Positions 1-64,000 of a stretch of 64,000 nt of DNA are shown here, piece after piece. The stretch is taken from positions 290,468-354,467 of the forward strand of contig DATCTV010000034.1 of NCBI GenBank assembly GCA_036567785.1. Direction: 5' to 3'. The translations under genes were made by a program, and so were the position numbers. Every line of letters begins with the position of its first letter. Positions within the stretch are counted from its first letter, which is position 1. This stretch comes from Desulfomonilia bacterium. GTDB taxonomy: Bacteria; Desulfobacterota; Desulfomonilia; UBA1062. The notes under the pieces were generated by a model. That model saw nothing but the letters and a program-made list of their open reading frames with translations. It was not told the DNA's origin and ran no database searches.

Positions 1-1408
1 TTGTCTCAACCCCTATAAACAGGGCCTCTTCGGTTATGTATCCTTTCATCTTTTTTTCGAAAATTCTCAATGCGAGCCTTATCTCTGAGACTATCCATCC
101 CGGAAGATATGCATGGTCGGAAGGATTGAGGCCGGGCATGAAAGAGGATTCAGGGAGCGTGGAGTCTTTCCTGTCTGCCAGAAAAGAGGTGATACGCTGC
201 GCAGGGGCATTGAAACCGCCACCGCCGGCCGAGAAGGCCCCCCTTTCAAGAAGACGCTGAAAATCGATGCCAGCAAGCGCATCACCCGGAATATCCTCAG
301 GCATTATGGTTACCACTATGGCGGCATTAGAAAAACTGCCGCATCTTTTAGAGTAACTCATGCCGTTTATGCAGAGCATACCTCTTTCCGATGAAGAATT
401 GATAACCTCTCCTCCCGGGCACATGCAGAAGGAATATGTTCCCCGGCCGGTTGATCTGTTGTTGAATGTGAGGACATATTCCGCTGCGGGAAGCACGCCT
501 TTGTCCGCGAAAGTGCCGTACTGTATGCGGTTGATGAGGGCCGCCGGATGTTCAGCCCTGAGCCCAGCTGCAAAACCTTTTTTCTCCAGGATGACACCGG
601 TATTCTTAAGCATTTCATATGTGTCGCGCGCGGAATGTCCGCAGGCAAGCACCACCGCGTCTGCCGTATATTCGTTGCCTGTTTGCGTAATAAGACCCGT
701 TGCCCGGGATTCATGAAGAATAAGAGAGCATGCCTTTTCGAAAAATTTTATCTGCGAACCCGAACTGAGAATGCATTGCCTGATGTTTTTTATTATGTCT
801 TTCAGCCTGTCCGTACCCAGGTGCGGCTTCTGTTCATAACGGATGCTTAAAGGGGCGCCCATTTCAATAAGCTTATCGAGCATCCAGTTGATTTCGGGCC
901 TGCGTATCCGGGTCGTAAGTTTGCCGTCCGAATATGTCCCGGCTCCGCCTTCTCCAAAGAGGACATTGCTTTCCTCATTGAGAACCCCGCCTTTTTTCAG
1001 GAGCTCGATATCCGCCATGCGTTCTTCTACGGGTTTACCTCGCTCAATTACAGTGACCGCCGCGCCCCGTTCAATGAGTCTGAGCGCACAAAATAGCCCT
1101 GCAGGTCCTGCTCCTACAATAATTACGTTAAGAGGTTTCAATAAGTTTCCGGCTGGTAAATAAACAGGGACTTCCATGGCAGGGCTTGTTCCGGGCATCT
1201 TAAGCAAATTCCCGGCGGCATTATCCGGGACATCCGCTTCTATCCTGTACCGCCATACGATTGCGGCCTTGTCGCGGGCATCAAGCGATTTTCTGAGAAC
1301 CTTGAACGGGGTGTTTACCGGCAGGCCGTAAAGGGCTGTGAGCTTTAAAGAAAGGTCTTCTTCTTTTTCAAATGGCGAAAGTTCGATGGAGTCAAAAACG
1401 AGTTTCAT
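1..1408 (-). CDS. FAD-dependent dehydrogenase, COG2509 type (3' end outside window)
   Basis: Predicted cytoplasmic flavoprotein of the uncharacterised FAD-dependent dehydrogenase family COG2509. About 469 codons are visible and the frame is still open at the window edge, so the C-terminus is missing; the family is usually a little over 500 residues. A dinucleotide-binding motif GAGPAG lies near residues 99-104, after a roughly 90-residue N-terminal domain, and is followed by an ERG acidic turn. Further on are GRGTYSFCMCPGG and a SFSNAAIVV segment, both typical of this family. The ATG overlaps the TGA of the acetyltransferase gene (ATGA), so it is the last visible gene of the kamA operon and probably translationally coupled. 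The substrate is unknown. Whether it belongs to the same pathway as the upstream genes is inferred only from position. Confidence 0.8.
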   Translation of the reverse strand, partial: MKLVFDSIELSPFEKEEDLSLKLTALYGLPVNTPFKVLRKSLDARDKAAIVWRYRIEADVPDNAAGNLLKMPGTSPAMEVPVYLPAGNLLKPLNVIIVGAGPAGLFCALRLIERGAAVTVIERGKPVEERMADIELLKKGGVLNEESNVLFGEGGAGTYSDGKLTTRIRRPEINWMLDKLIEMGAPLSIRYEQKPHLGTDRLKDIIKNIRQCILSSGSQIKFFEKACSLILHESRATGLITQTGNEYTADAVVLACGHSARDTYEMLKNTGVILEKKGFAAGLRAEHPAALINRIQYGTFADKGVLPAAEYVLTFNNRSTGRGTYSFCMCPGGEVINSSSERGMLCINGMSYSKRCGSFSNAAIVVTIMPEDIPGDALAGIDFQRLLERGAFSAGGGGFNAPAQRITSFLADRKDSTLPESSFMPGLNPSDHAYLPGWIVSEIRLALRIFEKKMKGYITEEALFIGVET

Positions 1409-1914
1409 TCCTGATCCGGTATAAGCGCCTTTACATAAATGATTTTTCCGTCTCCTGGCGTGTAGTAATCCTTGAGGAAGGCCTCTTTTTTGTAGCCGCA
1501 TCTCTTGTAGAACTTCTGAGTTGGCGCGTATTGGTCCCTTGCCGAGGTCTCGATATATATGCGTCTGCATCCCATTTTCGATGCGATTTGTTCAGTCTCA
1601 TAGAGGAGGAATTCCCCGATGCCTTTTCTCTGAAAATCGGGATGCACTGCTATCCAGTAAAGGTCGAAGCTGCCAAAGGTGCAGGGTATCTCGCCGAAGC
1701 ATGTATATCCTGCAACGCGGCCTGAAACATCTGCAAAAAGGAAGCTGTATCCGCTTTCCGCACCATATTTGAGTCTGTTAAGCGCAAGATCCACTCCGAT
1801 CTCTATTTCTTCTCGATAAAAAAAGCCTGTAGCAGTGAGGATATCATGAATCGATACGATATCCTCTTTGCAGATAACCTGCCTGAAAACAGGCTTGGTC
1901 AGTAATCCAGACAT
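1405..1914 (-). CDS. GNAT family N-acetyltransferase
   Basis: A 169-residue single-domain GNAT acetyltransferase, which would transfer an acyl group from acyl-CoA to an amine. The acetyl-CoA binding motif A is visible as FQRKGIGEFLL near residues 95-105, followed by a typical C-terminal FYKRCGYKKE segment. The ATG directly follows the stop codon of the upstream ATP-grasp gene and no Shine-Dalgarno sequence is visible, so translational coupling is likely. It lies in an operon with a lysine 2,3-aminomutase. In bacteria and archaea making N-epsilon-acetyl-beta-lysine, AblA (the aminomutase) pairs with the acetyltransferase AblB. This protein is shorter than AblB (about 270 residues), so equating the two would be speculative. 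The acceptor could be beta-lysine or a beta-lysine peptide made by the two ligases. Confidence 0.85.
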   Translation of the reverse strand: MSGLLTKPVFRQVICKEDIVSIHDILTATGFFYREEIEIGVDLALNRLKYGAESGYSFLFADVSGRVAGYTCFGEIPCTFGSFDLYWIAVHPDFQRKGIGEFLLYETEQIASKMGCRRIYIETSARDQYAPTQKFYKRCGYKKEAFLKDYYTPGDGKIIYVKALIPDQE

Positions 1915-2904
1915 TTAATGGCAGGCGGATGAAATTATCTGGCCGATTGTCTGGGCGTAACTCAGGCCTGTCTCCTGTGCTGCCGCAGCCAGTCCGCTCT
2001 CTGGCTGAAGGCATGGATTGGCGTTTATCTCAAGCACCCATGGCTTTCCAAAGATGTCCACCCTGAAATCAACCCTGGCATATCCTCTGAGGCTGAAGAT
2101 CTTCCAGCATTTGAGAGACATCTTTTTGAGTGCCTCGACAAGCTCTTCCTCGCCTTCGAGATTGAAGCTCCTTTTTGTAAGATCATATTCAGGCGTGTCC
2201 TCGGCCCATTTAGCCTTATAGTCCATGATGTTGAGCATGCCTTCGGTGTATAAGAAATGCATCTCGGCAGGTGGCATAACCTTTATGCCCTCCGGTGTAT
2301 CCATTATGGAGATATTGAATTCCCTTCCCTCTATGAACCTCTCGGCAAAGCAGGGTTTTTTAATCATTTCCGAACGCAGCCTGGTACGGTCCTCAAGGTC
2401 TTCCATGTTCACGGCGGTAATAACGGCCTCTGCGTCAAGACCCACGGAAGCGTCTTCAAAAACAGGTTTGATAATGTAGCGGTCCGGGAAAGGAAGCCGC
2501 ATGAAAGGCCTTTCTCCAGGGGTTATCCATGGGGCCGTGCATACTCCCCTCGCCAGGAGCATCTTTTTTGTCAGCACCTTGTTTGTCGTTATCATGATTG
2601 ATTCGGAAGAAGAACCGGTGAAAGGCACATCCCAGTACTCGAACATGGCGGGTGCCAGGTACGAAAGTCTGCATGAACCCAGGACGGATTCCACCAGATT
2701 GAAAATGCATAATGGATTGTCCTCTTTGATGATGCCCAGCATCTCGTCCGGCTTCATAAAAAATGGCCTTGTAACCGATTCCAGTCCCAGTTCGGAGATT
2801 GCCTTTGTAACCTCTTCCGCTGCCGAGAGAACTTCCTTTTCATCTTCCGGAGAATCATCCGTAACCGGGTTGTGGAAAATTGTAATTCTCTTTTTTTCGA
2901 TCAT
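1915..2904 (-). CDS. ATP-grasp ligase, D-alanine-D-alanine ligase-like (second of pair)
   Basis: A 329-residue protein with the fold signature of the D-Ala-D-Ala ligase family of ATP-grasp enzymes, which activate a carboxylate as acyl-phosphate and join it to an amine. Visible are a DVPFTGSSSESI segment, a RYIIKPVFEDASVG ATP-binding strand near residues 140-155, and the metal-binding end motif WVLEINANPCLQP near residues 290-302. The start overlaps the end of the other ligase gene by four bases (ATGA), with an AGAGGA sequence inside that gene. True cell-wall Ddl genes normally sit with mur/fts genes. A tandem pair behind a radical-SAM aminomutase and before a GNAT points to an amino-acid-derived small molecule or modified peptide. 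The substrates cannot be read from sequence. Confidence 0.85.
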   Translation of the reverse strand: MIEKKRITIFHNPVTDDSPEDEKEVLSAAEEVTKAISELGLESVTRPFFMKPDEMLGIIKEDNPLCIFNLVESVLGSCRLSYLAPAMFEYWDVPFTGSSSESIMITTNKVLTKKMLLARGVCTAPWITPGERPFMRLPFPDRYIIKPVFEDASVGLDAEAVITAVNMEDLEDRTRLRSEMIKKPCFAERFIEGREFNISIMDTPEGIKVMPPAEMHFLYTEGMLNIMDYKAKWAEDTPEYDLTKRSFNLEGEEELVEALKKMSLKCWKIFSLRGYARVDFRVDIFGKPWVLEINANPCLQPESGLAAAAQETGLSYAQTIGQIISSACH

Positions 2905-3881
2905 ACCGACATCCTCTTTTGAGCTGATTTCATTATTTCATCAATTATGGCTTCATAACTTATGGCATTGAGTCTTGCTATTATAGGGAGATCAGAATGT
3001 ATGGGATTGAGCCCTGCAAGAGGGTTCACCTCCATAAAATTAAGTATCCCCTTGTCATCCATGCGCATATCTATCCTGCCTGCGTCCCGGCAGCCCAGGC
3101 TTTTCCAAACCGCCAGGGCCATCTCTGAACATGAGTCAAGAACTTCTTTCTCGGGGATGCAGTAGTCTATAATCTGCTCATAATTGCTTTTGTTGTAATA
3201 GGAATAAATCAACTCTTCTCTGGCGCCTTTCTTCAGAAGGACTTCCATTGCCCCGACACAGCGGGAATCTTCTCCGGTGCCTGTGATGCCAACTGTAAAT
3301 TCCCTTCCGGGAAGGTATGTTTCGACAAGAAGAGGCTGCTTATAGGCGGCAAGCAGCCTGGGAACGGTGGCTTTCAAACCTTCGGGACTATCGATCTTGG
3401 AACTCCCGTCAATGCCCTTTCCAGTACCTTCACAAGCGGGTTTGATGAAAAGAGGGTAGGAAAGCTCGATGGCTTCGAGTCTCCGCTCGTCTTCGATGAT
3501 TTCAAAATCCGCAGTCGCAATCCCGTGATTCCTGACGATTGATTTGGTGATACCTTTGTGCAGGCATAAAGAAAGCACCAGCGGATCGGAAAACGTATAA
3601 GGGATGCGGTATTCATCAAGCAGCGCCGGTACAAGGGACTCGCGGCCGGTTCCGTACATGCCTTCCGCGATATTGAATACCATGTCCCATGTTTTCCCTG
3701 AAGCAAGTTTCTTTATAAGCTGTTTTGAATTTCCAATGCGTTCGGTTTCATATCCCAGCGAGAGCAGGGATTTCTCAATGGCTTCTATGGTTTCTATACT
3801 GTCAAACTCGGCTGTTTCTTCTTTGGAAAAACCTTCTTTCAGGTAATCGTCTTTCAGGTCGTATGTCAGTCCGATCAGCAT
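2901..3881 (-). CDS. ATP-grasp ligase, D-alanine-D-alanine ligase-like (first of pair)
   Basis: A 326-residue ATP-grasp protein of the Ddl family. It carries the FNIAEGMYGTGRES segment near residues 70-83, matching the Ddl region that contacts the first substrate, an ATP-binding YPLFIKPACEGTGKGI stretch, and the metal-ligand motif FMEVNPLAGLNP near residues 288-300. It is clearly related to but divergent from the neighbouring ATP-grasp protein, so the pair could perform two successive ligations or form a heteromer. It begins 13 bp after the kamA stop codon. No good Shine-Dalgarno is visible, which suggests coupling to kamA translation. The product is unknown; beta-lysine made by the neighbouring enzyme is a reasonable candidate substrate. 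Confidence 0.85.
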   Translation of the reverse strand: MLIGLTYDLKDDYLKEGFSKEETAEFDSIETIEAIEKSLLSLGYETERIGNSKQLIKKLASGKTWDMVFNIAEGMYGTGRESLVPALLDEYRIPYTFSDPLVLSLCLHKGITKSIVRNHGIATADFEIIEDERRLEAIELSYPLFIKPACEGTGKGIDGSSKIDSPEGLKATVPRLLAAYKQPLLVETYLPGREFTVGITGTGEDSRCVGAMEVLLKKGAREELIYSYYNKSNYEQIIDYCIPEKEVLDSCSEMALAVWKSLGCRDAGRIDMRMDDKGILNFMEVNPLAGLNPIHSDLPIIARLNAISYEAIIDEIMKSAQKRMSV

Positions 3882-3894
3882 CAGCTGGATGGCC

Positions 3895-5175
3895 CTAGTT
3901 GTTGTCCGGGTATCTGATAAGGCGGCCTTCGTAGTTGCTTAACAGGAGGTCGCTGCCCACGTTTCCCAGACAGTGCTGAGGAAGAATGGCTATTTTCCCG
4001 CCGCCGCCCGGCGCATCGATGACATAATGCGGTACGGCGTATCCCGATGTGTGACCCCTCAGGCTTTCGATCATTTCAAGACCCTTTCCGACAGGAGTTC
4101 TGAAATGCGAAGAACCGAGTATGGGATCGCACTGATACAGATAATAAGGCCTCACCCGTATTTTAAGCAGGCCTGTAAAGAGCTTTTTGAGCGTCTCGGC
4201 ATCGTCGTTGATGCCCTTGAGCAGTACGGTCTGGCTTCCCATGGGCACTCCGGCATCTGCAAGAAGTCCGCAGGCGGCGCTGGTTTCCGGGGTCAGTTCG
4301 TCCGGATGTGTGAAGTGTATGCTCATCCACAAAGGCTGATGTTTGCGCAGGATCCTTATAAGCCGGGATGTGATGCGGTATGGAAGCACGACAGGCACCT
4401 TCGTTCCGATGCGGATTATTTCAACATGAGGGATGGCCCTGATTCTGGAAATAAGATAATCAAGGTCGGCGCTGGGCAGGGTAAGCGGGTCTCCTCCCGA
4501 GAGCAGAACATCGCGCACCTGTTTTGTTGATTCGATATATTCTATTGCTTTTTCCCACTGCAGCCTGCTCACCCTGAATCTGTTGTTGCCGACCATGCGG
4601 GAGCGCGTGCAGTAGCGGCAGTATGTCGAACAGAAGCCGGTGGTCAGGAAAAGAACCCTGTCCGGATAGCGGTGAACGATCCCCGGAACCGGGCTCTGAT
4701 GGTCTTCTCCAAGAGGGTCTTTTTCCTCTCCGATGCTTCTGATGAATTCATTGTCAACAGGTATTACTGAACGCCTGACAGGCTGTAGCGGGTTGAACTG
4801 GTCGATGAGGCTCATGTAATAAGGCGTGATCCTTACCGGCAGACATGTGTTGTCGGGTCTGTTAAGCGCCGCCTCTTCTTTGGGAGACAGTTTTATTAAT
4901 CTCTGCAGATCGCTAGCTTTTAACAGACTGTTCTGAAGCTGCCATTTCCAGTTTGACCAGTCGGAAAGACTCACATGCGGATAAAATTCATGAAGGAATT
5001 CTCTAGTGGAATTGCTCGCGGGTATAAGGCCTGAAAAAGGCCTTTTAAAACCGGTAATCGATAAAACGGGCTCGGCCGCTGTCAGGGACGGAGGCTCTTC
5101 AGGTATTTCGGTTGCAAGGGGTGGGGGCTCTTCTGATGTTATCACCAGATCGGTTACCAAACTCGGTTTCGCCAT
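3895..5175 (-). CDS. kamA: lysine 2,3-aminomutase (KamA family radical SAM enzyme)
   Basis: A 426-residue radical SAM/PLP enzyme that should isomerise L-lysine to L-beta-lysine. The radical-SAM cluster motif is FCSTYCRYC (Cys182, 186, 189). SGGDP follows near residue 227, and the PLP lysine is in DAPGGGGK (Lys394). In the clostridial enzyme, Asp293 and Asp330 bind the epsilon-amino group of lysine and Lys337 holds PLP. The equivalents here are Asp350, Asp387 and Lys394, with exactly the same spacing (37 and 7). Glutamate 2,3-aminomutase replaces these aspartates with Lys and Asn, so lysine is the better substrate call. The first 45 residues form an extra Pro/Glu-rich extension with repeated EEPP. 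A perfect AAGGAGG precedes the ATG. It is first in a five-gene operon. Confidence 0.9.
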   Translation of the reverse strand: MAKPSLVTDLVITSEEPPPLATEIPEEPPSLTAAEPVLSITGFKRPFSGLIPASNSTREFLHEFYPHVSLSDWSNWKWQLQNSLLKASDLQRLIKLSPKEEAALNRPDNTCLPVRITPYYMSLIDQFNPLQPVRRSVIPVDNEFIRSIGEEKDPLGEDHQSPVPGIVHRYPDRVLFLTTGFCSTYCRYCTRSRMVGNNRFRVSRLQWEKAIEYIESTKQVRDVLLSGGDPLTLPSADLDYLISRIRAIPHVEIIRIGTKVPVVLPYRITSRLIRILRKHQPLWMSIHFTHPDELTPETSAACGLLADAGVPMGSQTVLLKGINDDAETLKKLFTGLLKIRVRPYYLYQCDPILGSSHFRTPVGKGLEMIESLRGHTSGYAVPHYVIDAPGGGGKIAILPQHCLGNVGSDLLLSNYEGRLIRYPDNN

Positions 5176-5428
5176 TGTACATCCTCCTTACTCCGTTTTA
5201 TCGGTGCCGCTTAAAAAAAACTTAATAAAAAAATACTGTAATATGCCCAAAAACTGCGTCAGCAGGCCGTTCCGAGTTGTATCTATACTTCGCATATAGA
5301 GAACAAAAAAATTATTTGTCAATGTTTTTATGAGAAAAAAATCATCTTATTTTTGTGCATAGATTGCGACTCTGGACGAAACCTGAAAATTGTGTGTAAA
5401 TAGGCTATATTCAACAACCGGAGGAGAT
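5176..5428. promoter_or_regulatory. divergent AT-rich intergenic region between kamA and leuS
   Basis: This 253-bp spacer separates two divergent transcription units and must hold both promoters. It is markedly AT-rich, with A-tracts at about 5209-5236 and 5307-5345. No unambiguous pair of -35/-10 boxes stands out. The leuS Shine-Dalgarno GGAGGAG is at 5420-5426 and the kamA one (AAGGAGG on the minus strand) is just above position 5180. Confidence 0.5.
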
Positions 5429-7900
5429 ATGTTTTCAGATTACAAACCAGGCGAAATCGAGGAAAAATGGCAGGAGATATGGGAGAAAAAAGATCTGTTC
5501 AGCGTTCAACCTGACAGCAAAAAAACGAAATACTACCTGCTGGAAATGTTTCCTTATCCGTCCGGCCGCATACATATGGGGCATGTAAGAAACTACTCCA
5601 TCGGAGATGTGGTTGCGCGCTTCAAACACATGACCGGATATAACGTTCTTCATCCCATGGGATGGGACGCATTCGGAATGCCTGCGGAGAATGCGGCCAT
5701 AGCAAGCGGAGTTCATCCGAAGAAGTGGACTTATGAAAACATTGCAAACATGAAAAAGCAGCTTAAACGCATGGGATACAGCTATGACTGGAACCGTGAA
5801 GTGACTACCTGTGCGCCTGAATATTACAAATGGGAGCAGCTCTTTTTTGTTAAGATGTTCGAAAAAGGGCTTGTTTACAGAAAGCGGGGGTTTCTCAACT
5901 GGTGCGAAAAGTGCAATACCGTGCTCGCGAACGAACAGGTCGAAGACGGTGCATGCTGGAGATGCGCCACGCAGGTAATCCTTAAAGAGCATGATCAGTG
6001 GTTTTTCCGTATCACCAAATACGCGCAGGAACTGCTCGACAATATTGAAAAACTGAAAGAAGGCTGGCCCGAGCGCGTTCTCGTAATGCAGAAAAACTGG
6101 ATAGGACGCAGCGTCGGTTCGATGATAAAATTCAAGATAGACGGCAGTGAAGAAGATATAGAAGTTTTCACTACAAGACCTGATACGCTTTTCGGTGCAA
6201 CGTTCATGAGCATAGCACCCGAGCATCCTCTGGCAAAGAGCCTTTCAAAGGGAACTGCGCAGGAAAATGCGGTGAACGCCTTTATCGAGAAAACCCTCAA
6301 GGAAGACAAGATAACCCGCACCTCGGATTCATATGATAAGGAAGGCGTCTTTACAGGCGCATACTGCATCAATCCGGTTACCGGCTACAGGATGCCGGTT
6401 TATGTCGCCAACTTTGTTTTGTACGACTACGGTACGGGCGCTGTCATGGCGGTACCGTCTCATGACCAGCGCGACTTCGAATTTGCAAAAAAGTACGGAC
6501 CGGAAATCATCGTCGTGATCCAGCCAGAAGGCGAAAAGCTGGATGCAGCAGAGATGACATGCGCCTATGAGGGGGAAGGAAGGCTCATAAATTCGGGCCG
6601 GTTCAACGGCATGAAAAACAAAGAGGCAATGGGCGCCATCAATTCATATCTCGAAGAACTTGGACGCGGCAATGCCACCATCAATTTCAAGCTCAGGGAC
6701 TGGGGCATTTCCCGCCAGCGATACTGGGGTGCCCCGATACCGATCATCCATTGCGAAAAGTGCGGGATGGTGCCGGTCAACATCAGCGATCTTCCGGTAA
6801 TTCTGCCTGAGAATGTCGATATAACAGGAGCCGGTGACTCGCCTATATCAAGGGTGCCTGAGTTTGTTAATGTATCGTGTCCCAAATGTGGCGGGCCTGC
6901 GAAAAGAGATACGGACACCCTGGACACGTTTGTCGAGTCAAGCTGGTACTTCATGCGCTATGCCGCAAAGGCATCCGGAGAGCAGCCCTTCGAGCCGGAA
7001 GAGCTTTCCTATTGGATGCCGGTCGACCAGTATATAGGAGGCATTGAGCATGCCATACTTCATCTGCTTTATTCACGCTTCTACACAATGGTGCTTAGAG
7101 ACCTGGGATATACAAATTTGAGTGAACCGTTCGAAAAACTGCTTACGCAGGGAATGGTCATAAAGGACGGGGCAAAGATGTCCAAATCAAAGGGCAATGT
7201 AGTGGACCCCGAAGACATGATAAAAAAATACGGGGCTGATGCAACCAGGCTCTTCACCCTTTTTGCCGCGCCTCCGGAAAAGGATATGGACTGGAGCGAC
7301 AAGGGCATCGAAGGCAGTTACCGCTTCCTTATGAGGCTGTGGAGGCTTGTGCAGGACGTCAAGGATATTCCGTCAGGTACGGGCACGATTCCGCATTCCA
7401 TGGAAGAGATATGGCGCAAGACGCATCAGACCATCAGGAAAGTCACCGAGGATATAGACAAGCGATTCCGCTTCAATACGGCAATTGCAGCCATGATGGA
7501 GCTTATAAACGATATTTACAGGGTTCGTGAAACAGTGCCAGTGAATGAACAGTGGATTATCAGAAAGTCGACGGAATACCTGCTCATCCTGCTTTCACCT
7601 TTTGTCCCGCACATCGCCGATGAACTGTGGCAGGTCCTCGGTAACGATGGGGAACTGTACAACATGCCATGGCCGGAATATGATGAGGAATGGGCCAGGG
7701 AATCGGAACTCGTCATTGCCGTACAGATCAACGGAAAACTGAGGGGAACTGTAAACATACCGGCCGGTTCGGATCAGTCCGTCATTGAGGATGCCGCATA
7801 TGCCGATCCGAAAATCGCCAAAAACATGGAAGGAATGCAGAAGGTAAAAGTAATTTATGTCAAGGATAAGATACTTAATATTATTGTTAAGCCTGGTTAG
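5429..7900 (+). CDS. leuS: leucine--tRNA ligase
   Basis: Class I leucyl-tRNA synthetase of 823 residues, which charges tRNA-Leu in the cytoplasm. The HIGH-type motif is HMGH (residues 49-52) and the KMSKS motif is KMSKSKG (about residue 583). The editing domain lies between them, with [12 protein letters not shown] as its threonine-rich signature. Zinc-type Cys pairs (CEKC near the start of the inserted domains, CPKCGG further on) and a C-terminal tRNA-binding domain ending in VKVIYV are also visible. The ATG at 5429 is preferred over one 39 bases upstream because GGAGGAG lies just before it and the family N-terminus begins here. The gene overlaps lptE by 44 bases in the conserved order leuS-lptE-holA. 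Confidence 0.97.
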
Positions 7901-8333
7901 CATACTGGCAGCATGCGGATATTCCTTTGTCCTCAAAGGCGGGGGAAACCTGGGGCCTGTCAACCTTTATTCGTGCACCAACCAGACGCCCCTCAGAAGC
8001 GCCGGCATTATACTTGATGAACAAATGGAAAACGTCCTTGCCTCATACGGTCTTTATTCAACCGACAAGGACAAACCCAACCTCAAGTGTACAGTCCTCT
8101 CCGCCTCTACATCACAGATTACGGCAAACATGATCGGCACTTCCAATCTGTACAGGCTTACAGTGACGGTGAGGGCAGAGGTCTTTGACGACAAGGACAA
8201 GAAGATATGGCAGGGCGATTTTACCGATGATGGTGAATACAGCACCGGCGGCCAGGAAGAGGATGGACTCAATACGGCCTTCAACAAGATAGCCAACCGC
8301 ATCGCACAGAACCTGTCCGCGGTAAAAATCTGA
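7857..8333 (+). CDS. lptE: LPS-assembly lipoprotein LptE
   Basis: A 158-residue outer-membrane lipoprotein expected to plug the LptD barrel during lipopolysaccharide insertion. The N-terminus is a lipoprotein signal peptide ending in the lipobox ILAAC, with Cys20 as the lipidated residue, followed by GYSF, the usual start of mature LptE. Sequence conservation in this family is low, so the call also rests on the leuS-lptE-holA order, which is common in proteobacteria. The start codon lies inside the end of leuS, giving a 44-base overlap in another frame, and the holA ATG follows one base after the stop. It implies a Gram-negative, LPS-bearing cell. Confidence 0.88.
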
Positions 8334-8334
8334 T

Positions 8335-9294
8335 ATGCCGGAACAGGGAAAGGTGTATCTCTTTACCGGGGAGGAGACCTTCCTCATGGAAGAAGCCATA
8401 AAAACCATGAGAAACTCTCTCGGTGAAGATGCCCTTATGAATTTCTATTCCTTCGCCCCGGATGACACAGGGGCCATAGACAAAGCCCTTGAACTTCTGA
8501 ATACAATCCCCTTCTTTGATGACAGGCGCCTTGTAGTGATCAGAAACATTCACAAGTTTGATGCAAAGTCTTTTGAAAAAATTGCCAGATATGTGAACAA
8601 TCCAAGCGACACCGCCACACTGGTGTTGACGATGGAAGGTCAGAAACCCTGGAAAGAAAAAGAAAAAAAACCATGGGAAGAAAAATACAAGGCGCTTTCC
8701 GAAAAGGCAAAAAAACAGGCATTCAATGAGATGAAAGAGGGCCAGATGATCTCCTGGATAACGGCAAGGGCAAAATCAATGGACAAGGAAATCGAGCCGG
8801 AAGCCGCCAATCTGTTGAGAGAGGCCCTGCTGTCCCAGTCGTGGCAGATAGCAACCGAACTGGAGAAGCTGTGTCTTTATGCGGGAAAAAGAACAAAGAT
8901 CACCATGGAAGACGTCAAGACCCTTGTTTTAAAAACATATGACGATACGGTCTTCAAACTTTCAGACGCACTGTTTGACAGAAAGGCCGAGGTGCTTTTG
9001 AGAATCAGGGAAATCGAGGCCGCCGGGATCAATGAGCTTGAGGTGATCGCCTCATTGCAGAATCAGGCCATCGATCATTTTCAGGTGCTTTACGCCCCGT
9101 CCGCAAAGAGAAGGAACCTGCATTCGTTCGTCGAAGGTAAAATTGCAGCCCGCAGGAAACTATGGAAGGCCAGGGAGCTGAACGATCTTATTAACGCCTT
9201 TGCCGGTGTGGAGCGCGGGATCAAAACAGGCAGATGTCTGTCTGCTTTTTCCGAGATTACGGAAATAGCGGCGCGGTATATAAAGACAAACTGA
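8335..9294 (+). CDS. holA: DNA polymerase III subunit delta
   Basis: A 319-residue delta subunit of the DNA polymerase III clamp loader, which opens the beta sliding clamp. The N-terminal domain begins with YLFTGEETFLMEEAI, the degenerate P-loop-like region of HolA. The middle contains the family pattern LVLTMEGQKPWK and an LLREAL...QIATELEKLCLYAG segment near residues 162-186, and the C-terminus holds the helical collar domain. Length is close to the usual 330-340. It starts one base after lptE, with no independent ribosome site, and is the last gene of the operon. The following 193 bp to the acyl-CoA dehydrogenase hold no ORF. Confidence 0.92.
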   Translation: MPEQGKVYLFTGEETFLMEEAIKTMRNSLGEDALMNFYSFAPDDTGAIDKALELLNTIPFFDDRRLVVIRNIHKFDAKSFEKIARYVNNPSDTATLVLTMEGQKPWKEKEKKPWEEKYKALSEKAKKQAFNEMKEGQMISWITARAKSMDKEIEPEAANLLREALLSQSWQIATELEKLCLYAGKRTKITMEDVKTLVLKTYDDTVFKLSDALFDRKAEVLLRIREIEAAGINELEVIASLQNQAIDHFQVLYAPSAKRRNLHSFVEGKIAARRKLWKARELNDLINAFAGVERGIKTGRCLSAFSEITEIAARYIKTN

Positions 9295-9487
9295 TAACAG
9301 ATGATGATGTTAAGAATACTGTCTGGAAAAGTGGCGCTTAATACGGGGCCGACGAAAAACAGACAGGACGCTCCTTGAAAACGGGTTCTGTCCACTCAAC
9401 AATGCGGTTGCGCTGAGAACGAGTCTATAATAAAAGATATTTGTTTATCTTTATTTAAAAAAGCAAAAAACAATTTCAGGAGGCATT

Positions 9488-10636
9488 ATGCAATTTTCAT
9501 TAAGCGATGAGCACAAGATGGTCCAGGATATGGCGAGGAAGTTCGTCGACAAAGAACTCAAGCCTATTGCCGCACAGCTCGACAAGGACCACAGGCATTC
9601 GGATGCCATTATTGCACAAATGGCCGAGATGGGCTTCATGGGTGTGGCGGCACCGTGCGAATACGGCGGGGCGGGCATGGATTATCTTGCTTATGCACTG
9701 ATACTGATAGAAATATCCCGTGGATGCGCTAGCACGGGCGTCATCATGTCGGTCAACAATTCCCTTTACGGCTTTCCGGTTAAAACATTCGGCTCTGAAG
9801 AGCAGAAAGTAAAATTCCTCACCCCTGTTGCATCCGGGGCATCACACGGCTGCTACGGGCTTACCGAAGCAGGAGCCGGCTCGGATGCCGGATCTTTGAG
9901 GACGACAGCAGTACTTGACGGTGATTCATGGATAATAAACGGCGAGAAAAAATTCATAACAAACGGCAATATCGCAAAATATGCCGTTGTTGCCGCAATA
10001 ACAGATAAGGATAAAGGTTCGAAAGGCATCAGCCAGTTCATTATCGATCTTGAAAACACACCGGGTTTTTCAGTTGGCAAGATTGAAGAAAAGATAGGCA
10101 TAAGAGCCTCCGGCACTTCTGAACTGGTATTCGTCGATGCCAGGGTTCCGAAAGACGCCATAATGGGTGAGCGGGGACACGGCCTGAGACAGATGCTCAT
10201 GACGCTAAACTCCGGCAGGATAGGCATCGCATCGCAGGCCTGCGGAATAGCAAAAGCCTGTCTGGAAGAGGCGGTGGAATATTCAAAGGAAAGGGTTCAG
10301 TTCGGTAAACCCATTTCCGAACTGCAGGCACTGCAGTTCAAGATGGCTGACATGGCGATGAGAATTGAAGCTTCCGAACTGCTGATAATGAAAGCGGCAT
10401 GGCTCGAGAGCAACGACATGCCTTTCGAAAAGGAAGCCGCCATGGCGAAATGCTTCGCAGGCGACACGGCAATGGATGCTGCTATCGAAGGCGTGCAGAT
10501 ATTGGGCGGTTATGGCTATACGACAGAGTATCCGATGGAGCGCCACATGCGTGACGCCAAGATAACGCAGATATACGAGGGCACAAACGAGATCATGAGA
10601 GTGGTCATTGCAAGGAGCCTTCTCGGCAAACGCTGA
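9488..10636 (+). CDS. acyl-CoA dehydrogenase (short-chain/butyryl type)
   Basis: A 382-residue FAD-dependent acyl-CoA dehydrogenase that forms the 2,3-trans double bond of an acyl-CoA. It shows the N-terminal helical domain, the FAD/substrate loop YGLTEAGAGSDAGS near residues 120-133, and the C-terminal segment QILGGYGYTTEYPMERHMRD. The catalytic glutamate is in IYEGTNEI near residue 363, the position used by short-chain and butyryl-CoA dehydrogenases. An AGGAGG box lies just before the ATG. It stands alone, with no EtfAB beside it, so its electron acceptor is encoded elsewhere. A terminator follows. The exact chain length preferred cannot be read from sequence. Confidence 0.93.
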   Translation: MQFSLSDEHKMVQDMARKFVDKELKPIAAQLDKDHRHSDAIIAQMAEMGFMGVAAPCEYGGAGMDYLAYALILIEISRGCASTGVIMSVNNSLYGFPVKTFGSEEQKVKFLTPVASGASHGCYGLTEAGAGSDAGSLRTTAVLDGDSWIINGEKKFITNGNIAKYAVVAAITDKDKGSKGISQFIIDLENTPGFSVGKIEEKIGIRASGTSELVFVDARVPKDAIMGERGHGLRQMLMTLNSGRIGIASQACGIAKACLEEAVEYSKERVQFGKPISELQALQFKMADMAMRIEASELLIMKAAWLESNDMPFEKEAAMAKCFAGDTAMDAAIEGVQILGGYGYTTEYPMERHMRDAKITQIYEGTNEIMRVVIARSLLGKR

Positions 10637-10665
10637 TAAACATTATCGTGCCAAGCTTTAACGAT

Positions 10666-10704
10666 AAAGGCCTCAGGAAACAATCCTGCGGCCTTTTCTT
10701 TTTT
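10666..10704 (+). terminator. rho-independent terminator after the acyl-CoA dehydrogenase
   Basis: A GC-rich stem AAAGGCC-t-CAGGA / TCCTG-c-GGCCTTTT with a five-base loop, followed by a T-rich tract, lies 30 bp after the stop codon. It may also act on the convergent helicase transcript, since the complement carries a run of A before and T after the stem. Confidence 0.85.
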
Positions 10705-10754
10705 CCGGAATATATTCGGTTCGGCTCCTGGCGCATATACTTAAGGGTATCCCG

Positions 10755-12194
10755 TCAGCTTTCCTTGACCTTGAAAGATTCGCCGTATTTCCTTTTGTAA
10801 TATTCAAGTCTGTCTTCAATGTTCTGGCCTGATAATGCCGGTTCGCTTCTTACGGGTGCACTTTCCTTTTTTCGTTGTACAGGCTGTTTCCTGCTGGGTT
10901 CTTCCCGCGGGGATCCTTTTTTTGTACGGGGAGCAGATTTCTCTCTGGGTGCAGGTCTTCGGCTTTCGTTCTTAGCCGGTCTCCCGGGTTTTTTACCGGT
11001 TCTGCCATGCCCAGTCTTTGAGCCACGATACCTTGCTGACCGTGACGGCAGGATATAGTCCCTCACAATCAGATCGTCATCCGGCCAGATGACAGGAATC
11101 TTCATGCCTATAAGCTCTTCGATTGCTTCAAGGCTGTGGACGAAGCGGTCGCAGGCAATTGCTATGGCCTTACCTTCTTTTCCTACGCGGGCGGTCCGGC
11201 CTATCCTGTGAACATAATCCTCAGGGTCTTCAGGAAGGTCGTAATTGATGACCAGCGGCAGATCCGCAACATGCAGCCCCCGTGATGCGACGTTTGTCGC
11301 TACCAGAAATTTGAGATGTCCTTTTTTAAGGTTTTCAATGAGCCGTGACCTTTTTTTCTGCGGCAGATCGCCTATGATATATTCACTCGGGAAACCGTTT
11401 TCTTCAAGCCTTTCGGTTACCCTGACAGCCTCATCTTTTGTGTTGGTAAAAATTATTGCAGCCTTCGGATTTTCCTGTTTAAGGATTCCCAGGAGAAGAC
11501 CGAATTTGTCTTCGGAGCTTACGTGATAGAGTTCCTGCGTTACCGAATCGACGGTCACTGTCTCGGGCGACATCTCGATCTCGATGGTTTCGTTCATGTG
11601 CTCCCACGATAGTTCCCTTGCGCGGTAGCCAAGGGTAGCGCTGAAAAGCATTGTCTGGCGTTTATTGGCAGGCGGCAGCTTTTTGAGAATTCTTCTTATG
11701 TCAGGCAGGAACCCCATATCGAAAAGCCTGTCCGCCTCGTCTATTACGCATATTGAATACTGCTTTAAGTCTATTTTCCTCTGGTTGATGAAATCGAGAA
11801 GCCTGCCCGGTGTTGCAACAATGATCCGGGCGCCTTCGCTGATGGCCTTTTCCTGAGGGTCATAGCTGCTTCCGCCATAGACGACGCAATTATTTATTCC
11901 CGTATGCCTTCCCAGGATGTCAGCCTCCCTGCCGATCTGTACTGCAAGTTCACGGGTTGGAGAGATGATCAATGCCTTTTTCTCTTTCAGCGAAGGATCG
12001 GTTAACAGCTTCTGATATATTGTGAGAAGAAAGGCGGCCGTCTTTCCGCTGCCGGTCTGTGACTGAACGCAAACATCCCTGCCCTGAAGAGAATCTTTAA
12101 GAGTGACCTCCTGAACCGGCAGACACTCTGTATATCCGGCATCAGAAATACCCTCGAGAAGTCTGGAATCAAGCTTGAAGTCTTCAAATTTCAT
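10755..12194 (-). CDS. DEAD-box ATP-dependent RNA helicase
   Basis: RNA helicase of about 479 residues acting on RNA structure in ribosome assembly or mRNA turnover. All core motifs are visible: the Q motif region ending in ECLPVQ, Walker A SQTGSGKT, PTRELA, TPGR, DEAD, SAT, and motif VI HRIGRTAR. The last ~120 residues form a low-complexity basic tail rich in Arg, Lys, Pro and Gly, as in RhlE-like helicases, likely for RNA binding. The ATG at 12194 is preferred to one 63 bases upstream because the family N-terminus (KFEDFKLD) starts here and a GGCGGA sequence precedes it. It is monocistronic and convergent with the acyl-CoA dehydrogenase. Confidence 0.93.
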   Translation of the reverse strand: MKFEDFKLDSRLLEGISDAGYTECLPVQEVTLKDSLQGRDVCVQSQTGSGKTAAFLLTIYQKLLTDPSLKEKKALIISPTRELAVQIGREADILGRHTGINNCVVYGGSSYDPQEKAISEGARIIVATPGRLLDFINQRKIDLKQYSICVIDEADRLFDMGFLPDIRRILKKLPPANKRQTMLFSATLGYRARELSWEHMNETIEIEMSPETVTVDSVTQELYHVSSEDKFGLLLGILKQENPKAAIIFTNTKDEAVRVTERLEENGFPSEYIIGDLPQKKRSRLIENLKKGHLKFLVATNVASRGLHVADLPLVINYDLPEDPEDYVHRIGRTARVGKEGKAIAIACDRFVHSLEAIEELIGMKIPVIWPDDDLIVRDYILPSRSARYRGSKTGHGRTGKKPGRPAKNESRRPAPREKSAPRTKKGSPREEPSRKQPVQRKKESAPVRSEPALSGQNIEDRLEYYKRKYGESFKVKES

Positions 12195-12355
12195 AGTAAA
12201 TCCGCCGAGTTCATTCTGCAATTCATGGTTTGCCTGTATAGTTTCATAAGCCCGCATATATCACTAAAGAAAAAATATTCCTATGCCGAATGAGATATAG
12301 TTAAAGCTGCTGCCGGATATTGAAGCAATCAGCCTGAAATTTCATCAACCTCTCA

Positions 12356-12383
12356 TTGACTGTGTAATATTAATAATGATAAT
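12356..12383 (+). promoter_or_regulatory. sigma70-like promoter of the 2-oxoacid oxidoreductase operon
   Basis: TTGACT (12356-12361) and GATAAT (12378-12383) are separated by 16 bp and each matches five of six consensus bases. The promoter lies 36 bp before the first ATG of the seven-gene operon, whose Shine-Dalgarno is AAGGAG. The divergent helicase gene starts at 12194, so no other gene is a candidate. Confidence 0.65.
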
Positions 12384-12419
12384 TTGTGACACTCAAATCC
12401 TTAACTTCAAGGAGCGCAT

Positions 12420-12971
12420 ATGCTTGAAATCAGGTTTCACGGAAGGGGCGGGCAAGGCGCTGTAACGTCGGCTGAACTGATTGCAATCGCCGCTGTCGGA
12501 AAAGGCAAATTCGCCCAGGCCTTCCCGAGTTTCGGTCCGGAACGCAGGGGAGCCCCGGTTGTTGCATTCAGCAGGGTCGACGACAAAAAGATACTCATCA
12601 GGGCCAAGATATACGAACCCGATGTAGTCGTAGTGCTGGACCCGGGACTTATTACACTGGTCAATCCGCTCGAGGGACTGAAGAAAAACGGCATCCTGAT
12701 CGTGAACACGAGAAAATCACCGGATGAAATTCTCAATGTTTGCTCGGCGTCGTGCAGGGTGGCCACGGTCAATGCGGATCTGATAGCAAAGGAAGAGCTC
12801 GGCAGGGTGATCGTCAATACGACGATGCTCGGTGCGGTCATAAAGGCGACCGGATTCATGAAGATTGAAGATATTCGCGAACCCATACTGGACCGCTTCG
12901 GACCAAAGCTCGGGGAGAAAAACCTGAAGGCGCTTGAACGGGCGTACAACGAAGTCGTGATAAAGGAGTAG
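12420..12971 (+). CDS. porG: 2-oxoacid:ferredoxin oxidoreductase, gamma subunit
   Basis: A 183-residue gamma subunit of the four-subunit pyruvate/2-oxoacid:ferredoxin oxidoreductase, the catalytic-domain partner that helps bind CoA and shape the complex. The diagnostic N-terminal motif RFHGRGGQGAVTSAELIA and the FPSFGPERRGAPV segment near residues 37-50 are both present. Length matches the family (175-190). It is the first gene of a tight unit (gamma-delta-alpha-beta, then NuoE/F/G-like genes), with AAGGAG before the ATG and a good sigma70 promoter upstream. Pyruvate is the likeliest substrate, but 2-oxoisovalerate or indolepyruvate cannot be excluded from this subunit. Confidence 0.93.
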   Translation: MLEIRFHGRGGQGAVTSAELIAIAAVGKGKFAQAFPSFGPERRGAPVVAFSRVDDKKILIRAKIYEPDVVVVLDPGLITLVNPLEGLKKNGILIVNTRKSPDEILNVCSASCRVATVNADLIAKEELGRVIVNTTMLGAVIKATGFMKIEDIREPILDRFGPKLGEKNLKALERAYNEVVIKE

Positions 12972-12974
12972 GCC

Positions 12975-13271
12975 ATGGCAAAACCGATGGAAAAAATATC
13001 ATGGCAGGAACTGGAAATCGGGGCGGCCGTATCCGAAGTGGGAAACGCCATGGAGTACAAGACCGGCTCCTGGCGGTCATTGAAGCCGGTCGTAAACGCT
13101 TCGCAGTGCATCAGATGCGGCGTGTGCTGGATATTCTGCCCGGATACGTCAATTGTAAGGGCGGCCGACGGACACTTCGAGGCCGATCTTGAATACTGCA
13201 AGGGATGCGGCATATGTGCGCATGAATGCCCGGTCGGCTGCATCACAATGGTGAGCGAGGAGGAAGTCTAG
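12975..13271 (+). CDS. porD: 2-oxoacid:ferredoxin oxidoreductase, delta (ferredoxin) subunit
   Basis: A 98-residue 8Fe ferredoxin-type delta subunit that carries electrons from the thiamine-linked active site. Two [4Fe-4S] motifs are visible: CIRCGVCWIFCPD around residues 42-54 and CKGCGICAHECPVG around residues 76-89. The N-terminal ~35 residues, with NAMEYKTGSWRSLKPVV, match the delta-subunit lead-in rather than a free ferredoxin. Its Shine-Dalgarno sits in the end of porG, and its stop codon touches the porA start. Confidence 0.93.
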   Translation: MAKPMEKISWQELEIGAAVSEVGNAMEYKTGSWRSLKPVVNASQCIRCGVCWIFCPDTSIVRAADGHFEADLEYCKGCGICAHECPVGCITMVSEEEV

Positions 13272-14453
13272 ATGGCCAAGGAAAGAAAAGGAATAGAAGT
13301 ATCGCTGGCCATATCGGAAGCGGTCTGTCAGGCGGATGTAGATGTCGTAAGCGCATATCCGATAACACCGCAGACGCATATAGTTGAACACCTTTCGGAA
13401 CTGGTGGCCGACGGCCATCTGGATGCCGAGTTCGTGCCGGTTGAGAGCGAACATTCAGCGATGAGTGTATGCGTGGGGTCTTCCGCAGTCGGGGCGCGAT
13501 CGTTCACATCCACCAGTTCCCAGGGCCTGGCGCTTATGGCCGAGATATTCTTCATCACATCCAGCCTGAGGCTGCCGGTCGTCATGGCCCTTGCCAACCG
13601 CTCACTGTCCGGACCGCTTTCAATCTGGAATGACCACACCGACACCATGATGGTGCGCGACGCAGGATGGATACATGTATTTGTCGACAACGGTCAGGAG
13701 GCTTATGATCATATCTTCTGGGCTTTCAGGGTTGCGGAGGACAAGGGTGTAAGACTGCCCGTGGCCGTCAATCTCGACGGTTTCATCATGACACACATGA
13801 TCGAACCCATCGATTTCGAGGATACGGAACTTATTAAAAAATATCTTCCCCCGCACAGGATGGAAGGGGCGCTGCATCCAGACAATCCCTTGTCCATGGG
13901 GTGCTTCGCGATGCCCGAAATGTACACCGAGACCCAGGCGGCGCGTGATCACGCACTGCTGAATTCCTATCCCGTCTGCCTTAAGGCCTGGGACGAATGG
14001 GCTGCCCTTACAGGGAGGAAGTATCTTCCCATAGAGACATACAGGACCGAAGATGCTGAGTACTGCATAGTCACGATGGGCTCGTTCGGTGAAACCGCAA
14101 TGAACGCCATAGACGAACTCCGCGCCGAGGGCGAAAAGGTAGGCGGCATAAGGATAAGATTGTGGAGGCCGTTCCCGTTCGACGATTTCTTCAGGGCCGC
14201 GGCCGGAAAGAAATATCTCATAGTCCTGGACAGGGCCATAAGTTTCGGCGGCCCCGGAGGTCCGGTGGCGCTTGAAGTCAGGAACGCGCTTTACAAGAAA
14301 ACAAAGGCGCCCACGGTCGTGGATTATGTGGCCGGTCTTGCCGGCAGGGATGTGGCTGTTAATGACTTCAAGAAGATCATCCTGGAAGGCAAGGCAAAGG
14401 CCGAAAAAGGCAAAACCAAGGGCTATACGCTGTATGGCCTCAGGTCGTCATAA
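13272..14453 (+). CDS. porA: 2-oxoacid:ferredoxin oxidoreductase, alpha subunit
   Basis: A 393-residue alpha subunit containing the pyrimidine-binding domain for thiamine diphosphate and the C-terminal transketolase-like domain. It shows AYPITPQTHIVEHL near residues 27-40, the ESEHSAM motif with the catalytic glutamate region near residue 59, and SSQGLALMAEI near residues 84-94. Further on come ANRSLSGPLSIWNDHTD (about residues 107-123) and the SFGGPGGPVALEV segment near the C-terminus. A GAGGAGG box precedes the ATG, which directly abuts the porD stop. The overall pattern fits pyruvate-type PorA of the four-subunit class seen in archaea, Thermotoga and many deltaproteobacteria. Confidence 0.94.
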   Translation: MAKERKGIEVSLAISEAVCQADVDVVSAYPITPQTHIVEHLSELVADGHLDAEFVPVESEHSAMSVCVGSSAVGARSFTSTSSQGLALMAEIFFITSSLRLPVVMALANRSLSGPLSIWNDHTDTMMVRDAGWIHVFVDNGQEAYDHIFWAFRVAEDKGVRLPVAVNLDGFIMTHMIEPIDFEDTELIKKYLPPHRMEGALHPDNPLSMGCFAMPEMYTETQAARDHALLNSYPVCLKAWDEWAALTGRKYLPIETYRTEDAEYCIVTMGSFGETAMNAIDELRAEGEKVGGIRIRLWRPFPFDDFFRAAAGKKYLIVLDRAISFGGPGGPVALEVRNALYKKTKAPTVVDYVAGLAGRDVAVNDFKKIILEGKAKAEKGKTKGYTLYGLRSS

Positions 14454-14464
14454 GGAGAAATATT

Positions 14465-15391
14465 ATGGAAAAGTTCTCGGTATTCTCTTCGAGACTGGTT
14501 GAAAAGGCGGAATTCTTCACATCCGGCCACCGCGCCTGCCAGGGATGCGCCGAAGCGCTTGCGGTAAGGCATGTTTTGAAGGCGCTCGGCCGCGACACCA
14601 TTGTTGCCATGTCGACCGGGTGCATGGAAATCATCTCGTCGCCCTTGCCAACAACGGCCTGGAAGGTTCCCTGGATACACGTCGCATTTGAAAACAGCTC
14701 GGCTGTCGCAAGCGGATGCGAATCCGGGATGAAGGCCATGATGAGAAAGGGCAAAATCCCGAAGAAGAAGATAAACTTCGTCGGCATGGGCGGTGACGGA
14801 GCGACGGCCGACATCGGAATGGGGCAGCTCTCGGGCGCTCTCGAACGCGGCCATGACATGATCTATGTCTGCTACGACAACGAGGCCTATATGAACACAG
14901 GTATCCAGCGCTCATCGGAGACGCCTTGGGGAGCAAGCACTACGACAAGCCCCGCGGGCAGGAAATCGATCGGACAGCACACACAGAAAAAGGATATGCC
15001 AAAGATAGCGGTCGCACACCATATACCGTATGTTGCGACTGCATGCTCCAGTTTTCCGTTCGATCTTATGGAAAAGGTGAAAAAGGCCTCCGAGATCGAA
15101 GGCCCGGCCTATGTGCACGTGATGAGCGTATGTCCTACGGGCTGGCGCATACCTACGGAAGAGGCCATCAAATACGGGCGCCTCATAGTTGATTCCTGCG
15201 TGTTCCCGCTTTTCGAGGTGGTGAACGGCAAATACTCCATGACATACAAACCGGAAAAAATCCTTCCTGTGGCCGAATACATCAAGGGGCAGGGACGTTT
15301 CAGGCACCTTACGCCGCAGATGATAGAAGAGATACAGGAGCACACCACAAGGGAATATGAAAAAATCCTTAAAATGTGTGAAGAGGGCTAG
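14465..15391 (+). CDS. porB: 2-oxoacid:ferredoxin oxidoreductase, beta (TPP-binding) subunit
   Basis: A 308-residue beta subunit that binds thiamine diphosphate and the proximal [4Fe-4S] cluster. Cluster cysteines are visible in CQGCAEA near residue 25, with STGCMEI (about residue 58) as a further ligand and another Cys in TACSSF about residue 194. The TPP/Mg motif runs from GDGATADIG to CYDNEAYMNTG (about residues 111-145). It lies 11 bp after porA with an AAGGAG box. Downstream the operon continues without a gap into a NuoE-like gene, which is unusual for a por cluster and suggests that the electrons are passed to NAD. Confidence 0.94.
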   Translation: MEKFSVFSSRLVEKAEFFTSGHRACQGCAEALAVRHVLKALGRDTIVAMSTGCMEIISSPLPTTAWKVPWIHVAFENSSAVASGCESGMKAMMRKGKIPKKKINFVGMGGDGATADIGMGQLSGALERGHDMIYVCYDNEAYMNTGIQRSSETPWGASTTTSPAGRKSIGQHTQKKDMPKIAVAHHIPYVATACSSFPFDLMEKVKKASEIEGPAYVHVMSVCPTGWRIPTEEAIKYGRLIVDSCVFPLFEVVNGKYSMTYKPEKILPVAEYIKGQGRFRHLTPQMIEEIQEHTTREYEKILKMCEEG

Positions 15392-15394
15392 CCA

Positions 15395-15850
15395 ATGATT
15401 GATATTAATAAAGTCGATGAGATCATAAACAGGTACGAGAAATCCGAAGAATCGCTTCTGGCAATTCTTCAGGACTTTCAGAGGGAATTCTTCTATGTCC
15501 CCGAAGAGGGAATGAAACGCCTCTGTGAGGTGATGGATGTGCCCGAGAGCAAGATCTATGCGATGGGGACATTCTACAAGGCGCTCTCGCTTTCACCCAG
15601 GGGCAGGCATACGATCAAGGTCTGCACGGGAACGGCATGCCACCTGAAAGGTGCGCCGCAGATTATCGAAACCCTGGAGAGGGAACTCAAGGTCAAACGC
15701 GAGAACACAACCGAAGACGGCAGGTTCACGCTCGAGTGCGTCAACTGTGTTGGGGCATGTGCGATGGCTCCGGTTACCGTGGTCGACGAAGACTACTACG
15801 GACAGACAAGGGCGTCCAAAGTCGGCGATGTCCTGAAGAAATATGAATAA
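15395..15850 (+). CDS. NuoE-like [2Fe-2S] subunit of NADH module
   Basis: A 151-residue thioredoxin-fold [2Fe-2S] protein homologous to the 24-kDa subunit NuoE of complex I and to HydC/HndA of bifurcating hydrogenases. The four cluster ligands are in VCTGTACHLKG (near residues 77-82) and CVNCVGACAMAP (near residues 113-120), with the C-x4-C and C-x3-C spacing of NuoE. The N-terminal helical part with YVPEEGM is also typical. It starts 3 bp after porB, with GAGGG overlapping the end of that gene. In this operon it probably forms the electron-entry or exit module together with the next two genes. Confidence 0.92.
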   Translation: MIDINKVDEIINRYEKSEESLLAILQDFQREFFYVPEEGMKRLCEVMDVPESKIYAMGTFYKALSLSPRGRHTIKVCTGTACHLKGAPQIIETLERELKVKRENTTEDGRFTLECVNCVGACAMAPVTVVDEDYYGQTRASKVGDVLKKYE

Positions 15851-15862
15851 GAGGGGATGCCA

Positions 15863-17716
15863 ATGTCAGCGATAACCTCTGTTAACGAACTGGGAACATA
15901 CAGGGCCAGGGTTGAGGCCGGATTGAATAAAGACCTGCCGTACGCCCTTGTATGCTGGGGAACGGGCTGTCTGGCAAACGGCTCCAGAGCTGTCGCCGAG
16001 GCCCTTGCCAGGGAAATAGCCGCTCAGGGGCTTCAGGTCGATGTGAACATAGGGCTGAAAACAACCGGCTGCCACGGATACTGCGAAAACGGCCCGCTGG
16101 TTGCCCTTATGCCCAAGGGGATCCTTTATCTCAAAGTCAAGGAAAAGGATGTCCCCGAGATAGTGGAGAAGAGCATCAAGGGTGATGAGACAATCGAGAG
16201 GCTCATCTATAAAGACAAGAATACCGGAGAGCTTGTCGCTCAGTACAGGGAGATACCTTTCTACAAGCACCAGCACCGCATTGCGCTTAGAAACATAGGC
16301 GATATCGATCCCACGAATATCGACGACTACATATTAAAGGGAGGCTATGACGGGCTGGCAAAGGCGCTTGCCATGGACGGCGACGCGATCATCTCCGAGA
16401 TCGAAAAATCAGGGCTTCGCGGACGTGGCGGCGGAGGATTCCCTGCCGGTACGAAATGGCGCTCATGCAGGGCAATCGAAAGCGATGTCCGTTACGTCAT
16501 CTGCAACGGCGACGAGGGCGACCCCGGCGCATTCATGGACCGCTCCGTCATGGAAGGCGACCCTCATTCCGTAATCGAAGGCATGATTATCGGGGCGATA
16601 GCAGTAGGCGCCCACCAGGGCTACATATACGTTCGCGATGAATATCCGCTGGCGGTCAAAAACCTCACGAAGGCGATAGCAGCCGCGCGAGAAAAAGGGT
16701 TTCTTGGCAAGAATATCCTGGGCTCGGGATATGCGTTTGACCTGAAAATCAGCCGTGGCGGCGGCGCGTTCGTATGCGGCGAAAGTTCGGCGCTTATGCG
16801 CTCGGTCGAGGGAAATGTCGGCGAACCCAGGGCCAAATACATACGTTCCGTGGAAAAGGGGCTCTATGACAAACCGACCGTTCTCAACAATGTCGAGACA
16901 TGGGCGAATGTCCCTGAGATAATAGTCAAAGGCGCAGACTGGTATGCCGCAATGGGCACGAAAGGATCCAAGGGCACAAAGGTCTTCTCCCTTGTCGGAA
17001 AGGTCAACAACACGGGTCTTGTCGAAGTGCCGATGGGCGTTACCATACGAGAGCTTGTTCAGAACATAGGCGGCGGAGTGCTGGGCGGCAAGAAGTTCAA
17101 GGCGGTGCAGACAGGAGGTCCTTCCGGCGGCTGTATCCCGGAAAGGCTGTCCGACCTTCCCATAGACTTCGACAGCCTGACGGAAGCGGGCTCGATGATG
17201 GGATCGGGCGGCATCATAGTCATGGATGAAGAGACCTGCATGGTCGATGTGGCCAGATACTTCATCAACTTCCTGGTGGGCGAATCATGCGGAAAGTGCA
17301 CGCCATGCCGGGACGGGTTAAGAAAGATGCTGGACATCCTCACCGCAATAACCGAGGGTAAAGGTAAAGCCGGCGATATCGAAATGCTCGAGGAGATATG
17401 CGATACACTCACATGGGCCGCTCTCTGCGGGCTTGGTTCATCCGCGGCAAACCCGGTGCTTTCGACGATAAAATATTTCCGTGAAGAATACGATGCGCAT
17501 ATAAATGAAAAGAAATGCCCGGCAGGTGTCTGCAAGGCATTGATAACCTACTCGATAACGGAAGCCTGTACGGGCTGCACCCTGTGCGCGAAGAAATGCC
17601 CGCAGGAATGTATTACAGGCGAAAGGAAAACACTGCATGTCATTGATACTGCAAAATGCATCAGATGCGGAATCTGCAAGGATGTCTGCAACTTTAACGC
17701 AGTGAAGGTGAGCTGA
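15863..17716 (+). CDS. NuoF/HydB-like NAD(H)- and FMN-binding flavoprotein
   Basis: A 617-residue flavoprotein of the HydB/HndC type. An N-terminal thioredoxin-like [2Fe-2S] domain (Cys in CWGTGC and TTGCHGYC) is followed by the FMN/NADH-binding core, with GLRGRGGGGFPAGTKW near residues 178-193 and NGDEGDPGAFMDRS about 30 residues later. Then come an SLBB domain, the SCGKCTPCRDG [4Fe-4S] site near residues 472-482, and two C-terminal ferredoxin motifs (CTGCTLCAKKC and CIRCGICKDVC). The start at 15863 is chosen because GAGGGG lies six bases before it, whereas the ATG at 15857 abuts that box. In this operon it should exchange electrons between NAD(H) and the Por ferredoxin clusters. Confidence 0.93.
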   Translation: MSAITSVNELGTYRARVEAGLNKDLPYALVCWGTGCLANGSRAVAEALAREIAAQGLQVDVNIGLKTTGCHGYCENGPLVALMPKGILYLKVKEKDVPEIVEKSIKGDETIERLIYKDKNTGELVAQYREIPFYKHQHRIALRNIGDIDPTNIDDYILKGGYDGLAKALAMDGDAIISEIEKSGLRGRGGGGFPAGTKWRSCRAIESDVRYVICNGDEGDPGAFMDRSVMEGDPHSVIEGMIIGAIAVGAHQGYIYVRDEYPLAVKNLTKAIAAAREKGFLGKNILGSGYAFDLKISRGGGAFVCGESSALMRSVEGNVGEPRAKYIRSVEKGLYDKPTVLNNVETWANVPEIIVKGADWYAAMGTKGSKGTKVFSLVGKVNNTGLVEVPMGVTIRELVQNIGGGVLGGKKFKAVQTGGPSGGCIPERLSDLPIDFDSLTEAGSMMGSGGIIVMDEETCMVDVARYFINFLVGESCGKCTPCRDGLRKMLDILTAITEGKGKAGDIEMLEEICDTLTWAALCGLGSSAANPVLSTIKYFREEYDAHINEKKCPAGVCKALITYSITEACTGCTLCAKKCPQECITGERKTLHVIDTAKCIRCGICKDVCNFNAVKVS

Positions 17717-17717
17717 C

Positions 17718-18446
17718 ATGGAAAAGGTGAAAGTAATAATTGACGGAAGAGAGTTCGAGGCGCTGAAAGATACCCCGGTACTCCAGGTTGCACATGAAAA
17801 CGGTGTTTACATCCCGCACCTCTGCCACAACGAGGAAATTTCGAACAGCGGCGGCTCATGCAGGGTCTGCCTTGTCGAAGCGCATCAGGGCGGAAGGATG
17901 CGCATGGTGACATCGTGCAACTATCCGGTGAGAAAAGGCCTCGAGATAAAAACCGATACCGAGTTTGTCCACAAGATCAGAAAGGGCGTTCTCGAACTGC
18001 TGCTTGCCCGTACTCCCGATGCCGAAGCAATCCAGAAACTTGCGGCAGCAGAGGGCATCACCGAGCCGCGCTTTAAAAAGGACGAGGGAGAAGACAACCG
18101 CTACAAGTGCATCGCATGCTCGCTCTGCACTCAGGTCTGCGAGGATGTAGTCGGCGTATCCGCCATCTCGATGCAGAACAGGGGAGGCGATAAAAAGCCC
18201 GGCACGCCTTTCAAAAAGCCGGCTACAACATGCATAGGCTGCGGTGCATGCGCGTACGCCTGCCCGACAGGCGCGATAAGCCTCAAGGAAAAGGACGGCG
18301 TGCGAAGAATCTGGCAACAGGACTTCCCGATGATCAGATGCAGCGTCTGCGACAGGCCATACATCCCTGAAAAACAGGTGGAGTGGATTGTAAAGACGAC
18401 AGGCAAGGAGCGCTCATTCTTCGACAAGTGCCCCGACCACAGATAG
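17718..18446 (+). CDS. NuoG/HydA N-terminal-like iron-sulfur protein without H-cluster domain
   Basis: A 242-residue Fe-S protein matching the N-terminal part of NuoG, or of the [FeFe]-hydrogenase HydA/HndD. A [2Fe-2S] domain (CHNEEIS...GGSCRVCLVE about residues 36-53, fourth Cys near 66) is followed by a complex-I-like cluster region CIACSLCTQVCEDV (residues ~133-146) and a ferredoxin motif CIGCGACAYACPTG (~172-185). It then ends after an extra CSVC/CP pair near the C-terminus. No H-cluster or molybdopterin domain is present, so it is not a hydrogenase or formate dehydrogenase. It is the last gene of the Por-Nuo operon, one base after the NuoF-like gene, and probably bridges the Por and NADH modules. 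Confidence 0.9.
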   Translation: MEKVKVIIDGREFEALKDTPVLQVAHENGVYIPHLCHNEEISNSGGSCRVCLVEAHQGGRMRMVTSCNYPVRKGLEIKTDTEFVHKIRKGVLELLLARTPDAEAIQKLAAAEGITEPRFKKDEGEDNRYKCIACSLCTQVCEDVVGVSAISMQNRGGDKKPGTPFKKPATTCIGCGACAYACPTGAISLKEKDGVRRIWQQDFPMIRCSVCDRPYIPEKQVEWIVKTTGKERSFFDKCPDHR

Positions 18447-18479
18447 AGCGATTGCGGCACGTGATAACTTTGCATACCC

Positions 18480-18590
18480 GCGTTACTCTTTGTTTCGTCG
18501 CTGCGGCGTACGCTAGAAAGTACGCCTCGCTTCTCAACAGCGTCGCGCCTTGGTCTGCCGTGTTCTGACACGCCGCTGAGAATAAATTTT
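18480..18590. repeat. intergenic repeat-like element with perfect inverted repeat
   Basis: The 150 bp between the last Nuo-like gene and the terminator hold a GC-rich segment whose centre, 18505-18526, is GGCGTAC / GTACGCC around an eight-base loop. It is flanked by CGTCGCTGC and CTCGCTTCTC. The segment has no credible reading frame. Its layout resembles short extragenic repeats of deltaproteobacterial genomes, but only one full copy is seen here. Confidence 0.4.
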
Positions 18591-18600
18591 GAATTCCCAT

Positions 18601-18638
18601 AAATAACCCCCTTGGTCTCAAGAGGGTTATTTATTTTT
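18601..18638 (+). terminator. rho-independent terminator of the Por-Nuo operon
   Basis: AAATAACCC (18601-18609) pairs with GGGTTATTT (18624-18632), with an inner CTT/AAG pairing and then a T-rich tail. The stem is nearly symmetrical, so it may also end transcription arriving from the minus-strand defence genes. Confidence 0.85.
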
Positions 18639-18758
18639 GTGTTTATGGGAAGACTTATATCTTCCTGTTAATGATAGAAACCCTTTAGGAGCTTTTTATA
18701 TTTGCTCCACACTAAAAGATTGTATCTGTGTTTTTCTGATTAAAATAGATTTACATAG

Positions 18759-18920
18759 TCAATAAAGTTTAATTGTAAAGGGCATGCCTTTCGTAACACT
18801 TTCATAAGTTGTATTGCTAGAAGACTCCTTTTTTTCAGAATTATCTGTTTTTATACTTGAGCAAGAAGATTTTGTTGAATTTTTTTCAATTACTTTTCTT
18901 TCTTTTTTTTCTGTTTTCAT
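18759..18920 (-). CDS. small 53-residue lysine/serine-rich protein behind avcD
   Basis: A 53-codon ORF starting 18 bp after the avcD stop on the same strand. Its ATG is preceded by GGGGGAGAGG, the best ribosome site in this AT-rich island (avcD itself has none visible). The product begins MKTEKKERKVIEKNS and is rich in Lys, Ser, Glu and Thr, with a slightly hydrophobic C-terminus (GMPFTIKLY). It has no recognisable domain, signal peptide or membrane segment. No known partner protein of AvcD is of this kind to my knowledge. It could be a small cofactor, an immunity-type protein or a chance ORF. The tight spacing and Shine-Dalgarno favour a real gene. Confidence 0.45.
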   Translation of the reverse strand: MKTEKKERKVIEKNSTKSSCSSIKTDNSEKKESSSNTTYESVTKGMPFTIKLY

Positions 18921-18938
18921 GACCTCTCCCCCAGATAC

Positions 18939-20351
18939 TTATCGGTAAAATTTAAAATATGCTGAGCTTTTAACTCCTTGGAACCTTTTCAAATCGACTT
19001 TTCCTTTTTTTAATATGTCAGCTGATTCTTTCATAAGGTATGGCTCAGCAAAGCAAACCCGTTTGATACCAGCTGATACAATTTTATTTGCACATAGATT
19101 ACACGGTTGTGTTGTTACATAAAGCACCAAATCTCCGATTACGCGCCTATTAGTATTTAATAATGTAAGTAAGGCATTTTCTTCTGCATGCAAAGCTCGA
19201 CACATATCAAGGAGCTTTCCGGGAGTTTCTTTACTACCTGGCAGAAATTCCTTAAAGATATCTGTCTTACATTTTTTACAAATAATTGGACTAGTGATTT
19301 CACTATTACAATTGGTACAATATTTTAAATATTTTTTGTACTTTTTATTACACCTATAACACTCTACTTCGATATCAATTTTTTTTCCACATGATGGACA
19401 ATAATTAAATTTTGTCGCATGTATTTCTTGTAAACTGTCTCGGTAACACTTCTCAATAGAAGGTTCATACCTACATGGATATGACCCTATAGGTACTTCA
19501 TTGTAACCCGATGCAACTACTTGCGGCGGATGCATGGCCCTATCATCTTGATTGATTTTATCAAATTCTTCTAATGGTACACAAGTATCTATTATAATTG
19601 CACCAACTTTTCTTTTAATACAGCTCGATCTTTTTGTAAGAGTATATGCCATAGCCATACACAATTCATCAACTGAAGGTATTCTGTCTGGTGTCTCTTT
19701 ACCTTCTCTTAAATTTTCTATTACTTTAATGTAGTCATCATAAATTTCATGTATAAATCGTGATTTTTTTCTAATATTAGCTTTTGGTATTGTTTCATTA
19801 TTTATAATAATGACATCTGATAATTCATTGCATAATTTTACTTGCTGACCATATTCAAGTTCTTCTTCTTGATCTCGTTTGTCTGCTTGAAAAAACAAAT
19901 CAGAACTCTCAAATCTGTTTTCATCAGTACATCTTTTTTCCCGTATTGATTGGTCAGCATGTACAGAAAAAAGAAAGAAATATGGAAATTCCCTTAATGT
20001 TTTTACTTCACCTTCATTTTTGATACCATCAATTACAATACCATTTATTGTTTCAATTTGAGCATCGCTTTCAATTTTTTCAAGCAACTTTTTTATCAAG
20101 CAAGAACTACCATGTTTTTTTCTTAGTTCGTCACCTTCTGTTTGTAATTCATTGACAGTGGGTGTTGTGTTCCCCTTGTTTTTTAAACTTTCTCTAATTA
20201 CATCTGAAAGCTTATAATATTTATACTTGGAATATTCCTTATTGATTCCTTTAGAAATATAAGTTGAACCTCCACCAATTGGTCCTGTAAACCCAAGTAT
20301 TATTGTTGAAGCATTTATGTGTTTTGTTGTGAATTCAGCTTTTTTATTCAT
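18939..20351 (-). CDS. avcD: AvcD-like anti-phage kinase-deaminase (P-loop kinase + dCMP deaminase domains)
   Basis: A 470-residue two-domain protein. Residues ~15-215 form a P-loop nucleotide-kinase-like domain. Its P-loop reads GFTGPIGGGST (residues 20-30) and lacks the usual lysine. Residues ~225-470 form a deoxycytidylate-deaminase domain with zinc motifs HAE (388-390) and PCNLC (416-420). This architecture is that of AvcD/DcdV, which depletes deoxycytidine nucleotides during phage infection. Between the SGYNEVP strand and the HAE motif lies an unusual insertion with four CxxC pairs (318/321, 331/334, 345/348, 358/361), a double zinc-ribbon. No Shine-Dalgarno precedes the ATG. Base composition is much more AT-rich than its neighbours, suggesting transfer. 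In Vibrio the homologue is held inactive by the upstream RNA AvcI. Confidence 0.88.
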   Translation of the reverse strand: MNKKAEFTTKHINASTIILGFTGPIGGGSTYISKGINKEYSKYKYYKLSDVIRESLKNKGNTTPTVNELQTEGDELRKKHGSSCLIKKLLEKIESDAQIETINGIVIDGIKNEGEVKTLREFPYFFLFSVHADQSIREKRCTDENRFESSDLFFQADKRDQEEELEYGQQVKLCNELSDVIIINNETIPKANIRKKSRFIHEIYDDYIKVIENLREGKETPDRIPSVDELCMAMAYTLTKRSSCIKRKVGAIIIDTCVPLEEFDKINQDDRAMHPPQVVASGYNEVPIGSYPCRYEPSIEKCYRDSLQEIHATKFNYCPSCGKKIDIEVECYRCNKKYKKYLKYCTNCNSEITSPIICKKCKTDIFKEFLPGSKETPGKLLDMCRALHAEENALLTLLNTNRRVIGDLVLYVTTQPCNLCANKIVSAGIKRVCFAEPYLMKESADILKKGKVDLKRFQGVKSSAYFKFYR

Positions 20352-20531
20352 TGTTTTATATTTCGGAATAGTTATCTTTAAAATTTAATATTTTCTACTT
20401 TTTATATAAAGTCAAATGATTTCAATCCTCAAAGTCAACTAAATCTTACAATGACGCAGGTCCTTAGAGTTTGATATTGTGTAAGAATGGAGAATAAAAA
20501 TTAACGTATTAAATGGATTAATTTGATAAAT
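20352..20531 (-). ncRNA. candidate AvcI-like antitoxin RNA / structured avcD leader
   Basis: There is no protein gene in the 345 bp between avcD and the RelE-like toxin. On the minus strand a perfect TATAAT at 20538-20543 would start a transcript near 20531, giving a leader of about 180 nt before avcD. That is close to the size and position of AvcI in Vibrio cholerae (from memory). The leader contains a stem TCTTACA/TGTAAGA (20444-20450 with 20480-20486) and direct repeats of TTGACTTT. A second promoter may lie nearer avcD. The assignment rests on position, size and the TATAAT; no sequence similarity to AvcI can be claimed. Confidence 0.4.
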
Positions 20532-20537
20532 CTGCTA

Positions 20538-20543
20538 ATTATA
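20538..20543 (-). promoter_or_regulatory. -10 element TATAAT upstream of the avcD leader
   Basis: A perfect TATAAT on the minus strand, preceded by TTTTGA. No convincing -35 hexamer is present at 16-18 bp, so it may be weak, extended or regulated. It would give a start point near 20531. Confidence 0.4.
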
Positions 20544-20586
20544 TCAAAAGCAGTAGTAAAATAAGGATCAGATCCCAACATTTTAC

Positions 20587-20685
20587 TTAAAACTTTCCGC
20601 CAAGTTCATCGATATCTGCGAGGTCTTCTTATCTGGTGGGATCAACAAATAGCATTCTCACTAAAGCGGGAACAAATATCCTGAA
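20587..20685 (-). pseudogene. short decayed protein remnant
   Basis: Starting 12 bp after the RelE-like toxin gene, one minus-strand frame reads FRIFVPALVRMLFVDPTR, a TAA stop, then EDLADIDELGGKF and a final stop. The even, helix-like composition across the internal stop suggests the tail of a former protein, but it is only 33 codons and its family is not recognised. Chance is a real alternative. Confidence 0.25.
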
Positions 20686-20696
20686 CTATTAAGTTA

Positions 20697-20960
20697 TCAC
20701 CCAAAATACTTTTCATAACTGTCATGATCGCCGATCCAGAACCATGTCACAGTGTCTTTATCCATGATGCCGATTGCCCTGTAACCCAGGGTGACACGAA
20801 CAGACCAGATGTTTTCTTCGGCGTTAATACATTTGAAATGAAGGGATGGGTGAAAGTGATTTTCAGTGAACAATTCGTAGGTTTTTCTTGCGCGTTTTTT
20901 AATTTTTTCATCGAGAGGAACATATGCCTTCCAGAAAGAAGGCAATGCGTATGACTTCAT
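20697..20960 (-). CDS. RelE/ParE-superfamily toxin
   Basis: An 87-residue protein with the compact beta-fold pattern of RelE/ParE toxins. Residues 1-45 contain the helical pair with KKRARKTYELF, and the C-terminal strands carry IWSVRVTLGYRAIG (about residues 51-64) and WFWIGDHDSYEKYF, the typical end of the family. Such toxins cleave mRNA on the ribosome (RelE) or poison gyrase (ParE); the sequence here does not settle which. The ATG overlaps the antitoxin stop (ATGA), so antitoxin and toxin are translationally coupled. It sits directly upstream of the avcD leader in an AT-rich island, as defence-associated addiction modules often do. Confidence 0.8.
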   Translation of the reverse strand: MKSYALPSFWKAYVPLDEKIKKRARKTYELFTENHFHPSLHFKCINAEENIWSVRVTLGYRAIGIMDKDTVTWFWIGDHDSYEKYFG

Positions 20961-21187
20961 AGCTTCCTTATATCCAGAGGCTTTGATTTCCCGGAAACGA
21001 TTTCCTTCTTTGCTTTTTTTGCCGCAGCAATGAGGCTGTTTTGTGAAGCTTTAAAGCTGTTATCCCAGCGTTCTTCATCCTTGATTGTATTTATGTATTC
21101 CCTCATATGTTCTACAACAAGCTGCTGGTTTGCCTCAGGCAGTTTTTCCATCATCTTTATGATTGTAGCAATTGCAGGTGTTTGCAT
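20957..21187 (-). CDS. antitoxin partner of the RelE-like toxin
   Basis: A 76-residue protein preceding and overlapping the toxin gene by four bases. An ATG with GGAGG nine bases upstream defines the start at 21187; an upstream in-frame start at 21238 has no ribosome site. It is helical throughout, with an N-terminal segment LPEANQQLVVEHMREYI near residues 15-31 and a Lys-rich C-terminal region (AAAKKAKKEI) that could wrap the toxin. No clear ribbon-helix-helix or HTH motif is visible, so DNA binding is uncertain. The call rests mainly on its position, size and coupling to the toxin. Confidence 0.7.
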   Translation of the reverse strand: MQTPAIATIIKMMEKLPEANQQLVVEHMREYINTIKDEERWDNSFKASQNSLIAAAKKAKKEIVSGKSKPLDIRKL

Positions 21188-21418
21188 TAATTGTTCCTCC
21201 ACTATATTGATGTAATTTTTACCATAAGGATTTGCCAAAAGTAAATATTTCCATTTCGAATTAAAAAATATCTGCCTCGTTCGAGTGAGATAAGGTTTGA
21301 TTGCATTTTTGCATGGTGTTCGGTAATACTTTTTAAGAAGAATATTTATAATCGATTGAAAAAATTTAACATGTCGGAATTTTACGGGAAGGAATCTATA
21401 AGAAATAAGGGGGCATCA

Positions 21419-22975
21419 ATGAGAACAAGAATATGTATTATCTTCATTTTCATGGCGGTTTTTCTTGCAGCGTCTGCAAGTGTCCAGGCACAGGCGGCGG
21501 AGACGCCTAAATACAGGATAGCCATAGCCGAAGTGCTTCAGGAGACGAACTCGTTCTCTCCCGTCGTTACGACCGAAGAAAACTTCACTGCTGAAGGCCC
21601 GATACTCAGGGGCGCCGATATCGTTCCCTACAGCAAAAAGGAAAAGAAAGAGCTCGGCGGTTTCATAGCCGCCGTGGAAAAGCTGGGAAAAGGCGAAATA
21701 GAGATAATACCGCTGCTCAAAGCACGCTCCGACTCCGGAGGCCCTGTTGATCGCGACCTTTACGAGGGTTTTAGAAAGGACATTACGGAAGGGCTCAAAA
21801 ATGCAGGCAGAATCGACGGCGTATATCTGTCGCTGCACGGTGCAATGGGAGTTGTGGGGATGCGCGACCCTGAGGGTGATCTCATCGCGGCTGTCCGCTC
21901 GGTCGTAGGCAATGACGTGCCTGTTGGCGTGAGCCATGACCTGCACGCATGTGTGACAAAACAGCGCGCGGAGCTTGCTACCTTCATAGTGGGCTATCAT
22001 ACCAATCCGCACAGGGATTTCTACGAAACCGGATACAAGGCCGGAGAGATAATGATATGGACAGTCCGCGGGGAAGTGAAGCCCGTGATGACGATGCGGA
22101 AGATGAGGCTGTTAAAGGGCGGCGGCATGTGCATAGATTTTCTTTCGCCCATGAGGAAAATATTCTCGCGTATGGATGGTATGGAAAACGAAACCGGCGT
22201 GCTGTCGGTATCGAATTTCATGGTGCATATATGGCTTGACGATCCTGAACTCGGCTGGAGCACGGTAGTCGTGACAAACGGCAATAAGGCGCAGGCAGAT
22301 AAACTTGCCGACGAACTGGCCGACCTTGACTGGTCTGTCAGGACAGTACAACCGCCGAAGGCGAATACGCCTGAAGAGGCGGTGAAAATCGCTAAATCTG
22401 CCTGGTTTGCCCGAAGGTTCGGGACGACGGTCTTCTGCGACTCCGCCGACGCAGTAGGCGCTGGCGGTCCTGGCGAGAACACATGGATATTGAAGGCCAT
22501 CATGGAAAACGCCCCGGATCTCACATCATATATTCCCGTAAGGGATGCGATGGCTGCTTCCATAGCATACGAGGCGGACCTTCACGACAAGCTCACGTTG
22601 TCCGTTGGAGGAAAGCTTGACCGTGTTTATAATGCCCCTGTTACGTTTACAGGCGAACTCGTTTACAAGAACAAGGGCATGCTCGGAAAAACCGTGATCC
22701 TTAAAGACAGGGGAATGTATCTTATCCTGACCGAGCAGCCGGATGCTACATACCATCCTGAATATTTCACCGACCTGGGCTTAAACCTCTGGAAGGCGGA
22801 CATCGTTGTTGTAAAGAACCTCTTTCCGTTCAGGTACTATTTTCTCATGTACAACCGCAAAACCGTTAATGTCATCAGCCCCGGTACCACGAGCATAGAT
22901 GTCTTCTCGTTAAAATATAAGAACATCACGAGGCCTGTTTACCCCCTTGACGAGATACCGACCTGGAGGGATTGA
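21419..22975 (+). CDS. M81 family metallopeptidase (MlrC-like), exported
   Basis: A 518-residue member of the M81 (microcystinase MlrC, formerly DUF1485) family of zinc-dependent amidohydrolases. After the signal sequence it begins YRIAIAEVLQETNSFSP, the conserved N-terminus. LHGAMGV near residues 138-144, SHDLHACVT near residue 176 and GYHTNPHRD near residue 195 supply the metal-binding Asp and His residues. The C-terminal MlrC domain carries the AVGAGGPGE segment. The start at 21419 is chosen because AAGGGGG precedes it and the next residues form a signal peptide (hydrophobic stretch about residues 5-22, then VQAQA). Most M81 proteins are cytoplasmic, so an exported form is notable. The substrate is unknown. 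Confidence 0.87.
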   Translation: MRTRICIIFIFMAVFLAASASVQAQAAETPKYRIAIAEVLQETNSFSPVVTTEENFTAEGPILRGADIVPYSKKEKKELGGFIAAVEKLGKGEIEIIPLLKARSDSGGPVDRDLYEGFRKDITEGLKNAGRIDGVYLSLHGAMGVVGMRDPEGDLIAAVRSVVGNDVPVGVSHDLHACVTKQRAELATFIVGYHTNPHRDFYETGYKAGEIMIWTVRGEVKPVMTMRKMRLLKGGGMCIDFLSPMRKIFSRMDGMENETGVLSVSNFMVHIWLDDPELGWSTVVVTNGNKAQADKLADELADLDWSVRTVQPPKANTPEEAVKIAKSAWFARRFGTTVFCDSADAVGAGGPGENTWILKAIMENAPDLTSYIPVRDAMAASIAYEADLHDKLTLSVGGKLDRVYNAPVTFTGELVYKNKGMLGKTVILKDRGMYLILTEQPDATYHPEYFTDLGLNLWKADIVVVKNLFPFRYYFLMYNRKTVNVISPGTTSIDVFSLKYKNITRPVYPLDEIPTWRD

Positions 22976-23030
22976 ACAGACTGCCGCATACGTTTTATCA
23001 GACAGGAAGAAACGCTTCACCCGGCTGGGC

Positions 23031-24341
23031 TCAAGCCCCCTTTTCCATCTCCGCCGCCCGTTCTTCAAGCAGCCGGTGAAGCGCATCGCGGTCGCCTATT
23101 ATATATTTTGCAGCGGCAAGAAGAAGGATTCCGCATAGTACCCACCAGGATACTGCGAAATTCATCACGAAAAGATAACCGAAAGGAATCAGCAGGCCGC
23201 CGATGGCAGGCCCCAGCCCGTTGCCCAGGTTTCCCGTTATATTCAGAACCGAGAATACCGTTCCCCTGTGCTCAGGGCGGTTGACGTTCATGATCATGGC
23301 AGGGACGTTCGCAGTGGCCACTGCAATGAGAAAGCCGGTTACAAAACCTAACACCAGGTAGAGCTTGAAATTGGCCACCGGCAGGTTGACAAGAATTGCG
23401 GTCGGTATGATGCCGATAAGCACCACGATGCCGCACAGCATCGGCATGTATTTCGGCGACTTCTTATAAAGCCACTCGCCCATATAGGCAAAGAATATAC
23501 CCCCCAGCGTGCTGCCGATCCCGATCACCAGGAAGACGGTCGTGGCCATTTCTTTGCTGACATGGCGGTAGACCTGGAAAAACGTGATGGCCCAGTAGGT
23601 GAGGATTCCCCAGGGTATGGTGCCTGGGATTCCCTGAAGAAAGATGTAGAGGTTTGTTTTAATCCTGAGGATGATCCTGAAATCCCTGAAATTAATCTTC
23701 TGTTTGTACACAAGGCCCTTCTGGATGAGGTCTTCCAGCGCATCCTCGGTTCTTCCCCTTGCAGGCTCCTTTGCGTACAGAGCGAAAAAGAGAGCAATCG
23801 GAATGTTAGGCGCCCCTATCAGTATGAATGATATCCTCCAGCCGTATTTGTTGGTAAGGAAGCCTGCCAGTACGACCCCCAGTACGGTGCCTACAGACCA
23901 GGCCGTGTTCATCCAGGCCGCTGCAGTCGAACGGTGCTGCTCGCTGAAATAATCCGCGAGCACGGAATACGACACCGGATAGACACCGCCGAGGCCTATA
24001 CCGGAAAGGAGCCTGAGCGCGGCGAAAGCCCCGATTGACTGTGTGAAATAAGGAATACCGGTCATTATGCAGGGTATCTCTCCGATCATTATGACCAGCA
24101 CCAGCATGGTCTTGCGGGAGCCTTTGTCTGAAATATAGCCGAACAATATGCTCACAAAGGCGCCCGTCAGCGTGAAAGCAGACCCGATCAGACCGAGTGT
24201 CGTCTCTCTCGCCCCATACTCCTTGGAAAGTTCGGGGAGTATGGCCGACATGATCATCTGGTCGGCGAACAAAAGTGTTGTCATGACGAAAAGAGTAGCA
24301 AGCGTTGTGATATCGCGCCCGCTCATTTTAACTCTGGACAT
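23031..24341 (-). CDS. MFS transporter (spinster-like)
   Basis: A 436-residue inner-membrane protein with 12 predicted membrane segments of the major facilitator superfamily. The loop 2-3 signature appears as GYISDKGSRK near residues 68-77, and a second copy in the C-terminal half is replaced by GEWLYKKSPKY. The first half resembles spinster-like and organic-acid MFS carriers. It is the last gene of a four-gene operon (corrinoid protein, two URO-D-family methyltransferases, transporter), 28 bp after the previous gene and with GAGGAGG before its ATG. The likely role is import of the methylated substrate, or export of the demethylated product, handled by that system. Confidence 0.88.
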   Translation of the reverse strand: MSRVKMSGRDITTLATLFVMTTLLFADQMIMSAILPELSKEYGARETTLGLIGSAFTLTGAFVSILFGYISDKGSRKTMLVLVIMIGEIPCIMTGIPYFTQSIGAFAALRLLSGIGLGGVYPVSYSVLADYFSEQHRSTAAAWMNTAWSVGTVLGVVLAGFLTNKYGWRISFILIGAPNIPIALFFALYAKEPARGRTEDALEDLIQKGLVYKQKINFRDFRIILRIKTNLYIFLQGIPGTIPWGILTYWAITFFQVYRHVSKEMATTVFLVIGIGSTLGGIFFAYMGEWLYKKSPKYMPMLCGIVVLIGIIPTAILVNLPVANFKLYLVLGFVTGFLIAVATANVPAMIMNVNRPEHRGTVFSVLNITGNLGNGLGPAIGGLLIPFGYLFVMNFAVSWWVLCGILLLAAAKYIIGDRDALHRLLEERAAEMEKGA

Positions 24342-24369
24342 CCAGACCTCCTCAAATATTATCAGTGAG

Positions 24370-25671
24370 TTATCTGTACTTTGACCCTATATCCATAGCA
24401 ATTCGAGATGTTTCCCAGAGACGCTCCGGTTCTCCGCACACGGTGCTGATATCCTTCATGATTATCTCGACCGAGCAGCCTTTTGTTTTTTCGAAGACGT
24501 CTGTCAAATAGTTTCTGAACCGGTCCGGCTCCCATGAGATACCGGCGAACATTGCGGGATTGGGCTTGACTGAAAGCACATAGTCGTTGCCAATCTGCTC
24601 TGCTCCCTTTTCCAGATCGGCCCACGGGCCCATGGATATCTTGCGGAGGTTGGGTATCCTCCTCAACATTTTTATCCTGTCGTGCAGCGATTCACAGCAG
24701 CCGTAATATTGCAGTCCCATGCGCTCCATGAGCGGCAGTTCGTAGTTGAGAGCGAACTCCTCATGCATTGCAGGCGAAACCGAACCGAAAAGCTGGGCCG
24801 TGCAATGACCCCATACATTTTTGAGCTTTACATGGTCCGGATCGAAATCCTTTCCCGGAAGACTGTTGGTATATCCGTATCCCCCGGCTCCCGTAGGCAG
24901 GGTTTCGTCCCATGTCAGGACGCCCAGGTCTTCATATATGGTCAGGCGTTTTGAGCAGGCCTCGGAATATCTTTTGATCGCCATATGCACAAGCTCGGGC
25001 CTTTCTATGAGGTCGATCAAAAGTTCCTGCGCACCCCAGAGCTGGACAAGGTCATCCCAGAGGGCGAAAACTGGATTGTCCAGTCCGCATTTTCTGAGTT
25101 CGAGAATGTCTCCAACGTAGATACTGCGGGCCTCGTGCAGGGCATCGCTGATCTCTTTGTTGTATGTAATCTGAGGCTCCCCGATTTTTTCGATATCCTT
25201 TTCATCCTTTATCTGCGGTGTGTAATGGTGCGCGCTGACCCAGCCGCCTGCGCCGGTTGCATCGTGCACCCCCTGAGGGATGACCTCCTCCTGCACGTTG
25301 AGGCCGAATCCGAGATCGATGACGGCAAGCCATGAGAGCAGCCTCGGCTCGATCACCATATCGCATTGCATATGCTCCCACTGATAAAGGATGGAGCGCA
25401 TCTGCAATTCTATGGACTGGGCGAACCTGTCCGTGGTTTTCAGGTCTAATTCGCCGGTTATGTTCATTTCGCTCCACGGGACCTCGTCGTGTTTGATGAG
25501 AATGGCGGTCTTTCTTTCGAGGTCGTTAACTCCCCGCCAGAGCTCCTTTTTTTCTTTCTGGACAGGGAGCGCAGCGATTTCGGCGATACGCTCAGCGAGC
25601 CCTTTCAGTATGGAAACGTCCTCGTCATAAATGGTTATTTCAATGCCGGGAGCGACAGGTATCTTCTTCAT
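24370..25671 (-). CDS. uroporphyrinogen decarboxylase-superfamily methyltransferase-like protein
   Basis: A 433-residue protein of the URO-D superfamily, which includes methyltransferases that move methyl groups to or from corrinoid proteins. Recognisable parts are GHCTAQLFGSVSPAMHEEF (about residues 285-303) and LQYYGCCESLHDR (about residues 317-329), the Cys-rich substrate/metal site of the longer O-demethylase-type subfamily. LRKISMGPWAD follows. The ATG at 25671 has GAGGAGA before it; an ATG 27 bases upstream lacks one. Unlike true HemE (about 350 residues) it is longer and sits next to a corrinoid protein gene. It could be the substrate-specific methyltransferase (MtaB/MtgB role) while the next gene takes the MtaA role; that division is inferred. 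Confidence 0.8.
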   Translation of the reverse strand: MKKIPVAPGIEITIYDEDVSILKGLAERIAEIAALPVQKEKKELWRGVNDLERKTAILIKHDEVPWSEMNITGELDLKTTDRFAQSIELQMRSILYQWEHMQCDMVIEPRLLSWLAVIDLGFGLNVQEEVIPQGVHDATGAGGWVSAHHYTPQIKDEKDIEKIGEPQITYNKEISDALHEARSIYVGDILELRKCGLDNPVFALWDDLVQLWGAQELLIDLIERPELVHMAIKRYSEACSKRLTIYEDLGVLTWDETLPTGAGGYGYTNSLPGKDFDPDHVKLKNVWGHCTAQLFGSVSPAMHEEFALNYELPLMERMGLQYYGCCESLHDRIKMLRRIPNLRKISMGPWADLEKGAEQIGNDYVLSVKPNPAMFAGISWEPDRFRNYLTDVFEKTKGCSVEIIMKDISTVCGEPERLWETSRIAMDIGSKYR

Positions 25672-25745
25672 AATCGTTCTCCTCTTTTTTAAACTCACAG
25701 CTTAAGGGCGCGAAAGATAAAAGATGTTAAAATGTTATGGTTTCT

Positions 25746-26768
25746 CTAAGAAAAAGCCTTTGCACGCCCCTTATTATAAACCGATACCGTATTGAAAAAC
25801 ACATCAAAATTAGCCCGGGGTGTACCCGGAGGTATGTCGCATCCGGAAGAGATGATGAAGTTCCTGTAGCCGGACATGGCATCGAGCAGGCTGCTGGTTT
25901 TATCTATAACATCCTGAGTGCTTCCGCTCATAAAGACCGATACCGGGTCAAGGTTTCCCATAAAGAGCCTGTCGGGCGGTATTCTGGGTGCAATGAGGCT
26001 GAGATCGACCGCGTTTCCGAAATGCACAGCCCTGGCTCCTGTTGAAAGCATGGTTTCCACATGCTTTATGGTCTTTCCGCAGTTGTGAAGGATAACCGTG
26101 AAATATTCATCCTGAAGTTCTTCAACAAGCTTTCTTATGTATGCGGATGAAAACTCGGCACACTGGGCCGGAGAGATGAGGCTTCCGGCCGGCTCGGCCA
26201 TGAGAATTCCTTTTGCGCCCGCCTTCTTGAATGCCCGGGCATATGAAATCAGAAACGCGGTGCATTTTTCCAGTACCGTATGAACCATAGAGGGATTCTG
26301 AAAAAGACTCAGAAAAATACTCGTCATGTCAATCAAACGGCCTGCAAGGGAAAACGGCCCTATCAGACAACCGAACACGGGCCTTGCAATTTCAGCCGCG
26401 CACAGTCCTGCCGTCTTTATATAAACAGAGGTCCTCCCGGAATGCGGGTCCGGGATTTTAAGGCTTTCCGCAGAGGCCATGTCAGCGACAATACTGTTGC
26501 TCACCGTGGGGATTTCATTTTCCCGCATGTTCACTTCACAACCGAACGCTTCGGCCTCGACCGAGAGGTCCATCATCGTGACAAAGGCGCAGGAGTCAAA
26601 GGCCTCCGCAATGGCCTTTATGCCTGAAGCCTGCTTCCCGCTGTCGGTTACCGCATCCTTTATGCTGAAGCCTTTAAGGCCAGCCCCCATATTGCTCATA
26701 AGGGGAAAGGCCATGGTGCGGCCGTTTTCAATTATCTCTTTCTGCCACTGAACCATGTTTGTTTTCAT
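25746..26768 (-). CDS. MtaA/MtbA-like corrinoid methyltransferase (URO-D family)
   Basis: A 340-residue member of the MtaA/MtbA/CmuA branch of the URO-D superfamily, which transfers methyl groups between a corrinoid protein and an acceptor thiol or tetrahydrofolate. The zinc site is seen as HNC in VILHNCGKT (about residues 223-231) with a later Cys in SSGCDIPPGTP (about residues 312-322). The HFGNAVDLSLIAP and LFMGNLDPV segments are also typical. An AAGGAAAG precedes the ATG. It lies 36 bp after the corrinoid protein gene and 74 bp before the second URO-D gene. In a non-methanogen the acceptor is more likely tetrahydrofolate than coenzyme M, but that is an inference. Confidence 0.87.
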   Translation of the reverse strand: MKTNMVQWQKEIIENGRTMAFPLMSNMGAGLKGFSIKDAVTDSGKQASGIKAIAEAFDSCAFVTMMDLSVEAEAFGCEVNMRENEIPTVSNSIVADMASAESLKIPDPHSGRTSVYIKTAGLCAAEIARPVFGCLIGPFSLAGRLIDMTSIFLSLFQNPSMVHTVLEKCTAFLISYARAFKKAGAKGILMAEPAGSLISPAQCAEFSSAYIRKLVEELQDEYFTVILHNCGKTIKHVETMLSTGARAVHFGNAVDLSLIAPRIPPDRLFMGNLDPVSVFMSGSTQDVIDKTSSLLDAMSGYRNFIISSGCDIPPGTPRANFDVFFNTVSVYNKGRAKAFS

Positions 26769-26804
26769 AAACTTTCCTTATGACAGGCGCCGTCTGTCTT
26801 TTGA

Positions 26805-27437
26805 TCAGGCGGTTCTTAAAAGGCTTTTTCCAAGGTCAACAGCTGAAGCGGCATTATCCGCATAACCGTCCGCGTTGATTTTTGCAGCGAATTCGGAGGT
26901 GACGGGGGCTCCACCTACTATGACTTTGGAAAGTATTCCGTTTTTGCGGACCCCTTCGATGATAAGCTGCATGTAGTTCATGGTTGTGGTGAGAAGCGAT
27001 GAAAGACCTATTATATCCGGCTTGTGCTCTATGGCTGCCGCGACGAATGTCTCTACTGCCACATCCGTGCCCAGGTCGATGACATTGAATCCAGAACCCT
27101 TGAACATTATGCCCACAAGGTTTTTGCCGATGTCATGCAGATCGCCTTTTACCGTGCCGAGCAGAATGGTGCCTTTTGCCTTTACGCTGGCCTTGAGCAT
27201 TTCGGGCTCAAGTATTTCAAGGGCCTTGTTCAGGGCGCGTGCGGCGATGAGCATTTCGGGCACAAAAATCTCACCGTTTTTGTACTTTTCGCCCACGATC
27301 TCCATCGCCTTTATCAGGGCCTTGTCAAGGATTGTTTCAGGGGCTACGCCTTCCGCCAGCGCCTTTGCGGCGAGTTCTGCCGTGTCTTTTGATTTGCCTT
27401 TCTGCACCGATTCGCAGAGTGCTTCAAGAACCTGCAT
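26805..27437 (-). CDS. corrinoid (B12-binding) methyl carrier protein
   Basis: A 210-residue corrinoid protein of the MtmC/MtbC/MtaC type. Residues ~1-85 form the helical B12-binding cap, with AAKALAEGVAPETILDKAL, then GEIFVPEMLIAARA. Residues ~90-210 form the Rossmann cobalamin-binding domain, with the histidine motif GDLHDIGKNL (His near residue 101), TDVAVE, and GGAPVTSEF. The ATG at 27437 is favoured over a GTG three bases upstream because AAGGAGG lies seven bases before it. It is the first gene of the four-gene methyl-transfer operon. The protein shuttles a methyl group on cobalt between the two URO-D-family methyltransferases. Confidence 0.93.
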   Translation of the reverse strand: MQVLEALCESVQKGKSKDTAELAAKALAEGVAPETILDKALIKAMEIVGEKYKNGEIFVPEMLIAARALNKALEILEPEMLKASVKAKGTILLGTVKGDLHDIGKNLVGIMFKGSGFNVIDLGTDVAVETFVAAAIEHKPDIIGLSSLLTTTMNYMQLIIEGVRKNGILSKVIVGGAPVTSEFAAKINADGYADNAASAVDLGKSLLRTA

Positions 27438-27588
27438 CACAAGGCCTCCTTACAGTTGTATTGATTACATATGATAGCACTCGCAGGTCTTTCTATCTTG
27501 GAGATTAGAAGCTTTCTTTTGTAATTTTGTGCCCGGCTAGAGTCAGAACTGTATTTGATAAATTGTTAAACCAATCCCTGATCTCTGT

Positions 27589-27954
27589 CTAAACAGCTAT
27601 TTCCAGCAGGATCTTTTCATAATTGACCATTGTCTCAAGGTTCTTTCCAGTTTCGTTCAGTTCAAGCAAGCCGAGTCTTGCCAGGTACTGGATGTCATTG
27701 GTTACATTTTTAATATCTCTTCCAGATATCCGGGCAAGGCTTCTTATGGATACCGGTTTTTCTTTTCTTATCAAGTGAAGAAGTTCCATCCTCTTGGGAG
27801 TAAGGGCTTTCCTGAAAGCCTCTATGCTTGTGAAGTAAACCCCATCCTTTTTCTTTACCGGCAGGTTTTTTTGAATCTTGTTTGCTGTATCTACAAAATC
27901 GGCAAGTCCCTGATCAAGCGACTTGATGCCTATTTTTACGTTCATGATCTTCAT
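27589..27954 (-). CDS. HTH antitoxin of TumE system (HVO_A0114-like)
   Basis: A 121-residue winged-helix protein resembling the HVO_A0114 family of DNA-binding antitoxins. A central helix-turn-helix is visible around residues 60-95 (LLHLIRKEKPVSIRSLARI, then NDIQYLARLGLLEL). The N-terminal part carries FTSIEAFRKALTPKR, common in this family. Its ATG overlaps the TumE stop by four bases, so the toxin gene comes first, the reverse of the RelE pair nearby. It would neutralise the partner and repress the promoter. Confidence 0.78.
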   Translation of the reverse strand: MKIMNVKIGIKSLDQGLADFVDTANKIQKNLPVKKKDGVYFTSIEAFRKALTPKRMELLHLIRKEKPVSIRSLARISGRDIKNVTNDIQYLARLGLLELNETGKNLETMVNYEKILLEIAV

Positions 27955-28190
27955 TTTGATTCTCCCTTAACCTTTTTCATGTAATTCAGGATGTCTTTTT
28001 TAAAGTCGTTTACAAGTTGTATAGCACTTTCAAACCTGTAATCTTCAACCGCGCCTTCATAGTGCCGGTGATCACCCCGGCCTGTTTCATTGTCATACCC
28101 TATAATTCTTTTCCCGTTTACAATATAGACGAGAGAATATTTAAAGCCGGAAGGTCTGTTTTGAGAAACCGGAACTTTCCATATTTTCAT
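27951..28190 (-). CDS. TumE-family toxin (DUF6516-like)
   Basis: A 79-residue protein matching the TumE/DUF6516 toxin family. The signature is the strand pair YSLVYIVNGKRIIGYDNE followed by GDHRHY (residues ~18-44), and it ends in a helix with a DFKKDILNYMKK segment. It is immediately followed, with an ATGA overlap, by an HTH protein of the antitoxin type, which supports the call. No ribosome site is obvious. The cellular target of TumE proteins is not known to me. Confidence 0.78.
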   Translation of the reverse strand: MKIWKVPVSQNRPSGFKYSLVYIVNGKRIIGYDNETGRGDHRHYEGAVEDYRFESAIQLVNDFKKDILNYMKKVKGESK

Positions 28191-28339
28191 TTCAATCAGG
28201 TTTTCCAGCTCATCGGAAAACTTTTACTTCAAGACAAGCTCCGCTTTCATGCTGGTATTATATACCATCATAGAGCCGATATCAAGAATTGGGTTAAATT
28301 AAAGAATCAGGTCTCTCTATTAGAATGACTTCAAGCGGT

Positions 28340-29605
28340 TTATCTGTAATCCTTCAGCCTGCCTGCAATAATGGAAAAGATGTACAGGACTTCATTGTCG
28401 GGCAGACCCTGGCCGAACGTGTATATATCCTTTCTCGTTTTGATTACGATTCCTTTCGAGCGGACAAAACTGCTCATGAATTCAACGAACTTGAACACCC
28501 TGCTGTCGGGAGAAAGCGTATTTGTATAATTCCCGCTTGTGTCCCAGGACCTTTTCGCCTGCTCGGTCATTATAGAGGCCTTGCGGTTCAGGGAGGTTGA
28601 ATAATCCATGTCTATGATATCTGAAACAGGTATGTTCACGACCTTTTTCTTCCAGGCGTCGATATAGGTCAATTCGAGTTCGTCCGGCATTATCTTAAGA
28701 ACCGCACTGTTTCTCATGGAGCGTATGACCGACTTGACAAAGGAAAGTACGGGAAAGAGGAGAAAGAAAATAAGGACAAAGGCCGTAAAAAAGAAAGTGA
28801 CCGGTTCCGGCGTGTTCGTATGCTTAAAGAACGGGACAAACCTGGCAAAGAAATACCACGTCACGCCTGCTGCTATGATAAGGGGAATCAGGTTTGAAAG
28901 GCCGAAGCCGGCGGAGGGTATTTCGATCTGCAGGCCTCCCAGGTCTTCGCTGGTTCTGCATTTCATGTCCACAGGCGGATATGCGGTTTTAAGGGCATCG
29001 GAGTGTCTGGCAAGGCGGCTTTTCAGTGAGCCATCGATATCTTCCGGTTTCAGCACGGCCGTATTTTCAGTGCTGTTGTCTTCAAGCGTCATCTTCATGA
29101 ATTCGGCCAGAAAAACGGCCTTTTCATATGAGACGCTGTATTGCGCCGAACTGGAGAGCTTCAGTTTGCCGCCCGATATTTTTCTGAGGTTAACCTCATA
29201 GGTGTCCGCTGTGTCCGAGTCTCCTGCGATAAAATCGAGCGAGATCCTGTCAAATTCTGCAAGACTGAAATCCTTTTTTTTGACGGGCTTGATTATGCCT
29301 TTAACTTCGGAGACGAAGCCTGATCCCGTATCTATGGTAATCCAGGTTCTGCCGAATACGAGAAAACCGCCGACGCACGTGAACACGGCGCCCATAAGTA
29401 TCATTAAAGGCCAGGTCCATAAGGGAACCTCGGATGCATTGTTCACCCTTATTATCTGAAGCCCGACAAGGGTTACGAATATACCTGCCATGAGAAAAGG
29501 CATTCCGAAAACGGAGATGCATCCTCCCCCCTGGGTTATCCTGAGCTGTGTAGGCGAAATCAACTTGAATTGCCTGGACCTGACAGAAGAGGGTCTCTTT
29601 TCCAT
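28340..29605 (-). CDS. membrane protein of unknown function with four predicted helices
   Basis: A 421-residue protein I do not recognise. Two hydrophobic helices near residues 30-52 and 60-85 are followed by a soluble region of about 145 residues containing ITIDTGSGFVSEVKG, then two more helices (about 233-253 and 268-290) and a C-terminal soluble region of about 130 residues. The arrangement suggests two repeats of a membrane hairpin plus a cytoplasmic beta-rich domain. There is no signal peptide and no Shine-Dalgarno of note. It is flanked by the TumE pair and a thioredoxin gene on the same strand, but spacing (88 bp or more) gives no strong operon link. Confidence 0.75.
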   Translation of the reverse strand: MEKRPSSVRSRQFKLISPTQLRITQGGGCISVFGMPFLMAGIFVTLVGLQIIRVNNASEVPLWTWPLMILMGAVFTCVGGFLVFGRTWITIDTGSGFVSEVKGIIKPVKKKDFSLAEFDRISLDFIAGDSDTADTYEVNLRKISGGKLKLSSSAQYSVSYEKAVFLAEFMKMTLEDNSTENTAVLKPEDIDGSLKSRLARHSDALKTAYPPVDMKCRTSEDLGGLQIEIPSAGFGLSNLIPLIIAAGVTWYFFARFVPFFKHTNTPEPVTFFFTAFVLIFFLLFPVLSFVKSVIRSMRNSAVLKIMPDELELTYIDAWKKKVVNIPVSDIIDMDYSTSLNRKASIMTEQAKRSWDTSGNYTNTLSPDSRVFKFVEFMSSFVRSKGIVIKTRKDIYTFGQGLPDNEVLYIFSIIAGRLKDYR

Positions 29606-29693
29606 GACTTATTTTAACTGAAGCCGGTGGTTCGGGCAATCGGCTTTTAAAATAAGACCTTATTGTACATGAACCCGTGTAACATCAGGAAAA

Positions 29694-30137
29694 TTATTTT
29701 ATAAAGATCTTGAGCTGTGCTTCAAGTTCATCCCTTGGCCGGGCCCCTATTAAGCTTTTAACCATTTCGCCTTTATTGAATATCATGAGCGCGGGTATGC
29801 TCTGTATCGAATACCTTGACGGTATAAGACGGTTTTCATCCACGTTCATTTTTGCAAACTTGACCCGGCCTGCATATTTGACTGAGAGTTCGTCAATTAC
29901 CGGCCCCATCATCCTGCAAGGGCCGCACCATGGGGCCCAGAAATCGACAAGAACGACACCGGGATGGTTGAGCACTTCCCAGTCGAATGTAGCATCCGTC
30001 ACCTCAACCGGCTTTGCTTCTGCCCGAGTCCCTATGGATTTGTGGCATTTGCCGCATTTTGCCTCATTAGGGCTTTTGTTTTCAGGCACTCTGTTTCTGG
30101 CGCCGCAATGCGCGCAGGTGAAAATTTTATAGCCCAT
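29694..30137 (-). CDS. trxC: thioredoxin with N-terminal zinc ribbon (TrxC type)
   Basis: A 147-residue thioredoxin 2-type disulfide reductase. The first ~35 residues form a zinc ribbon (CAHCGAR near residues 8-14 and CGKCHK near 28-33). The thioredoxin fold follows, with active site WAPWCGPCR (about residues 68-76) and the cis-proline SIQSIPALM. AAGGAGG precedes the ATG. TrxC-type proteins work in oxidative or zinc-linked thiol stress in the cytoplasm. It appears to be monocistronic. Confidence 0.92.
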   Translation of the reverse strand: MGYKIFTCAHCGARNRVPENKSPNEAKCGKCHKSIGTRAEAKPVEVTDATFDWEVLNHPGVVLVDFWAPWCGPCRMMGPVIDELSVKYAGRVKFAKMNVDENRLIPSRYSIQSIPALMIFNKGEMVKSLIGARPRDELEAQLKIFIK

Positions 30138-30217
30138 AGGCCCTCCTTCAGTATTTTCTAAAACCTTTATTATGATGTTATAGGGGCGGACATTCCGGTT
30201 TTAAAGTGCGGGACGCT

Positions 30218-30267
30218 TTGTTGAATCAGAAAAAATGTTATAATATGGAAATATCAACTGTTGATAT
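30218..30267 (+). promoter_or_regulatory. promoter and operator-like palindrome before the MBL hydrolase gene
   Basis: A perfect TATAAT lies at 30239-30244 with TTGTTG 15 bp upstream (30218-30223). Seven bases after the -10 box, where transcription should begin, is a 17-bp perfect inverted repeat, ATATCAAC-T-GTTGATAT (30251-30267). Such a position is typical of a repressor operator. No regulator gene is adjacent. Confidence 0.55.
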
Positions 30268-30294
30268 GTCGATTATGATGATAAAGGACTTATC

Positions 30295-31257
30295 ATGAAC
30301 AAAACAGATGAACTGTTCAGTTCTTCTTTCGGAAAAATAAAAGTCATTCCCGGAGCCAACAGCGACAGGTTTCCTTTCAGCGTCACCATTTTTATCGACG
30401 ATGACATCAAGGCGGTGATCGATACAGGAGCAGGCAAAAAAAGGCTTGAGGCGCTCAAAAGATCGTACAGGATAAATTCAGTCTATAACACGCATTACCA
30501 TTATGATCATATCAACGGAAACTATCTTTTCAACGAAGCCGAAATTTATCTTAACGACAAGGAGGCGGTTTGTTTCAGGGACAGGAGAACGCTGGGCGCT
30601 TTCCTCGGCATTGAAGAGGTTTACGGCAGAGCCCGGGTTGAAGCCTGGATAGAAAGTATCAAAAACCCTGAAACTCCGCCGAGTCCGCATTCACCTCTCA
30701 ATAATCACGAATGGTGGCTCTCTACTTCGAGAATAAGCGGAGAATATAAATGGGGTGATGTCATCAGCTTCGGAAAAACAACCATGCATGTCATAGCAGC
30801 ACCCGGCCATTCGGCCGGATACAGCTGCATGTATTTTCCTGATGAAGGGGTGTTATATGCGGCCGATATAGACCTCAGTGATTTCGGACCCTGGTACGGA
30901 GGCTCCGACGGCGATATCGACATGTTCATCGACTCATGCCGCAAGCTTGTCCAGATAGATGCAGGCCATATAATTACAGGCCATGAAAAGGGGATTTTGA
31001 CATCCAGAGAGTTCAAGACCGGACTTGTCGGATATCTGGGAAAGATAGGCAAAAGGGATGAGCGGATCATAACGGCGCTTAAAAAGAAACCCTCAACCAT
31101 AGAAGAGATAGCCCGGCAGGGACATATCTATGGCAGACGGTTTCATGTCGATGAATTCATATTCATGTGGGAAATGATCATGGTGAAAAAACACATCGAA
31201 AGGCTTGTCAGAAACGAGGCCGCAGAATTTGAAGGCAAAGTCGTCTACGCGCTTTAA
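30295..31257 (+). CDS. metallo-beta-lactamase-fold hydrolase
   Basis: A 320-residue MBL-fold hydrolase with the dinuclear metal motif THYHYDHINGN (about residues 64-74), the second ligand region APGHSAGYS (about residues 165-173), ADIDLSDFG for the bridging Asp (about 185-193), and the final His in ITGHEKG near residue 225. The C-terminal ~80 residues form a helical winged-helix-like extension, as in the glyoxalase II/LACTB2-like group, which holds thioesterases and endonucleases. The substrate is not evident. AAAGGA precedes the ATG. It is followed 31 bp later by a DUF6125-like gene and both may be cotranscribed under the palindrome-controlled promoter. Confidence 0.88.
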   Translation: MNKTDELFSSSFGKIKVIPGANSDRFPFSVTIFIDDDIKAVIDTGAGKKRLEALKRSYRINSVYNTHYHYDHINGNYLFNEAEIYLNDKEAVCFRDRRTLGAFLGIEEVYGRARVEAWIESIKNPETPPSPHSPLNNHEWWLSTSRISGEYKWGDVISFGKTTMHVIAAPGHSAGYSCMYFPDEGVLYAADIDLSDFGPWYGGSDGDIDMFIDSCRKLVQIDAGHIITGHEKGILTSREFKTGLVGYLGKIGKRDERIITALKKKPSTIEEIARQGHIYGRRFHVDEFIFMWEMIMVKKHIERLVRNEAAEFEGKVVYAL

Positions 31258-31288
31258 CCGGATTAAGAATTTTAACAAGGGGTTGGGT

Positions 31289-31819
31289 ATGAGTGTTCTG
31301 GAGAGGGTAGAGAAAAGCGGTGTGAGAGATTTTCTGGGCCGGGGCTGGCTTACCCATGACGGCATGTGGTTTTACAATACATACAACGAGCTGGGCATTG
31401 AAGCGGCAAACAAATTAAACCTCGCCGCAATTCGCTCTCTTGCTCCCATTGAACTTATGGGCGCCAGAAAACTTCTCGGCCTGGATAAAAAGGAAATCAC
31501 ATCCTTTGACGAACTGGCCGGATTTCTCAAGGACTGTCTGGAGCTGATCCTCCCCGCGTCTCTTTTCGGAAAAATGTCTATATATGTATCTGAAAGAAAT
31601 ATTTTCAGGTGGGAATGGAAACAGGGGGAGTGCTTTGCATATAAGGGCATGCTGCAGGCAGGCCTTGTCGATGAATACAGATGCGGCGTGATGTTCAGGA
31701 TCGAGTGCTGGCTTAAGGCCCTCAACATAAAATATGAAATCAGCCCTGTCATAGATAAATGCATCATGCATGAAAAGGGTATGTGCAGAGGCGAAATCAA
31801 GGTAAGCATGGATTCCTAA
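31289..31819 (+). CDS. DUF6125-like protein
   Basis: A 176-residue cytoplasmic protein resembling the DUF6125 family and, more remotely, L-2-amino-thiazoline-4-carboxylic acid hydrolase-like proteins. The N-terminal segment ends in LTHDGMWFYNTYNELGIE (about residues 21-38), and a Cys-containing C-terminal half carries YKGMLQAGLVDEYRCGV and CIMHEKGMCRG. Those cysteines could bind metal. The ATG at 31289 is chosen because the family-like N-terminus MSVLERVEK starts here and GGGGTTGGG precedes it; an earlier in-frame ATG lies inside the MBL gene. The function is unknown. Confidence 0.7.
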   Translation: MSVLERVEKSGVRDFLGRGWLTHDGMWFYNTYNELGIEAANKLNLAAIRSLAPIELMGARKLLGLDKKEITSFDELAGFLKDCLELILPASLFGKMSIYVSERNIFRWEWKQGECFAYKGMLQAGLVDEYRCGVMFRIECWLKALNIKYEISPVIDKCIMHEKGMCRGEIKVSMDS

Positions 31820-31823
31820 GATG

Positions 31824-31841
31824 TGCCGGTTTGAACCGGCA
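31824..31841. repeat. extragenic palindrome TGCCGGTT-TG-AACCGGCA
   Basis: An 18-bp inverted repeat just after the DUF6125-like gene. It shares the core GCCGG/CCGGC with three other intergenic palindromes in the window (46767-46782, 59979-59992, 60498-60517). No T-run follows, so it is not a standard terminator. Confidence 0.5.
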
Positions 31842-31909
31842 ATGTGCTGCCGGAATGGCCCTGATAGTTCACCTATGTAAATAAACGTTATATTTTTGGC
31901 TGTGGAGCC

Positions 31910-32083
31910 ATGGCGGTCCTTCTGGCCATTCTGATACCTCCTGCCCTGGGGATGAGCCGCAGGCATGCGGATGACGGGCAGCCTCCTTTCAGCCTGGGGT
32001 TTCTGGGCGGCCCGCTCTTCAGGTATTTTATCATTGCAGCGTATCTGCTCATGGCCGTCGGTTCCGCTCTGCCTCTTAAATAA
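31910..32083 (+). CDS. possible small membrane protein (57 residues)
   Basis: An ORF of 57 codons beginning MAVLLAILIPPALG, with a second hydrophobic stretch FIIAAYLLMAVGSALPL. The two hydrophobic segments are separated by a polar turn (SRRHADDGQ). A GGAG lies too close to the ATG to be an ideal ribosome site, and no family is recognised. It fills the 299-bp gap before the amidohydrolase. It may be a genuine two-helix membrane peptide, the remnant of a longer gene, or chance. Confidence 0.3.
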   Translation: MAVLLAILIPPALGMSRRHADDGQPPFSLGFLGGPLFRYFIIAAYLLMAVGSALPLK

Positions 32084-32118
32084 CATCATGGTCACGGATA
32101 CTTATATGAGGTGATCCG

Positions 32119-33714
32119 ATGAAGGGAACAGGACATTTATACACGGGCGGCGATATCGTAACCATGGACCCCGCATGTCCAAATTCGGAAGCGCTCGCTG
32201 TAAAGGATGGCCTTATAGTTGCGGCCGGAACGGTTGAAGAATGCCGCAATGCCCTTATCTGCGATTATGAGAGCATCGACCTGTCCGGGTGCGCCCTCTT
32301 TCCCGGTTTTATAGACACGCATCTGCACCCGACTGTCATGGTATTCTACGAGATGAATGCCGACCTGGGCGGGACAGGTTCGCTTGAAGAGCTTATCAGG
32401 GTACTCCGGGAAGCCTCGAATAAAGGAGGGGCCGAGAGCTGGCTGGTGGGCCTTAATTTCGACGAGCAGAAGCTAACGCCGCCGAGGCTGCCTTCGCGGC
32501 ATGACCTGGACGCGGCATGCCCTGACCGGCCGCTGATTGTGCTCAGGCATGACGCCCATCTGATTATCGCTAGCACGCGAGCTATCGTTGCAATGGGCAT
32601 TACCGCAGCCACGCCGGATCCGCCGGCAGGCGTCATAGACAGGGAAGCAGACGGCCATCCCTCAGGCGTATTCAGGGAAGCCGCTGCGCATCAGGTGTTG
32701 AGCGCCATGCCCATGCCGGATATGGGCGTCTATGAGAAAAGCGGCAGGGATACATTCAAAAAACTCGCCTCCTGCGGCATAACATCCGCCGGCATCGTGC
32801 TGCAGACCAGTGCCGAGGGTCCGGCAGGTGCGGCCGGGGCGTATGACTTGCTCGCAATGCAGCTGCTCCTTTCCCATGTACCTGTAAATCTGTACGGCCT
32901 TCTTATAACAGACGATCCTGCACAGGTCGAAGCCGCCCGCCAGACCGTCCTTCATCAGGGGGGCAACCGGATTGGCGGGGTCAAGTTCTATGCAGACGGC
33001 GCCTTCGGATCATGCACGGCTTCAATGAAGGAACCCTATTCCGATCACCCGGAAACAAAAGGCCTGCTTATGCATCCGCCCGATGAGCTTTACCGGCGCA
33101 TGCTGGCCGCCCATCTCGCAGGTCTTCAGGTCTGCGTACATGCGATAGGAGACGATGCCAACCGCTTATGCGCCGGTCTATTCAGCCGCCTTCTGGCAGA
33201 GCACCCGATGCCCGGCCGCCGGCACCGCATCGAACATGCATCAATCCTGGATGAAGAAACGATTGCACTTATCGCCCGTTTGAAACTGGTTGTTGCCACC
33301 CAGCCCCTGTTCATTCATTCCGAAAAGCACTGGCTTCATAAGCGCCTTGGCCCGGAGAGAGCTAAAAGGACCTATCCGTTCCGCTCGATGCTTGATGCGG
33401 GCATCCGTCTGGCCGGTGCTTCGGATGCGCCTATTGAATCCCCGGAGGTCCTGAAAGCGATAGAGTGTTGTGTAACGCGCGAAGGCTTCGAGCCCGGGCA
33501 GGGCATCACCGTCATGGAGGCCCTGCGTATGTTTACAATAGACGCAGCCTATGCGCAGTTCGAGGAAAACATAAAGGGCAGCCTCACTCCCGGCAAGCGT
33601 GCAGACATGGTCATCCTTTCACGCAACCCGCTTAAGGCTCCCGTCAGCGAAATCCATAACATCCGCGTTGAGAAAACCATCGTTGAAGGGAAGACAATTT
33701 ACAGCCGCGTATGA
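32119..33714 (+). CDS. amidohydrolase family protein (YtcJ-like, COG1574)
   Basis: A 531-residue metal-dependent amidohydrolase with the usual split beta-sandwich and barrel. The N-terminal entry TGGDIVTMDP is followed by the metal motif GFIDTHLHPTV near residues 60-70, and KFYADGAFGSCTASM near residues 288-302. CVHAIGDDANR (about 335-345) and RHRIEHASIL (about 368-377) supply the histidines. ASDAPIES carries the catalytic Asp. The C-terminal GSLTPGKRADMVIL closes the fold. AGGTG precedes the ATG. YtcJ-type enzymes act on amide or N-substituted substrates but few are characterised, so no substrate is proposed. The downstream PLP-enzyme gene starts 35 bp later and may form a unit. Confidence 0.9.
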   Translation: MKGTGHLYTGGDIVTMDPACPNSEALAVKDGLIVAAGTVEECRNALICDYESIDLSGCALFPGFIDTHLHPTVMVFYEMNADLGGTGSLEELIRVLREASNKGGAESWLVGLNFDEQKLTPPRLPSRHDLDAACPDRPLIVLRHDAHLIIASTRAIVAMGITAATPDPPAGVIDREADGHPSGVFREAAAHQVLSAMPMPDMGVYEKSGRDTFKKLASCGITSAGIVLQTSAEGPAGAAGAYDLLAMQLLLSHVPVNLYGLLITDDPAQVEAARQTVLHQGGNRIGGVKFYADGAFGSCTASMKEPYSDHPETKGLLMHPPDELYRRMLAAHLAGLQVCVHAIGDDANRLCAGLFSRLLAEHPMPGRRHRIEHASILDEETIALIARLKLVVATQPLFIHSEKHWLHKRLGPERAKRTYPFRSMLDAGIRLAGASDAPIESPEVLKAIECCVTREGFEPGQGITVMEALRMFTIDAAYAQFEENIKGSLTPGKRADMVILSRNPLKAPVSEIHNIRVEKTIVEGKTIYSRV

Positions 33715-33749
33715 AAGACACTGCTTAATTGAAGGAACAGGAAGGCCCG

Positions 33750-34838
33750 ATGATATCCTCTGAAAATAAACGGCCGATTCTTTTTGAGAGATACCCCGGG
33801 CTTGGCCGGAATATCGTCTGGATGCCGCTTGATACATCTGTTACACGGGTGGAGCGCCTGCCCGGCCTTGGCAGTGACAACCTCTGGATTAAGCGGGACG
33901 ATCTCCTGAGCCCTCATTACGGCGGCAACAAGGTACGCAAACTGGAGTTCATTCTGGGAGACGCCTTGCAGAAGGGTGCCCGGCGAATTGTTACCATCGG
34001 CGGCATTGGAACCAACCACGGTCTGGCCACGGCCATATTCTGCAGCAGGCTCGGGCTGGCATGTACCCTCATACTTTTTGAGCAGCATCTCACCCCTTTC
34101 GTGAGGCATAACCTGCGACTTTTTTATCATTACGGGGTCGAAATTATCTATCACCCCGGCATGTATTATACCGGGATTCATTATTACCTCCTGCAGAGGC
34201 TCAGGCATCCCCACGCCTATTTCCTTCCTGCAGGAGGGTCTTCCATTACCGGTACGCTGGGCTTCGTCAATGCGGCATTTGAACTCGTCAGGCAGGTAGA
34301 GGCCGGAGAGATGCCCAGGCCCGACTATATCTTCTGCGCCACGGCATCCAACGGAACCCTGGCAGGACTCGCTCTCGGGTTTGCCCTGGCTGGTTTCAAA
34401 ACCTCGGTTGTCGGGGTGCGTGCGGGGATCGACCGCATAGGCCCGATTCAGTTCAACACCCCGGCTGCGGCGGCTGCGATGATGAAAGCCGTGTACGGGC
34501 TTATGAAACGAAATTGCCATGATATCCCGGAGCTTCGGATAGATCCTCCACTTATATTGAACGATTATGTGGGTACCGGATACGGCATACCCACTGAAAA
34601 GGGACTGGCAGCGGTTGAACGATTCCGTAAAGAGGCGGGCATAAAACTGGAACCCGTATATACGGGAAAGACCGGCGCTGCTGTTCTGGACTTTATCGGG
34701 GATGACTCTCATGCGCATGACACGGTCCTGTTCTGGAATACGTTCAACTCCGTGGATCTGTCACGGGAATCAGAGGCAGTGGATTATCATAATCTGCCTG
34801 AAGCCCTGCACCGATGTTTTGAGGGTAACGGCCGTTAA
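33750..34838 (+). CDS. PLP-dependent D-cysteine desulfhydrase / ACC deaminase family protein
   Basis: A 362-residue fold-type II PLP enzyme of the D-cysteine desulfhydrase/1-aminocyclopropane-1-carboxylate deaminase family. The substrate and PLP region LWIKRDDLLSP, then YGGNKVRKLEF (about residues 44-66) contains the cofactor lysine (Lys near 60). TIGGIGTNHGLATA (about 82-95) and FCATASNGTLAGL (about 200-212) bind the phosphate and substrate. The reaction is probably elimination or deamination of a D-amino acid or a cyclic amino acid. The ATG at 33750 has AGGAAGG five bases upstream; a TTG 21 bases earlier is less likely. It follows the amidohydrolase gene by 35 bp. Confidence 0.87.
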   Translation: MISSENKRPILFERYPGLGRNIVWMPLDTSVTRVERLPGLGSDNLWIKRDDLLSPHYGGNKVRKLEFILGDALQKGARRIVTIGGIGTNHGLATAIFCSRLGLACTLILFEQHLTPFVRHNLRLFYHYGVEIIYHPGMYYTGIHYYLLQRLRHPHAYFLPAGGSSITGTLGFVNAAFELVRQVEAGEMPRPDYIFCATASNGTLAGLALGFALAGFKTSVVGVRAGIDRIGPIQFNTPAAAAAMMKAVYGLMKRNCHDIPELRIDPPLILNDYVGTGYGIPTEKGLAAVERFRKEAGIKLEPVYTGKTGAAVLDFIGDDSHAHDTVLFWNTFNSVDLSRESEAVDYHNLPEALHRCFEGNGR

Positions 34839-34851
34839 TTTGAATCCGATG

Positions 34852-36084
34852 TCATTTTCTGCCTGAAAGCCTGTACTGCTGAGGCGTTTTCTGCATATGC
34901 CTGAGGAAAACCTTGTTGAGATAACTCTGGTCGTTGAAGCCTGTATTCTGTGCGATCTCTGCTATGCTCATCCCGGTGTTCACAAGAAGCTCGGCCGCCT
35001 TTTCAATTCTAAGTCTATTCAGCATCTGCGAGAAGCCGCATTTGAAATGCTTTTTGAACTGGCGTGAGAAGTGCGCCGATGACATGCAGGCCATGCGCGC
35101 CGCATCATCCCTGGTTACATTCCCGGACAAATGCTCTTTCATGTATTCGAACGCCGTCTGAAGCTGAAACGGTTTTGAATCGAGGCTGTGCTCCCGGATG
35201 GAGTCCATTATGATATCCAGAGTACCCGTCAGCCAGAATGAAAGGTCTTCCTCCGTCCTGATTTTGGAAAGTTCAACGAGCGAGGCGTAATTCTTTCCCA
35301 GCAGGTTGTCTGCAGCCCCGCCCAGTTCGACGGCTGTCCGGTACATGGTTATGACCAGCTCAAGGAACTGACCCTTTATATGTTCGAAGTTCCCCTGCCC
35401 CTTATATAAAATTGCAGTAAGCAGGTTGTTGATATGGCTTCGCGCTTCGGTTTTGTCACCATGCCTTATTGCGTTAAGGAGTGCGGGTTCGATCTGAGAA
35501 TACATTTCCCTTATCCCGGAAATCCCGAGTGCTTTAAAGTAATGGATTGAATGCGCCCTGTACTCTTCTTTTTTGTTGAATGCCTGCCGGCTTTCCAGAA
35601 GGTCCAGATTGGTCAGGTTGAACCCGCCAGCAAGCCGCATCAGGTCGGCCGAGGCCTTTACAATATCAAGGGAGGCCTTGCCTGTATTGTCAGGAAAAAC
35701 CGTGTCCTCAGGGACTTCGGCGATTATCCCGCCCAGGACTTCCCTGTTTAACATGACTGGAACCGCCCATATAAAATGCCTTCCCGCGCAAAGCTTGATG
35801 ACTGGCTCGCCCCATCTTAGGGCCTCTGTTATGACCAGCTTGCGGGTTTCCCGGCATTCAGGAAGTCCGCAGAGTTCGCAACAGGAAATATTGTTGCCGC
35901 CTTCGCCGTTGGGATCTGTCAACTGAAGGCTGATGCCCCAGGACTTTTTATAAACCTTTTCGAGAGAGGTAAATTCCTTTTTCCCGTAAAACGGGACAAA
36001 ACCGGAACCGGGAAAATTCAATATATCGGGATTAAGGGTTTGCGCAGGAACCCTGCGACAGCCTTTATCCTCTCTTCTTTTCAT
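34852..36084 (-). CDS. AraC family regulator with PocR sensory domain
   Basis: A 410-residue transcription regulator. Residues ~25-180 form a PocR-type ligand domain with the cysteine pattern CCELCGLPEC (about residues 68-77) and a Cys in KLCAGRHF near residue 98. A middle helical linker follows, and residues ~310-410 carry the double AraC HTH (DDAARMACMSSAHFSRQFKK, then SIAEIAQNTGFNDQSYLN). PocR domains sense small molecules such as propanediol or corrinoid-linked ligands, possibly through the cysteines. The gene overlaps the flavodoxin-like gene by 20 bases in the same direction, so the two are probably one unit. It is convergent with the PLP-enzyme gene. Confidence 0.9.
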   Translation of the reverse strand: MKRREDKGCRRVPAQTLNPDILNFPGSGFVPFYGKKEFTSLEKVYKKSWGISLQLTDPNGEGGNNISCCELCGLPECRETRKLVITEALRWGEPVIKLCAGRHFIWAVPVMLNREVLGGIIAEVPEDTVFPDNTGKASLDIVKASADLMRLAGGFNLTNLDLLESRQAFNKKEEYRAHSIHYFKALGISGIREMYSQIEPALLNAIRHGDKTEARSHINNLLTAILYKGQGNFEHIKGQFLELVITMYRTAVELGGAADNLLGKNYASLVELSKIRTEEDLSFWLTGTLDIIMDSIREHSLDSKPFQLQTAFEYMKEHLSGNVTRDDAARMACMSSAHFSRQFKKHFKCGFSQMLNRLRIEKAAELLVNTGMSIAEIAQNTGFNDQSYLNKVFLRHMQKTPQQYRLSGRK

Positions 36085-36655
36085 CGTTTAACAGTTTTTC
36101 AGCAAAAGCTTCGATCTTGTGAGCGGTTTCTTTCCTGTCAAGCATCTCATGAGCTGTATATTCGCCGATGACAAGATGCCCAAGATTGTTCATCTGAGAA
36201 AATTCCGCCATTCTGGCAAAGCTCTGAACCACAAGATCGGCCCCGTCGAACTCGTCGCCGCCTGCTGTAAGGACAAGCGCACATTTTTTGCCCTTCACAA
36301 GGGAAGCTATCGGCTCCTTATCATACTTGCCAAGGCAGAAAAGCCTGTCGATAAAAGGCTTTATCTGTGCCGCATATGACCAGAAGAATACCGGAGCGGC
36401 GAAAACAATAACGCTGCTGGCAAGAATCTTTTCATACATCTCCTGCATGTCGTCCTTGATTTTGCAGCCGGGCTTTCCGGCTGTTTTCTGGCAGGAAAAG
36501 CATTCGGCGCAGGGCTTAATCTTGTAATCGGGAAGAAATACAGTCTTTGGATTTGCCCCCTTTTTCTTAAGCGTTTCGCTCACTTTATCAATCAGACATG
36601 CCGTGTTTCCATGCTCGCGCGGGGAGCCGAGAAAAAACGTTATGCGTGGTTTCAT
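36065..36655 (-). CDS. flavodoxin-fold NAD(P)H reductase / iron-sulfur flavoprotein-like
   Basis: A 196-residue FMN-binding flavodoxin-like protein. It begins ITFFLGSPREHGNTACLID (residues ~4-22), the phosphate-binding loop of FMN reductases. CAECFSCQKTAGKPGC (about residues 51-66) follows, a Cys cluster found in iron-sulfur flavoproteins and the NADPH-dependent FMN reductase group, then FAAPVFFWSYAAQIK. The ATG at 36655 has AAGGAGG five bases upstream; a GTG three bases earlier is possible. It is first in a two-gene unit with the PocR-AraC regulator. It probably serves as a redox partner or quinone/flavin reductase in the anaerobic cytoplasm. Confidence 0.85.
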   Translation of the reverse strand: MKPRITFFLGSPREHGNTACLIDKVSETLKKKGANPKTVFLPDYKIKPCAECFSCQKTAGKPGCKIKDDMQEMYEKILASSVIVFAAPVFFWSYAAQIKPFIDRLFCLGKYDKEPIASLVKGKKCALVLTAGGDEFDGADLVVQSFARMAEFSQMNNLGHLVIGEYTAHEMLDRKETAHKIEAFAEKLLNDEKKRG

Positions 36656-36829
36656 CACGCCCTCCTTTTATAAGGGTGTTATTTGTTTCGGGCCGCAAAG
36701 AAATGCATCTCAAACATTCTACAAATTTTCAGGTTCTGTCAATCACGGAGACAATTTATTGTCCATGACGAAGCCCTGTGCTTTAAGATCACCTGTTATG
36801 AAAACGGCTTTAGTGCTACAATTTTGATC

Positions 36830-37978
36830 ATGAAGGGCGGAAAAGCATTCTTTCTTTATAAACAGAATATTCCCCGCCATCTCACGATATTCCTATTTTC
36901 CACACTGCTTTTGAGCCTGTTCTTTTGGGCGGATAATCTTGAGGCAGGAGAGTCTTTCAATATAGAGGCTCAACGCTGGACTGAAGCCGAGAAGATTTTT
37001 CATTCCGACCCTCATTGGCTTGGCGGAGACGGGGCCGCATCGATCGACCTGGGTAACGGCCGGGTGCTCTGGCTTTTCGGCGACAGCCTTATCGATCTTG
37101 CCGGTACCGGTTCCCGCCGTTCATCCGATCTGGTGCGCAACAGCCTTGCCATCCAGAGAGGGTATGATCCTTCCATGGCCAAGATGAAGTTCTATTGGAA
37201 AATGAAGGAAGGAAAACCAAAGGCTTTTTTTGGACATAATGGAAATAAATGGTTCTGGCCGGCTTCCGGCATCATGCTCGGCAAACATTTAATTATCTTC
37301 CTCATGGAAATTAAAGAAGCCGGAAATGAACTCGGTTTTGAGGCCTGCGGATGGAAGGCCGTCTGGATCGATAATCCCCAGGAGGAACCGAACCGCTGGA
37401 AATTGACCTGGCTCATCAGCCCCCAGATGAAGGGCCTAGTTGTCGGTTCCGGAAATCCCCTCCTGGAAAAAGGCTTCCTGACGGTATGCGCTGCGGACAG
37501 CAGGGATCGTGCGGTCTATCTGGTACGCTGGCCGGAAAGCTCGGCCGCTACCGGAACGCTTGTAAATCTGCAGTACTGGGCCGGTGAGAAGGCAGGCTGG
37601 GTGCAAGGGGAAAAACACAAACCTGTGCGTATAATAACAGACGGCCAGATGGAGTTTTCCGTTCAATATCAGCCTAAGCTTAATAGGTATCTCCAGGTTC
37701 AGACATTGAGTGTAATGAATCCCTGCCTGGCTTTGTCGTCTGCCGAATCCATGACCGGGCCTTGGTCCCTGCAGACCTGCTTTTTTACCCCGGGCGAACA
37801 GGGCAGTCCGGAACTCCTTATCTATGCAGGCAAGTCACATCCCGAACTCAAAGGGGCGGACATGGTCTTCACATATGTTGTAAATACTACAAGGGAAGAC
37901 ATTCTCCTTGATGATATGTCCATCTATTTTCCCGTAATGCTCAAGGGGCGGATCATAGCCTCTCAGGCTGTCCCGTAG
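36830..37978 (+). CDS. DUF4185-like secreted protein
   Basis: A 382-residue protein with an N-terminal membrane or signal segment (FLFSTLLLSLFFW, about residues 20-32) followed by a beta-propeller-like domain resembling DUF4185/DUF5005. The conserved motif is WLGGDGAASIDLGNGRVLWL, then FGDSLID (about residues 64-91), and blades with GSGNPLLEKGFL and QMEFSVQYQPKLNRYL follow. Such proteins are probably carbohydrate-active, related to five-bladed propeller hydrolases, but are uncharacterised. The start at 36830 is the ATG closest to the hydrophobic segment. No good ribosome site is visible and an upstream in-frame start at 36683 is possible but would add 49 atypical residues. Confidence 0.65.
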   Translation: MKGGKAFFLYKQNIPRHLTIFLFSTLLLSLFFWADNLEAGESFNIEAQRWTEAEKIFHSDPHWLGGDGAASIDLGNGRVLWLFGDSLIDLAGTGSRRSSDLVRNSLAIQRGYDPSMAKMKFYWKMKEGKPKAFFGHNGNKWFWPASGIMLGKHLIIFLMEIKEAGNELGFEACGWKAVWIDNPQEEPNRWKLTWLISPQMKGLVVGSGNPLLEKGFLTVCAADSRDRAVYLVRWPESSAATGTLVNLQYWAGEKAGWVQGEKHKPVRIITDGQMEFSVQYQPKLNRYLQVQTLSVMNPCLALSSAESMTGPWSLQTCFFTPGEQGSPELLIYAGKSHPELKGADMVFTYVVNTTREDILLDDMSIYFPVMLKGRIIASQAVP

Positions 37979-38113
37979 AAATTCCTTCAAGCCCGTTATA
38001 ATAGGTTGCGGCACTGCCGGAATATTCGTGTCCGGACGATAATCCCTTTTTCTGTGAAGGAATGATATGTTATAAGATTATAAATTCTGATGGTTTGAAG
38101 CATAGGGGGTTAT

Positions 38114-39550
38114 ATGAAACCGTTCTATGATTTCCGCAAGTCACTGGTTGAAACCGAACTGATTGAAGCGCTTGGCCCGGAGCGGGTATCGACATCACCC
38201 ATCGACCGTCTGTCTTACTCACGCGACATGATCGTGGAATGGAACTGCCCTCAGCCTGAAGGCGAATTTGAACCTCCCCAGGCGGATTTCATCGTCTGGC
38301 CGAAAACCGCGCAGGAGGTCTCCGAGATAATAAAGATCGCCAATGTCCACAAGGTGCCTGTAACCCCGGAATGCGGGGGCGCGCAGGGAAGCGGCAGCAC
38401 GCTGCCGTTGTTCGGAGGCATTCTCATCGACACCAAATCGCTAGATAAGGTGATAGAAATAGATACCGAAAACCATACCGTGACCACGCAGACAGGGCTC
38501 ATCTGCCAGGAGCTTGAATCGAGGCTCAACGCCGTGGGCTTCACACTTAACCACCTTCCCCAGTCTCAGCATGTAAGCGGGATAGGCGGGTTCCTTGCCG
38601 CCCGCAGCGCAGGCGTCGTCTCAACGAAGTACGGCAAGATATCAGAGATGGTGCTGGGTATGGAGGTCGTGCTGCCTACCGGCGAAATCATGCGCACCAA
38701 GGCCGTGCCCAACTCCGCCGCAGGGCCGAATTTCAATCATCTGTTCATGGGGTCCGAAGGAACGCTCGGGGTTATTACCGAGGCCACTTTCAAGATAAGA
38801 CCCCTGCCGGAGACCAGAAAATTCCTGGGACTCCTGTTCGAAGACCTGCCTTCAGCCATGAACGGCGCGCGCCTCATCATGCGGCGCGGCCTCTGGCCTG
38901 CCGCCATGCGCATCTCGGATGAACTCGAAACGCAATACTTTCACCACCATGACTCGGGTTCGGAAATGATCCTGATGTTCGACGGATTTGAAGACCTCTG
39001 CAAACTGGAACATCGGGAGGTTATGAAGATCGCAAAAAAGCTCAAGGCCCAAGACCTAGGCGAAGGACCTGCAAAGAACTGGTGGGAGAACAAGAGGTTC
39101 TCGGTGGCATTCCCTTCCAGCACTCACCCTCTCTTCGGCATCCCTACTCCGGGATTTGTGAGAGTGTCCGGCTGCATAGATTCGGCCGGGACATTCGACT
39201 ATCTGGTGAAGGTCCAGCGCGGACTCAAGGAAATTGTTGAAAGCATGCAGATGTTCCTTGCCGCGCATTTTTCCCATTTCTATACATCAGGCGGGATGAT
39301 TTATCCGACCTTCGTCGGTCAGCTGATAAAGGGCAAACAGGCGGCCCGCACATATAACGAGGTCTGGCGCAGGGGCATAGAGCTGTCGCACAATCTGGGC
39401 GGCACCATAAACCACCACCACGGGATAGGGATCAACCTGGGGCGTTTCATGAAACTGGAACTGGGCGAAACGGGACTTGAGAATTTCCGCCGCATAAAAA
39501 GGGCCATGGACCCCAACAATATCATGAACCCCGGAAAACTCGGGCTTTAA
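38114..39550 (+). CDS. FAD-binding oxidoreductase (GlcD / alkylglycerone-phosphate synthase-like)
   Basis: A 478-residue flavoprotein of the VAO/PCMH family. The FAD-binding half carries FIVWPKTAQEVSEI (about residues 59-72), a GGAQGSGS pyrophosphate loop near 93-100, HVSGIGGFLAARSAG (about 155-169) and FMGSEGTLGVITEATF (about 212-227). The C-terminal half ends with TINHHHGIGINLGRF and AMDPNNIMNPGKLGL. The His triplet and overall layout recall alkyl-DHAP synthase, while the coupling to a CCG-type Fe-S protein recalls the glycolate or D-lactate dehydrogenases GlcDF. It is the first of five closely spaced genes, with a GGGGG box before the ATG. Electrons probably flow to the next gene product. 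Confidence 0.83.
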   Translation: MKPFYDFRKSLVETELIEALGPERVSTSPIDRLSYSRDMIVEWNCPQPEGEFEPPQADFIVWPKTAQEVSEIIKIANVHKVPVTPECGGAQGSGSTLPLFGGILIDTKSLDKVIEIDTENHTVTTQTGLICQELESRLNAVGFTLNHLPQSQHVSGIGGFLAARSAGVVSTKYGKISEMVLGMEVVLPTGEIMRTKAVPNSAAGPNFNHLFMGSEGTLGVITEATFKIRPLPETRKFLGLLFEDLPSAMNGARLIMRRGLWPAAMRISDELETQYFHHHDSGSEMILMFDGFEDLCKLEHREVMKIAKKLKAQDLGEGPAKNWWENKRFSVAFPSSTHPLFGIPTPGFVRVSGCIDSAGTFDYLVKVQRGLKEIVESMQMFLAAHFSHFYTSGGMIYPTFVGQLIKGKQAARTYNEVWRRGIELSHNLGGTINHHHGIGINLGRFMKLELGETGLENFRRIKRAMDPNNIMNPGKLGL

Positions 39551-39586
39551 ATATGGTGATGAATTCACTTTAAAGGAGATGAACGC

Positions 39587-40702
39587 ATGAGCGATCTGAT
39601 AGAAAACTCCCGGCTTTGTTCCGTCTGCTTCAAGATGTGCCGTGATGCCTGTTCCGTTGCCGCCGCCACCCGGCACGAGGCCGATTCCCCGCACAACCGC
39701 GGGTTTTTCGCCTATCGTATCATGCAGGGAAAGGCCGACCTTAATGCCAATATTGTGGATTATTTCTACCGCTGCTCGATGTGCAAGGCCTGCAGGGAAG
39801 CCTGCGAGACCGGGATCGACACCGGCGAGATCATGCTGAGCGCAAGAACCGGGCTGGATGACTCCTTGCTGCCTGCATCCGTGCTGGCAAAAAAGGCGGA
39901 TATAGTTTCAGGCAGAATCAATCCGGGGAATTCTGATGAGACAAGTTCGATCTTAAAGTCCTATACGGCAAGGCCGGACGCGCGAATTCTGGTATATTTC
40001 GGGCGCAGGCTTCGTGCGTACTGGGCTGATTCGGTACGGGGCACCGTTAATATTTTTGAAAAACTCGCCATCAATTTTTCCGCTCTGCCAGAAGATCCCG
40101 ATACCGGGAAGCTGGCATACTTCTTTGGATTTTCACGTGAGGCGGCAGAACTTGCAAAGAAATTCAAGGAGACGATAGAAGCTCGCTCGCCTGAAAAACT
40201 TGTGGTCATGTCAGCCGATGACCTGAGGATGATCAAACTGGAATATCCGAAACTGGGCCTTGATATCAAAAACATCGAAATCATAAGCCTGCCGGAATTC
40301 CTGCTTGCAGTTCTGAAAGAAAAAAAGCCAGCATTTGCAGGCTTCAAAAAAAGAAAAATCACATACCACGACCCCTGCGGGCTGGGCCGCGAGCTTCGTG
40401 TATTCGAAGCGCCGCGCGATATCATACGCATGGTTCCGGGCATTAAGCTTGTCGAGATGGCCTTTTCCCGCGATCGGGCTCCGTGCTGCGGCTATGGCTC
40501 CGGGCTCGAGATTAGCCATCCTGAAATCATGCGCGAAATGGCATCCCGCCTGATTGACGTTGCTCGCGAGTCAAAGGCTGATGTCCTTGTGACCGGCTGT
40601 CCGACATGCCGCAGTGTCCTCTTGGAAAACATGAAAAACAGCGGGGAATCAGGACCGGAAGTGCTCGACATTCCCGGTTTCCTTGAAAGGTGTCTGCAAT
40701 GA
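39587..40702 (+). CDS. CCG-domain iron-sulfur electron-transfer protein (GlcF/GlpC-like)
   Basis: A 371-residue Fe-S protein. Two N-terminal [4Fe-4S] motifs are visible: CSVCFKMCRDAC near residues 11-22, and CSMCKACREAC near residues 62-72. A CCG domain follows in the C-terminal half, with HDPCGLGRE (about 261-269), CCGYGSG (about 300-306) and TGCPTCRS (about 340-347). Such subunits (GlpC, GlcF, HdrD) pass electrons from an FAD dehydrogenase towards the quinone pool or a heterodisulfide. It lies 36 bp after the FAD oxidoreductase and overlaps the next, GlpA-like gene by four bases, so it may serve either flavoprotein. Confidence 0.87.
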   Translation: MSDLIENSRLCSVCFKMCRDACSVAAATRHEADSPHNRGFFAYRIMQGKADLNANIVDYFYRCSMCKACREACETGIDTGEIMLSARTGLDDSLLPASVLAKKADIVSGRINPGNSDETSSILKSYTARPDARILVYFGRRLRAYWADSVRGTVNIFEKLAINFSALPEDPDTGKLAYFFGFSREAAELAKKFKETIEARSPEKLVVMSADDLRMIKLEYPKLGLDIKNIEIISLPEFLLAVLKEKKPAFAGFKKRKITYHDPCGLGRELRVFEAPRDIIRMVPGIKLVEMAFSRDRAPCCGYGSGLEISHPEIMREMASRLIDVARESKADVLVTGCPTCRSVLLENMKNSGESGPEVLDIPGFLERCLQ

Positions 40703-42357
40703 ACAATGAATTGATATCATGGAGTGCGAAAGACCGTCCGGAATACTTGAAAAAGCTCAAAGAAACCTCCTTCGATGTTCTGATCGTTGGCGGCGGTATA
40801 ACCGGCGCGGGCGTATTGCGTGAATGCGGGCTGCAGGGGGTCAGGGCGGCCCTTATTGAAAAGGACGACTTCGCATTCGGGACATCATCCAAAAGCACCC
40901 GACTGGCTCACGGCGGGGTCCGCTATATTATCAACGGCGAGTTCGGCCTCGTGAGGGAGGAAACGCACGAGCGTGACTGGATGCGCGGCGCATTTCCCAA
41001 CCTGGTTCGGCCGGTGCCAATCATCTTCGCATGCTACAGCCTTAAGGAGGCTGTCATGGTCGGGATCGTACTCGCCATTTACGATGCCCTGTCCGGCTGG
41101 AAAAATTACCGCATCTCGCGCTTTTTGAACATAGACAAGATCAGGAAGCTCGAACAGGATATGACCTTCAAGGGTATACATTCAGGATACCTTCTCTACG
41201 AGTGCATAACCAACGACGCCAGGCTAACCGCCGAGGTCGTCAAGGAAGGGGTCATGCTTGGGGGCACGGCGCTCAACTATGTAAGGGCAAAAGAGGTTTT
41301 CATGGAAAACGGCCGCGCAGCAGGCGTAGAGGCTATTGACCGGGAGACCGGCGAGACCTTTGCCATAAGGGCGAAAAATGTCGTCAATGCCTCCGGGCCG
41401 TGGACCGACGAACTCCTTCCCGGAGATTACAATGAAGGGAGCCGCCTGATAAGGCCGGCCAAAGGCGTTCACATCGTCGTAAAGCGCGAAGCGATAGGCA
41501 ACCGTGGAGGGCTATATGTCAAGAACCCGGTGGACAAGCGAGGCGTTTTCGTGCTGGCCCATGGCGATTTTACCTATCTGGGGACCACCGACACCGAATA
41601 TACAGGCGACCTTGACAACTGCTACACAGAAAAGGAGGAGTACGAATATTTCAGGAATATTACCAACGCGAGCCTGCCTGCCGCCCGATTCGAACCCGGG
41701 GACCTTATAGGCACCTATGCCGGGAACCGTCCTCTGGTCCACCAGGAAGGGCTCTCCGAGGACAAGACCTCGCGCAGGGAATATATTGACGAGGTGAAAC
41801 CCGGGTTTTTCGTGCTAACAGGCGGAAAGCTCACCATTTTCCGGACCATGGCGCTCAAGCTGCTTAATTACATGTCGGCGAAAGGCGCCTCCTCAATTGC
41901 CGAACCCGACAGAAGGCTTTCGAAGAAGAGGTTTTCCCTTTCGCTTACAAAGGACGAATGGAACAGCCTGATTCGCAAAACATTCGGTGATAAGGGCCCC
42001 GGGCTTGACGCCGGTACCGTGGAGCACATCTACCAGAACTACGGGAAGGGCGGTATCGTCATACTTGAAATGGTGCGTGATGACCCGTCGCTTGCAGAGC
42101 ATGTTACATACGGCCAGCCCTACATCATGGCCGAGATCGCCTACTGCATGGAATACGAAATGATAACTCACGTGAAGGACTTTCTTCTGCGCCGCACGAA
42201 CCTTTCCCTGCACCAGCGCGATAACCATGAGGAACTGGGCCGGAAGGTGGCCCGGTTCATGGCGGTACATCTTGGCTGGAGCGATTTGCGCATCGAAGAC
42301 GAAGTCAGTGAATATGCAGCTCTGGCCCGTAAGAACAAATTTTTCTTATCCGAATAA
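40699..42357 (+). CDS. glycerol-3-phosphate dehydrogenase-like FAD protein
   Basis: A 552-residue FAD protein of the GlpA/GlpD family. The N-terminus shows VLIVGGGITGAGVLREC, then the diagnostic GTSSKSTRLAHGGVRYI segment (about residues 60-76), and the C-terminal helical domain of respiratory G3P dehydrogenases follows. YIDEVKPGFFVLTGGKLTIF is the usual last FAD contact. The ATG overlaps the stop of the Fe-S gene (ATGA), with AAAGG upstream. It oxidises glycerol 3-phosphate, or a related polyol phosphate made by the FGGY kinase encoded next, presumably to dihydroxyacetone phosphate. The aerobic (GlpD) or anaerobic (GlpA) type cannot be fixed, but the partner Fe-S protein favours GlpA-like work. 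Confidence 0.88.
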   Translation: MNNELISWSAKDRPEYLKKLKETSFDVLIVGGGITGAGVLRECGLQGVRAALIEKDDFAFGTSSKSTRLAHGGVRYIINGEFGLVREETHERDWMRGAFPNLVRPVPIIFACYSLKEAVMVGIVLAIYDALSGWKNYRISRFLNIDKIRKLEQDMTFKGIHSGYLLYECITNDARLTAEVVKEGVMLGGTALNYVRAKEVFMENGRAAGVEAIDRETGETFAIRAKNVVNASGPWTDELLPGDYNEGSRLIRPAKGVHIVVKREAIGNRGGLYVKNPVDKRGVFVLAHGDFTYLGTTDTEYTGDLDNCYTEKEEYEYFRNITNASLPAARFEPGDLIGTYAGNRPLVHQEGLSEDKTSRREYIDEVKPGFFVLTGGKLTIFRTMALKLLNYMSAKGASSIAEPDRRLSKKRFSLSLTKDEWNSLIRKTFGDKGPGLDAGTVEHIYQNYGKGGIVILEMVRDDPSLAEHVTYGQPYIMAEIAYCMEYEMITHVKDFLLRRTNLSLHQRDNHEELGRKVARFMAVHLGWSDLRIEDEVSEYAALARKNKFFLSE

Positions 42358-42386
42358 AAGCTGACTGTTTTTAAAGGAGCGTCAGG

Positions 42387-43937
42387 ATGAGTAACACGGA
42401 TGATCTGATCCTGGCCATAGACAGCGGCACCCAGAACGTGAAGGCTGCCGTATTCGATCTGAACGGCAATCAGCTCGCGCTGTCGCGGATGGCGAACGAA
42501 CCCGATTCGGCCCCTCGCCCCCTGTGGGTTGAGCATGACCCGGAAGATTACTGGAAAAAACTCTGCGAAACGGTACGTGAGGTGCTTGCCTCAATCGGCC
42601 CGGACATCGGGAAACTCAAGGCAGTGGGGCTTACCTCACAACGCGGTACGGTCATTCCCATGGACAGTCAAGGCAATATCCTCAGGCCTGCAATAATCTA
42701 TCTGGATGGACGAGAGACCGTTGGACTTCCTCCTTTAGGCGGTTTCTGGGGCTTCTTCTTCAGGGTCATCGGCAAGAAGAGCGCAATCGACTACGTGCGC
42801 AGACATTCGCGCTTTCTGTGGATCAGGCAGAACGAACCCGATGTCTACCGCCGGACACACAAGTTCATGCAGGTCGCGAGCTTTCTTAACTACCGGCTCA
42901 CGGGAGAGATCAATGAATCCATAGCCATGATGGTAGGGATGTTCCCGATAGACTACACGAAATTCAAATTCTATCCGTTCAAGGGGATTCACGAGGCATT
43001 CGGGGTGACTCCCTCCATGCTCCCCGAGTTGATGCGGCCTCAGAGCATAACCGGCCGCATAACCCGGGAGGCCGCTCGTGAGACCATGATTCCCGAAGGG
43101 CTGCCCGTCGTGGTCGGCGGCGGAGACCAGCAGTCCGCAATGATCGGAATGGGCGTCACCGATGAAAGACACGCCTCCCTCGTGCTCGGGACGACCATCG
43201 GCCTCAATATCCCTTCTAAGAAATATATCAATGACAAAAATCTCATTTTTCTGCCATGGCCATCCGCGATCCCTGACGAATACATTCTCGAGGTGGGAGT
43301 TGGCGGCGGCCTGCTTACCGTCTCATGGTTCGTTAAGGAACTGGCCGCGCACGAGGCAATACTCTCGAAAGATGAAAACAGACCTGCCGAAGAGATACTG
43401 GAGGAGACCATCCGAGACATCCCGCCGGGTTCGCTCGGCCTGATGGTTCAGCCTTACTGGAATGCGCCTTTCCATCGGCCCGAGGCCAGGGGTTCGATGC
43501 TGGGATTTTCAATGGCACACACCCGTGCGCATCTCTACCGGGCGATTCTCGAAGGCATGGCATATGAAATCAGAGCCGGGTATGAGGCCATCCATAAACA
43601 GACCGGGATTACGCTCTCCGAGATACGCGTCTCTGGCGGAGGCTCTCAGAGCGGCATGCTGCTTGCCATTTTGGCCGACGTTTTCGGCATACCGGCGGTA
43701 CGCACACAAGTCGGTGAAGCAGGCGCCCTGGGGGCGGCCATATGCGCCGCGGCGGGTGCGGGTCTTCTGCCCGATTTCAGGGCCGGGATAGAAAAGATGG
43801 TGCATGTCAAGGACCGCTTCGAGCCTGATCCGGAAAACCACAAGATTTATGAAAAGATGTACAGCGCCTACCGGAAGATATATCCGAGAGTGGGGGACCT
43901 GTATAAAGAGACCGAAGGCATTGCATCGGACAAATAA
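42387..43937 (+). CDS. FGGY family carbohydrate/polyol kinase
   Basis: A 516-residue FGGY kinase (glycerol, xylulose and related substrates). The N-terminal phosphate loop is LILAIDSGTQNVKAAVFD, followed by VGLTSQRGTVIPMD (about residues 72-85). The FGGY-type C-terminal signature is EIRVSGGGSQSGMLLAILAD, then GEAGALGAAICAA. It contains an unusual insert near residues 115-140 (LGGFWGFFFRVIGKKSAID). In this operon it would phosphorylate the substrate brought in by the GPH symporter, giving the ester oxidised by the GlpA-like protein. It is not a canonical GlpK, as length and inserts differ, so another polyol is possible. Confidence 0.87.
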   Translation: MSNTDDLILAIDSGTQNVKAAVFDLNGNQLALSRMANEPDSAPRPLWVEHDPEDYWKKLCETVREVLASIGPDIGKLKAVGLTSQRGTVIPMDSQGNILRPAIIYLDGRETVGLPPLGGFWGFFFRVIGKKSAIDYVRRHSRFLWIRQNEPDVYRRTHKFMQVASFLNYRLTGEINESIAMMVGMFPIDYTKFKFYPFKGIHEAFGVTPSMLPELMRPQSITGRITREAARETMIPEGLPVVVGGGDQQSAMIGMGVTDERHASLVLGTTIGLNIPSKKYINDKNLIFLPWPSAIPDEYILEVGVGGGLLTVSWFVKELAAHEAILSKDENRPAEEILEETIRDIPPGSLGLMVQPYWNAPFHRPEARGSMLGFSMAHTRAHLYRAILEGMAYEIRAGYEAIHKQTGITLSEIRVSGGGSQSGMLLAILADVFGIPAVRTQVGEAGALGAAICAAAGAGLLPDFRAGIEKMVHVKDRFEPDPENHKIYEKMYSAYRKIYPRVGDLYKETEGIASDK

Positions 43938-43966
43938 TACGTTATCTATTTCTAAGTGAGGTGATT

Positions 43967-45334
43967 ATGGAAATCAGTGAGGAAAGAGACCGGCTAAGCA
44001 TTTCCACAAAAATATTTTATTTGTTCGGCGATATCGGCATATCCATATGCCTGTCGGCCGTGGCGTTTTTCATACTGTTCTATTATGCCGATGTGGCCAA
44101 GGTCGACCCGGCACTTGTAGGCACCGCCCTTCTTCTTGGAAAGCTCTGGGATGCCGCCAGCAACCCTCTTTTCGGATGGATTTCAGACCGCACAAAATCC
44201 CGCCATGGCCGCCGCAAGGTCTATCTCTACTACTGCTCGATCCCTCTGGGTATATCATTTGCACTGCTCTGGGCCATGCCCGAAGGCTTGACCGGCGTCA
44301 TGACCACTGTCTGGATTATTGTCACATTTCTCATCTACTATACCTTCGATAACATCGTAGGGGTATCCTACTATGCCATGACGCCGGAACTCACGCGTGA
44401 CTATGACGAGCGCACGAGCCTGACAACCTTCCGCATGATAGGCGGCACCGTGGGATATATGGCTGGCGCCGCCCTGCCGCCCTTTATCGCGGGTCTGTTC
44501 GCAACAGGGAAGATCGGATGGAGGATGATGGGCATCATGTTCGCGGTCTTTGCCGTGATGTGCCTCTATATAACGGCCTTCGGGGTCAAGCAGCGCAAGG
44601 AGCTCGAAGGGCCTCCTTCCAAGCTGCCAGTGCTCCCTTCAATAATCACCTGCTTTAAAAACAAACCTTATGTATATCTGATCATCCAGGGGCTGTTTAC
44701 AGGCATCAGTTTTGTTCTTGTCATGTCGTACATGGCTTTTTACCTCACATACCAGCTCAACATGAAAGACAAGATACCCATCATGATGGTCCTGCTCCTG
44801 GCCACGATAGGTGTTTTTCTCTTTTTCTGGAAATGGGTCACCGACAAATGGGCAAAGGGTCCGACCTATGCCCTGGGCCTGTTCATAGCATTCGGCGCCA
44901 CCGCATTATCGTTCTTCCTGCCGCAGGGCGGCAGCCTCTGGATATACCCCATCGTCTTCGTTGCAGGTTTCGGGTTCTCGGCCCAGTGGGTCCTTCCCTG
45001 GTCAATTATTCCGGATGTGATAGAGTATGATGAACTGATAACCGGAGAGAGGCGCGAAGGAATTTATTACGGGGTGAAGGGCCTGACCGACAAGGTCGCC
45101 TGGGCCCTGGGGCTTTTCGTGGGCGGCTGGGTGTTGAAGCTTTTCGGTTTTGTGCCCGAAGCAGCACAGAGCGCGAAATCTCTGCTGGGGATAAAACTCT
45201 TTTTCGGCCCGATTCCTGCGCTCGTGACATTCATAAGCCTGCCGCTCCTGATCTGGTTCCCTATCAACCGGAAAACCCATGCCGAGACGCTGGCCAAACT
45301 GAAGCTCAAGAAGGGGGAAAGCAGATCAGAATAA
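43967..45334 (+). CDS. GPH family sugar/polyol symporter (MFS_2)
   Basis: A 455-residue inner-membrane transporter of the glycoside-pentoside-hexuronide:cation family, with 12 predicted helices. The family marks are an N-terminal YLFGDIGISICLSAVAFF helix, the loop GWISDRTKSRHGRRKVY (about residues 67-83), and PWSIIPDVIEYDELITGERR (about residues 344-363). It is the last gene of the five-gene operon. GAGGTG precedes the ATG at 43967, favoured over a GTG six bases upstream. It most likely imports, with Na+ or H+, the glycoside or polyol used by the kinase and dehydrogenases in the same operon. Confidence 0.9.
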   Translation: MEISEERDRLSISTKIFYLFGDIGISICLSAVAFFILFYYADVAKVDPALVGTALLLGKLWDAASNPLFGWISDRTKSRHGRRKVYLYYCSIPLGISFALLWAMPEGLTGVMTTVWIIVTFLIYYTFDNIVGVSYYAMTPELTRDYDERTSLTTFRMIGGTVGYMAGAALPPFIAGLFATGKIGWRMMGIMFAVFAVMCLYITAFGVKQRKELEGPPSKLPVLPSIITCFKNKPYVYLIIQGLFTGISFVLVMSYMAFYLTYQLNMKDKIPIMMVLLLATIGVFLFFWKWVTDKWAKGPTYALGLFIAFGATALSFFLPQGGSLWIYPIVFVAGFGFSAQWVLPWSIIPDVIEYDELITGERREGIYYGVKGLTDKVAWALGLFVGGWVLKLFGFVPEAAQSAKSLLGIKLFFGPIPALVTFISLPLLIWFPINRKTHAETLAKLKLKKGESRSE

Positions 45335-45345
45335 ATTGATAAGTG

Positions 45346-45401
45346 AACTGACGGTTTCCCCCGTCAAACCGGTAGACAGGGGAAGCGTTTTGTCAGTTTT
45401 T
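45346..45401. terminator. bidirectional terminator between the GPH operon and the GH17 gene
   Basis: AACTGAC (45346-45352) with TTTCCCC (45355-45361) folds back on GGGGAA (45379-45384) and GTCAGTT (45392-45398), followed by Ts. It lies between convergent genes and could stop both transcripts. Confidence 0.65.
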
Positions 45402-45409
45402 CTTGACCG

Positions 45410-46546
45410 TTACGGCTTCATCCCCTGTTTAGGTTTGCGGTTCGAATCCCAGATTCCGTAATGGGATTCCCCGTTGGCGTCTCCCTTGGGCGGCTCGTCG
45501 AAAGATTCGAAATAGAAGGCCAGGATACCTGCGCCTGATGCCCACTGAACAATGCCGTTGTGAAAAGCGCTCGCATTGTCGGGCGTGAAATTAGGATTGC
45601 CTGTTCCGCCTGACGGCCAACCCGTTTCTCCCAGTATCAGCTGTTTTCCGCCCACCTGGCTGGATCTTGCCATGCCGTTGTAATAACCCTCTAGGTTTGC
45701 CAGCGCATCACTGACTGACTGGCTGAAGTTGGGGTACATGTTGTCGCATATTACGTCGCAGACTGCCAGGACCGGCGCATTGCTGCTCATGAACACGTCA
45801 TCGCCCGTCAGACATGTCGTTACCGGGACATTGGCGCCCTTGCCCTTCCTGAGGGCTTTGGCTTCATTGATATATGCTATCAGTGTGGCCTGAGGGACTC
45901 CGTGCTGCATGGCCTCGTTCCCTACAATGGCAAGATCGACAAAGCCGTTGTTTACGTTGTTCATGAGGTTCTGGATCTGGGTGTTCGCATCGTTTCCGTC
46001 CACATACGCCCCTGCCGCCACCATCAGGCCCCGTTTTTTTGCCAGCGCCGGAATGTTTTCGAGACCAAGGGTCGACCCGTAGGTCCGCACCCACTTGGTA
46101 TGAGAGGCCACCGTATCGAGAAGACTGTTCAGACAGTCATTGCTGACCGGCTCACCAAATGCTCCCGGACACTGCGAGTTTGCGAGGTAGGGAGATAAGG
46201 AAAGGGCCTTGCCTCCGGCGACCCTTTTCAAAGTGGATGACGAATCCATCTCAAAGGCCACAACCGATGCCGGAGCGGACATCACGGCTGCATTGAATTC
46301 ATCCTGTGAGATGTTCATGACCTGAACATTCTTGAGTTTCATCTTGTTTGCGTTCTGGGCATCCTTGAAAATGACAACGCCGTTTTTCTTTATCTCCGCA
46401 TCCTTTGCGAAGTAGACATTTCCGTTGCTGGTATCGGTAATCTTGTAGTACTTTGTGCTGCCGCAGCCGGTCAATGCGCTTATAAAGAGCGCCAGCATTA
46501 CACATACAGCCATGAGCTTTCTTGTATTCATACCACTTGAGGTCAT
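45410..46546 (-). CDS. GH17-like glucanase lipoprotein
   Basis: A 378-residue lipoprotein. The signal peptide ends with the lipobox ALTGC (Cys28), followed by a small domain of about 60 residues. A glycoside hydrolase family 17 barrel then runs to the end. Catalytic acids are visible as Glu in IVGNEAMQHG (acid/base) and Glu in LILGETGWPSGG (nucleophile), and the domain ends FESFDEPPKG. GH17 enzymes cut beta-1,3-linked glucans or transfer them. It is probably anchored in the outer membrane or periplasm. The ATG at 46546 has AAGGAGA before it; an earlier in-frame start lacks one. It faces the GPH symporter operon, so the two could serve the same glucan or glycoside. Confidence 0.85.
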   Translation of the reverse strand: MTSSGMNTRKLMAVCVMLALFISALTGCGSTKYYKITDTSNGNVYFAKDAEIKKNGVVIFKDAQNANKMKLKNVQVMNISQDEFNAAVMSAPASVVAFEMDSSSTLKRVAGGKALSLSPYLANSQCPGAFGEPVSNDCLNSLLDTVASHTKWVRTYGSTLGLENIPALAKKRGLMVAAGAYVDGNDANTQIQNLMNNVNNGFVDLAIVGNEAMQHGVPQATLIAYINEAKALRKGKGANVPVTTCLTGDDVFMSSNAPVLAVCDVICDNMYPNFSQSVSDALANLEGYYNGMARSSQVGGKQLILGETGWPSGGTGNPNFTPDNASAFHNGIVQWASGAGILAFYFESFDEPPKGDANGESHYGIWDSNRKPKQGMKP

Positions 46547-46711
46547 CGCACTTCTCCTTTTGCCTGTTATTTGCAAAACTGAAGAGATTATGGCCGGACT
46601 TTGTAAGAATGCCATTCTTTTGCATCTTGAATTCAAGGTGTGAGGTTCGGCCCCTATTTCTTATCGGAAGGATGTCAGGCAGACATGACACCTGAGATTA
46701 TCTGAATATAA

Positions 46712-46782
46712 AAAAAGCCTGCCCGCAGCAGCAAGCGGGATTCAAGAAATCCACTGGCTGCTGCAAACCGGCTTCTGCCGGT
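46712..46782 (-). terminator. hairpins after the DUF362 gene, including a GCCGG palindrome
   Basis: On the minus strand, downstream of the DUF362 gene, ACCGGC-agaa-GCCGGT (46767-46782) is followed by CCCGC/GCGGG with an eight-base loop and then, after five bases, a run of seven Ts (46712-46718). The second hairpin with the T-run is a plausible terminator. The first belongs to the GCCGG palindrome family. Confidence 0.5.
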
Positions 46783-46799
46783 ACGACAATCGAATCAGG

Positions 46800-48092
46800 T
46801 CAGAATGCCCCGTGTTTAACCTTATTTGCGAGCTTTTCGATTGTGTTGACGATTATGAGCGGAACGTCGCGCGTGTCTAGCATCGGCGACGGCATGCCGT
46901 ACAGGAACGGCAGTACACCGGTGAGTTTGACTGCTCCGATAGGGCAGCCCTTGACTTTCTTTATTTTGCTGGCGTTCCTGATTGTGCCCTTAACCTCGGT
47001 GCAGTCGCCGATAAGCAGGCAAACCCCGCCGCCAGCATCCACATCACCTTCATAGATGCCGGTCACCATTGCTCCCGGTTTTGCATTCTTGAGTGAACCG
47101 GGCCTGCGGGCGTCTATTGTGCCCAGACTTCCCTTTATGGCAGCCAAGCATCCGCCATAGCAGATCTCGTTGGTATTAGGGCCTATGCCCTCGTAGAATT
47201 TGATGCGTGTATCCAGTATCTGCATGTCCTGGAACTGGCTCACGATGCCTTCCGTTCGCTTCCTTAGTTCTGGGATTGTTATGTCTCCCAGTATCTTTAC
47301 CGAATCGGGCTCGATCGAGCCGTAGCCGCGTTCAGATGCTATGCGCAGATGATGGACCTGCTCCGGCTTATATCCCAGTATCTGAGCTGCAACAACGTCG
47401 GATGCGATCGGGTCGTTGCTTATCATTATCAGTCCAAGGTGGAACGGCTTGGCGCAGGATTCGAAGCCGTGGCCTATGGTTACGGCATCGGTGATGATAA
47501 TATCCGGATAGGCCATCTCCAAAATATCCACGATCTTTTCATTCAGGCGGTCATCGTGATAGAGCATGCGCTCTTTGTGCAGCAGGCTGCCGATATTCAG
47601 CTTGAGTGCATTGGTGATCTCGCAGCAGATGTGGTACTTGAGCTTCGGCATCCATATCTTGAAGTCGGCTTCATGTATGAGCCTGGGGCACAGGATGGTC
47701 TTATGAAACTTGGCACGCGTCATGTTTACCTTGACATATTTGTCCTCGTTGAAGTCGATTACAGGGACATTGTACCGCTGCCCCATGTCATAGTATTCGG
47801 ATTCCTTGAAGCTCATGCGCGTCGGCATGGCAAAGCCTCCCGACTCTCCTACGTTGAGGTCGGTGATGCCGGGGAACTCACGTACCCTGTTGACGACCTG
47901 GCCTACCAGGTCGGGGTTGGTGAAGGCATGCATCGAATATTTCTTGTTGGCGAACACGACATTGGGCTTGATCAGCACCTTGCCTTTAGGTTTGCGACCC
48001 AGCAGTTCGAATCCCTCTTTAACCACTTCCGCCATCTTGGCATTATCGTAGTTTTCTACACTGCGCAGTAAAACCCAGCGATCCTCAGACAT
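46800..48092 (-). CDS. DUF362 family protein
   Basis: A 430-residue protein of the DUF362 family, whose members occur in anaerobes and are usually linked to Fe-S or radical chemistry. The family pattern includes KGKVLIKPNVVF near residues 38-49, KLKYHICCEITNALKLNIG with a Cys pair near residues 150-168, and a Lys/His-rich HKERMLYHDD stretch. NDPIASDVVAAQILGY near residues 228-243 is the best conserved block. Later cysteines (CYGGCLAAI, VCLLIGDC) could bind a cluster. AAGGAGG precedes the ATG. It is last in the minus-strand unit TetR-VOC-SDR-DUF362, 56 bp after the SDR gene. The biochemical role is unknown. Confidence 0.83.
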   Translation of the reverse strand: MSEDRWVLLRSVENYDNAKMAEVVKEGFELLGRKPKGKVLIKPNVVFANKKYSMHAFTNPDLVGQVVNRVREFPGITDLNVGESGGFAMPTRMSFKESEYYDMGQRYNVPVIDFNEDKYVKVNMTRAKFHKTILCPRLIHEADFKIWMPKLKYHICCEITNALKLNIGSLLHKERMLYHDDRLNEKIVDILEMAYPDIIITDAVTIGHGFESCAKPFHLGLIMISNDPIASDVVAAQILGYKPEQVHHLRIASERGYGSIEPDSVKILGDITIPELRKRTEGIVSQFQDMQILDTRIKFYEGIGPNTNEICYGGCLAAIKGSLGTIDARRPGSLKNAKPGAMVTGIYEGDVDAGGGVCLLIGDCTEVKGTIRNASKIKKVKGCPIGAVKLTGVLPFLYGMPSPMLDTRDVPLIIVNTIEKLANKVKHGAF

Positions 48093-48148
48093 ATATGCCT
48101 CCTTTTATGCGGTCCCTTTCCCTGGCGCATGGCAGGAGAAAGAGATTT

Positions 48149-48988
48149 TTATTTGCCTGTTTTTTTCATTTTCCTTTGAGTCATCCGGATCACCATATCC
48201 GAAGTCATCCTGGTAAGCCAGCCGTTTGATATGCGGTGCAAAAGCCAGAGAAAGCGAGTAGGCGCACCCGGTATGAACAGGTACTTCTTCTTTTCGATGG
48301 CCTCGACGATCACCTTTGCCGCTTCATCCGGCATCATGAGCATGCTCATGTTCTTGACGGCCCTTCCTTCTTCCGGCAGGGTCTTGGCCTCGTCTATGTT
48401 CATTGGTGTGTCCACCTCCGGCGGGCATACGACCGTCAGCGGAATCCCCATCGGCTTGAATTCGTAGCGCAGACTGTCGCACAACCCGAGAAGGGCGGCT
48501 TTGGACGTGCCGTAGGCCGTGTACCCGAACATGCCGAAAAAAGCCGCCGCGGAAGAGAGCACCACGACATGGCAGCGCTTTTTCTTTATCTCGGGCAAAA
48601 GTGTCTGGATGACATTTCGCGGCCCGTAGAGGTTTATTTTCATGACCTCGTCGAACATGTCAAAGGTAATATTCTCGAACCTGTCCGCATATTTGTTTAT
48701 TCCGGCGCTGCTGATGAGAATATCAGGTGCGCCGTATTCGTCCACGGCAGCCTTCATCTTCGCCTGAACATCGGTGAGATCGGCAACGTCCATGGATAAT
48801 GTTCCTATGCGCTGGGTTGGCCTCAGCTTGAAGTTCTCTATCGTCTTTTTCGCCGATTGAAGCCTTTCCTCGTTGCGGGCTATCAGGAGCAAGTCGGCGC
48901 CCCTTGCGGCGAATATCTTGCCCATTTCGAGCCCTATGCCGCTGGAGCCGCCGGTCATAAATATCATCCTGCCGTCAAAGCTTTTCAT
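48149..48988 (-). CDS. short-chain dehydrogenase/reductase, 3-ketodihydrosphingosine reductase-like
   Basis: A 279-residue classical SDR using NAD(P)H. It has the cofactor loop TGGSSGIGLEMGK near residues 12-24, the SAGINKY turn (about residues 92-98), catalytic Ser in VLSSAAAFF, and YGTSK as the Tyr-x3-Lys pair near residues 158-162. The TGGSSGIG start, ARNEERL cofactor-specificity loop (an Arg suggesting NADPH) and PPEVDTP segment recall 3-ketodihydrosphingosine reductases and other lipid-type SDRs. A basic C-terminal tail of about 30 residues could associate with membrane. GAGGAG precedes the ATG. It lies 13 bp after the VOC gene. Confidence 0.87.
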   Translation of the reverse strand: MKSFDGRMIFMTGGSSGIGLEMGKIFAARGADLLLIARNEERLQSAKKTIENFKLRPTQRIGTLSMDVADLTDVQAKMKAAVDEYGAPDILISSAGINKYADRFENITFDMFDEVMKINLYGPRNVIQTLLPEIKKKRCHVVVLSSAAAFFGMFGYTAYGTSKAALLGLCDSLRYEFKPMGIPLTVVCPPEVDTPMNIDEAKTLPEEGRAVKNMSMLMMPDEAAKVIVEAIEKKKYLFIPGAPTRFLWLLHRISNGWLTRMTSDMVIRMTQRKMKKTGK

Positions 48989-49001
48989 ATTCTGCTCCTC
49001 T

Positions 49002-49571
49002 TTATACCGTTATCGCTTTTGTATCGCCGGTTATGCGGCCCAGGTTTATGAGCCACTCAGGCATGCCGAGGTTAAGGCCGAAGGCCTTTGTCTCAATGAG
49101 TTCCAGTATCAGACCCGCTTTGTCGACTGTGTCCAGGTAGGCTACCCTGGTCTTGCCTCCGCCCGCATATTTGAGAGTTCCTTCCTGCAGCGGCGCAAAG
49201 CCCCTGTCCCGCATGATGCGCCGGGCTTTATCCAGGTTATCTACCACGACCCCGAAATGATGAAATCCGAACCCCGCTTCTCCCGGATGTGCGCGGTAGA
49301 TATTATCGTCGCTGCCGTGCACCTGGATGAGTTCTATCTGCGTCTTGCCGGAATAACCGACAGCGATGTCGAGCATGATATCGACCGGACGGTCGCGGTA
49401 ATAATAAGAACATTCGGTAATTATCGTGTGGTACCATTTTGGTATGTTGAAGAAGTCTCTGTAGAATTTAACACCCCCCAACAGGTCAGGCACCACCATT
49501 CCTATCTGCGTGACGGCTGGAAGATCAAGGCCGTCCGGACTTACCGGCGGTTTGTTAAATGGCTTCATCAT
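49002..49571 (-). CDS. VOC (glyoxalase-fold) family protein
   Basis: A 189-residue vicinal-oxygen-chelate protein with paired beta-alpha-beta3 modules. QIGMVVPDLLGGVKFYRDFF near residues 20-39 starts the first module, with Gln in place of the usual first metal His. GFHHFGVVVDNLDKARRIM begins the second, with its metal His, and a late Glu is in LILELIET. The pattern resembles methylmalonyl-CoA epimerase-like or extradiol-type VOC proteins, but the catalytic role is open. GAGGGG precedes the ATG at 49571. It lies between the TetR gene (94 bp) and the SDR gene (13 bp) on the same strand. Confidence 0.82.
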   Translation of the reverse strand: MMKPFNKPPVSPDGLDLPAVTQIGMVVPDLLGGVKFYRDFFNIPKWYHTIITECSYYYRDRPVDIMLDIAVGYSGKTQIELIQVHGSDDNIYRAHPGEAGFGFHHFGVVVDNLDKARRIMRDRGFAPLQEGTLKYAGGGKTRVAYLDTVDKAGLILELIETKAFGLNLGMPEWLINLGRITGDTKAITV

Positions 49572-49665
49572 GCAACCCCTCTTTTTGCATGTCTGCATCT
49601 TCTGTTCTGATAAAGTAACACTGTTGACTTTAAAAATCAAGCAAAGCATTCAAGGCGGCCTGAGG

Positions 49666-50295
49666 TCATGTATAAGACTTTACGACCTCATCGAGAATCC
49701 AGTCTATGGCCTTGTCTATATTGCGAACTTCGAGTGTTACCCTGCTTATGTAAAGCGAGACCATGCCGTGAAGGGTGCTCCATATCTGCAAAAGATGAAA
49801 GGGCGTTTCTCTGGCTGGAAACCGGCCTGTCTTTTCGGCAACGGCGTTTAAGATCGAGACCGCTATCTCAGGGATTTCGAGTGCTACTCTGTTCTGCCTT
49901 TCCGCTACAGGCTCCATTGCGGTGCCTCGGTAGTCACTGTATTTGGGGGTGTCCATGCTGAACATGATGTTGTAGTAGTGCTTGTTTTCTATCCCCCATT
50001 TAACGTAGGCATGCACGGCGGCACGGAACTTCTTAAGAGGATCTGCTGACGAGCGGTCCGCTTTTCGGAACTCTTCCGCAAGGTCGGAAAAGCCCTTTAT
50101 AAGCACCATCAGGTAAAGCTCGTCCTTGTTGGAATAGTAGTTGTATATCGTCTTTGCCGTGAAACCCAGGCGTCTGGCCAGCTTGCGCATGCTGAGGTTC
50201 GTATATCCCTCCTCGTTGATTATGAAGAGGGCCTCCTTCAGTATGCGCTCTCGCGTTGCGGTAATAGCCTCGGGTGTGGCCGGAATCTTTGGCAT
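49666..50295 (-). CDS. TetR family regulator (paralogue of the regulator at 55.2-55.9 kb)
   Basis: A 209-residue TetR repressor with an N-terminal HTH (SMRKLARRLGFTAKTIYNYYS, residues ~34-54, shown here only as the helix-turn-helix region). Its ligand domain contains HYYNIMFSMDTPKYSDY, then TAMEPVA, very close to NYYNIMFNWAVPKYNDY plus TAMEPTA in the regulator of the glycyl radical enzyme operon. The two are clearly paralogues and should sense similar ligands. It starts the minus-strand VOC-SDR-DUF362 unit and faces the double-hotdog gene. A 13-bp palindrome at 50353-50365 in the divergent promoter region is a natural operator. GGAG precedes the ATG. Confidence 0.92.
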   Translation of the reverse strand: MPKIPATPEAITATRERILKEALFIINEEGYTNLSMRKLARRLGFTAKTIYNYYSNKDELYLMVLIKGFSDLAEEFRKADRSSADPLKKFRAAVHAYVKWGIENKHYYNIMFSMDTPKYSDYRGTAMEPVAERQNRVALEIPEIAVSILNAVAEKTGRFPARETPFHLLQIWSTLHGMVSLYISRVTLEVRNIDKAIDWILDEVVKSYT

Positions 50296-50352
50296 GCATG
50301 CTCCAGGGACTGTTTCCTGAAAAAGGAATCATCCGTAATTTTAATCAGATGC

Positions 50353-50365
50353 TACGTTAAACGTA
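50353..50365. promoter_or_regulatory. candidate TetR operator, TACGTT-A-AACGTA
   Basis: A perfect 13-bp inverted repeat in the 161-bp divergent region between the TetR gene and the double-hotdog gene, 58 bp before the TetR start. The GTTA/TAAC core recurs in the upstream region of the paralogous TetR gene (55.9 kb). Confidence 0.55.
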
Positions 50366-50456
50366 AAACCTTTGTCAATGCCGGGCTCTCTATCCTTGAC
50401 ATATCATCTCAACAATGACTTTCCTTTTAAAAGTGTGATGAACAAGGGAGGAATTT

Positions 50457-51344
50457 ATGGAGATCAGTCCCGCATTTGTCGGAACCCGCCTGAAAGATTA
50501 CAGGTGTGTCATTACATGGCGGCAGAGCATGAACTATGCAGCGGCCGTTAATGATATCAACCCGTGGTATTTCAACGATGAGAGCCCCTGCGGCGTCATA
50601 GCACCGCCCATGCAGGCCGTGGCGGTCACCTGGCCTGTTCTGGAGCATATCAAAGATTATCTTCCTGATGACGGATTCCCGATGGAAACGCTCCTTACAC
50701 AGGTGCATTATTCTGAACACCTTCAGTTTCACAGGCCGATAAGGCCCTGCGATGAGCTTACGATAAAAGGCCGGATTGCGGCCATCGTTCCTCACAGGGC
50801 AGGGACGCATGCGGTAATCCGTCTGGATGCATTCGACTCCTCAGGGGCTCCGGTCTTCACGGAACATAACGGGGGCATGCTGAGGGGTGTGAAATGCGGC
50901 GGCACGGGGCGCGGGGAGGTTGACCTTCCTGTTGCACCTTTGCCGCTTTCCGCAGGGGATGAAATATGGAAGGCGGGCATACATATCGATCATCTCGCCC
51001 CCTTTCTTTATGACGGGTGCACCGGCATTTTTTTCCCTATCCATACGTCGGTGAAGTTCGCCCATACCGTGGGACTTCCGGGGATTATCCTTCAGGGTAC
51101 GGCCACCTTGGCCTTTGCCGCGCGTGAGATAATAAACCGTGAAGCCGGGGCCGACCCGAGGCGCCTGAAGACGCTCTCATGCAGATTCAGCGGCATGGTT
51201 CTTCCCGGCGAGGACATCTCGGTCAATCTTCTGGAACGGAGGCTCGATTCCGGAGGCATGGATTTATTCTTCGATGTGGGGAACGCTTCAGGCGGCAAGG
51301 CCATCAAAAAAGGCTATGCCAGGATAGAAGATATTAATGACTAG
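50457..51344 (+). CDS. double-hotdog (MaoC-like) protein
   Basis: A 295-residue protein with two hotdog folds, like hydratase-2 (MaoC) proteins acting on acyl-CoA. The first half contains YAAAVNDINPWYFND near residues 23-37, HYSEHLQFHRPIRPCDEL near residues 83-100, and TIKGRIAAIVPHRAG. The second half carries HTSVKFAHTVGLPGIILQGT near residues 199-218, the region that normally carries the catalytic Asp-His pair of R-specific enoyl-CoA hydratases. Here the expected acidic residue is not clear, so catalysis is uncertain. AGGAGG precedes the ATG. It is transcribed divergently from the TetR-VOC-SDR-DUF362 unit and its stop overlaps the end of the activase gene by three bases. Confidence 0.8.
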   Translation: MEISPAFVGTRLKDYRCVITWRQSMNYAAAVNDINPWYFNDESPCGVIAPPMQAVAVTWPVLEHIKDYLPDDGFPMETLLTQVHYSEHLQFHRPIRPCDELTIKGRIAAIVPHRAGTHAVIRLDAFDSSGAPVFTEHNGGMLRGVKCGGTGRGEVDLPVAPLPLSAGDEIWKAGIHIDHLAPFLYDGCTGIFFPIHTSVKFAHTVGLPGIILQGTATLAFAAREIINREAGADPRRLKTLSCRFSGMVLPGEDISVNLLERRLDSGGMDLFFDVGNASGGKAIKKGYARIEDIND

Positions 51345-52237
51345 AATACGTTTATCTCAAAGCCTTTGAAGATTTCTTTTATATGCCCTTTTTCGCCCGG
51401 GTCCATCCATGTCCTGCGCCCGTATTCGGGTTTCAACCCCAGTGCATCAAGCTTGGAAAGCCACAGCGGGTTGTAGGGCAGGAGCTCCACCTTGTTCAAC
51501 GACAGACCCGATAGATAGTCGCGCAGAGCGGTCAGGTTTTCGTCTGTTGTCGTGATTCCAGGCACCAGGGGTATGCGCGGCAGCAGCTCAACTTTTTTTT
51601 CAGCGAGCAGTGCCTCGAAATTGGCCAGTATCGCTTTATTTCCTATGCCGCAGAAACGTGCATGTTCTGAAGCGTCGAAGAGCTTGAGGTCGAAATATAC
51701 GATATCTAGGAATGGCAGGATAGATTCTTCGAATGAATGCCTGTCATACTGCCCGCATGTTTCCATGCAGACGTTTATGCCCTGCTCTTTCAAGAGGGGC
51801 AGAAGCCGTCTGAGATAGGCAGGGTGCATGCCCGGCTCGCCGCCCGAGAGTGTGACGCCGCCGCCCGTGTTGCGGTAGAAGACGGCGTCCTTGGCGAGGA
51901 TATTCACAAGCTCCTCCTCTTTATATGTCCTGCCTGCGAAAGCAAGCGCCTCTTCGGGACAGGCCCGCACGCATGCGCCGCACATGGTGCACCGCGAGCG
52001 ATCAAAAGGATAACCTCCCGCCGTGAAATTGAGCGCATTCTCCTTGCAGGCCTTTCTGCATTCTCCACAACCCTGGCATTTTTCCTGCTTGTAGATTATC
52101 TCCTGCGCTGGTGTTTTAGTTTCCGGGTTCTGGCACCACACGCAATTCAAGGGACAGCCCTTGAAGAATACGAGCGTACGGATACCCGGACCGTCGTCCA
52201 GCGAGTTTCTCTTGATGTCGGCTATCAGAGTATTCAT
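51341..52237 (-). CDS. glycyl radical enzyme activating protein (radical SAM activase)
   Basis: A 298-residue radical SAM activase that abstracts the glycine hydrogen of its partner enzyme. The SAM cluster motif CPLNCVWCQNPE starts near residue 30. An insertion with two ferredoxin motifs follows (CQGCGECRKAC near residues 55-65 and CTMCGACVRAC near residues 84-94), the larger type that accompanies dehydratases, decarboxylases and alkylsuccinate synthases rather than classical PFL-AE. SGGEPGMHP and VYFDLKLFD continue the barrel. It starts 10 bp after the glycyl radical enzyme stop, without a clear ribosome site, so it is coupled to it. Confidence 0.93.
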   Translation of the reverse strand: MNTLIADIKRNSLDDGPGIRTLVFFKGCPLNCVWCQNPETKTPAQEIIYKQEKCQGCGECRKACKENALNFTAGGYPFDRSRCTMCGACVRACPEEALAFAGRTYKEEELVNILAKDAVFYRNTGGGVTLSGGEPGMHPAYLRRLLPLLKEQGINVCMETCGQYDRHSFEESILPFLDIVYFDLKLFDASEHARFCGIGNKAILANFEALLAEKKVELLPRIPLVPGITTTDENLTALRDYLSGLSLNKVELLPYNPLWLSKLDALGLKPEYGRRTWMDPGEKGHIKEIFKGFEINVF

Positions 52238-52247
52238 GGCGCGCCCG

Positions 52248-55202
52248 TTAGCGGCAGGCGAATTCAGCCCTTTCTATGAGCTCTTCCTGCATATTTCGGT
52301 TCAGTTTGACGAAATATGCGTTATAGCCCGAGATGCGCACGATGAGCCAGCGGTATTCGTCCGGGTTCGCCATTGCGTCACGCATGGTGTCCGAGCTTAT
52401 CATGTTGCATTGCCACTGCATGCCGCCCAGGTCGAAATAGCTCTGGACATAGCCTGAGAAGATATCGAGCGTCCTTCCATGCGAATCTCCGGGATGCGGA
52501 ACGAGCTTCACGTTGAATGAGAGGTTATTGGGCATCTTGAAGTTGTCGAGTGCGGCTACTGTCCGGATGTTTTCGAGCAGGTTGTCTGAAGAGCCGGGTG
52601 CAGGCGTAAGTCCGGGCGTGAAAGCCTTTCCCTTCTTCCTGCCCGAAGGAAGCGCCCCCGAGAGCATGCCGAAACCCACGTGATAGCTGTTCGACCAGTA
52701 TCCCGGCCAGTATACACCGCCTCTGTAATTCTTCTGCGCCGTGAAGTAGTCGTAGCAGAAATCCATGATGTCGTGGGCCATGGCGATCGGTTCTTCCTCG
52801 CCCGAACCGAACTTGGGGACACGACCGATCATCCTCTCGACGTCCTCGAATCCCGCGAAATCCGCGGCAAGTGCATCCAGCAGCGTTGAGAAGTCGATTT
52901 TTTTCTGTTTGTAAATGAGATTCTTAATGACCATGAGGCTGTCAATGACATCGGATATCGATACGAGCGCGACACCGGAGGTGTTATACTTTGCCCCGCC
53001 GAAGATTATATCGCATCCCTTTTCCATGGTGCCGTCCATCATTGCTGAAAGCAGCGGGGTGGGGTGCTGTTCCTGGTGTGCGCAGCCCATGTAGTTGTTT
53101 ATCTCGACAGAGAGTTCCATTAGATATTTAAGCTGAGTCTTGTATGCGGCAAGGAAGTCTTCAAATTCGGGAAAAGCGTAGCGGGCGTCGCCCGTTTCAG
53201 GTCCTATTTTCTCTCCCATTACCGGATGCACGCCATTGTTTAGCGCCATTTCAAGAGGCGCTACGAGGTTCAGCATCATGCAGTTGGTATGTCCGTAGTG
53301 GCGGCCGGTGATGGTGGGTTCGACGCACCCGGTGGCCGACCAGTCACGCGCATCCGCAAGCGGGATGCCCTCGTTGACGAGAACTTCAATCATGGCCTTG
53401 TCGTTCTGAATGATCGGGCTTGCCGCCATATTGAGGTTAACCTCGCAAAGCCTTCTCAAGTATTCCTTTGAATTAACGCCGGGATAATACTTGGCGTTCA
53501 TGTTGGGGTCCTGGAAGCAAAGCATTTCCGCCGCCTTCAGAATGATATAGGTCATATCGTTGACCGCGTTGTTTCCTTCGCTGTCGATGCCGCCCACTGT
53601 TACCGTGTCATCTGAAGATGTGCCGCCGAAGAGTTTGTTGCCTGTGCTTGGTACGAGCGGGTCATGATCGTTGAACCTCATGAAAAGACTGGCCACCAGC
53701 TCTATCGTCTTCTTGACTATGGCCCTGCGTTCGTCATCCGTGGCCGCTTTTGCTATGTCCTTCATGAAGAAGGGCTGCAGGAGCTGGTCAAGTCTGCCTA
53801 TGGAGAGCGCGGAGTTGGCGTTTTCAATCTGCAGGCAGGTAAAGCATATCCAGATGGATATGATCGCCTCATAAACGCTTTCCGCAGGACCTGCAGGGAC
53901 CTTGGCGCATATGCGCGCCATCTCGGTGAGTTCTGTAATGCGTTCAGCCTGGGCGGGATCTTCGGGGTTGAGTGTCGAAGCCAGCAACATTGCCTCGCGG
54001 CTTAGATGCTGCGCATAACAGAGAACACCGTCGATGGATACCTGTACCGCCTGGTAGAAGTTCTTCTTGTCATGGGTATGCGCCTTGGTTTCCTTTTCGT
54101 AGGCCTTATCACGGATCGAAATCAGGCCCTCGTTGATGGCGGTCTTGAAGTCAGGAACGGTATGCGAGATGGCATTGTTCTTCATCATGAAATAGAGCAC
54201 GAAGCGTTCTTCAAGCTGCTGTGAAAGCGGGTTTCCGAAGCGTTTGCGTGTGTGCTCGCGTATGTTGCGCTCGGCCCAGAATGGAAAGACCTCCCGGTTG
54301 AGAATATCGGCCTCTTCCGGCGTCAGGTCGCAGGGGTTGAGATCGCGGGTGCTTATGCTCTTGAGTTCGGGCCAGATAAGGGTGCCAATGAACTCGGGAT
54401 ATATGGGTACGCCCACCTCCTTGGACGTGGTGGACCCAGGTATAAGATGACGTTCATGTATAATGGGACGTTTGTTCTCCATGCAGTAGCGCATGGCATG
54501 GGCCTGTCGCAGGTTGGCGTCGAAGACGGCTCCGCTTGAGGTGTGCTCGAAACCATATTCGCGGTGGTAGCGTGTGAGAAGCTGCGCCCTCTCGACACAA
54601 AGCGCCGGTTTCATGGCGAAGCGCCTGTTCTTAAGATATTTGAGCCTCGGGAAATCCTCCAGCGTGTATTCTTCCAGGTATGGATCGTCGAGTACCTGTA
54701 CTGTGTCCACCTTGCGTCCAAGCTTCTCGTTTACCATCCTGCGGCGCTTTGCACCCTTGTCGATATCCACGACTTCCCGCATCGACGGAACAATATTCTT
54801 TTTTTTGCCGCCTCCCGCGATAAGCGTCGAGAGATAGGAAAATTTTGTTAGGTAGGACATGTTCCCTGTGGAGGACATTTCGTTCGTGAGCAGATAGTCT
54901 ATGGATTCCTCAGGGTTCTTTGCAAACAGGCGGGCCAGTGTTTCCTTGTCGCGGTAGGCGATTATCGTATCAGGATTTTCTATAATACCTGTACCCGTAC
55001 GCACTTTCCCGTTGTCAAAGATCATGTAAACATGGACTTTTTCATCACGCGTCTTGAACTGGAAGCGGGCGTTGAATATGCAGCCGGTTTCAGTGTTGTA
55101 TATCTCACGCCTGAATCTGGGGACGGTGGAAAATATGGCCGCCAGGGCCTTTAGGGACATTTTGAATGCAAACACCGACGCATCGGTACGGAACTTGTTC
55201 AT
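52248..55202 (-). CDS. glycyl radical enzyme with N-terminal SCP2-like domain
   Basis: A 984-residue glycyl radical enzyme. The PFL-type core spans about residues 180-984, with the thiyl cysteine in TGCVEPT (Cys626, Glu628) and the glycyl radical loop VRISGYNAYF (Gly959). Ahead of it, residues ~35-130 resemble the SCP2 sterol-carrier fold (HVYMIFDNGKVRTG, PDTIIAYRDKETLARLF, SSTGNMSYLTKF), an addition not found in known PFL, dehydratase or benzylsuccinate-synthase enzymes. Diol dehydratases have an Asp 14 residues after the thiyl Cys; here it is Asn640, so a simple diol dehydratase is unlikely. Expression is likely controlled by the TetR gene 45 bp upstream, and the activase gene follows. AAGGAGGG precedes the ATG. 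A hydrophobic or lipid-like substrate is inferred. Confidence 0.9.
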   Translation of the reverse strand: MNKFRTDASVFAFKMSLKALAAIFSTVPRFRREIYNTETGCIFNARFQFKTRDEKVHVYMIFDNGKVRTGTGIIENPDTIIAYRDKETLARLFAKNPEESIDYLLTNEMSSTGNMSYLTKFSYLSTLIAGGGKKKNIVPSMREVVDIDKGAKRRRMVNEKLGRKVDTVQVLDDPYLEEYTLEDFPRLKYLKNRRFAMKPALCVERAQLLTRYHREYGFEHTSSGAVFDANLRQAHAMRYCMENKRPIIHERHLIPGSTTSKEVGVPIYPEFIGTLIWPELKSISTRDLNPCDLTPEEADILNREVFPFWAERNIREHTRKRFGNPLSQQLEERFVLYFMMKNNAISHTVPDFKTAINEGLISIRDKAYEKETKAHTHDKKNFYQAVQVSIDGVLCYAQHLSREAMLLASTLNPEDPAQAERITELTEMARICAKVPAGPAESVYEAIISIWICFTCLQIENANSALSIGRLDQLLQPFFMKDIAKAATDDERRAIVKKTIELVASLFMRFNDHDPLVPSTGNKLFGGTSSDDTVTVGGIDSEGNNAVNDMTYIILKAAEMLCFQDPNMNAKYYPGVNSKEYLRRLCEVNLNMAASPIIQNDKAMIEVLVNEGIPLADARDWSATGCVEPTITGRHYGHTNCMMLNLVAPLEMALNNGVHPVMGEKIGPETGDARYAFPEFEDFLAAYKTQLKYLMELSVEINNYMGCAHQEQHPTPLLSAMMDGTMEKGCDIIFGGAKYNTSGVALVSISDVIDSLMVIKNLIYKQKKIDFSTLLDALAADFAGFEDVERMIGRVPKFGSGEEEPIAMAHDIMDFCYDYFTAQKNYRGGVYWPGYWSNSYHVGFGMLSGALPSGRKKGKAFTPGLTPAPGSSDNLLENIRTVAALDNFKMPNNLSFNVKLVPHPGDSHGRTLDIFSGYVQSYFDLGGMQWQCNMISSDTMRDAMANPDEYRWLIVRISGYNAYFVKLNRNMQEELIERAEFACR

Positions 55203-55247
55203 GATAACCCTCCTTGTTGTATGCTTTTTCTGCTTCGGGTCTCAGTC

Positions 55248-55889
55248 TCAACTTGACGGCAGAAATGGTGCGAGTGCGTCTTCAGTCAGGCGCTTCACGA
55301 CCGGCAGGGGATCGCTCTCGTACTCGTGCATGCCGCGGCTGTTGTACAGCGAGACCACTCCGTGCAGGTTTGTCCACAGCTTCAGGATGAGATAGCCTGC
55401 ATCACCGCGGGGGAATCCCTCGTTCGCCTTTGATATCTCCTTCAATACCTTGCCAGTTATGTCGGCCAGGCGGAAGGCGGTCTCTTTTTCGGCACGGGCC
55501 GTAGGCTCCATCGCGGTGTTGATGTAGTCGTTATATTTGGGAACGGCCCAGTTAAACATTATGTTGTAGTAGTTTGCGTTCTTTATCCCGAAATCCACGT
55601 ATTCCCTGCACATGGCCCTGAGCTTCTCGACCGGGTCCGTCAGATTTTCTATGGCGGCCTCCATTTTTGCATTGAGGATATCGAACCCCCTTGTGAGCAC
55701 CATGAGGTATATCTCCTCCTTGCAGGAGAAGTAGTTATAGAGTGTTTTTGCGGCGAAGCCGAATTTACCGGCAAGGCTGCGCATGGTCAGGTTGTCGTAG
55801 CCGCCTTCTGCTATTATCTCAAGCGCATAGTCGAGAATGCATCCGCGAATCTCGGCAACCTTTTCCGCTGGACGCGCTGATTTCGGCAT
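55248..55889 (-). CDS. TetR family regulator of the glycyl radical enzyme operon
   Basis: A 213-residue TetR repressor. The HTH lies around residues 33-52 (LAGKFGFAAKTLYNYFS) and the ligand domain contains NYYNIMF, PKYNDY and TAMEPTA, near-identical in arrangement to the TetR at 49.7-50.3 kb. Its stop is 45 bp before the glycyl radical enzyme start on the same strand, so it likely autoregulates the operon. Upstream lies a TATAAT with overlapping palindromes (55911-55955). A GGGAGG box precedes the ATG. The paralogy suggests a shared or related effector for two neighbouring operons. Confidence 0.92.
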   Translation of the reverse strand: MPKSARPAEKVAEIRGCILDYALEIIAEGGYDNLTMRSLAGKFGFAAKTLYNYFSCKEEIYLMVLTRGFDILNAKMEAAIENLTDPVEKLRAMCREYVDFGIKNANYYNIMFNWAVPKYNDYINTAMEPTARAEKETAFRLADITGKVLKEISKANEGFPRGDAGYLILKLWTNLHGVVSLYNSRGMHEYESDPLPVVKRLTEDALAPFLPSS

Positions 55890-55910
55890 GTAAAACCTCC
55901 CTGCTCAGGG

Positions 55911-55975
55911 ATTACGTAACATCAACATAGTTACAGTAACTAAGTTACCATTATAAGTCAAGACATATTTGTCTT
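55911..55975 (-). promoter_or_regulatory. promoter with palindromic operators for the TetR-glycyl radical enzyme operon
   Basis: On the minus strand TATAAT lies at 55950-55955. The 13-bp perfect repeat AGTTAC-A-GTAACT (55929-55941) covers the expected start point, and TTACGTAA (55912-55919) follows. Upstream is AAGACA-TATT-TGTCTT (55960-55975). The GTTAC units resemble the operator candidate of the paralogous TetR. Confidence 0.55.
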
Positions 55976-56053
55976 GTTAAGATTAATCACAAATTCATAA
56001 TGCCTTATGGAAATAGTATTGACTGTATATGTTTTAGAAGTAAGCATGTTGAT

Positions 56054-56539
56054 ATGAAAACATATGAAAAGAAAACCGGGTTCTCAAAATCCCTGGAAAT
56101 TAAGATACGCGAAATGTGTATCGATGACGTTGCGGACGTGTTTCATCTGGGTGAAGAGCTGTTCACATTCAGTACTTTCCCAAATATGTTCCGCACATGG
56201 GACGAGTTCGAAGTGATCGATTTTTTTTCATCCGAATCCGAATTCTGTCTCGTGGCAACCCGCAAAGGAAAAATTGTTGGGTTTCTTCTGTCAACAATAA
56301 TTGAAAAAAGGTCACGCAAATACGGCTATCTGGTCTGGTTTGGAGTTGACGGGTCGGTGCGCAGAAAAGGCGTGGCGTCGAAACTCTTCGACAGAATGAA
56401 ACGCATCATGAAAAAGAGCGGTGTGAACATGATTATAATCGACACGCAGGCGGACAATGTCGAGGCCCTTGAATTCTTCAGGAAAAAGGGATTCTCCTCA
56501 CCGCAGGCCCATGTTTATCTTTCATTGAATATTGATTGA
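56054..56539 (+). CDS. GNAT family N-acetyltransferase
   Basis: A 161-residue GNAT protein. It begins a recognisable fold at LEIKIREMCIDDVADVFHLG, and the acetyl-CoA motif A is near VDGSVRRKGVASKLFDRM. The C-terminal segment NVEALEFFRKKGF is the usual last part of the fold. The ATG at 56054 is the most likely start but no strong ribosome site is present; a start at 56000 would add 18 residues. It is divergent from the TetR gene of the glycyl radical enzyme operon and convergent with the third TetR gene. The acceptor (protein alpha-amino group or small molecule) is not known. Confidence 0.82.
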   Translation: MKTYEKKTGFSKSLEIKIREMCIDDVADVFHLGEELFTFSTFPNMFRTWDEFEVIDFFSSESEFCLVATRKGKIVGFLLSTIIEKRSRKYGYLVWFGVDGSVRRKGVASKLFDRMKRIMKKSGVNMIIIDTQADNVEALEFFRKKGFSSPQAHVYLSLNID

Positions 56540-56562
56540 ATAAAGCCGGGGTTTAACCGCGA

Positions 56563-57159
56563 TTACCCGTTCATCCCCTTGAATATGAGACTGAAAAACT
56601 GATCTGCGATATGTTCGATACCGGGCAGCCGCTTTCTTTTGTGGTTAAGGACAAAGTAATAATAAACGACCCTCAAAAGCGCGCCGATTATCATGTTGGC
56701 TATGATTTCGGTATCCAGGTCTTTGTTGACGAAGCCGGCATCCACACCCTTCTGAAGGTCTTCGACGACATACCTGACCATCTTGCGTTCGAAGATGTCG
56801 ACAAATGAGACGTGCAGTTCGTTCACGCTTGGGCCGATCTTCAGGTAGAGGTTGCAGAGGTCTTCATGCTCCTTGAAGAACTTGAGGCTGCGGGCAACAA
56901 GGGCCTTGTAGTATCCAAGAATATCTTTTTGCGCGAGTTCGGATAATGGAACCTGGGCCGCCTGCTCCCACTCATCGAGAAATTTTACAAGGATGGAAAT
57001 GAAGAGTTCCTCCTTGTTCTTGAAATAAAGGTAGAAGGTTCCTTTGCCTATCCGGGCTTCTTTCAGGATGGTTTCAACATGGGTATTGTAATAGCCGTTT
57101 TTTGCGAACAGTTTTGTGGCGCATGTAATGATCTGGTTTTTTCGTAATTCAGCCTTCAT
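56563..57159 (-). CDS. TetR family regulator of the Fe-S/GMC unit
   Basis: A 198-residue TetR repressor distinct from the other two. The HTH is near residues 25-45 (VETILKEARIGKGTFYLYF), a well-conserved TetR pattern. The effector domain is helical, with ARSLKFFKEHEDLCNLYLK. The start at 57159 has AAGG upstream and removes 15 atypical residues from a longer alternative at 57204. It faces the Fe-S protein gene across a 162-bp region holding an 18-bp perfect palindrome (57252-57269), so it probably represses that pair and itself. Confidence 0.9.
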   Translation of the reverse strand: MKAELRKNQIITCATKLFAKNGYYNTHVETILKEARIGKGTFYLYFKNKEELFISILVKFLDEWEQAAQVPLSELAQKDILGYYKALVARSLKFFKEHEDLCNLYLKIGPSVNELHVSFVDIFERKMVRYVVEDLQKGVDAGFVNKDLDTEIIANMIIGALLRVVYYYFVLNHKRKRLPGIEHIADQFFSLIFKGMNG

Positions 57160-57251
57160 CGACCTTGTTCCGCCATTTAAAGCCCCTTGTCCAATGTAAG
57201 CCATGATTTGCTTGACTTCGACTTTTATCAGCGTATAAATTAAATTATACA

Positions 57252-57269
57252 GACCTGACGCGTCAGGTC
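57252..57269. promoter_or_regulatory. TetR operator, 18-bp perfect palindrome
   Basis: GACCTGACG-CGTCAGGTC, an uninterrupted palindrome midway between the divergent TetR and Fe-S genes, the classical arrangement for a TetR operator. It differs in sequence from the GTTAC-type sites of the other two regulators. Confidence 0.7.
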
Positions 57270-57321
57270 AATTAATTTATAATATCTATTTGATAATTTC
57301 AAAATGGGATGGAGGGTACAT

Positions 57322-58233
57322 GTGAAAGAATCCACAAAAATCATGATGAAAAATCACGGATGGCGGTTTGACAGGTTTATCCATAACTATATCTATTTCG
57401 TATTCTACCGCCCTTATGTGATATTTGTCCTATGGCTGTTTCGTGTCCTTTCCTGGAGTCTGTCATGGTTCAAGCCATTCAACAGCATACTGTCCATGGC
57501 TTTTGCAAGGTATCATGCAAAGTTTTTGAGCATGAATGATGCCACAAAGATATTCACTCTCAACGAAGATGTTGTTGCCACTTCTGAAGAAAACAAGCGC
57601 ATTGTTCCCTATGACTATGCCTACAAGATTGTCCTTAAAGATGCCGACTGCGTAGCAGTCATGGATTGCCCGTGCATCGTGGCAAAGAAAGGCCGGGATA
57701 ATCTTGGCGACTGCGGCCCTATAAACCGGTGTTTTGCTGTAGGAAGGAATCTGGCCACCTTCTGGGTTGACCACTGTCAGAAGTACAATGCACACTTTAT
57801 TTCCCAGGCGGAGGCCATCGGTCTCATAAAAGATTTTCGTAAACGAGGACATATTACGCAGGCCTTTTTCAAGGTGGCCACAGGCGGACGCACGGGCATT
57901 TTCTGCAACTGCTGTCCCGAGTGTTGCGTGAGTCTTGAGGCAACCAAACTGGCGAAAAAATTTAACTCCAGCCTTTCCATGGCCGCACAATCAGGATACT
58001 CGGTCGAGCATGACAGCAAAAAATGCAGGAATTGCGGAACATGCGCCAAAATATGTCATTTCAGCGCAATCGATTTCAGGGACGGTCATCGCGGGTTTTA
58101 CAGCAGATGGAATTGCATGGGGTGCGGCCTATGCACTGAACATTGTCCGACCGGAGCACTGAAGCTCTATGTGGATAGCGACAAGCCGGTGCCGCTCGAT
58201 ATCGACCTGGTCAAGGAACAGTATGCCGATTAG
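57322..58233 (+). CDS. membrane-associated iron-sulfur protein, partner of the GMC oxidoreductase
   Basis: A 303-residue Fe-S protein starting at GTG, with GGAGGG six bases upstream; an in-frame ATG 18 bases earlier has no such box. The N-terminus carries a hydrophobic stretch (YRPYVIFVLWLFRVLSW, about residues 27-45) that could anchor it in the membrane. The middle has a dense Cys region with CPC, a DCGPINRC segment about 23 residues on, and CNCCPECC. The C-terminal ferredoxin domain has CRNCGTCAKIC and CMGCGLCTEHC. It is followed 67 bp later by the GMC-type flavoprotein. It probably takes electrons from that enzyme to a membrane carrier or ferredoxin; the pair is under the adjacent TetR. 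Confidence 0.82.
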   Translation: MKESTKIMMKNHGWRFDRFIHNYIYFVFYRPYVIFVLWLFRVLSWSLSWFKPFNSILSMAFARYHAKFLSMNDATKIFTLNEDVVATSEENKRIVPYDYAYKIVLKDADCVAVMDCPCIVAKKGRDNLGDCGPINRCFAVGRNLATFWVDHCQKYNAHFISQAEAIGLIKDFRKRGHITQAFFKVATGGRTGIFCNCCPECCVSLEATKLAKKFNSSLSMAAQSGYSVEHDSKKCRNCGTCAKICHFSAIDFRDGHRGFYSRWNCMGCGLCTEHCPTGALKLYVDSDKPVPLDIDLVKEQYAD

Positions 58234-58300
58234 GAAGCCATCCGGCATGGATGGCTGAACCGAATAAATAGTTGAAACCTTTAAAATGGAGGACATATCA

Positions 58301-59608
58301 ATGCACAAAGAGTATGACGTTATCGTTGCAGGGTCAGGCCCGGGAGGCGCCACGGTTGCACGCGAGATGAGCAGGCGCAATAAAAAAGTCCTGCTGATAG
58401 AACGCGGAGGCAACTGGCAGGCGCTTGGAAACACCCTGTCAATCGCCATGATAATGCAATGGGTTCCATTGATCTTCAGCAAACAGGCCAGTGTTGTTAT
58501 GGCCGCTTCCAACTATGGAGGGGCCTCTCTGATCTCCTGTGGGGCAGCAGTTGCACCTCCCAGAAAGGTATTTGATAAAGTGGGGATCGATCTTTCCGCC
58601 GAGGCCGCAGAAGCCAAAAACGAGATGTGGATCAACACGCTGCCAGATGTGCTTGTAGGCGGCACAAATATGCGCCTGCTCGAAGCGGCCAACGACCTGG
58701 GATTTAATTGGACAAAGACCGAACGCTTCGTGGACTCAAACCGCTGCGTGCCGGGCTGCGCCGATTGCATGCTCGGCTGTCCGCGCGGGGCGAAGTGGTC
58801 ATCCCGCATCTTCGGGGATGATGCCCTCAGGCATGGGGCGGAGCTTCTTCTCAACACCCGCGTCGATAACATAATCAGGGAGAACGGCAAGGCAGTAGGC
58901 GTTGAAGCCAGCCACTTTGGCCGTAAAGTGAAATATTTCGGCAAAAAGATCATATTGTCCGGCGGTGTGTCCAATGTCGGCATCTTAAGGCGTGCGGGCA
59001 TCAGCGAAGCAGGCAGGAGCTTTGCCGTGGACTGGCTGCAGTTCATCGGCGGTGTAATCCCTGGGATGAATACGGTTCATGATCAGCCTATGGCCGTGGG
59101 CACTATGGAGCATTACGAATCAGACGGAATAATAATACTGCCGGTCTTCCCCAACTGGTCAATGCTGGCTGCCATGCTTTCGCTCAAAGGCCCGCAGGCC
59201 CTGCCATGGATGCGTAATGCCTTCAGATGCAGCGGCATCATGGTAAAAATACAGGATGAACTGAAAGGTGAAATATTCCCTGACAACCTCCTCTATACAT
59301 GCAGCAAGGAACCGTCCGAGCGGGACAAGAAAAGGCTCAGAAAAGGTGCGGACATAGTCCGCAAGGTTCTGGTTAAGGCCGGAGCTCCAGAAGATTCAAT
59401 CATGGAACTGAAACCTTCCGGCGCCCACCCTTCGGCGGCATGCCGCATCGGCGAGGTAGTTGATACCAACCTCATGACCCGGATAGATAATCTCTATTGC
59501 TGCGATGCGAGCGTCGTTCCCGAATCGCTGGGCCTGCCTGTGGTCTGGACTGCAGTATCACTGGGTAAAAGGCTTGCAAAGCATCTTGATCAGCAGCTGA
59601 ATATTTAA
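58301..59608 (+). CDS. GMC-type FAD oxidoreductase
   Basis: A 435-residue FAD oxidoreductase of the GMC family. The N-terminal FAD motif is VAGSGPGGATVAREM (about residues 9-23). The C-terminal GMC domain is seen in GAHPSAACRIGEVVD and CDASVVPESLGLPVVWTA, then the final FAD contact. In between is a Cys cluster CVPGCADCMLGCPRGAK (about residues 146-162), typical of GMC enzymes of anaerobes and long-chain alcohol oxidases. It oxidises an alcohol to a carbonyl; with an Fe-S partner, electrons probably leave that way rather than to oxygen. TGGAGGA precedes the ATG at 58301. Hydrophobic alcohol (fatty, sterol or terpene) substrates fit the context but are inferred. Confidence 0.85.
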   Translation: MHKEYDVIVAGSGPGGATVAREMSRRNKKVLLIERGGNWQALGNTLSIAMIMQWVPLIFSKQASVVMAASNYGGASLISCGAAVAPPRKVFDKVGIDLSAEAAEAKNEMWINTLPDVLVGGTNMRLLEAANDLGFNWTKTERFVDSNRCVPGCADCMLGCPRGAKWSSRIFGDDALRHGAELLLNTRVDNIIRENGKAVGVEASHFGRKVKYFGKKIILSGGVSNVGILRRAGISEAGRSFAVDWLQFIGGVIPGMNTVHDQPMAVGTMEHYESDGIIILPVFPNWSMLAAMLSLKGPQALPWMRNAFRCSGIMVKIQDELKGEIFPDNLLYTCSKEPSERDKKRLRKGADIVRKVLVKAGAPEDSIMELKPSGAHPSAACRIGEVVDTNLMTRIDNLYCCDASVVPESLGLPVVWTAVSLGKRLAKHLDQQLNI

Positions 59609-59621
59609 TTTAACGACTACG

Positions 59622-59678
59622 GGGATGAATATGAATATATGTTCATCCCTCAACATTTAGCAGGGCATGAGGCCTGCT
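59622..59678 (+). terminator. tandem hairpins after the GMC oxidoreductase gene
   Basis: GGGATGAA/TTCATCCC (59622-59629 with 59642-59649) is followed by AGCAGG/CCTGCT (59659-59664 with 59673-59678). Both are well formed, but only a weak T-run (ATTTAA) follows, so termination is plausible rather than certain. Confidence 0.45.
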
Positions 59679-59691
59679 GAGACTATTTAAA

Positions 59692-59859
59692 ATGAACAGC
59701 TTCGGGGTCGATTGGATCACCTCATCCGGCCATGTTGCACGGCTCGATAATGACTTGTGCAGAGACTGCAGGGTATGTGGATGTCTGACAGTTCAAGGCC
59801 GATATTCCTGTAAACGGCAAATCAAGTACGAACCGGGAAGCCTGTTTCGTCTCCGGTAA
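59692..59859 (+). pseudogene. possible ferredoxin-domain remnant
   Basis: A 55-codon ORF reading MNSFGVDWITSSGHVARLDN then DLCRDCRVCGCL. The HVARLDNDLCRDC part resembles the start of a 4Fe-4S domain (as in VARVDEELCTACG), but the last cysteines and the second motif are missing. It lies in a 1-kb stretch between the GMC gene and the linalool-dehydratase-like gene that holds no complete gene. It is most likely a decayed or truncated ferredoxin, though a small real protein cannot be excluded. Confidence 0.3.
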
Positions 59860-59978
59860 ATTCACATTACAGTGACCCGGCGGGGCGCGCAGCCTTATTC
59901 TCGATGAACGAACATTGACACGGCACAATGAGCATATGAATGCCTGAACATGCACATAACAAAGCTTTCCTGAAGCCG

Positions 59979-59992
59979 CCGGCTCCTGCCGG
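59979..59992. repeat. extragenic palindrome CCGGC-TCCT-GCCGG
   Basis: A short hairpin with the GCCGG/CCGGC core shared by the palindromes at 31824, 46767 and 60498. It lies at the end of the hypothetical minus-strand gene and has no T-run. Confidence 0.4.
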
Positions 59993-60274
59993 TCATGGAA
60001 CATCAACCTCGACAAGATTTGATTTCATCAGGTTGCCTGCAAGATCAAGCATCTTGAAATTGTAGAATACCTGTCCCGATGGTATGTTGGTCCTTGCGAA
60101 CAGCGGATCGCCGGTAGAAAGCGAAAATTCATTCCCGGTTGTCATGGTTGCCTCCCCTGGCTTTGCCGGATCGTACAGTTCATAAATCGGAGTAATTATG
60201 TCAGTTGGCAGAAGGATGACCACCTGCTTGCTTGAAAGGTCATCCAGGCTGGAGCTCTCGCAGGCCATGTCCAC
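59993..60274 (-). CDS. hypothetical protein, probably truncated
   Basis: A 93-residue minus-strand ORF starting at GTG, with GGGGAAG upstream. It contains KQVVILLPTD and a beta-rich C-terminus (NIPSGQVFYNFKMLDLAGN, then LVEVDVP), as if it were the last domain of a larger exported protein. It has no signal peptide of its own. It overlaps none of the neighbours. The family is not recognised, and it may be a remnant in a degenerate stretch. Confidence 0.4.
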   Translation of the reverse strand: MDMACESSSLDDLSSKQVVILLPTDIITPIYELYDPAKPGEATMTTGNEFSLSTGDPLFARTNIPSGQVFYNFKMLDLAGNLMKSNLVEVDVP

Positions 60275-60300
60275 TTCCCCGTAGTTAAGGAGTCAAGGAC

Positions 60301-60480
60301 TTGAAATCTGATTTAGCTTCAATTGTTTATCGGCATTCCCAGAAACAAAATTTATTATTTGCATGTAGCGGTACGGTTAAAGATGACATTATCGAGATTC
60401 AGGGCGTTCGTCGTCAGCTGATTATCAAAGAAGTATTACTTTCTGACCTAAAGCCGGAATCGCGGGAGGCTGAGAGATAA
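60301..60480 (+). CDS. possible small protein (59 residues), TTG start
   Basis: An ORF of 59 codons starting at TTG with AAGGAG about ten bases upstream. It reads LKSDLASIVYRHSQKQNL, then LFACSGTVKDDIIEIQG, a soluble mix of alpha and beta character without low complexity. No family is recognised. It could be a short real gene or a fragment; the 1-kb region around it is otherwise without complete genes. Confidence 0.3.
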   Translation: MKSDLASIVYRHSQKQNLLFACSGTVKDDIIEIQGVRRQLIIKEVLLSDLKPESREAER

Positions 60481-60497
60481 TATCTCTGAATGACCGG

Positions 60498-60517
60498 GAA
60501 CCGGCACGTGCCGGTTC
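60498..60517. repeat. 20-bp perfect palindrome GAACCGGCAC-GTGCCGGTTC
   Basis: An uninterrupted palindrome in the intergenic stretch before the linalool-dehydratase-like gene. It is the longest of the four GCCGG-core palindromes. It lies 145 bp before the gene start, so it may be an operator or an extragenic repeat. Confidence 0.55.
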
Positions 60518-60661
60518 ATTTGAAGGCGGCAGGGATCATTCTGCTGTGTTTTTCCCGGCTGAAATATGATAATCTTACCCTTCAGATGAATCTTACCTGA
60601 ATTATGATTTTTTAATTCACCGGCGGATTCGTCCGGCTGCCGGATAGCGGGGGATAAAGTT

Positions 60662-62584
60662 ATGGATAAAAGTAAGGGTTTTGCTGTCGTACTCCTGATC
60701 TTTTTTGCGGTTTCTCTCGTCTTCATTGCAGGCTGCAAAACGTTAAGGGCCCCTGTGCTGGATGAGCTTTCAATCAAAGGCGTCAGTTCCAGGACAATAA
60801 CGCTCGATGCGCCTAAACTTATTGATGCCGGCAAACCAGAGGCGTCATTGAACGCATACATAGGTTTAACCGGAGAGATCAAATGCGACGGCACGGATGT
60901 GACATCCGCAATTGAGGGCCCTGTCGATGTGCGCAAGTCCGGATACCAGTTCAAGGGGCTTGTAACCGGAATGAGCTATGACATCATCGTAGTGGCCGCG
61001 AACATCTGCGGCAGTTCGGTGAAGACTGCGGCGGGCATAACTCCGGCTACGCCGCAAGTGGACCCGGCATCGTACCCGGGAATAGACGGCGACGAGATGG
61101 GGCTTTTCAGGTGGTACCTCAATGTGGCCGACGACCCCATCGATGATTTCAGCAAGATCGAGTCGTTCGATCCTGAACAGGGAGGCCTTTCTTCATACAG
61201 ATACACCCTGGCTTTCATGACATACTTCATGACGATCGAGCAGTACCACAAGCTGCCGGCTTGTCCCGAGATTATCAGGCCAAGGATGGACAGGTTGATA
61301 CAGAAAATGATCGAAAGGCCCGTCTGGTCATACTGGGCTGAAACAAGCAAGGGAGTTCCGCCTCTTGAGCCTCTGCTCAACAAACCCTACCCTGAGGCAC
61401 ACGATCCCGTGTCGGACAGGAACATCATGTACTCCGGTCACCTGGGGCAAATGATCGCCTCCTACGAGATGCTCTACCGGGATATGAAATGGTCTCGGCC
61501 AGGCTCCATCGTCTTTAAATTCAGCGATGACGAACAGTTCGTGTACGACAACAACTCGCTTCAGAAGGTCATGCACGATCAGATGAAGAACAACTGGCAC
61601 AAAAGCATAGCCTGCGAGCCCAATGCCGTTTTTCCCGAATGCAACCAGCACCCGGTGATGTCTTTCATGCTGTACGACAGCGTGCATGGTACGAATTACG
61701 GCGAGGCCAGGAACGCATTCATGGATTTCTTCCTCCAGGCAAGGATGATAAGCCCCGTCACTCACGAGGCATGCCTCTTCTTCCTCATCAAGCAGAGGGC
61801 GACGGTCTCACAGGAATTTGCTAATTTCGGCAACATTATTTCGCTGGTGAGTGTTCCTGCGGCATGGCTTGGTCTTATAAATGTGAGGACATCAGTGGCC
61901 AACGGCTGGACCGGGACATTCATGCACGCATGGCAGCCGGAGTTCATTGAGAGACATTATCCTTTCCAGAAGGCCAGAAGAATAGTTGAACCCGACGCGA
62001 ACACAGCTTATCTCAAGACCGAAATGGTGCTGGACCAGATTGCGACCCCTTTCTTCGCCATGCTTGCGGCCGAGGTGGGAGACCTTTCGACAAGAGACAA
62101 GCTTATCGCCTGGTGCAAGGACTACTACAAGCCATCCTGGGAAAATGGCATGCTTAAATATCCGGTCTGCGAACCTGTCAACATAATCGATCCGAGGAAA
62201 AACTTCACCCCCACAAGCCAGGCCCTGACAGGGGCGCTTATCGCCTATGCAATGGCGAACAAGAAGGATGGCCAGAGAGATGTCATACAGAAGCCTTTTA
62301 CTGACAGGAACTTTACTTCACCCGAAATCACTAAAGTGGACTACCCGAATGTACTTGTAAAGCGCGCCATATACGACTTTGAAAAGGAGGCCCTCATCTT
62401 GACAACCGAAGGCGGTGCTATGACTCAAGGTTCAACAGTAATAAACATCGAAAGGCTCGACCCGCTTCGTATCTGGGATTTGATCATTGACGGACAGTAT
62501 ATCAGGAAGCTCTCCGGTGTATCGTCATTGCCCCTGGAGATAGGTCTTGACAGGAAGCATGACATAGTATTGGTGGCCGAATGA
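60662..62584 (+). CDS. linalool dehydratase/isomerase-family lipoprotein
   Basis: A 640-residue lipoprotein. The signal peptide ends with the lipobox FIAGC (Cys25), followed by an Fn3-like beta domain of about 110 residues. The C-terminal ~500 residues match linalool dehydratase/isomerase (Ldi). They carry NIMYSGHLGQM (His260), HDQM, ACEPNAVFPECN (Cys318 and Cys327, the same nine-residue spacing as the two catalytic cysteines of Castellaniella Ldi) and LYDSVHGTNYGEARNAF. Ldi hydrates or isomerises tertiary allylic alcohols such as linalool and geraniol, and is periplasmic. A GGGGGAT box precedes the ATG. It could act on terpenoid or other prenyl alcohols at the cell surface. The Fn3-like lead and lipid anchor are not in the known enzyme. 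Confidence 0.83.
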   Translation: MDKSKGFAVVLLIFFAVSLVFIAGCKTLRAPVLDELSIKGVSSRTITLDAPKLIDAGKPEASLNAYIGLTGEIKCDGTDVTSAIEGPVDVRKSGYQFKGLVTGMSYDIIVVAANICGSSVKTAAGITPATPQVDPASYPGIDGDEMGLFRWYLNVADDPIDDFSKIESFDPEQGGLSSYRYTLAFMTYFMTIEQYHKLPACPEIIRPRMDRLIQKMIERPVWSYWAETSKGVPPLEPLLNKPYPEAHDPVSDRNIMYSGHLGQMIASYEMLYRDMKWSRPGSIVFKFSDDEQFVYDNNSLQKVMHDQMKNNWHKSIACEPNAVFPECNQHPVMSFMLYDSVHGTNYGEARNAFMDFFLQARMISPVTHEACLFFLIKQRATVSQEFANFGNIISLVSVPAAWLGLINVRTSVANGWTGTFMHAWQPEFIERHYPFQKARRIVEPDANTAYLKTEMVLDQIATPFFAMLAAEVGDLSTRDKLIAWCKDYYKPSWENGMLKYPVCEPVNIIDPRKNFTPTSQALTGALIAYAMANKKDGQRDVIQKPFTDRNFTSPEITKVDYPNVLVKRAIYDFEKEALILTTEGGAMTQGSTVINIERLDPLRIWDLIIDGQYIRKLSGVSSLPLEIGLDRKHDIVLVAE

Positions 62585-62636
62585 AACGATCCTCCTTTGA
62601 GGCATAAGAGATGTCTTGTCATAACCTGTCCTTGAC

Positions 62637-63101
62637 ATGACAAATAACGACATCCTCAGACGCATCCGGTATGCCTTTGACTTGAGCGATCAGACGATGT
62701 CTGCGATCTTCGGTCTTGCCGGTTATCAGGCAGACCGGGAGCAGATCACAGGCTGGCTAAAAACAACGGATGATCCCGCATATCAGGACCTCACCGACAA
62801 AGAGCTTGCGACATTCCTGAACGGTTTCATCAATTACAAACGCGGAAAAAAGGAAGGCCCGCAGCCCGAACCCGAGCGGCGGCTGAACAACAACATCGTT
62901 TTAAGAAAACTGAAGATCGCCTTGAACCTGCAATCGGAAGAAATAATCAAGATCATGAACCTGGCCGATATGTCCGTGAGCAAAAATGAACTGAGCGCGT
63001 TTTTCCGCAGTCAGGACCACAGGCAATACCGTGAGTGCAAAGACCAGATCCTGCGCAATTTTTTAAAAGGCATTCAGCTTAAATACCGCGCAGGAAATTG
63101 A
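62637..63101 (+). CDS. yehS: DUF1456 family protein (YehS-like)
   Basis: A 154-residue protein consisting of two repeats of the DUF1456 helical motif. The first starts with NNDILRRIRYAFDLSD and the second with NNIVLRKLKIALNLQSEE near residue 84, both ending in a FLNGFI/FLKGIQ helix. It has no signal or membrane segment. E. coli YehS belongs to this family; its function is unknown, though a role in nucleic-acid or regulatory binding has been proposed for the repeat. It lies 52 bp after the Ldi-like gene with no strong ribosome site. Confidence 0.85.
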   Translation: MTNNDILRRIRYAFDLSDQTMSAIFGLAGYQADREQITGWLKTTDDPAYQDLTDKELATFLNGFINYKRGKKEGPQPEPERRLNNNIVLRKLKIALNLQSEEIIKIMNLADMSVSKNELSAFFRSQDHRQYRECKDQILRNFLKGIQLKYRAGN

Positions 63102-63164
63102 TCTGAGGCATGACACCTTTTGTCTATTTGATAACAAATTTCAGAAACAGGGGAGGAAATATCC

Positions 63165-63770
63165 ATGAAAAAGCTAAGAATATACTGGCTTGTTACAGGT
63201 TTCCTTCTGATTTTTACAGTGGCATGGGCCCATGTGCCTTATCTTGAGAAAACCGACTTTACTGCCAGTGCGCCATTTAAATGTCCGATGGCATTACAGT
63301 CGACAGCTGTATACTCATGGCTGGAAAGCGACTCGGACGTCGATTTCTACACCATTACAGCCTATACCTCCGTACCGTTATTTGCCGAAGTGATAGTGCC
63401 TGTATTTGACGTGTATGCTGATTTCCGGCCCAGCATTGCCCTTATAGGGCAGGGCCTGCCTGACCCGTGTGAACTTCTGCCCGTACCTCTCGCCCCTGGT
63501 GAAGGCGCCATAGTGCTGCACGATGCCGGCCTGGAACCCAGGCCGCAGTTCTATGAGCCGTTCGGAAACAAATCCTATTATCAGGGTCCCAGGTTTGAGA
63601 TGAACATAAAGGCCGGCAAATACAAGCTGATATACTGGGACCCGGAGGGAATGACGGGCGACTATACAGCAACGATAGGCAAATACGAAATATGGCTGCC
63701 CAAAGATATCATAAGGGCTTTCATTGTTACACCTATGATCCGTGCCGGTGAAGAGCTTCATTTGCCATGA
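63165..63770 (+). CDS. secreted protein of unknown function
   Basis: A 201-residue protein with a signal peptide (hydrophobic residues ~8-21, cleavage after VAWA) and a mature beta-rich domain containing SWLESDSDVDFYTITAY and YKLIYWDPEGMTGDYTA. The pattern resembles proteins with a bacterial pre-peptidase-like jelly-roll, but I do not recognise the family. One cysteine pair (KCPM and DPCELL) may form a disulfide in the periplasm. GGGGAGG precedes the ATG. It follows the YehS-like gene by 63 bp and may be cotranscribed. Confidence 0.7.
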   Translation: MKKLRIYWLVTGFLLIFTVAWAHVPYLEKTDFTASAPFKCPMALQSTAVYSWLESDSDVDFYTITAYTSVPLFAEVIVPVFDVYADFRPSIALIGQGLPDPCELLPVPLAPGEGAIVLHDAGLEPRPQFYEPFGNKSYYQGPRFEMNIKAGKYKLIYWDPEGMTGDYTATIGKYEIWLPKDIIRAFIVTPMIRAGEELHLP

Positions 63771-63973
63771 GAGAGCGGAAGAATCTTGCCGCTTGACTGT
63801 CTTGCAGGCGGTCAGTTATCGACAGCAGGCATCCTCCCTGCGTTCTTTATTGGAAGATCAGATCGTGAGACAGAGATGTTGATTGTTCGATAACCTCTCA
63901 TTTCAGGCCTTGAAATGGGTCAAATCCGTTAATTTATCAAGGTTCAAAGCCAGGCACATTTTCTTTTAAAGCA

Positions 63974-64000
63974 TGGCAGGCGGAATGATTCTGCCTGCCA
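63974..64000. terminator. inverted repeat at the window edge
   Basis: TGGCAGGC (63974-63981) pairs with GCCTGCCA (63993-64000), but the window stops at the base of the stem, so the presence of a T-run cannot be checked. The 200 bp before it, after the secreted protein gene, holds no gene. Confidence 0.45.

Follow-up and report, generated by a model that had tools for sequence, protein, structure and literature searches.

What does a glycyl radical enzyme (GRE) do with a lipid-carrier domain of its own? The question is raised by an open reading frame (ORF) in a 64,000-nucleotide stretch of contig DATCTV010000034.1 from a Desulfomonilia bacterium (hereafter, the window), in which a preliminary description had recognized a GRE core preceded by a region resembling SCP2 proteins. 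The host is an anaerobic bacterium and the GRE is an oxygen-sensitive radical enzyme.

A GRE with an SCP2 domain at its N-terminus

The 984-residue ORF (Table 1) is a complete GRE, with Cys626, Glu628 and Gly959 all in place. Both GRE domains scored far above the Pfam cut-offs, and Cys626 and Gly959 were unchanged in an alignment of 21 orthologs, which upholds the earlier reading of a complete PFL-type core. The N-terminal extension is also real, but the stretch before the PFL core comprises about 185 residues, slightly more than the roughly 150 first described.

Table 1. Features at the GRE locus, in positions of the window
Feature	Position	Strand	Details
Short-chain dehydrogenase (SDR)	48149..48988	minus	SDR cluster near the GRE in 9 loci, including the window
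Glyoxalase/VOC protein	49002..49649	minus	distantly like methylmalonyl-CoA epimerase; possible accessory
Second TetR regulator	49666..50295	minus	45% identical to the first
MaoC-type hydratase	50457..51344	plus	295 aa; convergent with the activase; possible accessory
Radical-SAM activase	51341..52237	minus	298 aa; PFLE_PFLC type, ferredoxin-like 4Fe-4S motifs
GRE with N-terminal SCP2-like domain	52248..55202	minus	984 aa
Glycine-radical domain (Gly_radical)	52308..52622	minus	residues 861-965; Pfam PF01228, E 2.5e-19
Gly959 codon (glycyl radical)	52326..52328	minus	within RISGYNAY; RVxGY-type motif
PFL-like core	52668..54647	minus	residues 186-845; Pfam PF02901, E 8.7e-159
Glu628 codon	53319..53321	minus	general acid/base of GRE eliminases
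Cys626 codon (thiyl radical)	53325..53327	minus	within GCVEP
SCP2-like domain	54813..55160	minus	about residues 15-130; family profile, Pfam, predicted fold
TetR regulator	55248..55889	minus	TetR_C_33; weakly FasR/KstR/FadR-like; upstream of the GRE
Palindrome ACATAGTTACAGTAACTAAGT	55925..55945	none	possible TetR operator
Palindrome CAAGACATATTTGTCTTG	55959..55976	none	second possible operator

SCP2 was the top Pfam family for the N-terminus, the window protein alone scoring 17.4-18.3 bits against a gathering score of 21.3 (PF02036), and 18 of 41 family N-termini matched it at E ≤ 0.05 (best E 9.5e-6). When a profile of the family N-termini was compared with PDB sequences, the best four matches were all SCP2 proteins, with E 0.007-0.008 for the top three. 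An AlphaFold2 model of residues 1-145 alone (pLDDT 79) retrieved SCP2 structures in Foldseek at E 3e-6 with a prob of 1.00; in VIA-align, the same model matched SCP2 with Z 13.4 (2.4 Å over 108 aligned residues), as against Z values of about 7 or less for other folds. The model of the full-length GRE, computed from the 21-sequence alignment, was poor (pLDDT 58). Since the family Pfam matches, the profile-PDB comparison and the predicted fold agree, the N-terminus is an SCP2 domain, and on this point the preliminary description was borne out.

The structural matches found by VIA-align included the SCP2 domains of the alkylsulfatases SdsA1/Pisa1 and of MFE-2. In these proteins, as with UbiJ, an SCP2 fold is attached to, or works with, enzymes acting on aliphatic or lipid substrates, but the catalytic domains are unrelated to that of the window GRE and use no glycyl radical. 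None of the GREs tested outside the clade described below carried an SCP2-like domain, as had been stated for known GREs, and we found no description in the open-licence literature of a GRE joined to SCP2. The GRE-SCP2 clade is apparently undescribed: SCP2 is a new and functionally suggestive partner, while the GRE chemistry is ordinary by all signs.

The window's genome as a whole contains twelve SCP2 matches above the Pfam cut-off, one of them within a 1280-aa open frame and two in a single 397-aa frame.

Fused and split forms in a separate clade

A genome scan recovered 25 ortholog loci, 57-68% identical to the window GRE. Most were from Lokiarchaeota, with others from Jordarchaeia and Njordarchaeum; the bacterial orthologs came from Desulfatibacillum alkenivorans DSM 16219, another Desulfobacterales MAG, Syntrophomonadaceae and a Bacillota MAG. 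Whether fused or split, the domain (scored as a match to residues 1-200) was present in 43 of the 395 genomes of the window's phylum, and the window's own genome has a second family member, 45% identical to the first. The enzyme is accordingly not the single oddity that it had seemed, but one member of a family that is widespread in bacteria and Asgard archaea and exists both fused and split.

In the split form (loci L099-L103), the GRE has about 820-830 residues and lacks the N-terminal extension, and it is directly followed by a separate ORF of about 147 aa that is SCP2-like. In L099-L101 this ORF sits immediately between the clade GRE and the activase: the junctions measure +3 to -3 bp, and it overlaps the activase slightly. 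The same GRE-SCP2 gene pair occurs in L027 and L035. Five standalone SCP2 ORFs outside the set from which the profile was built still matched it (E 1e-28 to 1e-33), and all 93 profile matches among the loci examined were either clade GREs or standalone SCP2-like ORFs. Fusion in one branch and adjacency in the sister branch are therefore good evidence that the domain works with the clade GRE.

Two further proteins accompany the split GRE in L099-L102. A conserved protein of 803-823 aa is encoded upstream of it in all four loci, and the L099 copy had no Pfam match at E ≤ 0.001; downstream of the activase is a gene for a DUF6765 protein.

In an 81-row quick tree (45 rows of fused and 5 of split GREs), the fused enzymes formed one group and the split enzymes another, and the two were joined in one clade on a long stem. 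Support for this clade was 100, and it was 100/100 in a second, 24-row tree computed under a mixture model. Branching outside it were glycerol dehydratase (iGDH), 1,2-propanediol dehydratase (RiPDD), the trans-4-hydroxyproline dehydratase HypD, CutC, PflB and the X-succinate-synthase-like GREs; HMMER alignments supplied the reference sequences of PDB entries, so that a few end residues are absent and CutC is partial. The core stands apart from all characterized GREs sampled, as had been anticipated, in trees whose rows comprised no decarboxylases, isethionate sulfite-lyase or sulfopropanediol dehydratases.

The window GRE also fell far below the cut-offs of every NCBIfam equivalog compared, namely HypD (393 bits, cut-off 1100), CutC (375.7 bits, cut-off 1050), the sulfopropanediol dehydratases, the indoleacetate and hydroxyphenylacetate decarboxylases and PFL, and it was below that of the subfamily model TIGR01774 as well (512.8 bits, cut-off 678.2). 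Its best PDB sequence match (382.6 bits), and the nearest solved relative in the trees, was PflD of Archaeoglobus fulgidus (2f3o), which shares the GCVE motif and an Ala at the position of A465 but has no SCP2 domain and branches outside the clade. PflD itself has no more than a proposed function, reportedly that of an alkylsuccinate synthase.

The Asgard GREs were nested within the bacterial ones, a topology that would fit an apparent transfer of the clade GRE from bacteria to Asgard archaea. Mis-binning is unlikely to account for all of the Asgard loci, because some have Asgard-type genes beside the GRE (in L045, a Roadblock/LC7 protein is encoded downstream of the activase) and some lie on long contigs (515 kb for L050).

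The catalytic Cys was embedded in G-C-V-E in 50 of 50 clade members (45 fused and 5 split), and His347, equivalent to His164 of iGDH and also a His in HypD, was kept in 47 of them; residues of the clade signature include Trp836, Gln929, Lys341 and Ser958. Judged by these residues, the active site is of the GRE eliminase type (C-V-E). The C-x-E motif also occurs in GRE decarboxylases.

With iGDH (1r8w) and RiPDD (5i2a), the window GRE has in common the PFL-like barrel, the GCVEP motif, the His164 equivalent and the kind of activase. It differs from them in its SCP2 domain, in its separate clade and in the pocket, where His281, Ser282 and Asp447 of iGDH, which we take to be the diol substrate contacts, are changed to S464, A465 and N640; on these replacements we rejected a simple glycerol/propanediol dehydratase. 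CutC and HypD likewise share eliminase chemistry with C-x-E, but their other pocket residues differ and they have no SCP2 domain. Whereas E. coli PflB has a Cys-Cys catalytic pair, the window GRE has Gly625-Cys626 and lacks the second adjacent Cys. Because the Glu of GCVE is present and the diol contacts are changed, elimination (a dehydratase or lyase reaction) is the most likely reaction type that we infer from the conserved residues, in a pocket unlike those of known diol enzymes.

The X-succinate synthases (BssA, AssA/MasD) belong to the same superfamily, act on water-insoluble substrates and have small accessory subunits, but they have no Glu at Cys+2. In the X-succinate-synthase-like GREs of Desulfatibacillum, the motif is HQACMSP, with Ser at Cys+2 and, at Cys+15, an Arg presumably equivalent to the fumarate-binding Arg of benzylsuccinate synthase. 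The window GRE has Cys641 at Cys+15, and its family mostly Cys, Ala, Ser or Phe, with no Arg. Given an eliminase-type site and the missing Arg, the addition of a hydrocarbon to fumarate is unlikely, and the hydrocarbon option of the preliminary description is not supported for a reaction of this type.

Gene neighborhoods

The TetR gene, the GRE and the activase form, in that order, a tight minus-strand set, so the GRE does have a regulator and an activase of its own, as claimed. The activase starts about 10 bp downstream of the GRE and scored 278.8 bits against TIGR02494 (cut-off 174.35); its best score was against the HypD activase model, yet below that model's cut-off. Both palindromes of Table 1 lie upstream of the first TetR gene. 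The second TetR gene heads a run encoding the VOC protein, the SDR and a DUF362 protein. An operator common to the two TetR-controlled promoters was sought and discarded, as they share no 16-mer even with up to 3 mismatches allowed. No AFOR (aldehyde:ferredoxin oxidoreductase) gene lies near the GRE in the window.

Further features lie elsewhere in the window. A near-perfect palindrome, AGACCTGACGCGTCAGGTCA, occupies 57251-57270. On one side of it is a third TetR-like gene (56563-57204), on the other a divergent gene of ferredoxin type, which is followed by a GMC oxidoreductase gene. At 60662-62584 there is an apparent lipoprotein of 640 aa with a linalool dehydratase/isomerase domain (PF18566, E 5.7e-71). 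A plus-strand run at 38114-45334 looks like a polyol catabolic operon, encoding an FAD-linked oxidase, a CCG/4Fe-4S protein, a GlpD-like dehydrogenase, a xylulokinase-like FGGY kinase and an MFS transporter. The FAD-linked oxidase (38114-39550), of a kind seen in Asgard loci too, was considered as an alkyl-DHAP-synthase-like partner of the GRE and rejected: no curated model reached E 1e-70 with it, and a distance of about 8-14 kb from the GRE is too great for a pathway partner. A glycerol kinase in five loci of the same family is a real GlpK but adjoins Maf and MlaE genes, and probably belongs to a separate operon.

Across the family, the activase is a nearly constant neighbor and adjoins the GRE in most loci; apart from it, GRE neighborhoods vary greatly among lineages. 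The Desulfatibacillum orthologs L042 and L052 have no adjoining activase, in genomes that hold about ten GREs each. Elsewhere in the window's genome (locus L008, 589-3930, plus strand; contig C35, near 80870-84215), an activase and a complete GRE are encoded in one polypeptide of 1113 aa, of which the first ~285 residues are the radical-SAM activase, without a ferredoxin insert. Its homolog L148, from another genome of the phylum (G030), is a 1102-aa open frame, 70% identical over the 124-residue stretch tested.

TetR genes lie close to the GRE in 15 loci, AFOR genes in 13, acyl-CoA synthetase genes in 11 and SDR genes in 9. The AFOR loci include Asgard archaea, a Syntrophomonadaceae MAG and members of the window's own family, in which the arrangement AFOR-TetR-GRE recurs (L070, L071, L074, L077 and L082); in the Syntrophomonadaceae locus (L054) the same three genes are arranged differently. 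As the genomes carry 2-11 AFOR genes each, the chance of a fortuitous proximity to the GRE is a few per cent per locus, and, since several loci are syntenic relatives, the independent associations number only about four. A FadL transporter gene is found near the GRE paralog in the window's own genome, enoyl-CoA hydratase and thiolase genes in some Asgard loci, and a MaoC gene after the GRE in L068. As circumstantial evidence, these neighbors would suit the conversion of an aldehyde to an acyl-CoA.

Possible reaction and substrate

We see about an even chance that the protein is an eliminase-type GRE whose fused SCP2 domain captures a lipid-like substrate, amphiphilic and hydroxylated. Our guesses for this substrate would be long-chain vicinal diols or, as an attractive candidate, 1-O-alkylglycerol ethers. 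The water-insoluble substrate suggested earlier is plausible in view of the carrier fold and the fatty-acid-type neighbors; a steroid as that substrate has no specific support.

In such a reaction, the adjoining radical-SAM activase would install a radical on Gly959, to be relayed to Cys626, whose thiyl radical would abstract a hydrogen from the carbinol carbon of the substrate. Glu628 would deprotonate the substrate hydroxyl and the neighboring C-O (or other heteroatom) bond would break, to give an aldehyde or ketone, with water or an alcohol as the leaving group. The SCP2 domain would hold the greasy tail and present the polar head to the barrel, and AFOR, an SDR or alcohol dehydrogenase, and an acyl-CoA synthetase would pass the product into fatty-acid-like catabolism under TetR control.

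Archaea have ether lipids. By analogy with the C-N cleavage catalyzed by CutC, the clade could represent a new GRE activity, that of a radical ether lyase: C-O elimination would split the glycerol-ether bond of alkylglycerols or of archaeal ether-lipid cores and set free a long-chain alcohol together with a hydroxyketone. With a 1-O-alkylglycerol, the alkoxy group would be lost once hydrogen had been abstracted from the carbinol carbon, and the products would be a fatty alcohol and hydroxyacetone. We regard this more specific proposal as rather improbable, because no gene at the loci is diagnostic of an ether lyase. D. alkenivorans contains alkyl glycerol ethers (PMC5552659).

An alternative that we consider unlikely is that the SCP2-like domain has an accessory or regulatory role comparable to that of the small subunits in benzylsuccinate synthase or hydroxyphenylacetate decarboxylase, that it stabilizes or gates the glycyl-radical domain, and that the substrate is small and soluble. 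The accessory subunits of other GREs are separate small ORFs, just as the split form has a separate small ORF between GRE and activase, and the SCP2 domain is more variable among orthologs (42-57% identity to the window protein, as against 60-66% over the whole length); against this reading, the domain has a lipid-carrier fold that many structures match, and the neighbor genes are of the fatty-acid type. A lipid-biosynthetic or membrane-remodeling GRE, which the unusual ether lipids of the archaeal hosts and of D. alkenivorans might suggest, appears improbable in turn, given that the TetR, AFOR, acyl-CoA synthetase and FadL links look catabolic and that the distribution is patchy, with the apparent bacteria-to-Asgard transfer. 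Very improbable, finally, is an alkyl- or arylalkylsuccinate synthase: although Asgard GREs, those of Lokiarchaeota included, have been annotated as Ass/Bss by similarity (PMC8163825) and the core is distantly related to A. fulgidus PflD, we rejected fumarate addition on the active-site residues (Glu628 at Cys+2 in all members, the Arg at Cys+15 replaced) and on the placement of the X-succinate-synthase-like GREs elsewhere in the tree.

The family offers a concrete handle for a substrate search in its lipid-carrier domain, which one branch has fused to the GRE and the sister branch encodes separately. The clade is widespread in anaerobic bacteria and Asgard archaea, the latter mostly uncultured, and some of the Asgard GREs that have been loosely labeled alkyl- or benzylsuccinate synthases may belong to it. 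Newly found GRE clades have often proved to catalyze anaerobic reactions not seen before. Should the substrate be a sedimentary lipid, the clade would be relevant to the breakdown of such lipids in the absence of oxygen, a question that is still open; and if the ether-lyase proposal were true, it would represent an anaerobic recycling route for ether-lipid necromass, common to Desulfobacterota-type bacteria and Asgard archaea.

Follow-up and report, generated by a model that had tools for sequence, protein, structure and literature searches.

The linalool dehydratase/isomerase (Ldi, or LinD) of Castellaniella defragrans 65Phen (PDB 5hlr, 5i3t, and 5g1u) has been characterized as a soluble homopentamer of the periplasm, with the active site between subunits, and not as a lipoprotein. 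The equilibrium of its reactions lies in the direction from geraniol through linalool to myrcene, and a detoxifying function has been proposed for it (PMC6600392 and PMC4791888). The key residues listed in a third paper are H128, Y44, D38, C179, and C170 (PMC12455561), and the disulfide C48-C101, which caps the active site, has been called essential (PMC6600392). Thauera linaloolentis 47Lol has a membrane-anchored Ldi homologue, Lis, which is 644 aa long and carries an extra N-terminal part (PMC4791888).

Here we analyze an Ldi-family gene in a 64,000-nucleotide stretch of DNA from a Desulfomonilia bacterium; this whole stretch is called the window below. The gene lies at positions 60662..62584 on the + strand, starts with ATG, and encodes a predicted lipoprotein of 640 aa, referred to as the window copy.

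Fold, domains, and anchor

The window copy belongs to the Ldi superfamily (Pfam PF18566), in a widespread branch to which little study has been given. The Pfam Ldi model matched its open frame with an E value of 5.7e-71 and 240 bits, compared to a cut-off of 26.1. When the PDB sequences were searched with phmmer, the best eight matches were all Ldi (3.4e-17 with the single sequence), and a five-row profile reached the Ldi chains at 1.8e-39; none of the NCBIfam models matched at an E value of 0.001. An AlphaFold model of the monomer, computed from 66 aligned sequences (alignment A2, defined below), had a pLDDT of 92.6 and a pTM of 0.89. (A model from five rows, with a pLDDT of 49.9, was poor and was set aside.) On Castellaniella Ldi (5i3t) the model superimposed with a Z of 39.6 and 2.1 Å over 334 residues, and the first ten entries in the ranking of solved structures were all Ldi (Z of 38.4 to 39.6, 2.1 to 2.2 Å, 332 to 334 residues, and 25 to 26% identity). 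The sequence identity of the window copy to Castellaniella Ldi is 84/343. A first-pass annotation of this DNA, made from the sequence, had called the protein an Ldi homologue and had proposed structural superposition as a check; both the Ldi-like barrel and the cysteine pair were found in the model, and the assignment withstood this examination.

The next structural neighbors were barrels of families GH105, GH76, and GH127, some of which also have beta domains. The protein could therefore be a glycan-active (alpha,alpha)6-barrel enzyme and not an alcohol (de)hydratase, but we regard this as very improbable: the best of these barrels, a GH105 structure and the best non-Ldi neighbor, scored a Z of 22.1 versus 38 to 40 for Ldi, and the residues conserved among the homologues match Ldi. 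Families missing from the list of structural neighbors were not counted as evidence.

From its N terminus, the protein consists of a signal peptide with a lipobox (residues 1 to 25; 60662..60736, +), an Fn3-like beta domain (about residues 29 to 130; 60746..61051, +) placed by profile matches, model, and alignment, the Ldi (alpha,alpha)6 barrel (residues 137 to 551; 61070..62314, +) delimited by the superposition on 5i3t, and a C-terminal beta domain (residues 555 to 640; 62324..62581, +) evident in the model and the alignment. The first-pass annotation had noted one extra beta domain ahead of the barrel, and residues 38 to 126 were indeed modeled confidently as all-beta. By sequence, this lead domain appears weakly Fn3-like: fibronectin chains in the PDB matched a five-sequence profile at an E value of 5e-4, and Pfam fn3 matched two of the three paralogues described below, at 0.008 and 0.018, with no match in the window copy. 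Among the 66 aligned homologues the lead is restricted to the four copies in this genome, which have 144 to 150 residues ahead of the barrel; the next longest aligned row has 73. The second beta domain, which was absent from the first-pass annotation, as were the three paralogues about 200 kb away, is common to nearly all aligned homologues, 65/66 of which extend at least 75 residues past the boundary at residue 555.

In the model, a hydrophobic helix (residues 4 to 23) leads into the lipobox IAGC at residues 22 to 25, with Cys25 as the predicted site of lipidation and Lys at +2; these features support the lipid anchor proposed in the first-pass annotation. In all four copies the signal peptide ends in GC followed by Lys, and the three paralogues, which have Pro at -2, fall outside the strict lipobox pattern. 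Counted with the strict lipobox and Tat-like patterns, 5/66 aligned homologues, the window copy among them, have the lipobox, and 6/66 have a Tat-like motif. Reading Lys at +2 by the sorting rule for E. coli lipoproteins, the window copy is probably located in the outer membrane. Processing outside the cytoplasm, as first suggested, agrees with the export signal and the predicted lipid anchor, but it is not new, because Ldi itself is periplasmic (PMC6600392) and Lis is membrane anchored (PMC4791888).

The Ldi family and its active-site residues

Ldi had been annotated as known mainly from Castellaniella, a view that does not survive a wider search. We found 75 Ldi loci in 84,980 species genomes, distributed over many phyla, and Ldi homologues on 12 of 72,556 plasmids. 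The hosts include lake-sediment deltaproteobacteria, Bacteroidales, Ignavibacteriae, Elusimicrobia, and Acidobacteria, as well as Sphingomonas, Halieaceae, Bradyrhizobium, and Streptomyces. Viral contigs were considered as carriers, and their 77 pattern matches included 0 relatives. The family was found in none of the 41 other genomes of the host's class and in one of 59 other relatives (G052), which belongs to a different family.

Alignment A2 holds 62 of the 75 loci plus the four copies from the host genome. Left out were L022, L024, L037, L038, L045, L050, L053, L068, L073, L074, L082, L084, and L086, because they were near-copies or duplicates, were partial or unusually long, or contained N; alignment A1 took in one G052 homologue (L013). 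In a maximum-likelihood tree of 67 rows, computed after residues 1 to 130 had been trimmed from the host's own sequences, the four copies form one clade (100/100) inside a 23-row clade (100/99) composed mostly of sediment metagenome-assembled genomes (MAGs). The sister clade has 13 rows (100/100), the aerobic relatives fall in other clades than that of the window copy, and Castellaniella Ldi stands far off on a long branch, its placement being unsure. Two distant homologues, L013 (9500-11299) and L083, close with a CGC-like motif, a hydrophobic segment, and a tail rich in Arg, which suggests a different, C-terminal surface anchor in those proteins.

In the alignment, C170, C179, H128, M124, and E171 of Ldi correspond to C318, C327, H260, M256, and E319 of the window copy. 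These five residues are identical in 66/66 aligned homologues, including those with identities to the window copy as low as 20 to 24%, and the host's four copies all have the complete set. The three motifs named in the first-pass annotation were located as described: CEPNAVFPEC at residues 318 to 327 (61613..61642, +), with the catalytic-type Cys318 and Cys327; NIMYxGHL, here NIMYSGHL, at residues 254 to 261 (61421..61444, +), with Met256 and His260; and HGTxY, here HGTNY, at residues 342 to 346 (61685..61699, +), which pairs with HGTDY of Ldi. The N, M, Y, and H of NIMYSGHL are invariant in all 66 aligned homologues. Twenty columns reach a conservation of 95% or more across the family, and 15 of these are identical in Castellaniella Ldi, among them C170, C179, H128, M124, Y125, E171, and N180. 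Within the barrel the figure is 15/17; of the five near-invariant columns that differ from Ldi, three fall in the C-terminal domain, which Castellaniella Ldi does not have.

Neither cysteine of the capping disulfide C48-C101 is present in the window copy: E218 stands opposite C101, and there is no Cys near C48. Cys residues up to three positions away from C48 occur in 0/66 homologues, and up to three positions away from C101 in 1/66. Asp38 is a proposed proton donor of Ldi. It pairs with A156 (by hhalign) or L153 (by MAFFT), and Tyr44 pairs with F163 or P159, respectively, all with low alignment confidence. The acids D157, D158, and D162 lie near the stretch equivalent to Asp38; the position of D162 is acidic in 58/66 rows, and D162 might stand in for Asp38. 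Because the capping disulfide is missing and Asp38 has no confident match, we do not call the window copy a linalool dehydratase/isomerase, only a member of the superfamily, and these two differences could mean that it catalyzes another reaction.

The same two differences, together with the existence of four paralogues, would also fit a noncatalytic or binding lipoprotein descended from Ldi. We consider such a protein improbable, since the catalytic set is invariant both in the four copies and in all 66 aligned homologues. Judged from sequence and model, Ldi-type chemistry in the window copy is likely.

Gene copies and gene neighbors

The host genome (3.96 Mb in 64 contigs, 97% complete) has four genes for full-length Ldi proteins. 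They share a single contig, on which a tandem of three paralogues, 58 to 63% identical to the window copy, lies about 200 kb upstream of it. The first-pass annotation had linked the window copy to neighboring genes for hydrophobic substrates, but there is no clear operon. The upstream neighbor, a GMC gene, ends 1,053 bases before the Ldi gene, and downstream the opposite strand carries the genes for FAD, amine-oxidase-like, and SDR proteins. The neighborhood of the window copy has no ABC, dehydrogenase-set, or thiol-redox genes. No Rfam families were found within 57000-64000, and scanning for promoters and terminators gave signals close to the chance level. The GC3 of the gene is 0.645 versus 0.62 to 0.67 in neighboring genes, and thus no recent foreign signature was seen. 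The interval between the GMC and Ldi genes (59609-60661) has a lower GC (0.473) and only short frames that resemble gene remnants.

Elsewhere in the window, a gene at 52248-55202 (-) encodes a glycyl radical enzyme that is PFL-like and 984 aa long, and its activase gene adjoins at 51341-52237. At its N terminus this enzyme is extended by about 185 residues, for which Pfam gave no match and the PDB none that was convincing, and it scores under every listed NCBIfam cut-off for known glycyl radical enzymes.

The triplet is followed, on the same strand, by genes for an FtsX/MacB_PCD permease and an ABC ATPase (by Pfam). A LolCDE-type lipoprotein transporter was considered here and rejected: the Pfam matches are FtsX and MacB_PCD, and the NCBIfam LolC/E scores are far under the cut-off. 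Relatives of the permease (47 to 52% identity) adjoin Ldi in L014 and L015, which are the two closest relatives; the ATPase is also present in L015 and was not found beside the permease in L014. Our reading of the role leans on the neighbors of the paralogues, not on those of the window copy itself. Upstream of the triplet and mostly on the opposite strand is an aryl polyene-like cluster (L009 9486-19140; G000 contig 34, about C34:134-144 kb), to which belong a carrier protein, an SDR/FabG-like reductase, an MMPL exporter-methyltransferase fusion, and acyltransferase-like and glycosyltransferase-like proteins; only some of these names come from Pfam, and several we assume from the look of the sequence. 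At L009 8218-9297 (-), an FMN reductase/flavodoxin-like domain is fused to an SCP2 sterol-carrier-like domain.

Neighbors were counted at 73 of the 75 loci, omitting the duplicates L068 and L086. The 17 loci of the sister clade have, near Ldi, a 430-aa protein (16 loci), HGD-D (10 loci), a BadF-type ATPase (8 loci), a CdhC-like protein (8 loci), and a CooC-like protein (8 loci), this last being our wording for a MinD/ArsA-like ATPase. Where they come nearest to Ldi, these partner genes share its strand. Among the NCBIfam models, the double-cubane reductase is the best fit to the HGD-D protein, although under its cut-off (190 versus 350 bits). The 430-aa protein belongs to a family of 430 to 490 aa (L020-L035, L038, and L050; alignment A3) that is often lipoprotein-like and is present in two or three copies at some loci. 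A CrtC/AttH-like fold was considered for it, but nothing convincing was found in PDB and Pfam, and a search of the host genome, which had no positive control, found no copy.

These associations raise the possibility that Ldi is the partner of a double-cubane-type reductase driven by ATP and, for instance, prepares an alkene for reduction. The host genome has a similar operon (L097; G000 contig 2, about 58-69 kb). Its genes, arranged like an operon, encode four HGD-D proteins, three BadF-type ATPases, a stand-alone CdhC-like protein, and a MinD/ArsA-like ATPase. It is on a different contig from the Ldi genes, however, and its CdhC-like gene has close homologues in 17/23 other genomes of the host's family, all of them without Ldi. 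Co-occurrence with Ldi is therefore uninformative, and we rejected the operon as evidence of a partnership. Among the sister loci themselves, 7/17 show no HGD-D, some of them on short contigs. We give a reductive partnership of the window copy only a slight chance.

Among the aerobic relatives the gene company is different. A DsbA-like gene lies directly downstream of Ldi, on the same strand and 6 to 225 bases away, at 12/73 loci; SCO1-like genes are present at 13/73 loci, at 9 of them within 3 kb; and a PQQ alcohol dehydrogenase gene is 57 to 106 bases from Ldi at 4 loci that are close relatives of each other. A Zn-alcohol dehydrogenase (ADH), an aldehyde dehydrogenase, and a CoA ligase occur together at 7/73 loci, which is a raw count, the latter two being common genes. 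The DsbA, SCO1, and PQQ genes, with their tight spacing, give a stronger signal than the aldehyde dehydrogenase and CoA ligase genes. Such company would fit a cysteine pair kept under redox control and a product that is an alcohol.

The dehydrogenase/CoA-ligase set beside Ldi in aerobic relatives bears on the first-pass proposal that the window copy carries out a first processing step. In catabolic form, linalool- or prenol-like compounds would be hydrated or isomerized to primary alcohols, oxidized, and passed into beta-oxidation, and growth of Castellaniella on myrcene requires ldi (PMC3490891). The proposal gained no direct support from the host genome: no adjacent set of ADH, aldehyde dehydrogenase, and CoA ligase was found at the window copy or beside any of the four copies, the aerobic relatives that have the set belong to other clades, and the whole genome gave only two matches to carboxyltransferase, both short and weak. 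By size and score, these two look like AccA and AccD, not geranyl- or methylcrotonyl-CoA carboxylase. We conclude that catabolism is unlikely.

Proposed role and relation to known enzymes

Endogenous C30/C40 terpenoids were considered as substrates and rejected. The host genome gave no match to the C-terminal domain of squalene-hopene cyclase and no match to squalene/phytoene synthase, for both of which the controls in other genomes were positive. Because neither cyclase nor synthase was matched, cell-made hopanoid, sterol, or carotenoid substrates are unlikely, and the FAD and amine-oxidase-like genes downstream of the window copy would belong outside any carotenoid pathway. The lack of matches to these two enzymes, the presence of AccA/AccD-like carboxyltransferases only, and the transporter at the triplet moderately favor detoxification over catabolism. 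That the enzyme has a protective role in its host, modifying or detoxifying compounds, remains a tentative reading to which we give somewhat less than an even chance.

The computations establish the fold, the pair of cysteines, the conservation of the motifs, the anchor motif, the number of copies, and the ABC neighbor of the triplet; the chemistry, substrate class, and location of the window copy we infer as follows. The protein would be exported by Sec and then lipidated at Cys25. The barrel would face either the periplasm or the outside, and the Fn3-like domain may serve as a spacer. In the hydrophobic barrel, the pair Cys318 and Cys327, aided by His260 and Glu319, would protonate and accept the hydroxyl group of an alcohol that is small, hydrophobic, and tertiary or allylic. 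The reaction would pass through a carbocation-like allylic state, and the outcome, as for Ldi, would be dehydration, hydration, or 1,3-hydroxyl transposition, depending on the substrate. Exogenous terpenoid-like alcohols would be modified or detoxified at the envelope, and the MacB-type transporter adjoining the triplet may move substrate or product. Taken whole, this explanation, a lipid-anchored Ldi-superfamily enzyme that acts on exogenous alcohols at the envelope, has in our judgment about an even chance of being correct.

A broader extrapolation is that some anaerobes have an envelope system in which multicopy, outer-membrane-anchored Ldi-like enzymes process tertiary or allylic alcohols, whether terpenoid or not, without oxygen. 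Next to them would stand, in one lineage, a MacB-type transporter dedicated to the system and, in the sister lineage, ATP-driven double-cubane-type reductases. Taken jointly, these elements are speculative, and we think it rather unlikely that all of them hold.

Much of what we found has precedent: the Ldi fold, the cysteine chemistry, export, and, in Lis, membrane anchoring are already known. Castellaniella Ldi shares with the window copy the barrel, the cysteine pair, His128, Met124, Glu171, and export; in contrast, it has C48-C101 and Asp38/Tyr44, and its mature form of 371 residues, which is about 25% identical to the window copy, has neither an Fn3-like nor a C-terminal beta domain. Lis, compared here by its description only, has four predicted transmembrane helices and a cytosolic Ldi domain, whereas the window copy has one signal helix and a lipobox; its model lacks the four N-terminal transmembrane helices of the Lis type and has a single helix (residues 4 to 23) followed by beta strands. 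The long homologues from anaerobic MAGs (L014, L015, L020-L029, and L031-L035) have the barrel and the C-terminal beta domain and belong to the same 23-row clade, but those aligned have no Fn3-like lead or strict lipobox. L014 and L015 share the ABC permease with the triplet, and the L020-L035 group is tied to double-cubane-type reductase genes. In a literature search that covered few subscription journals, none of the titles on linalool dehydratase/isomerase concerned lipoprotein Ldi homologues, and no paper was found on the double-cubane operon.

As far as our searches extended, the new elements are the lipid anchor, the Fn3-like lead, the C-terminal beta domain, the four copies, the ABC company, and the absence of the capping disulfide. 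Cofactor-free enzymes that hydrate unactivated alkenes or shift hydroxyls are rare and are sought for biocatalysis. A family that extends over many phyla with an invariant cysteine center and without the "essential" disulfide makes the minimal catalytic set of Ldi testable, and its genomic partners suggest both substrates and how the redox state of the cysteines is cared for.
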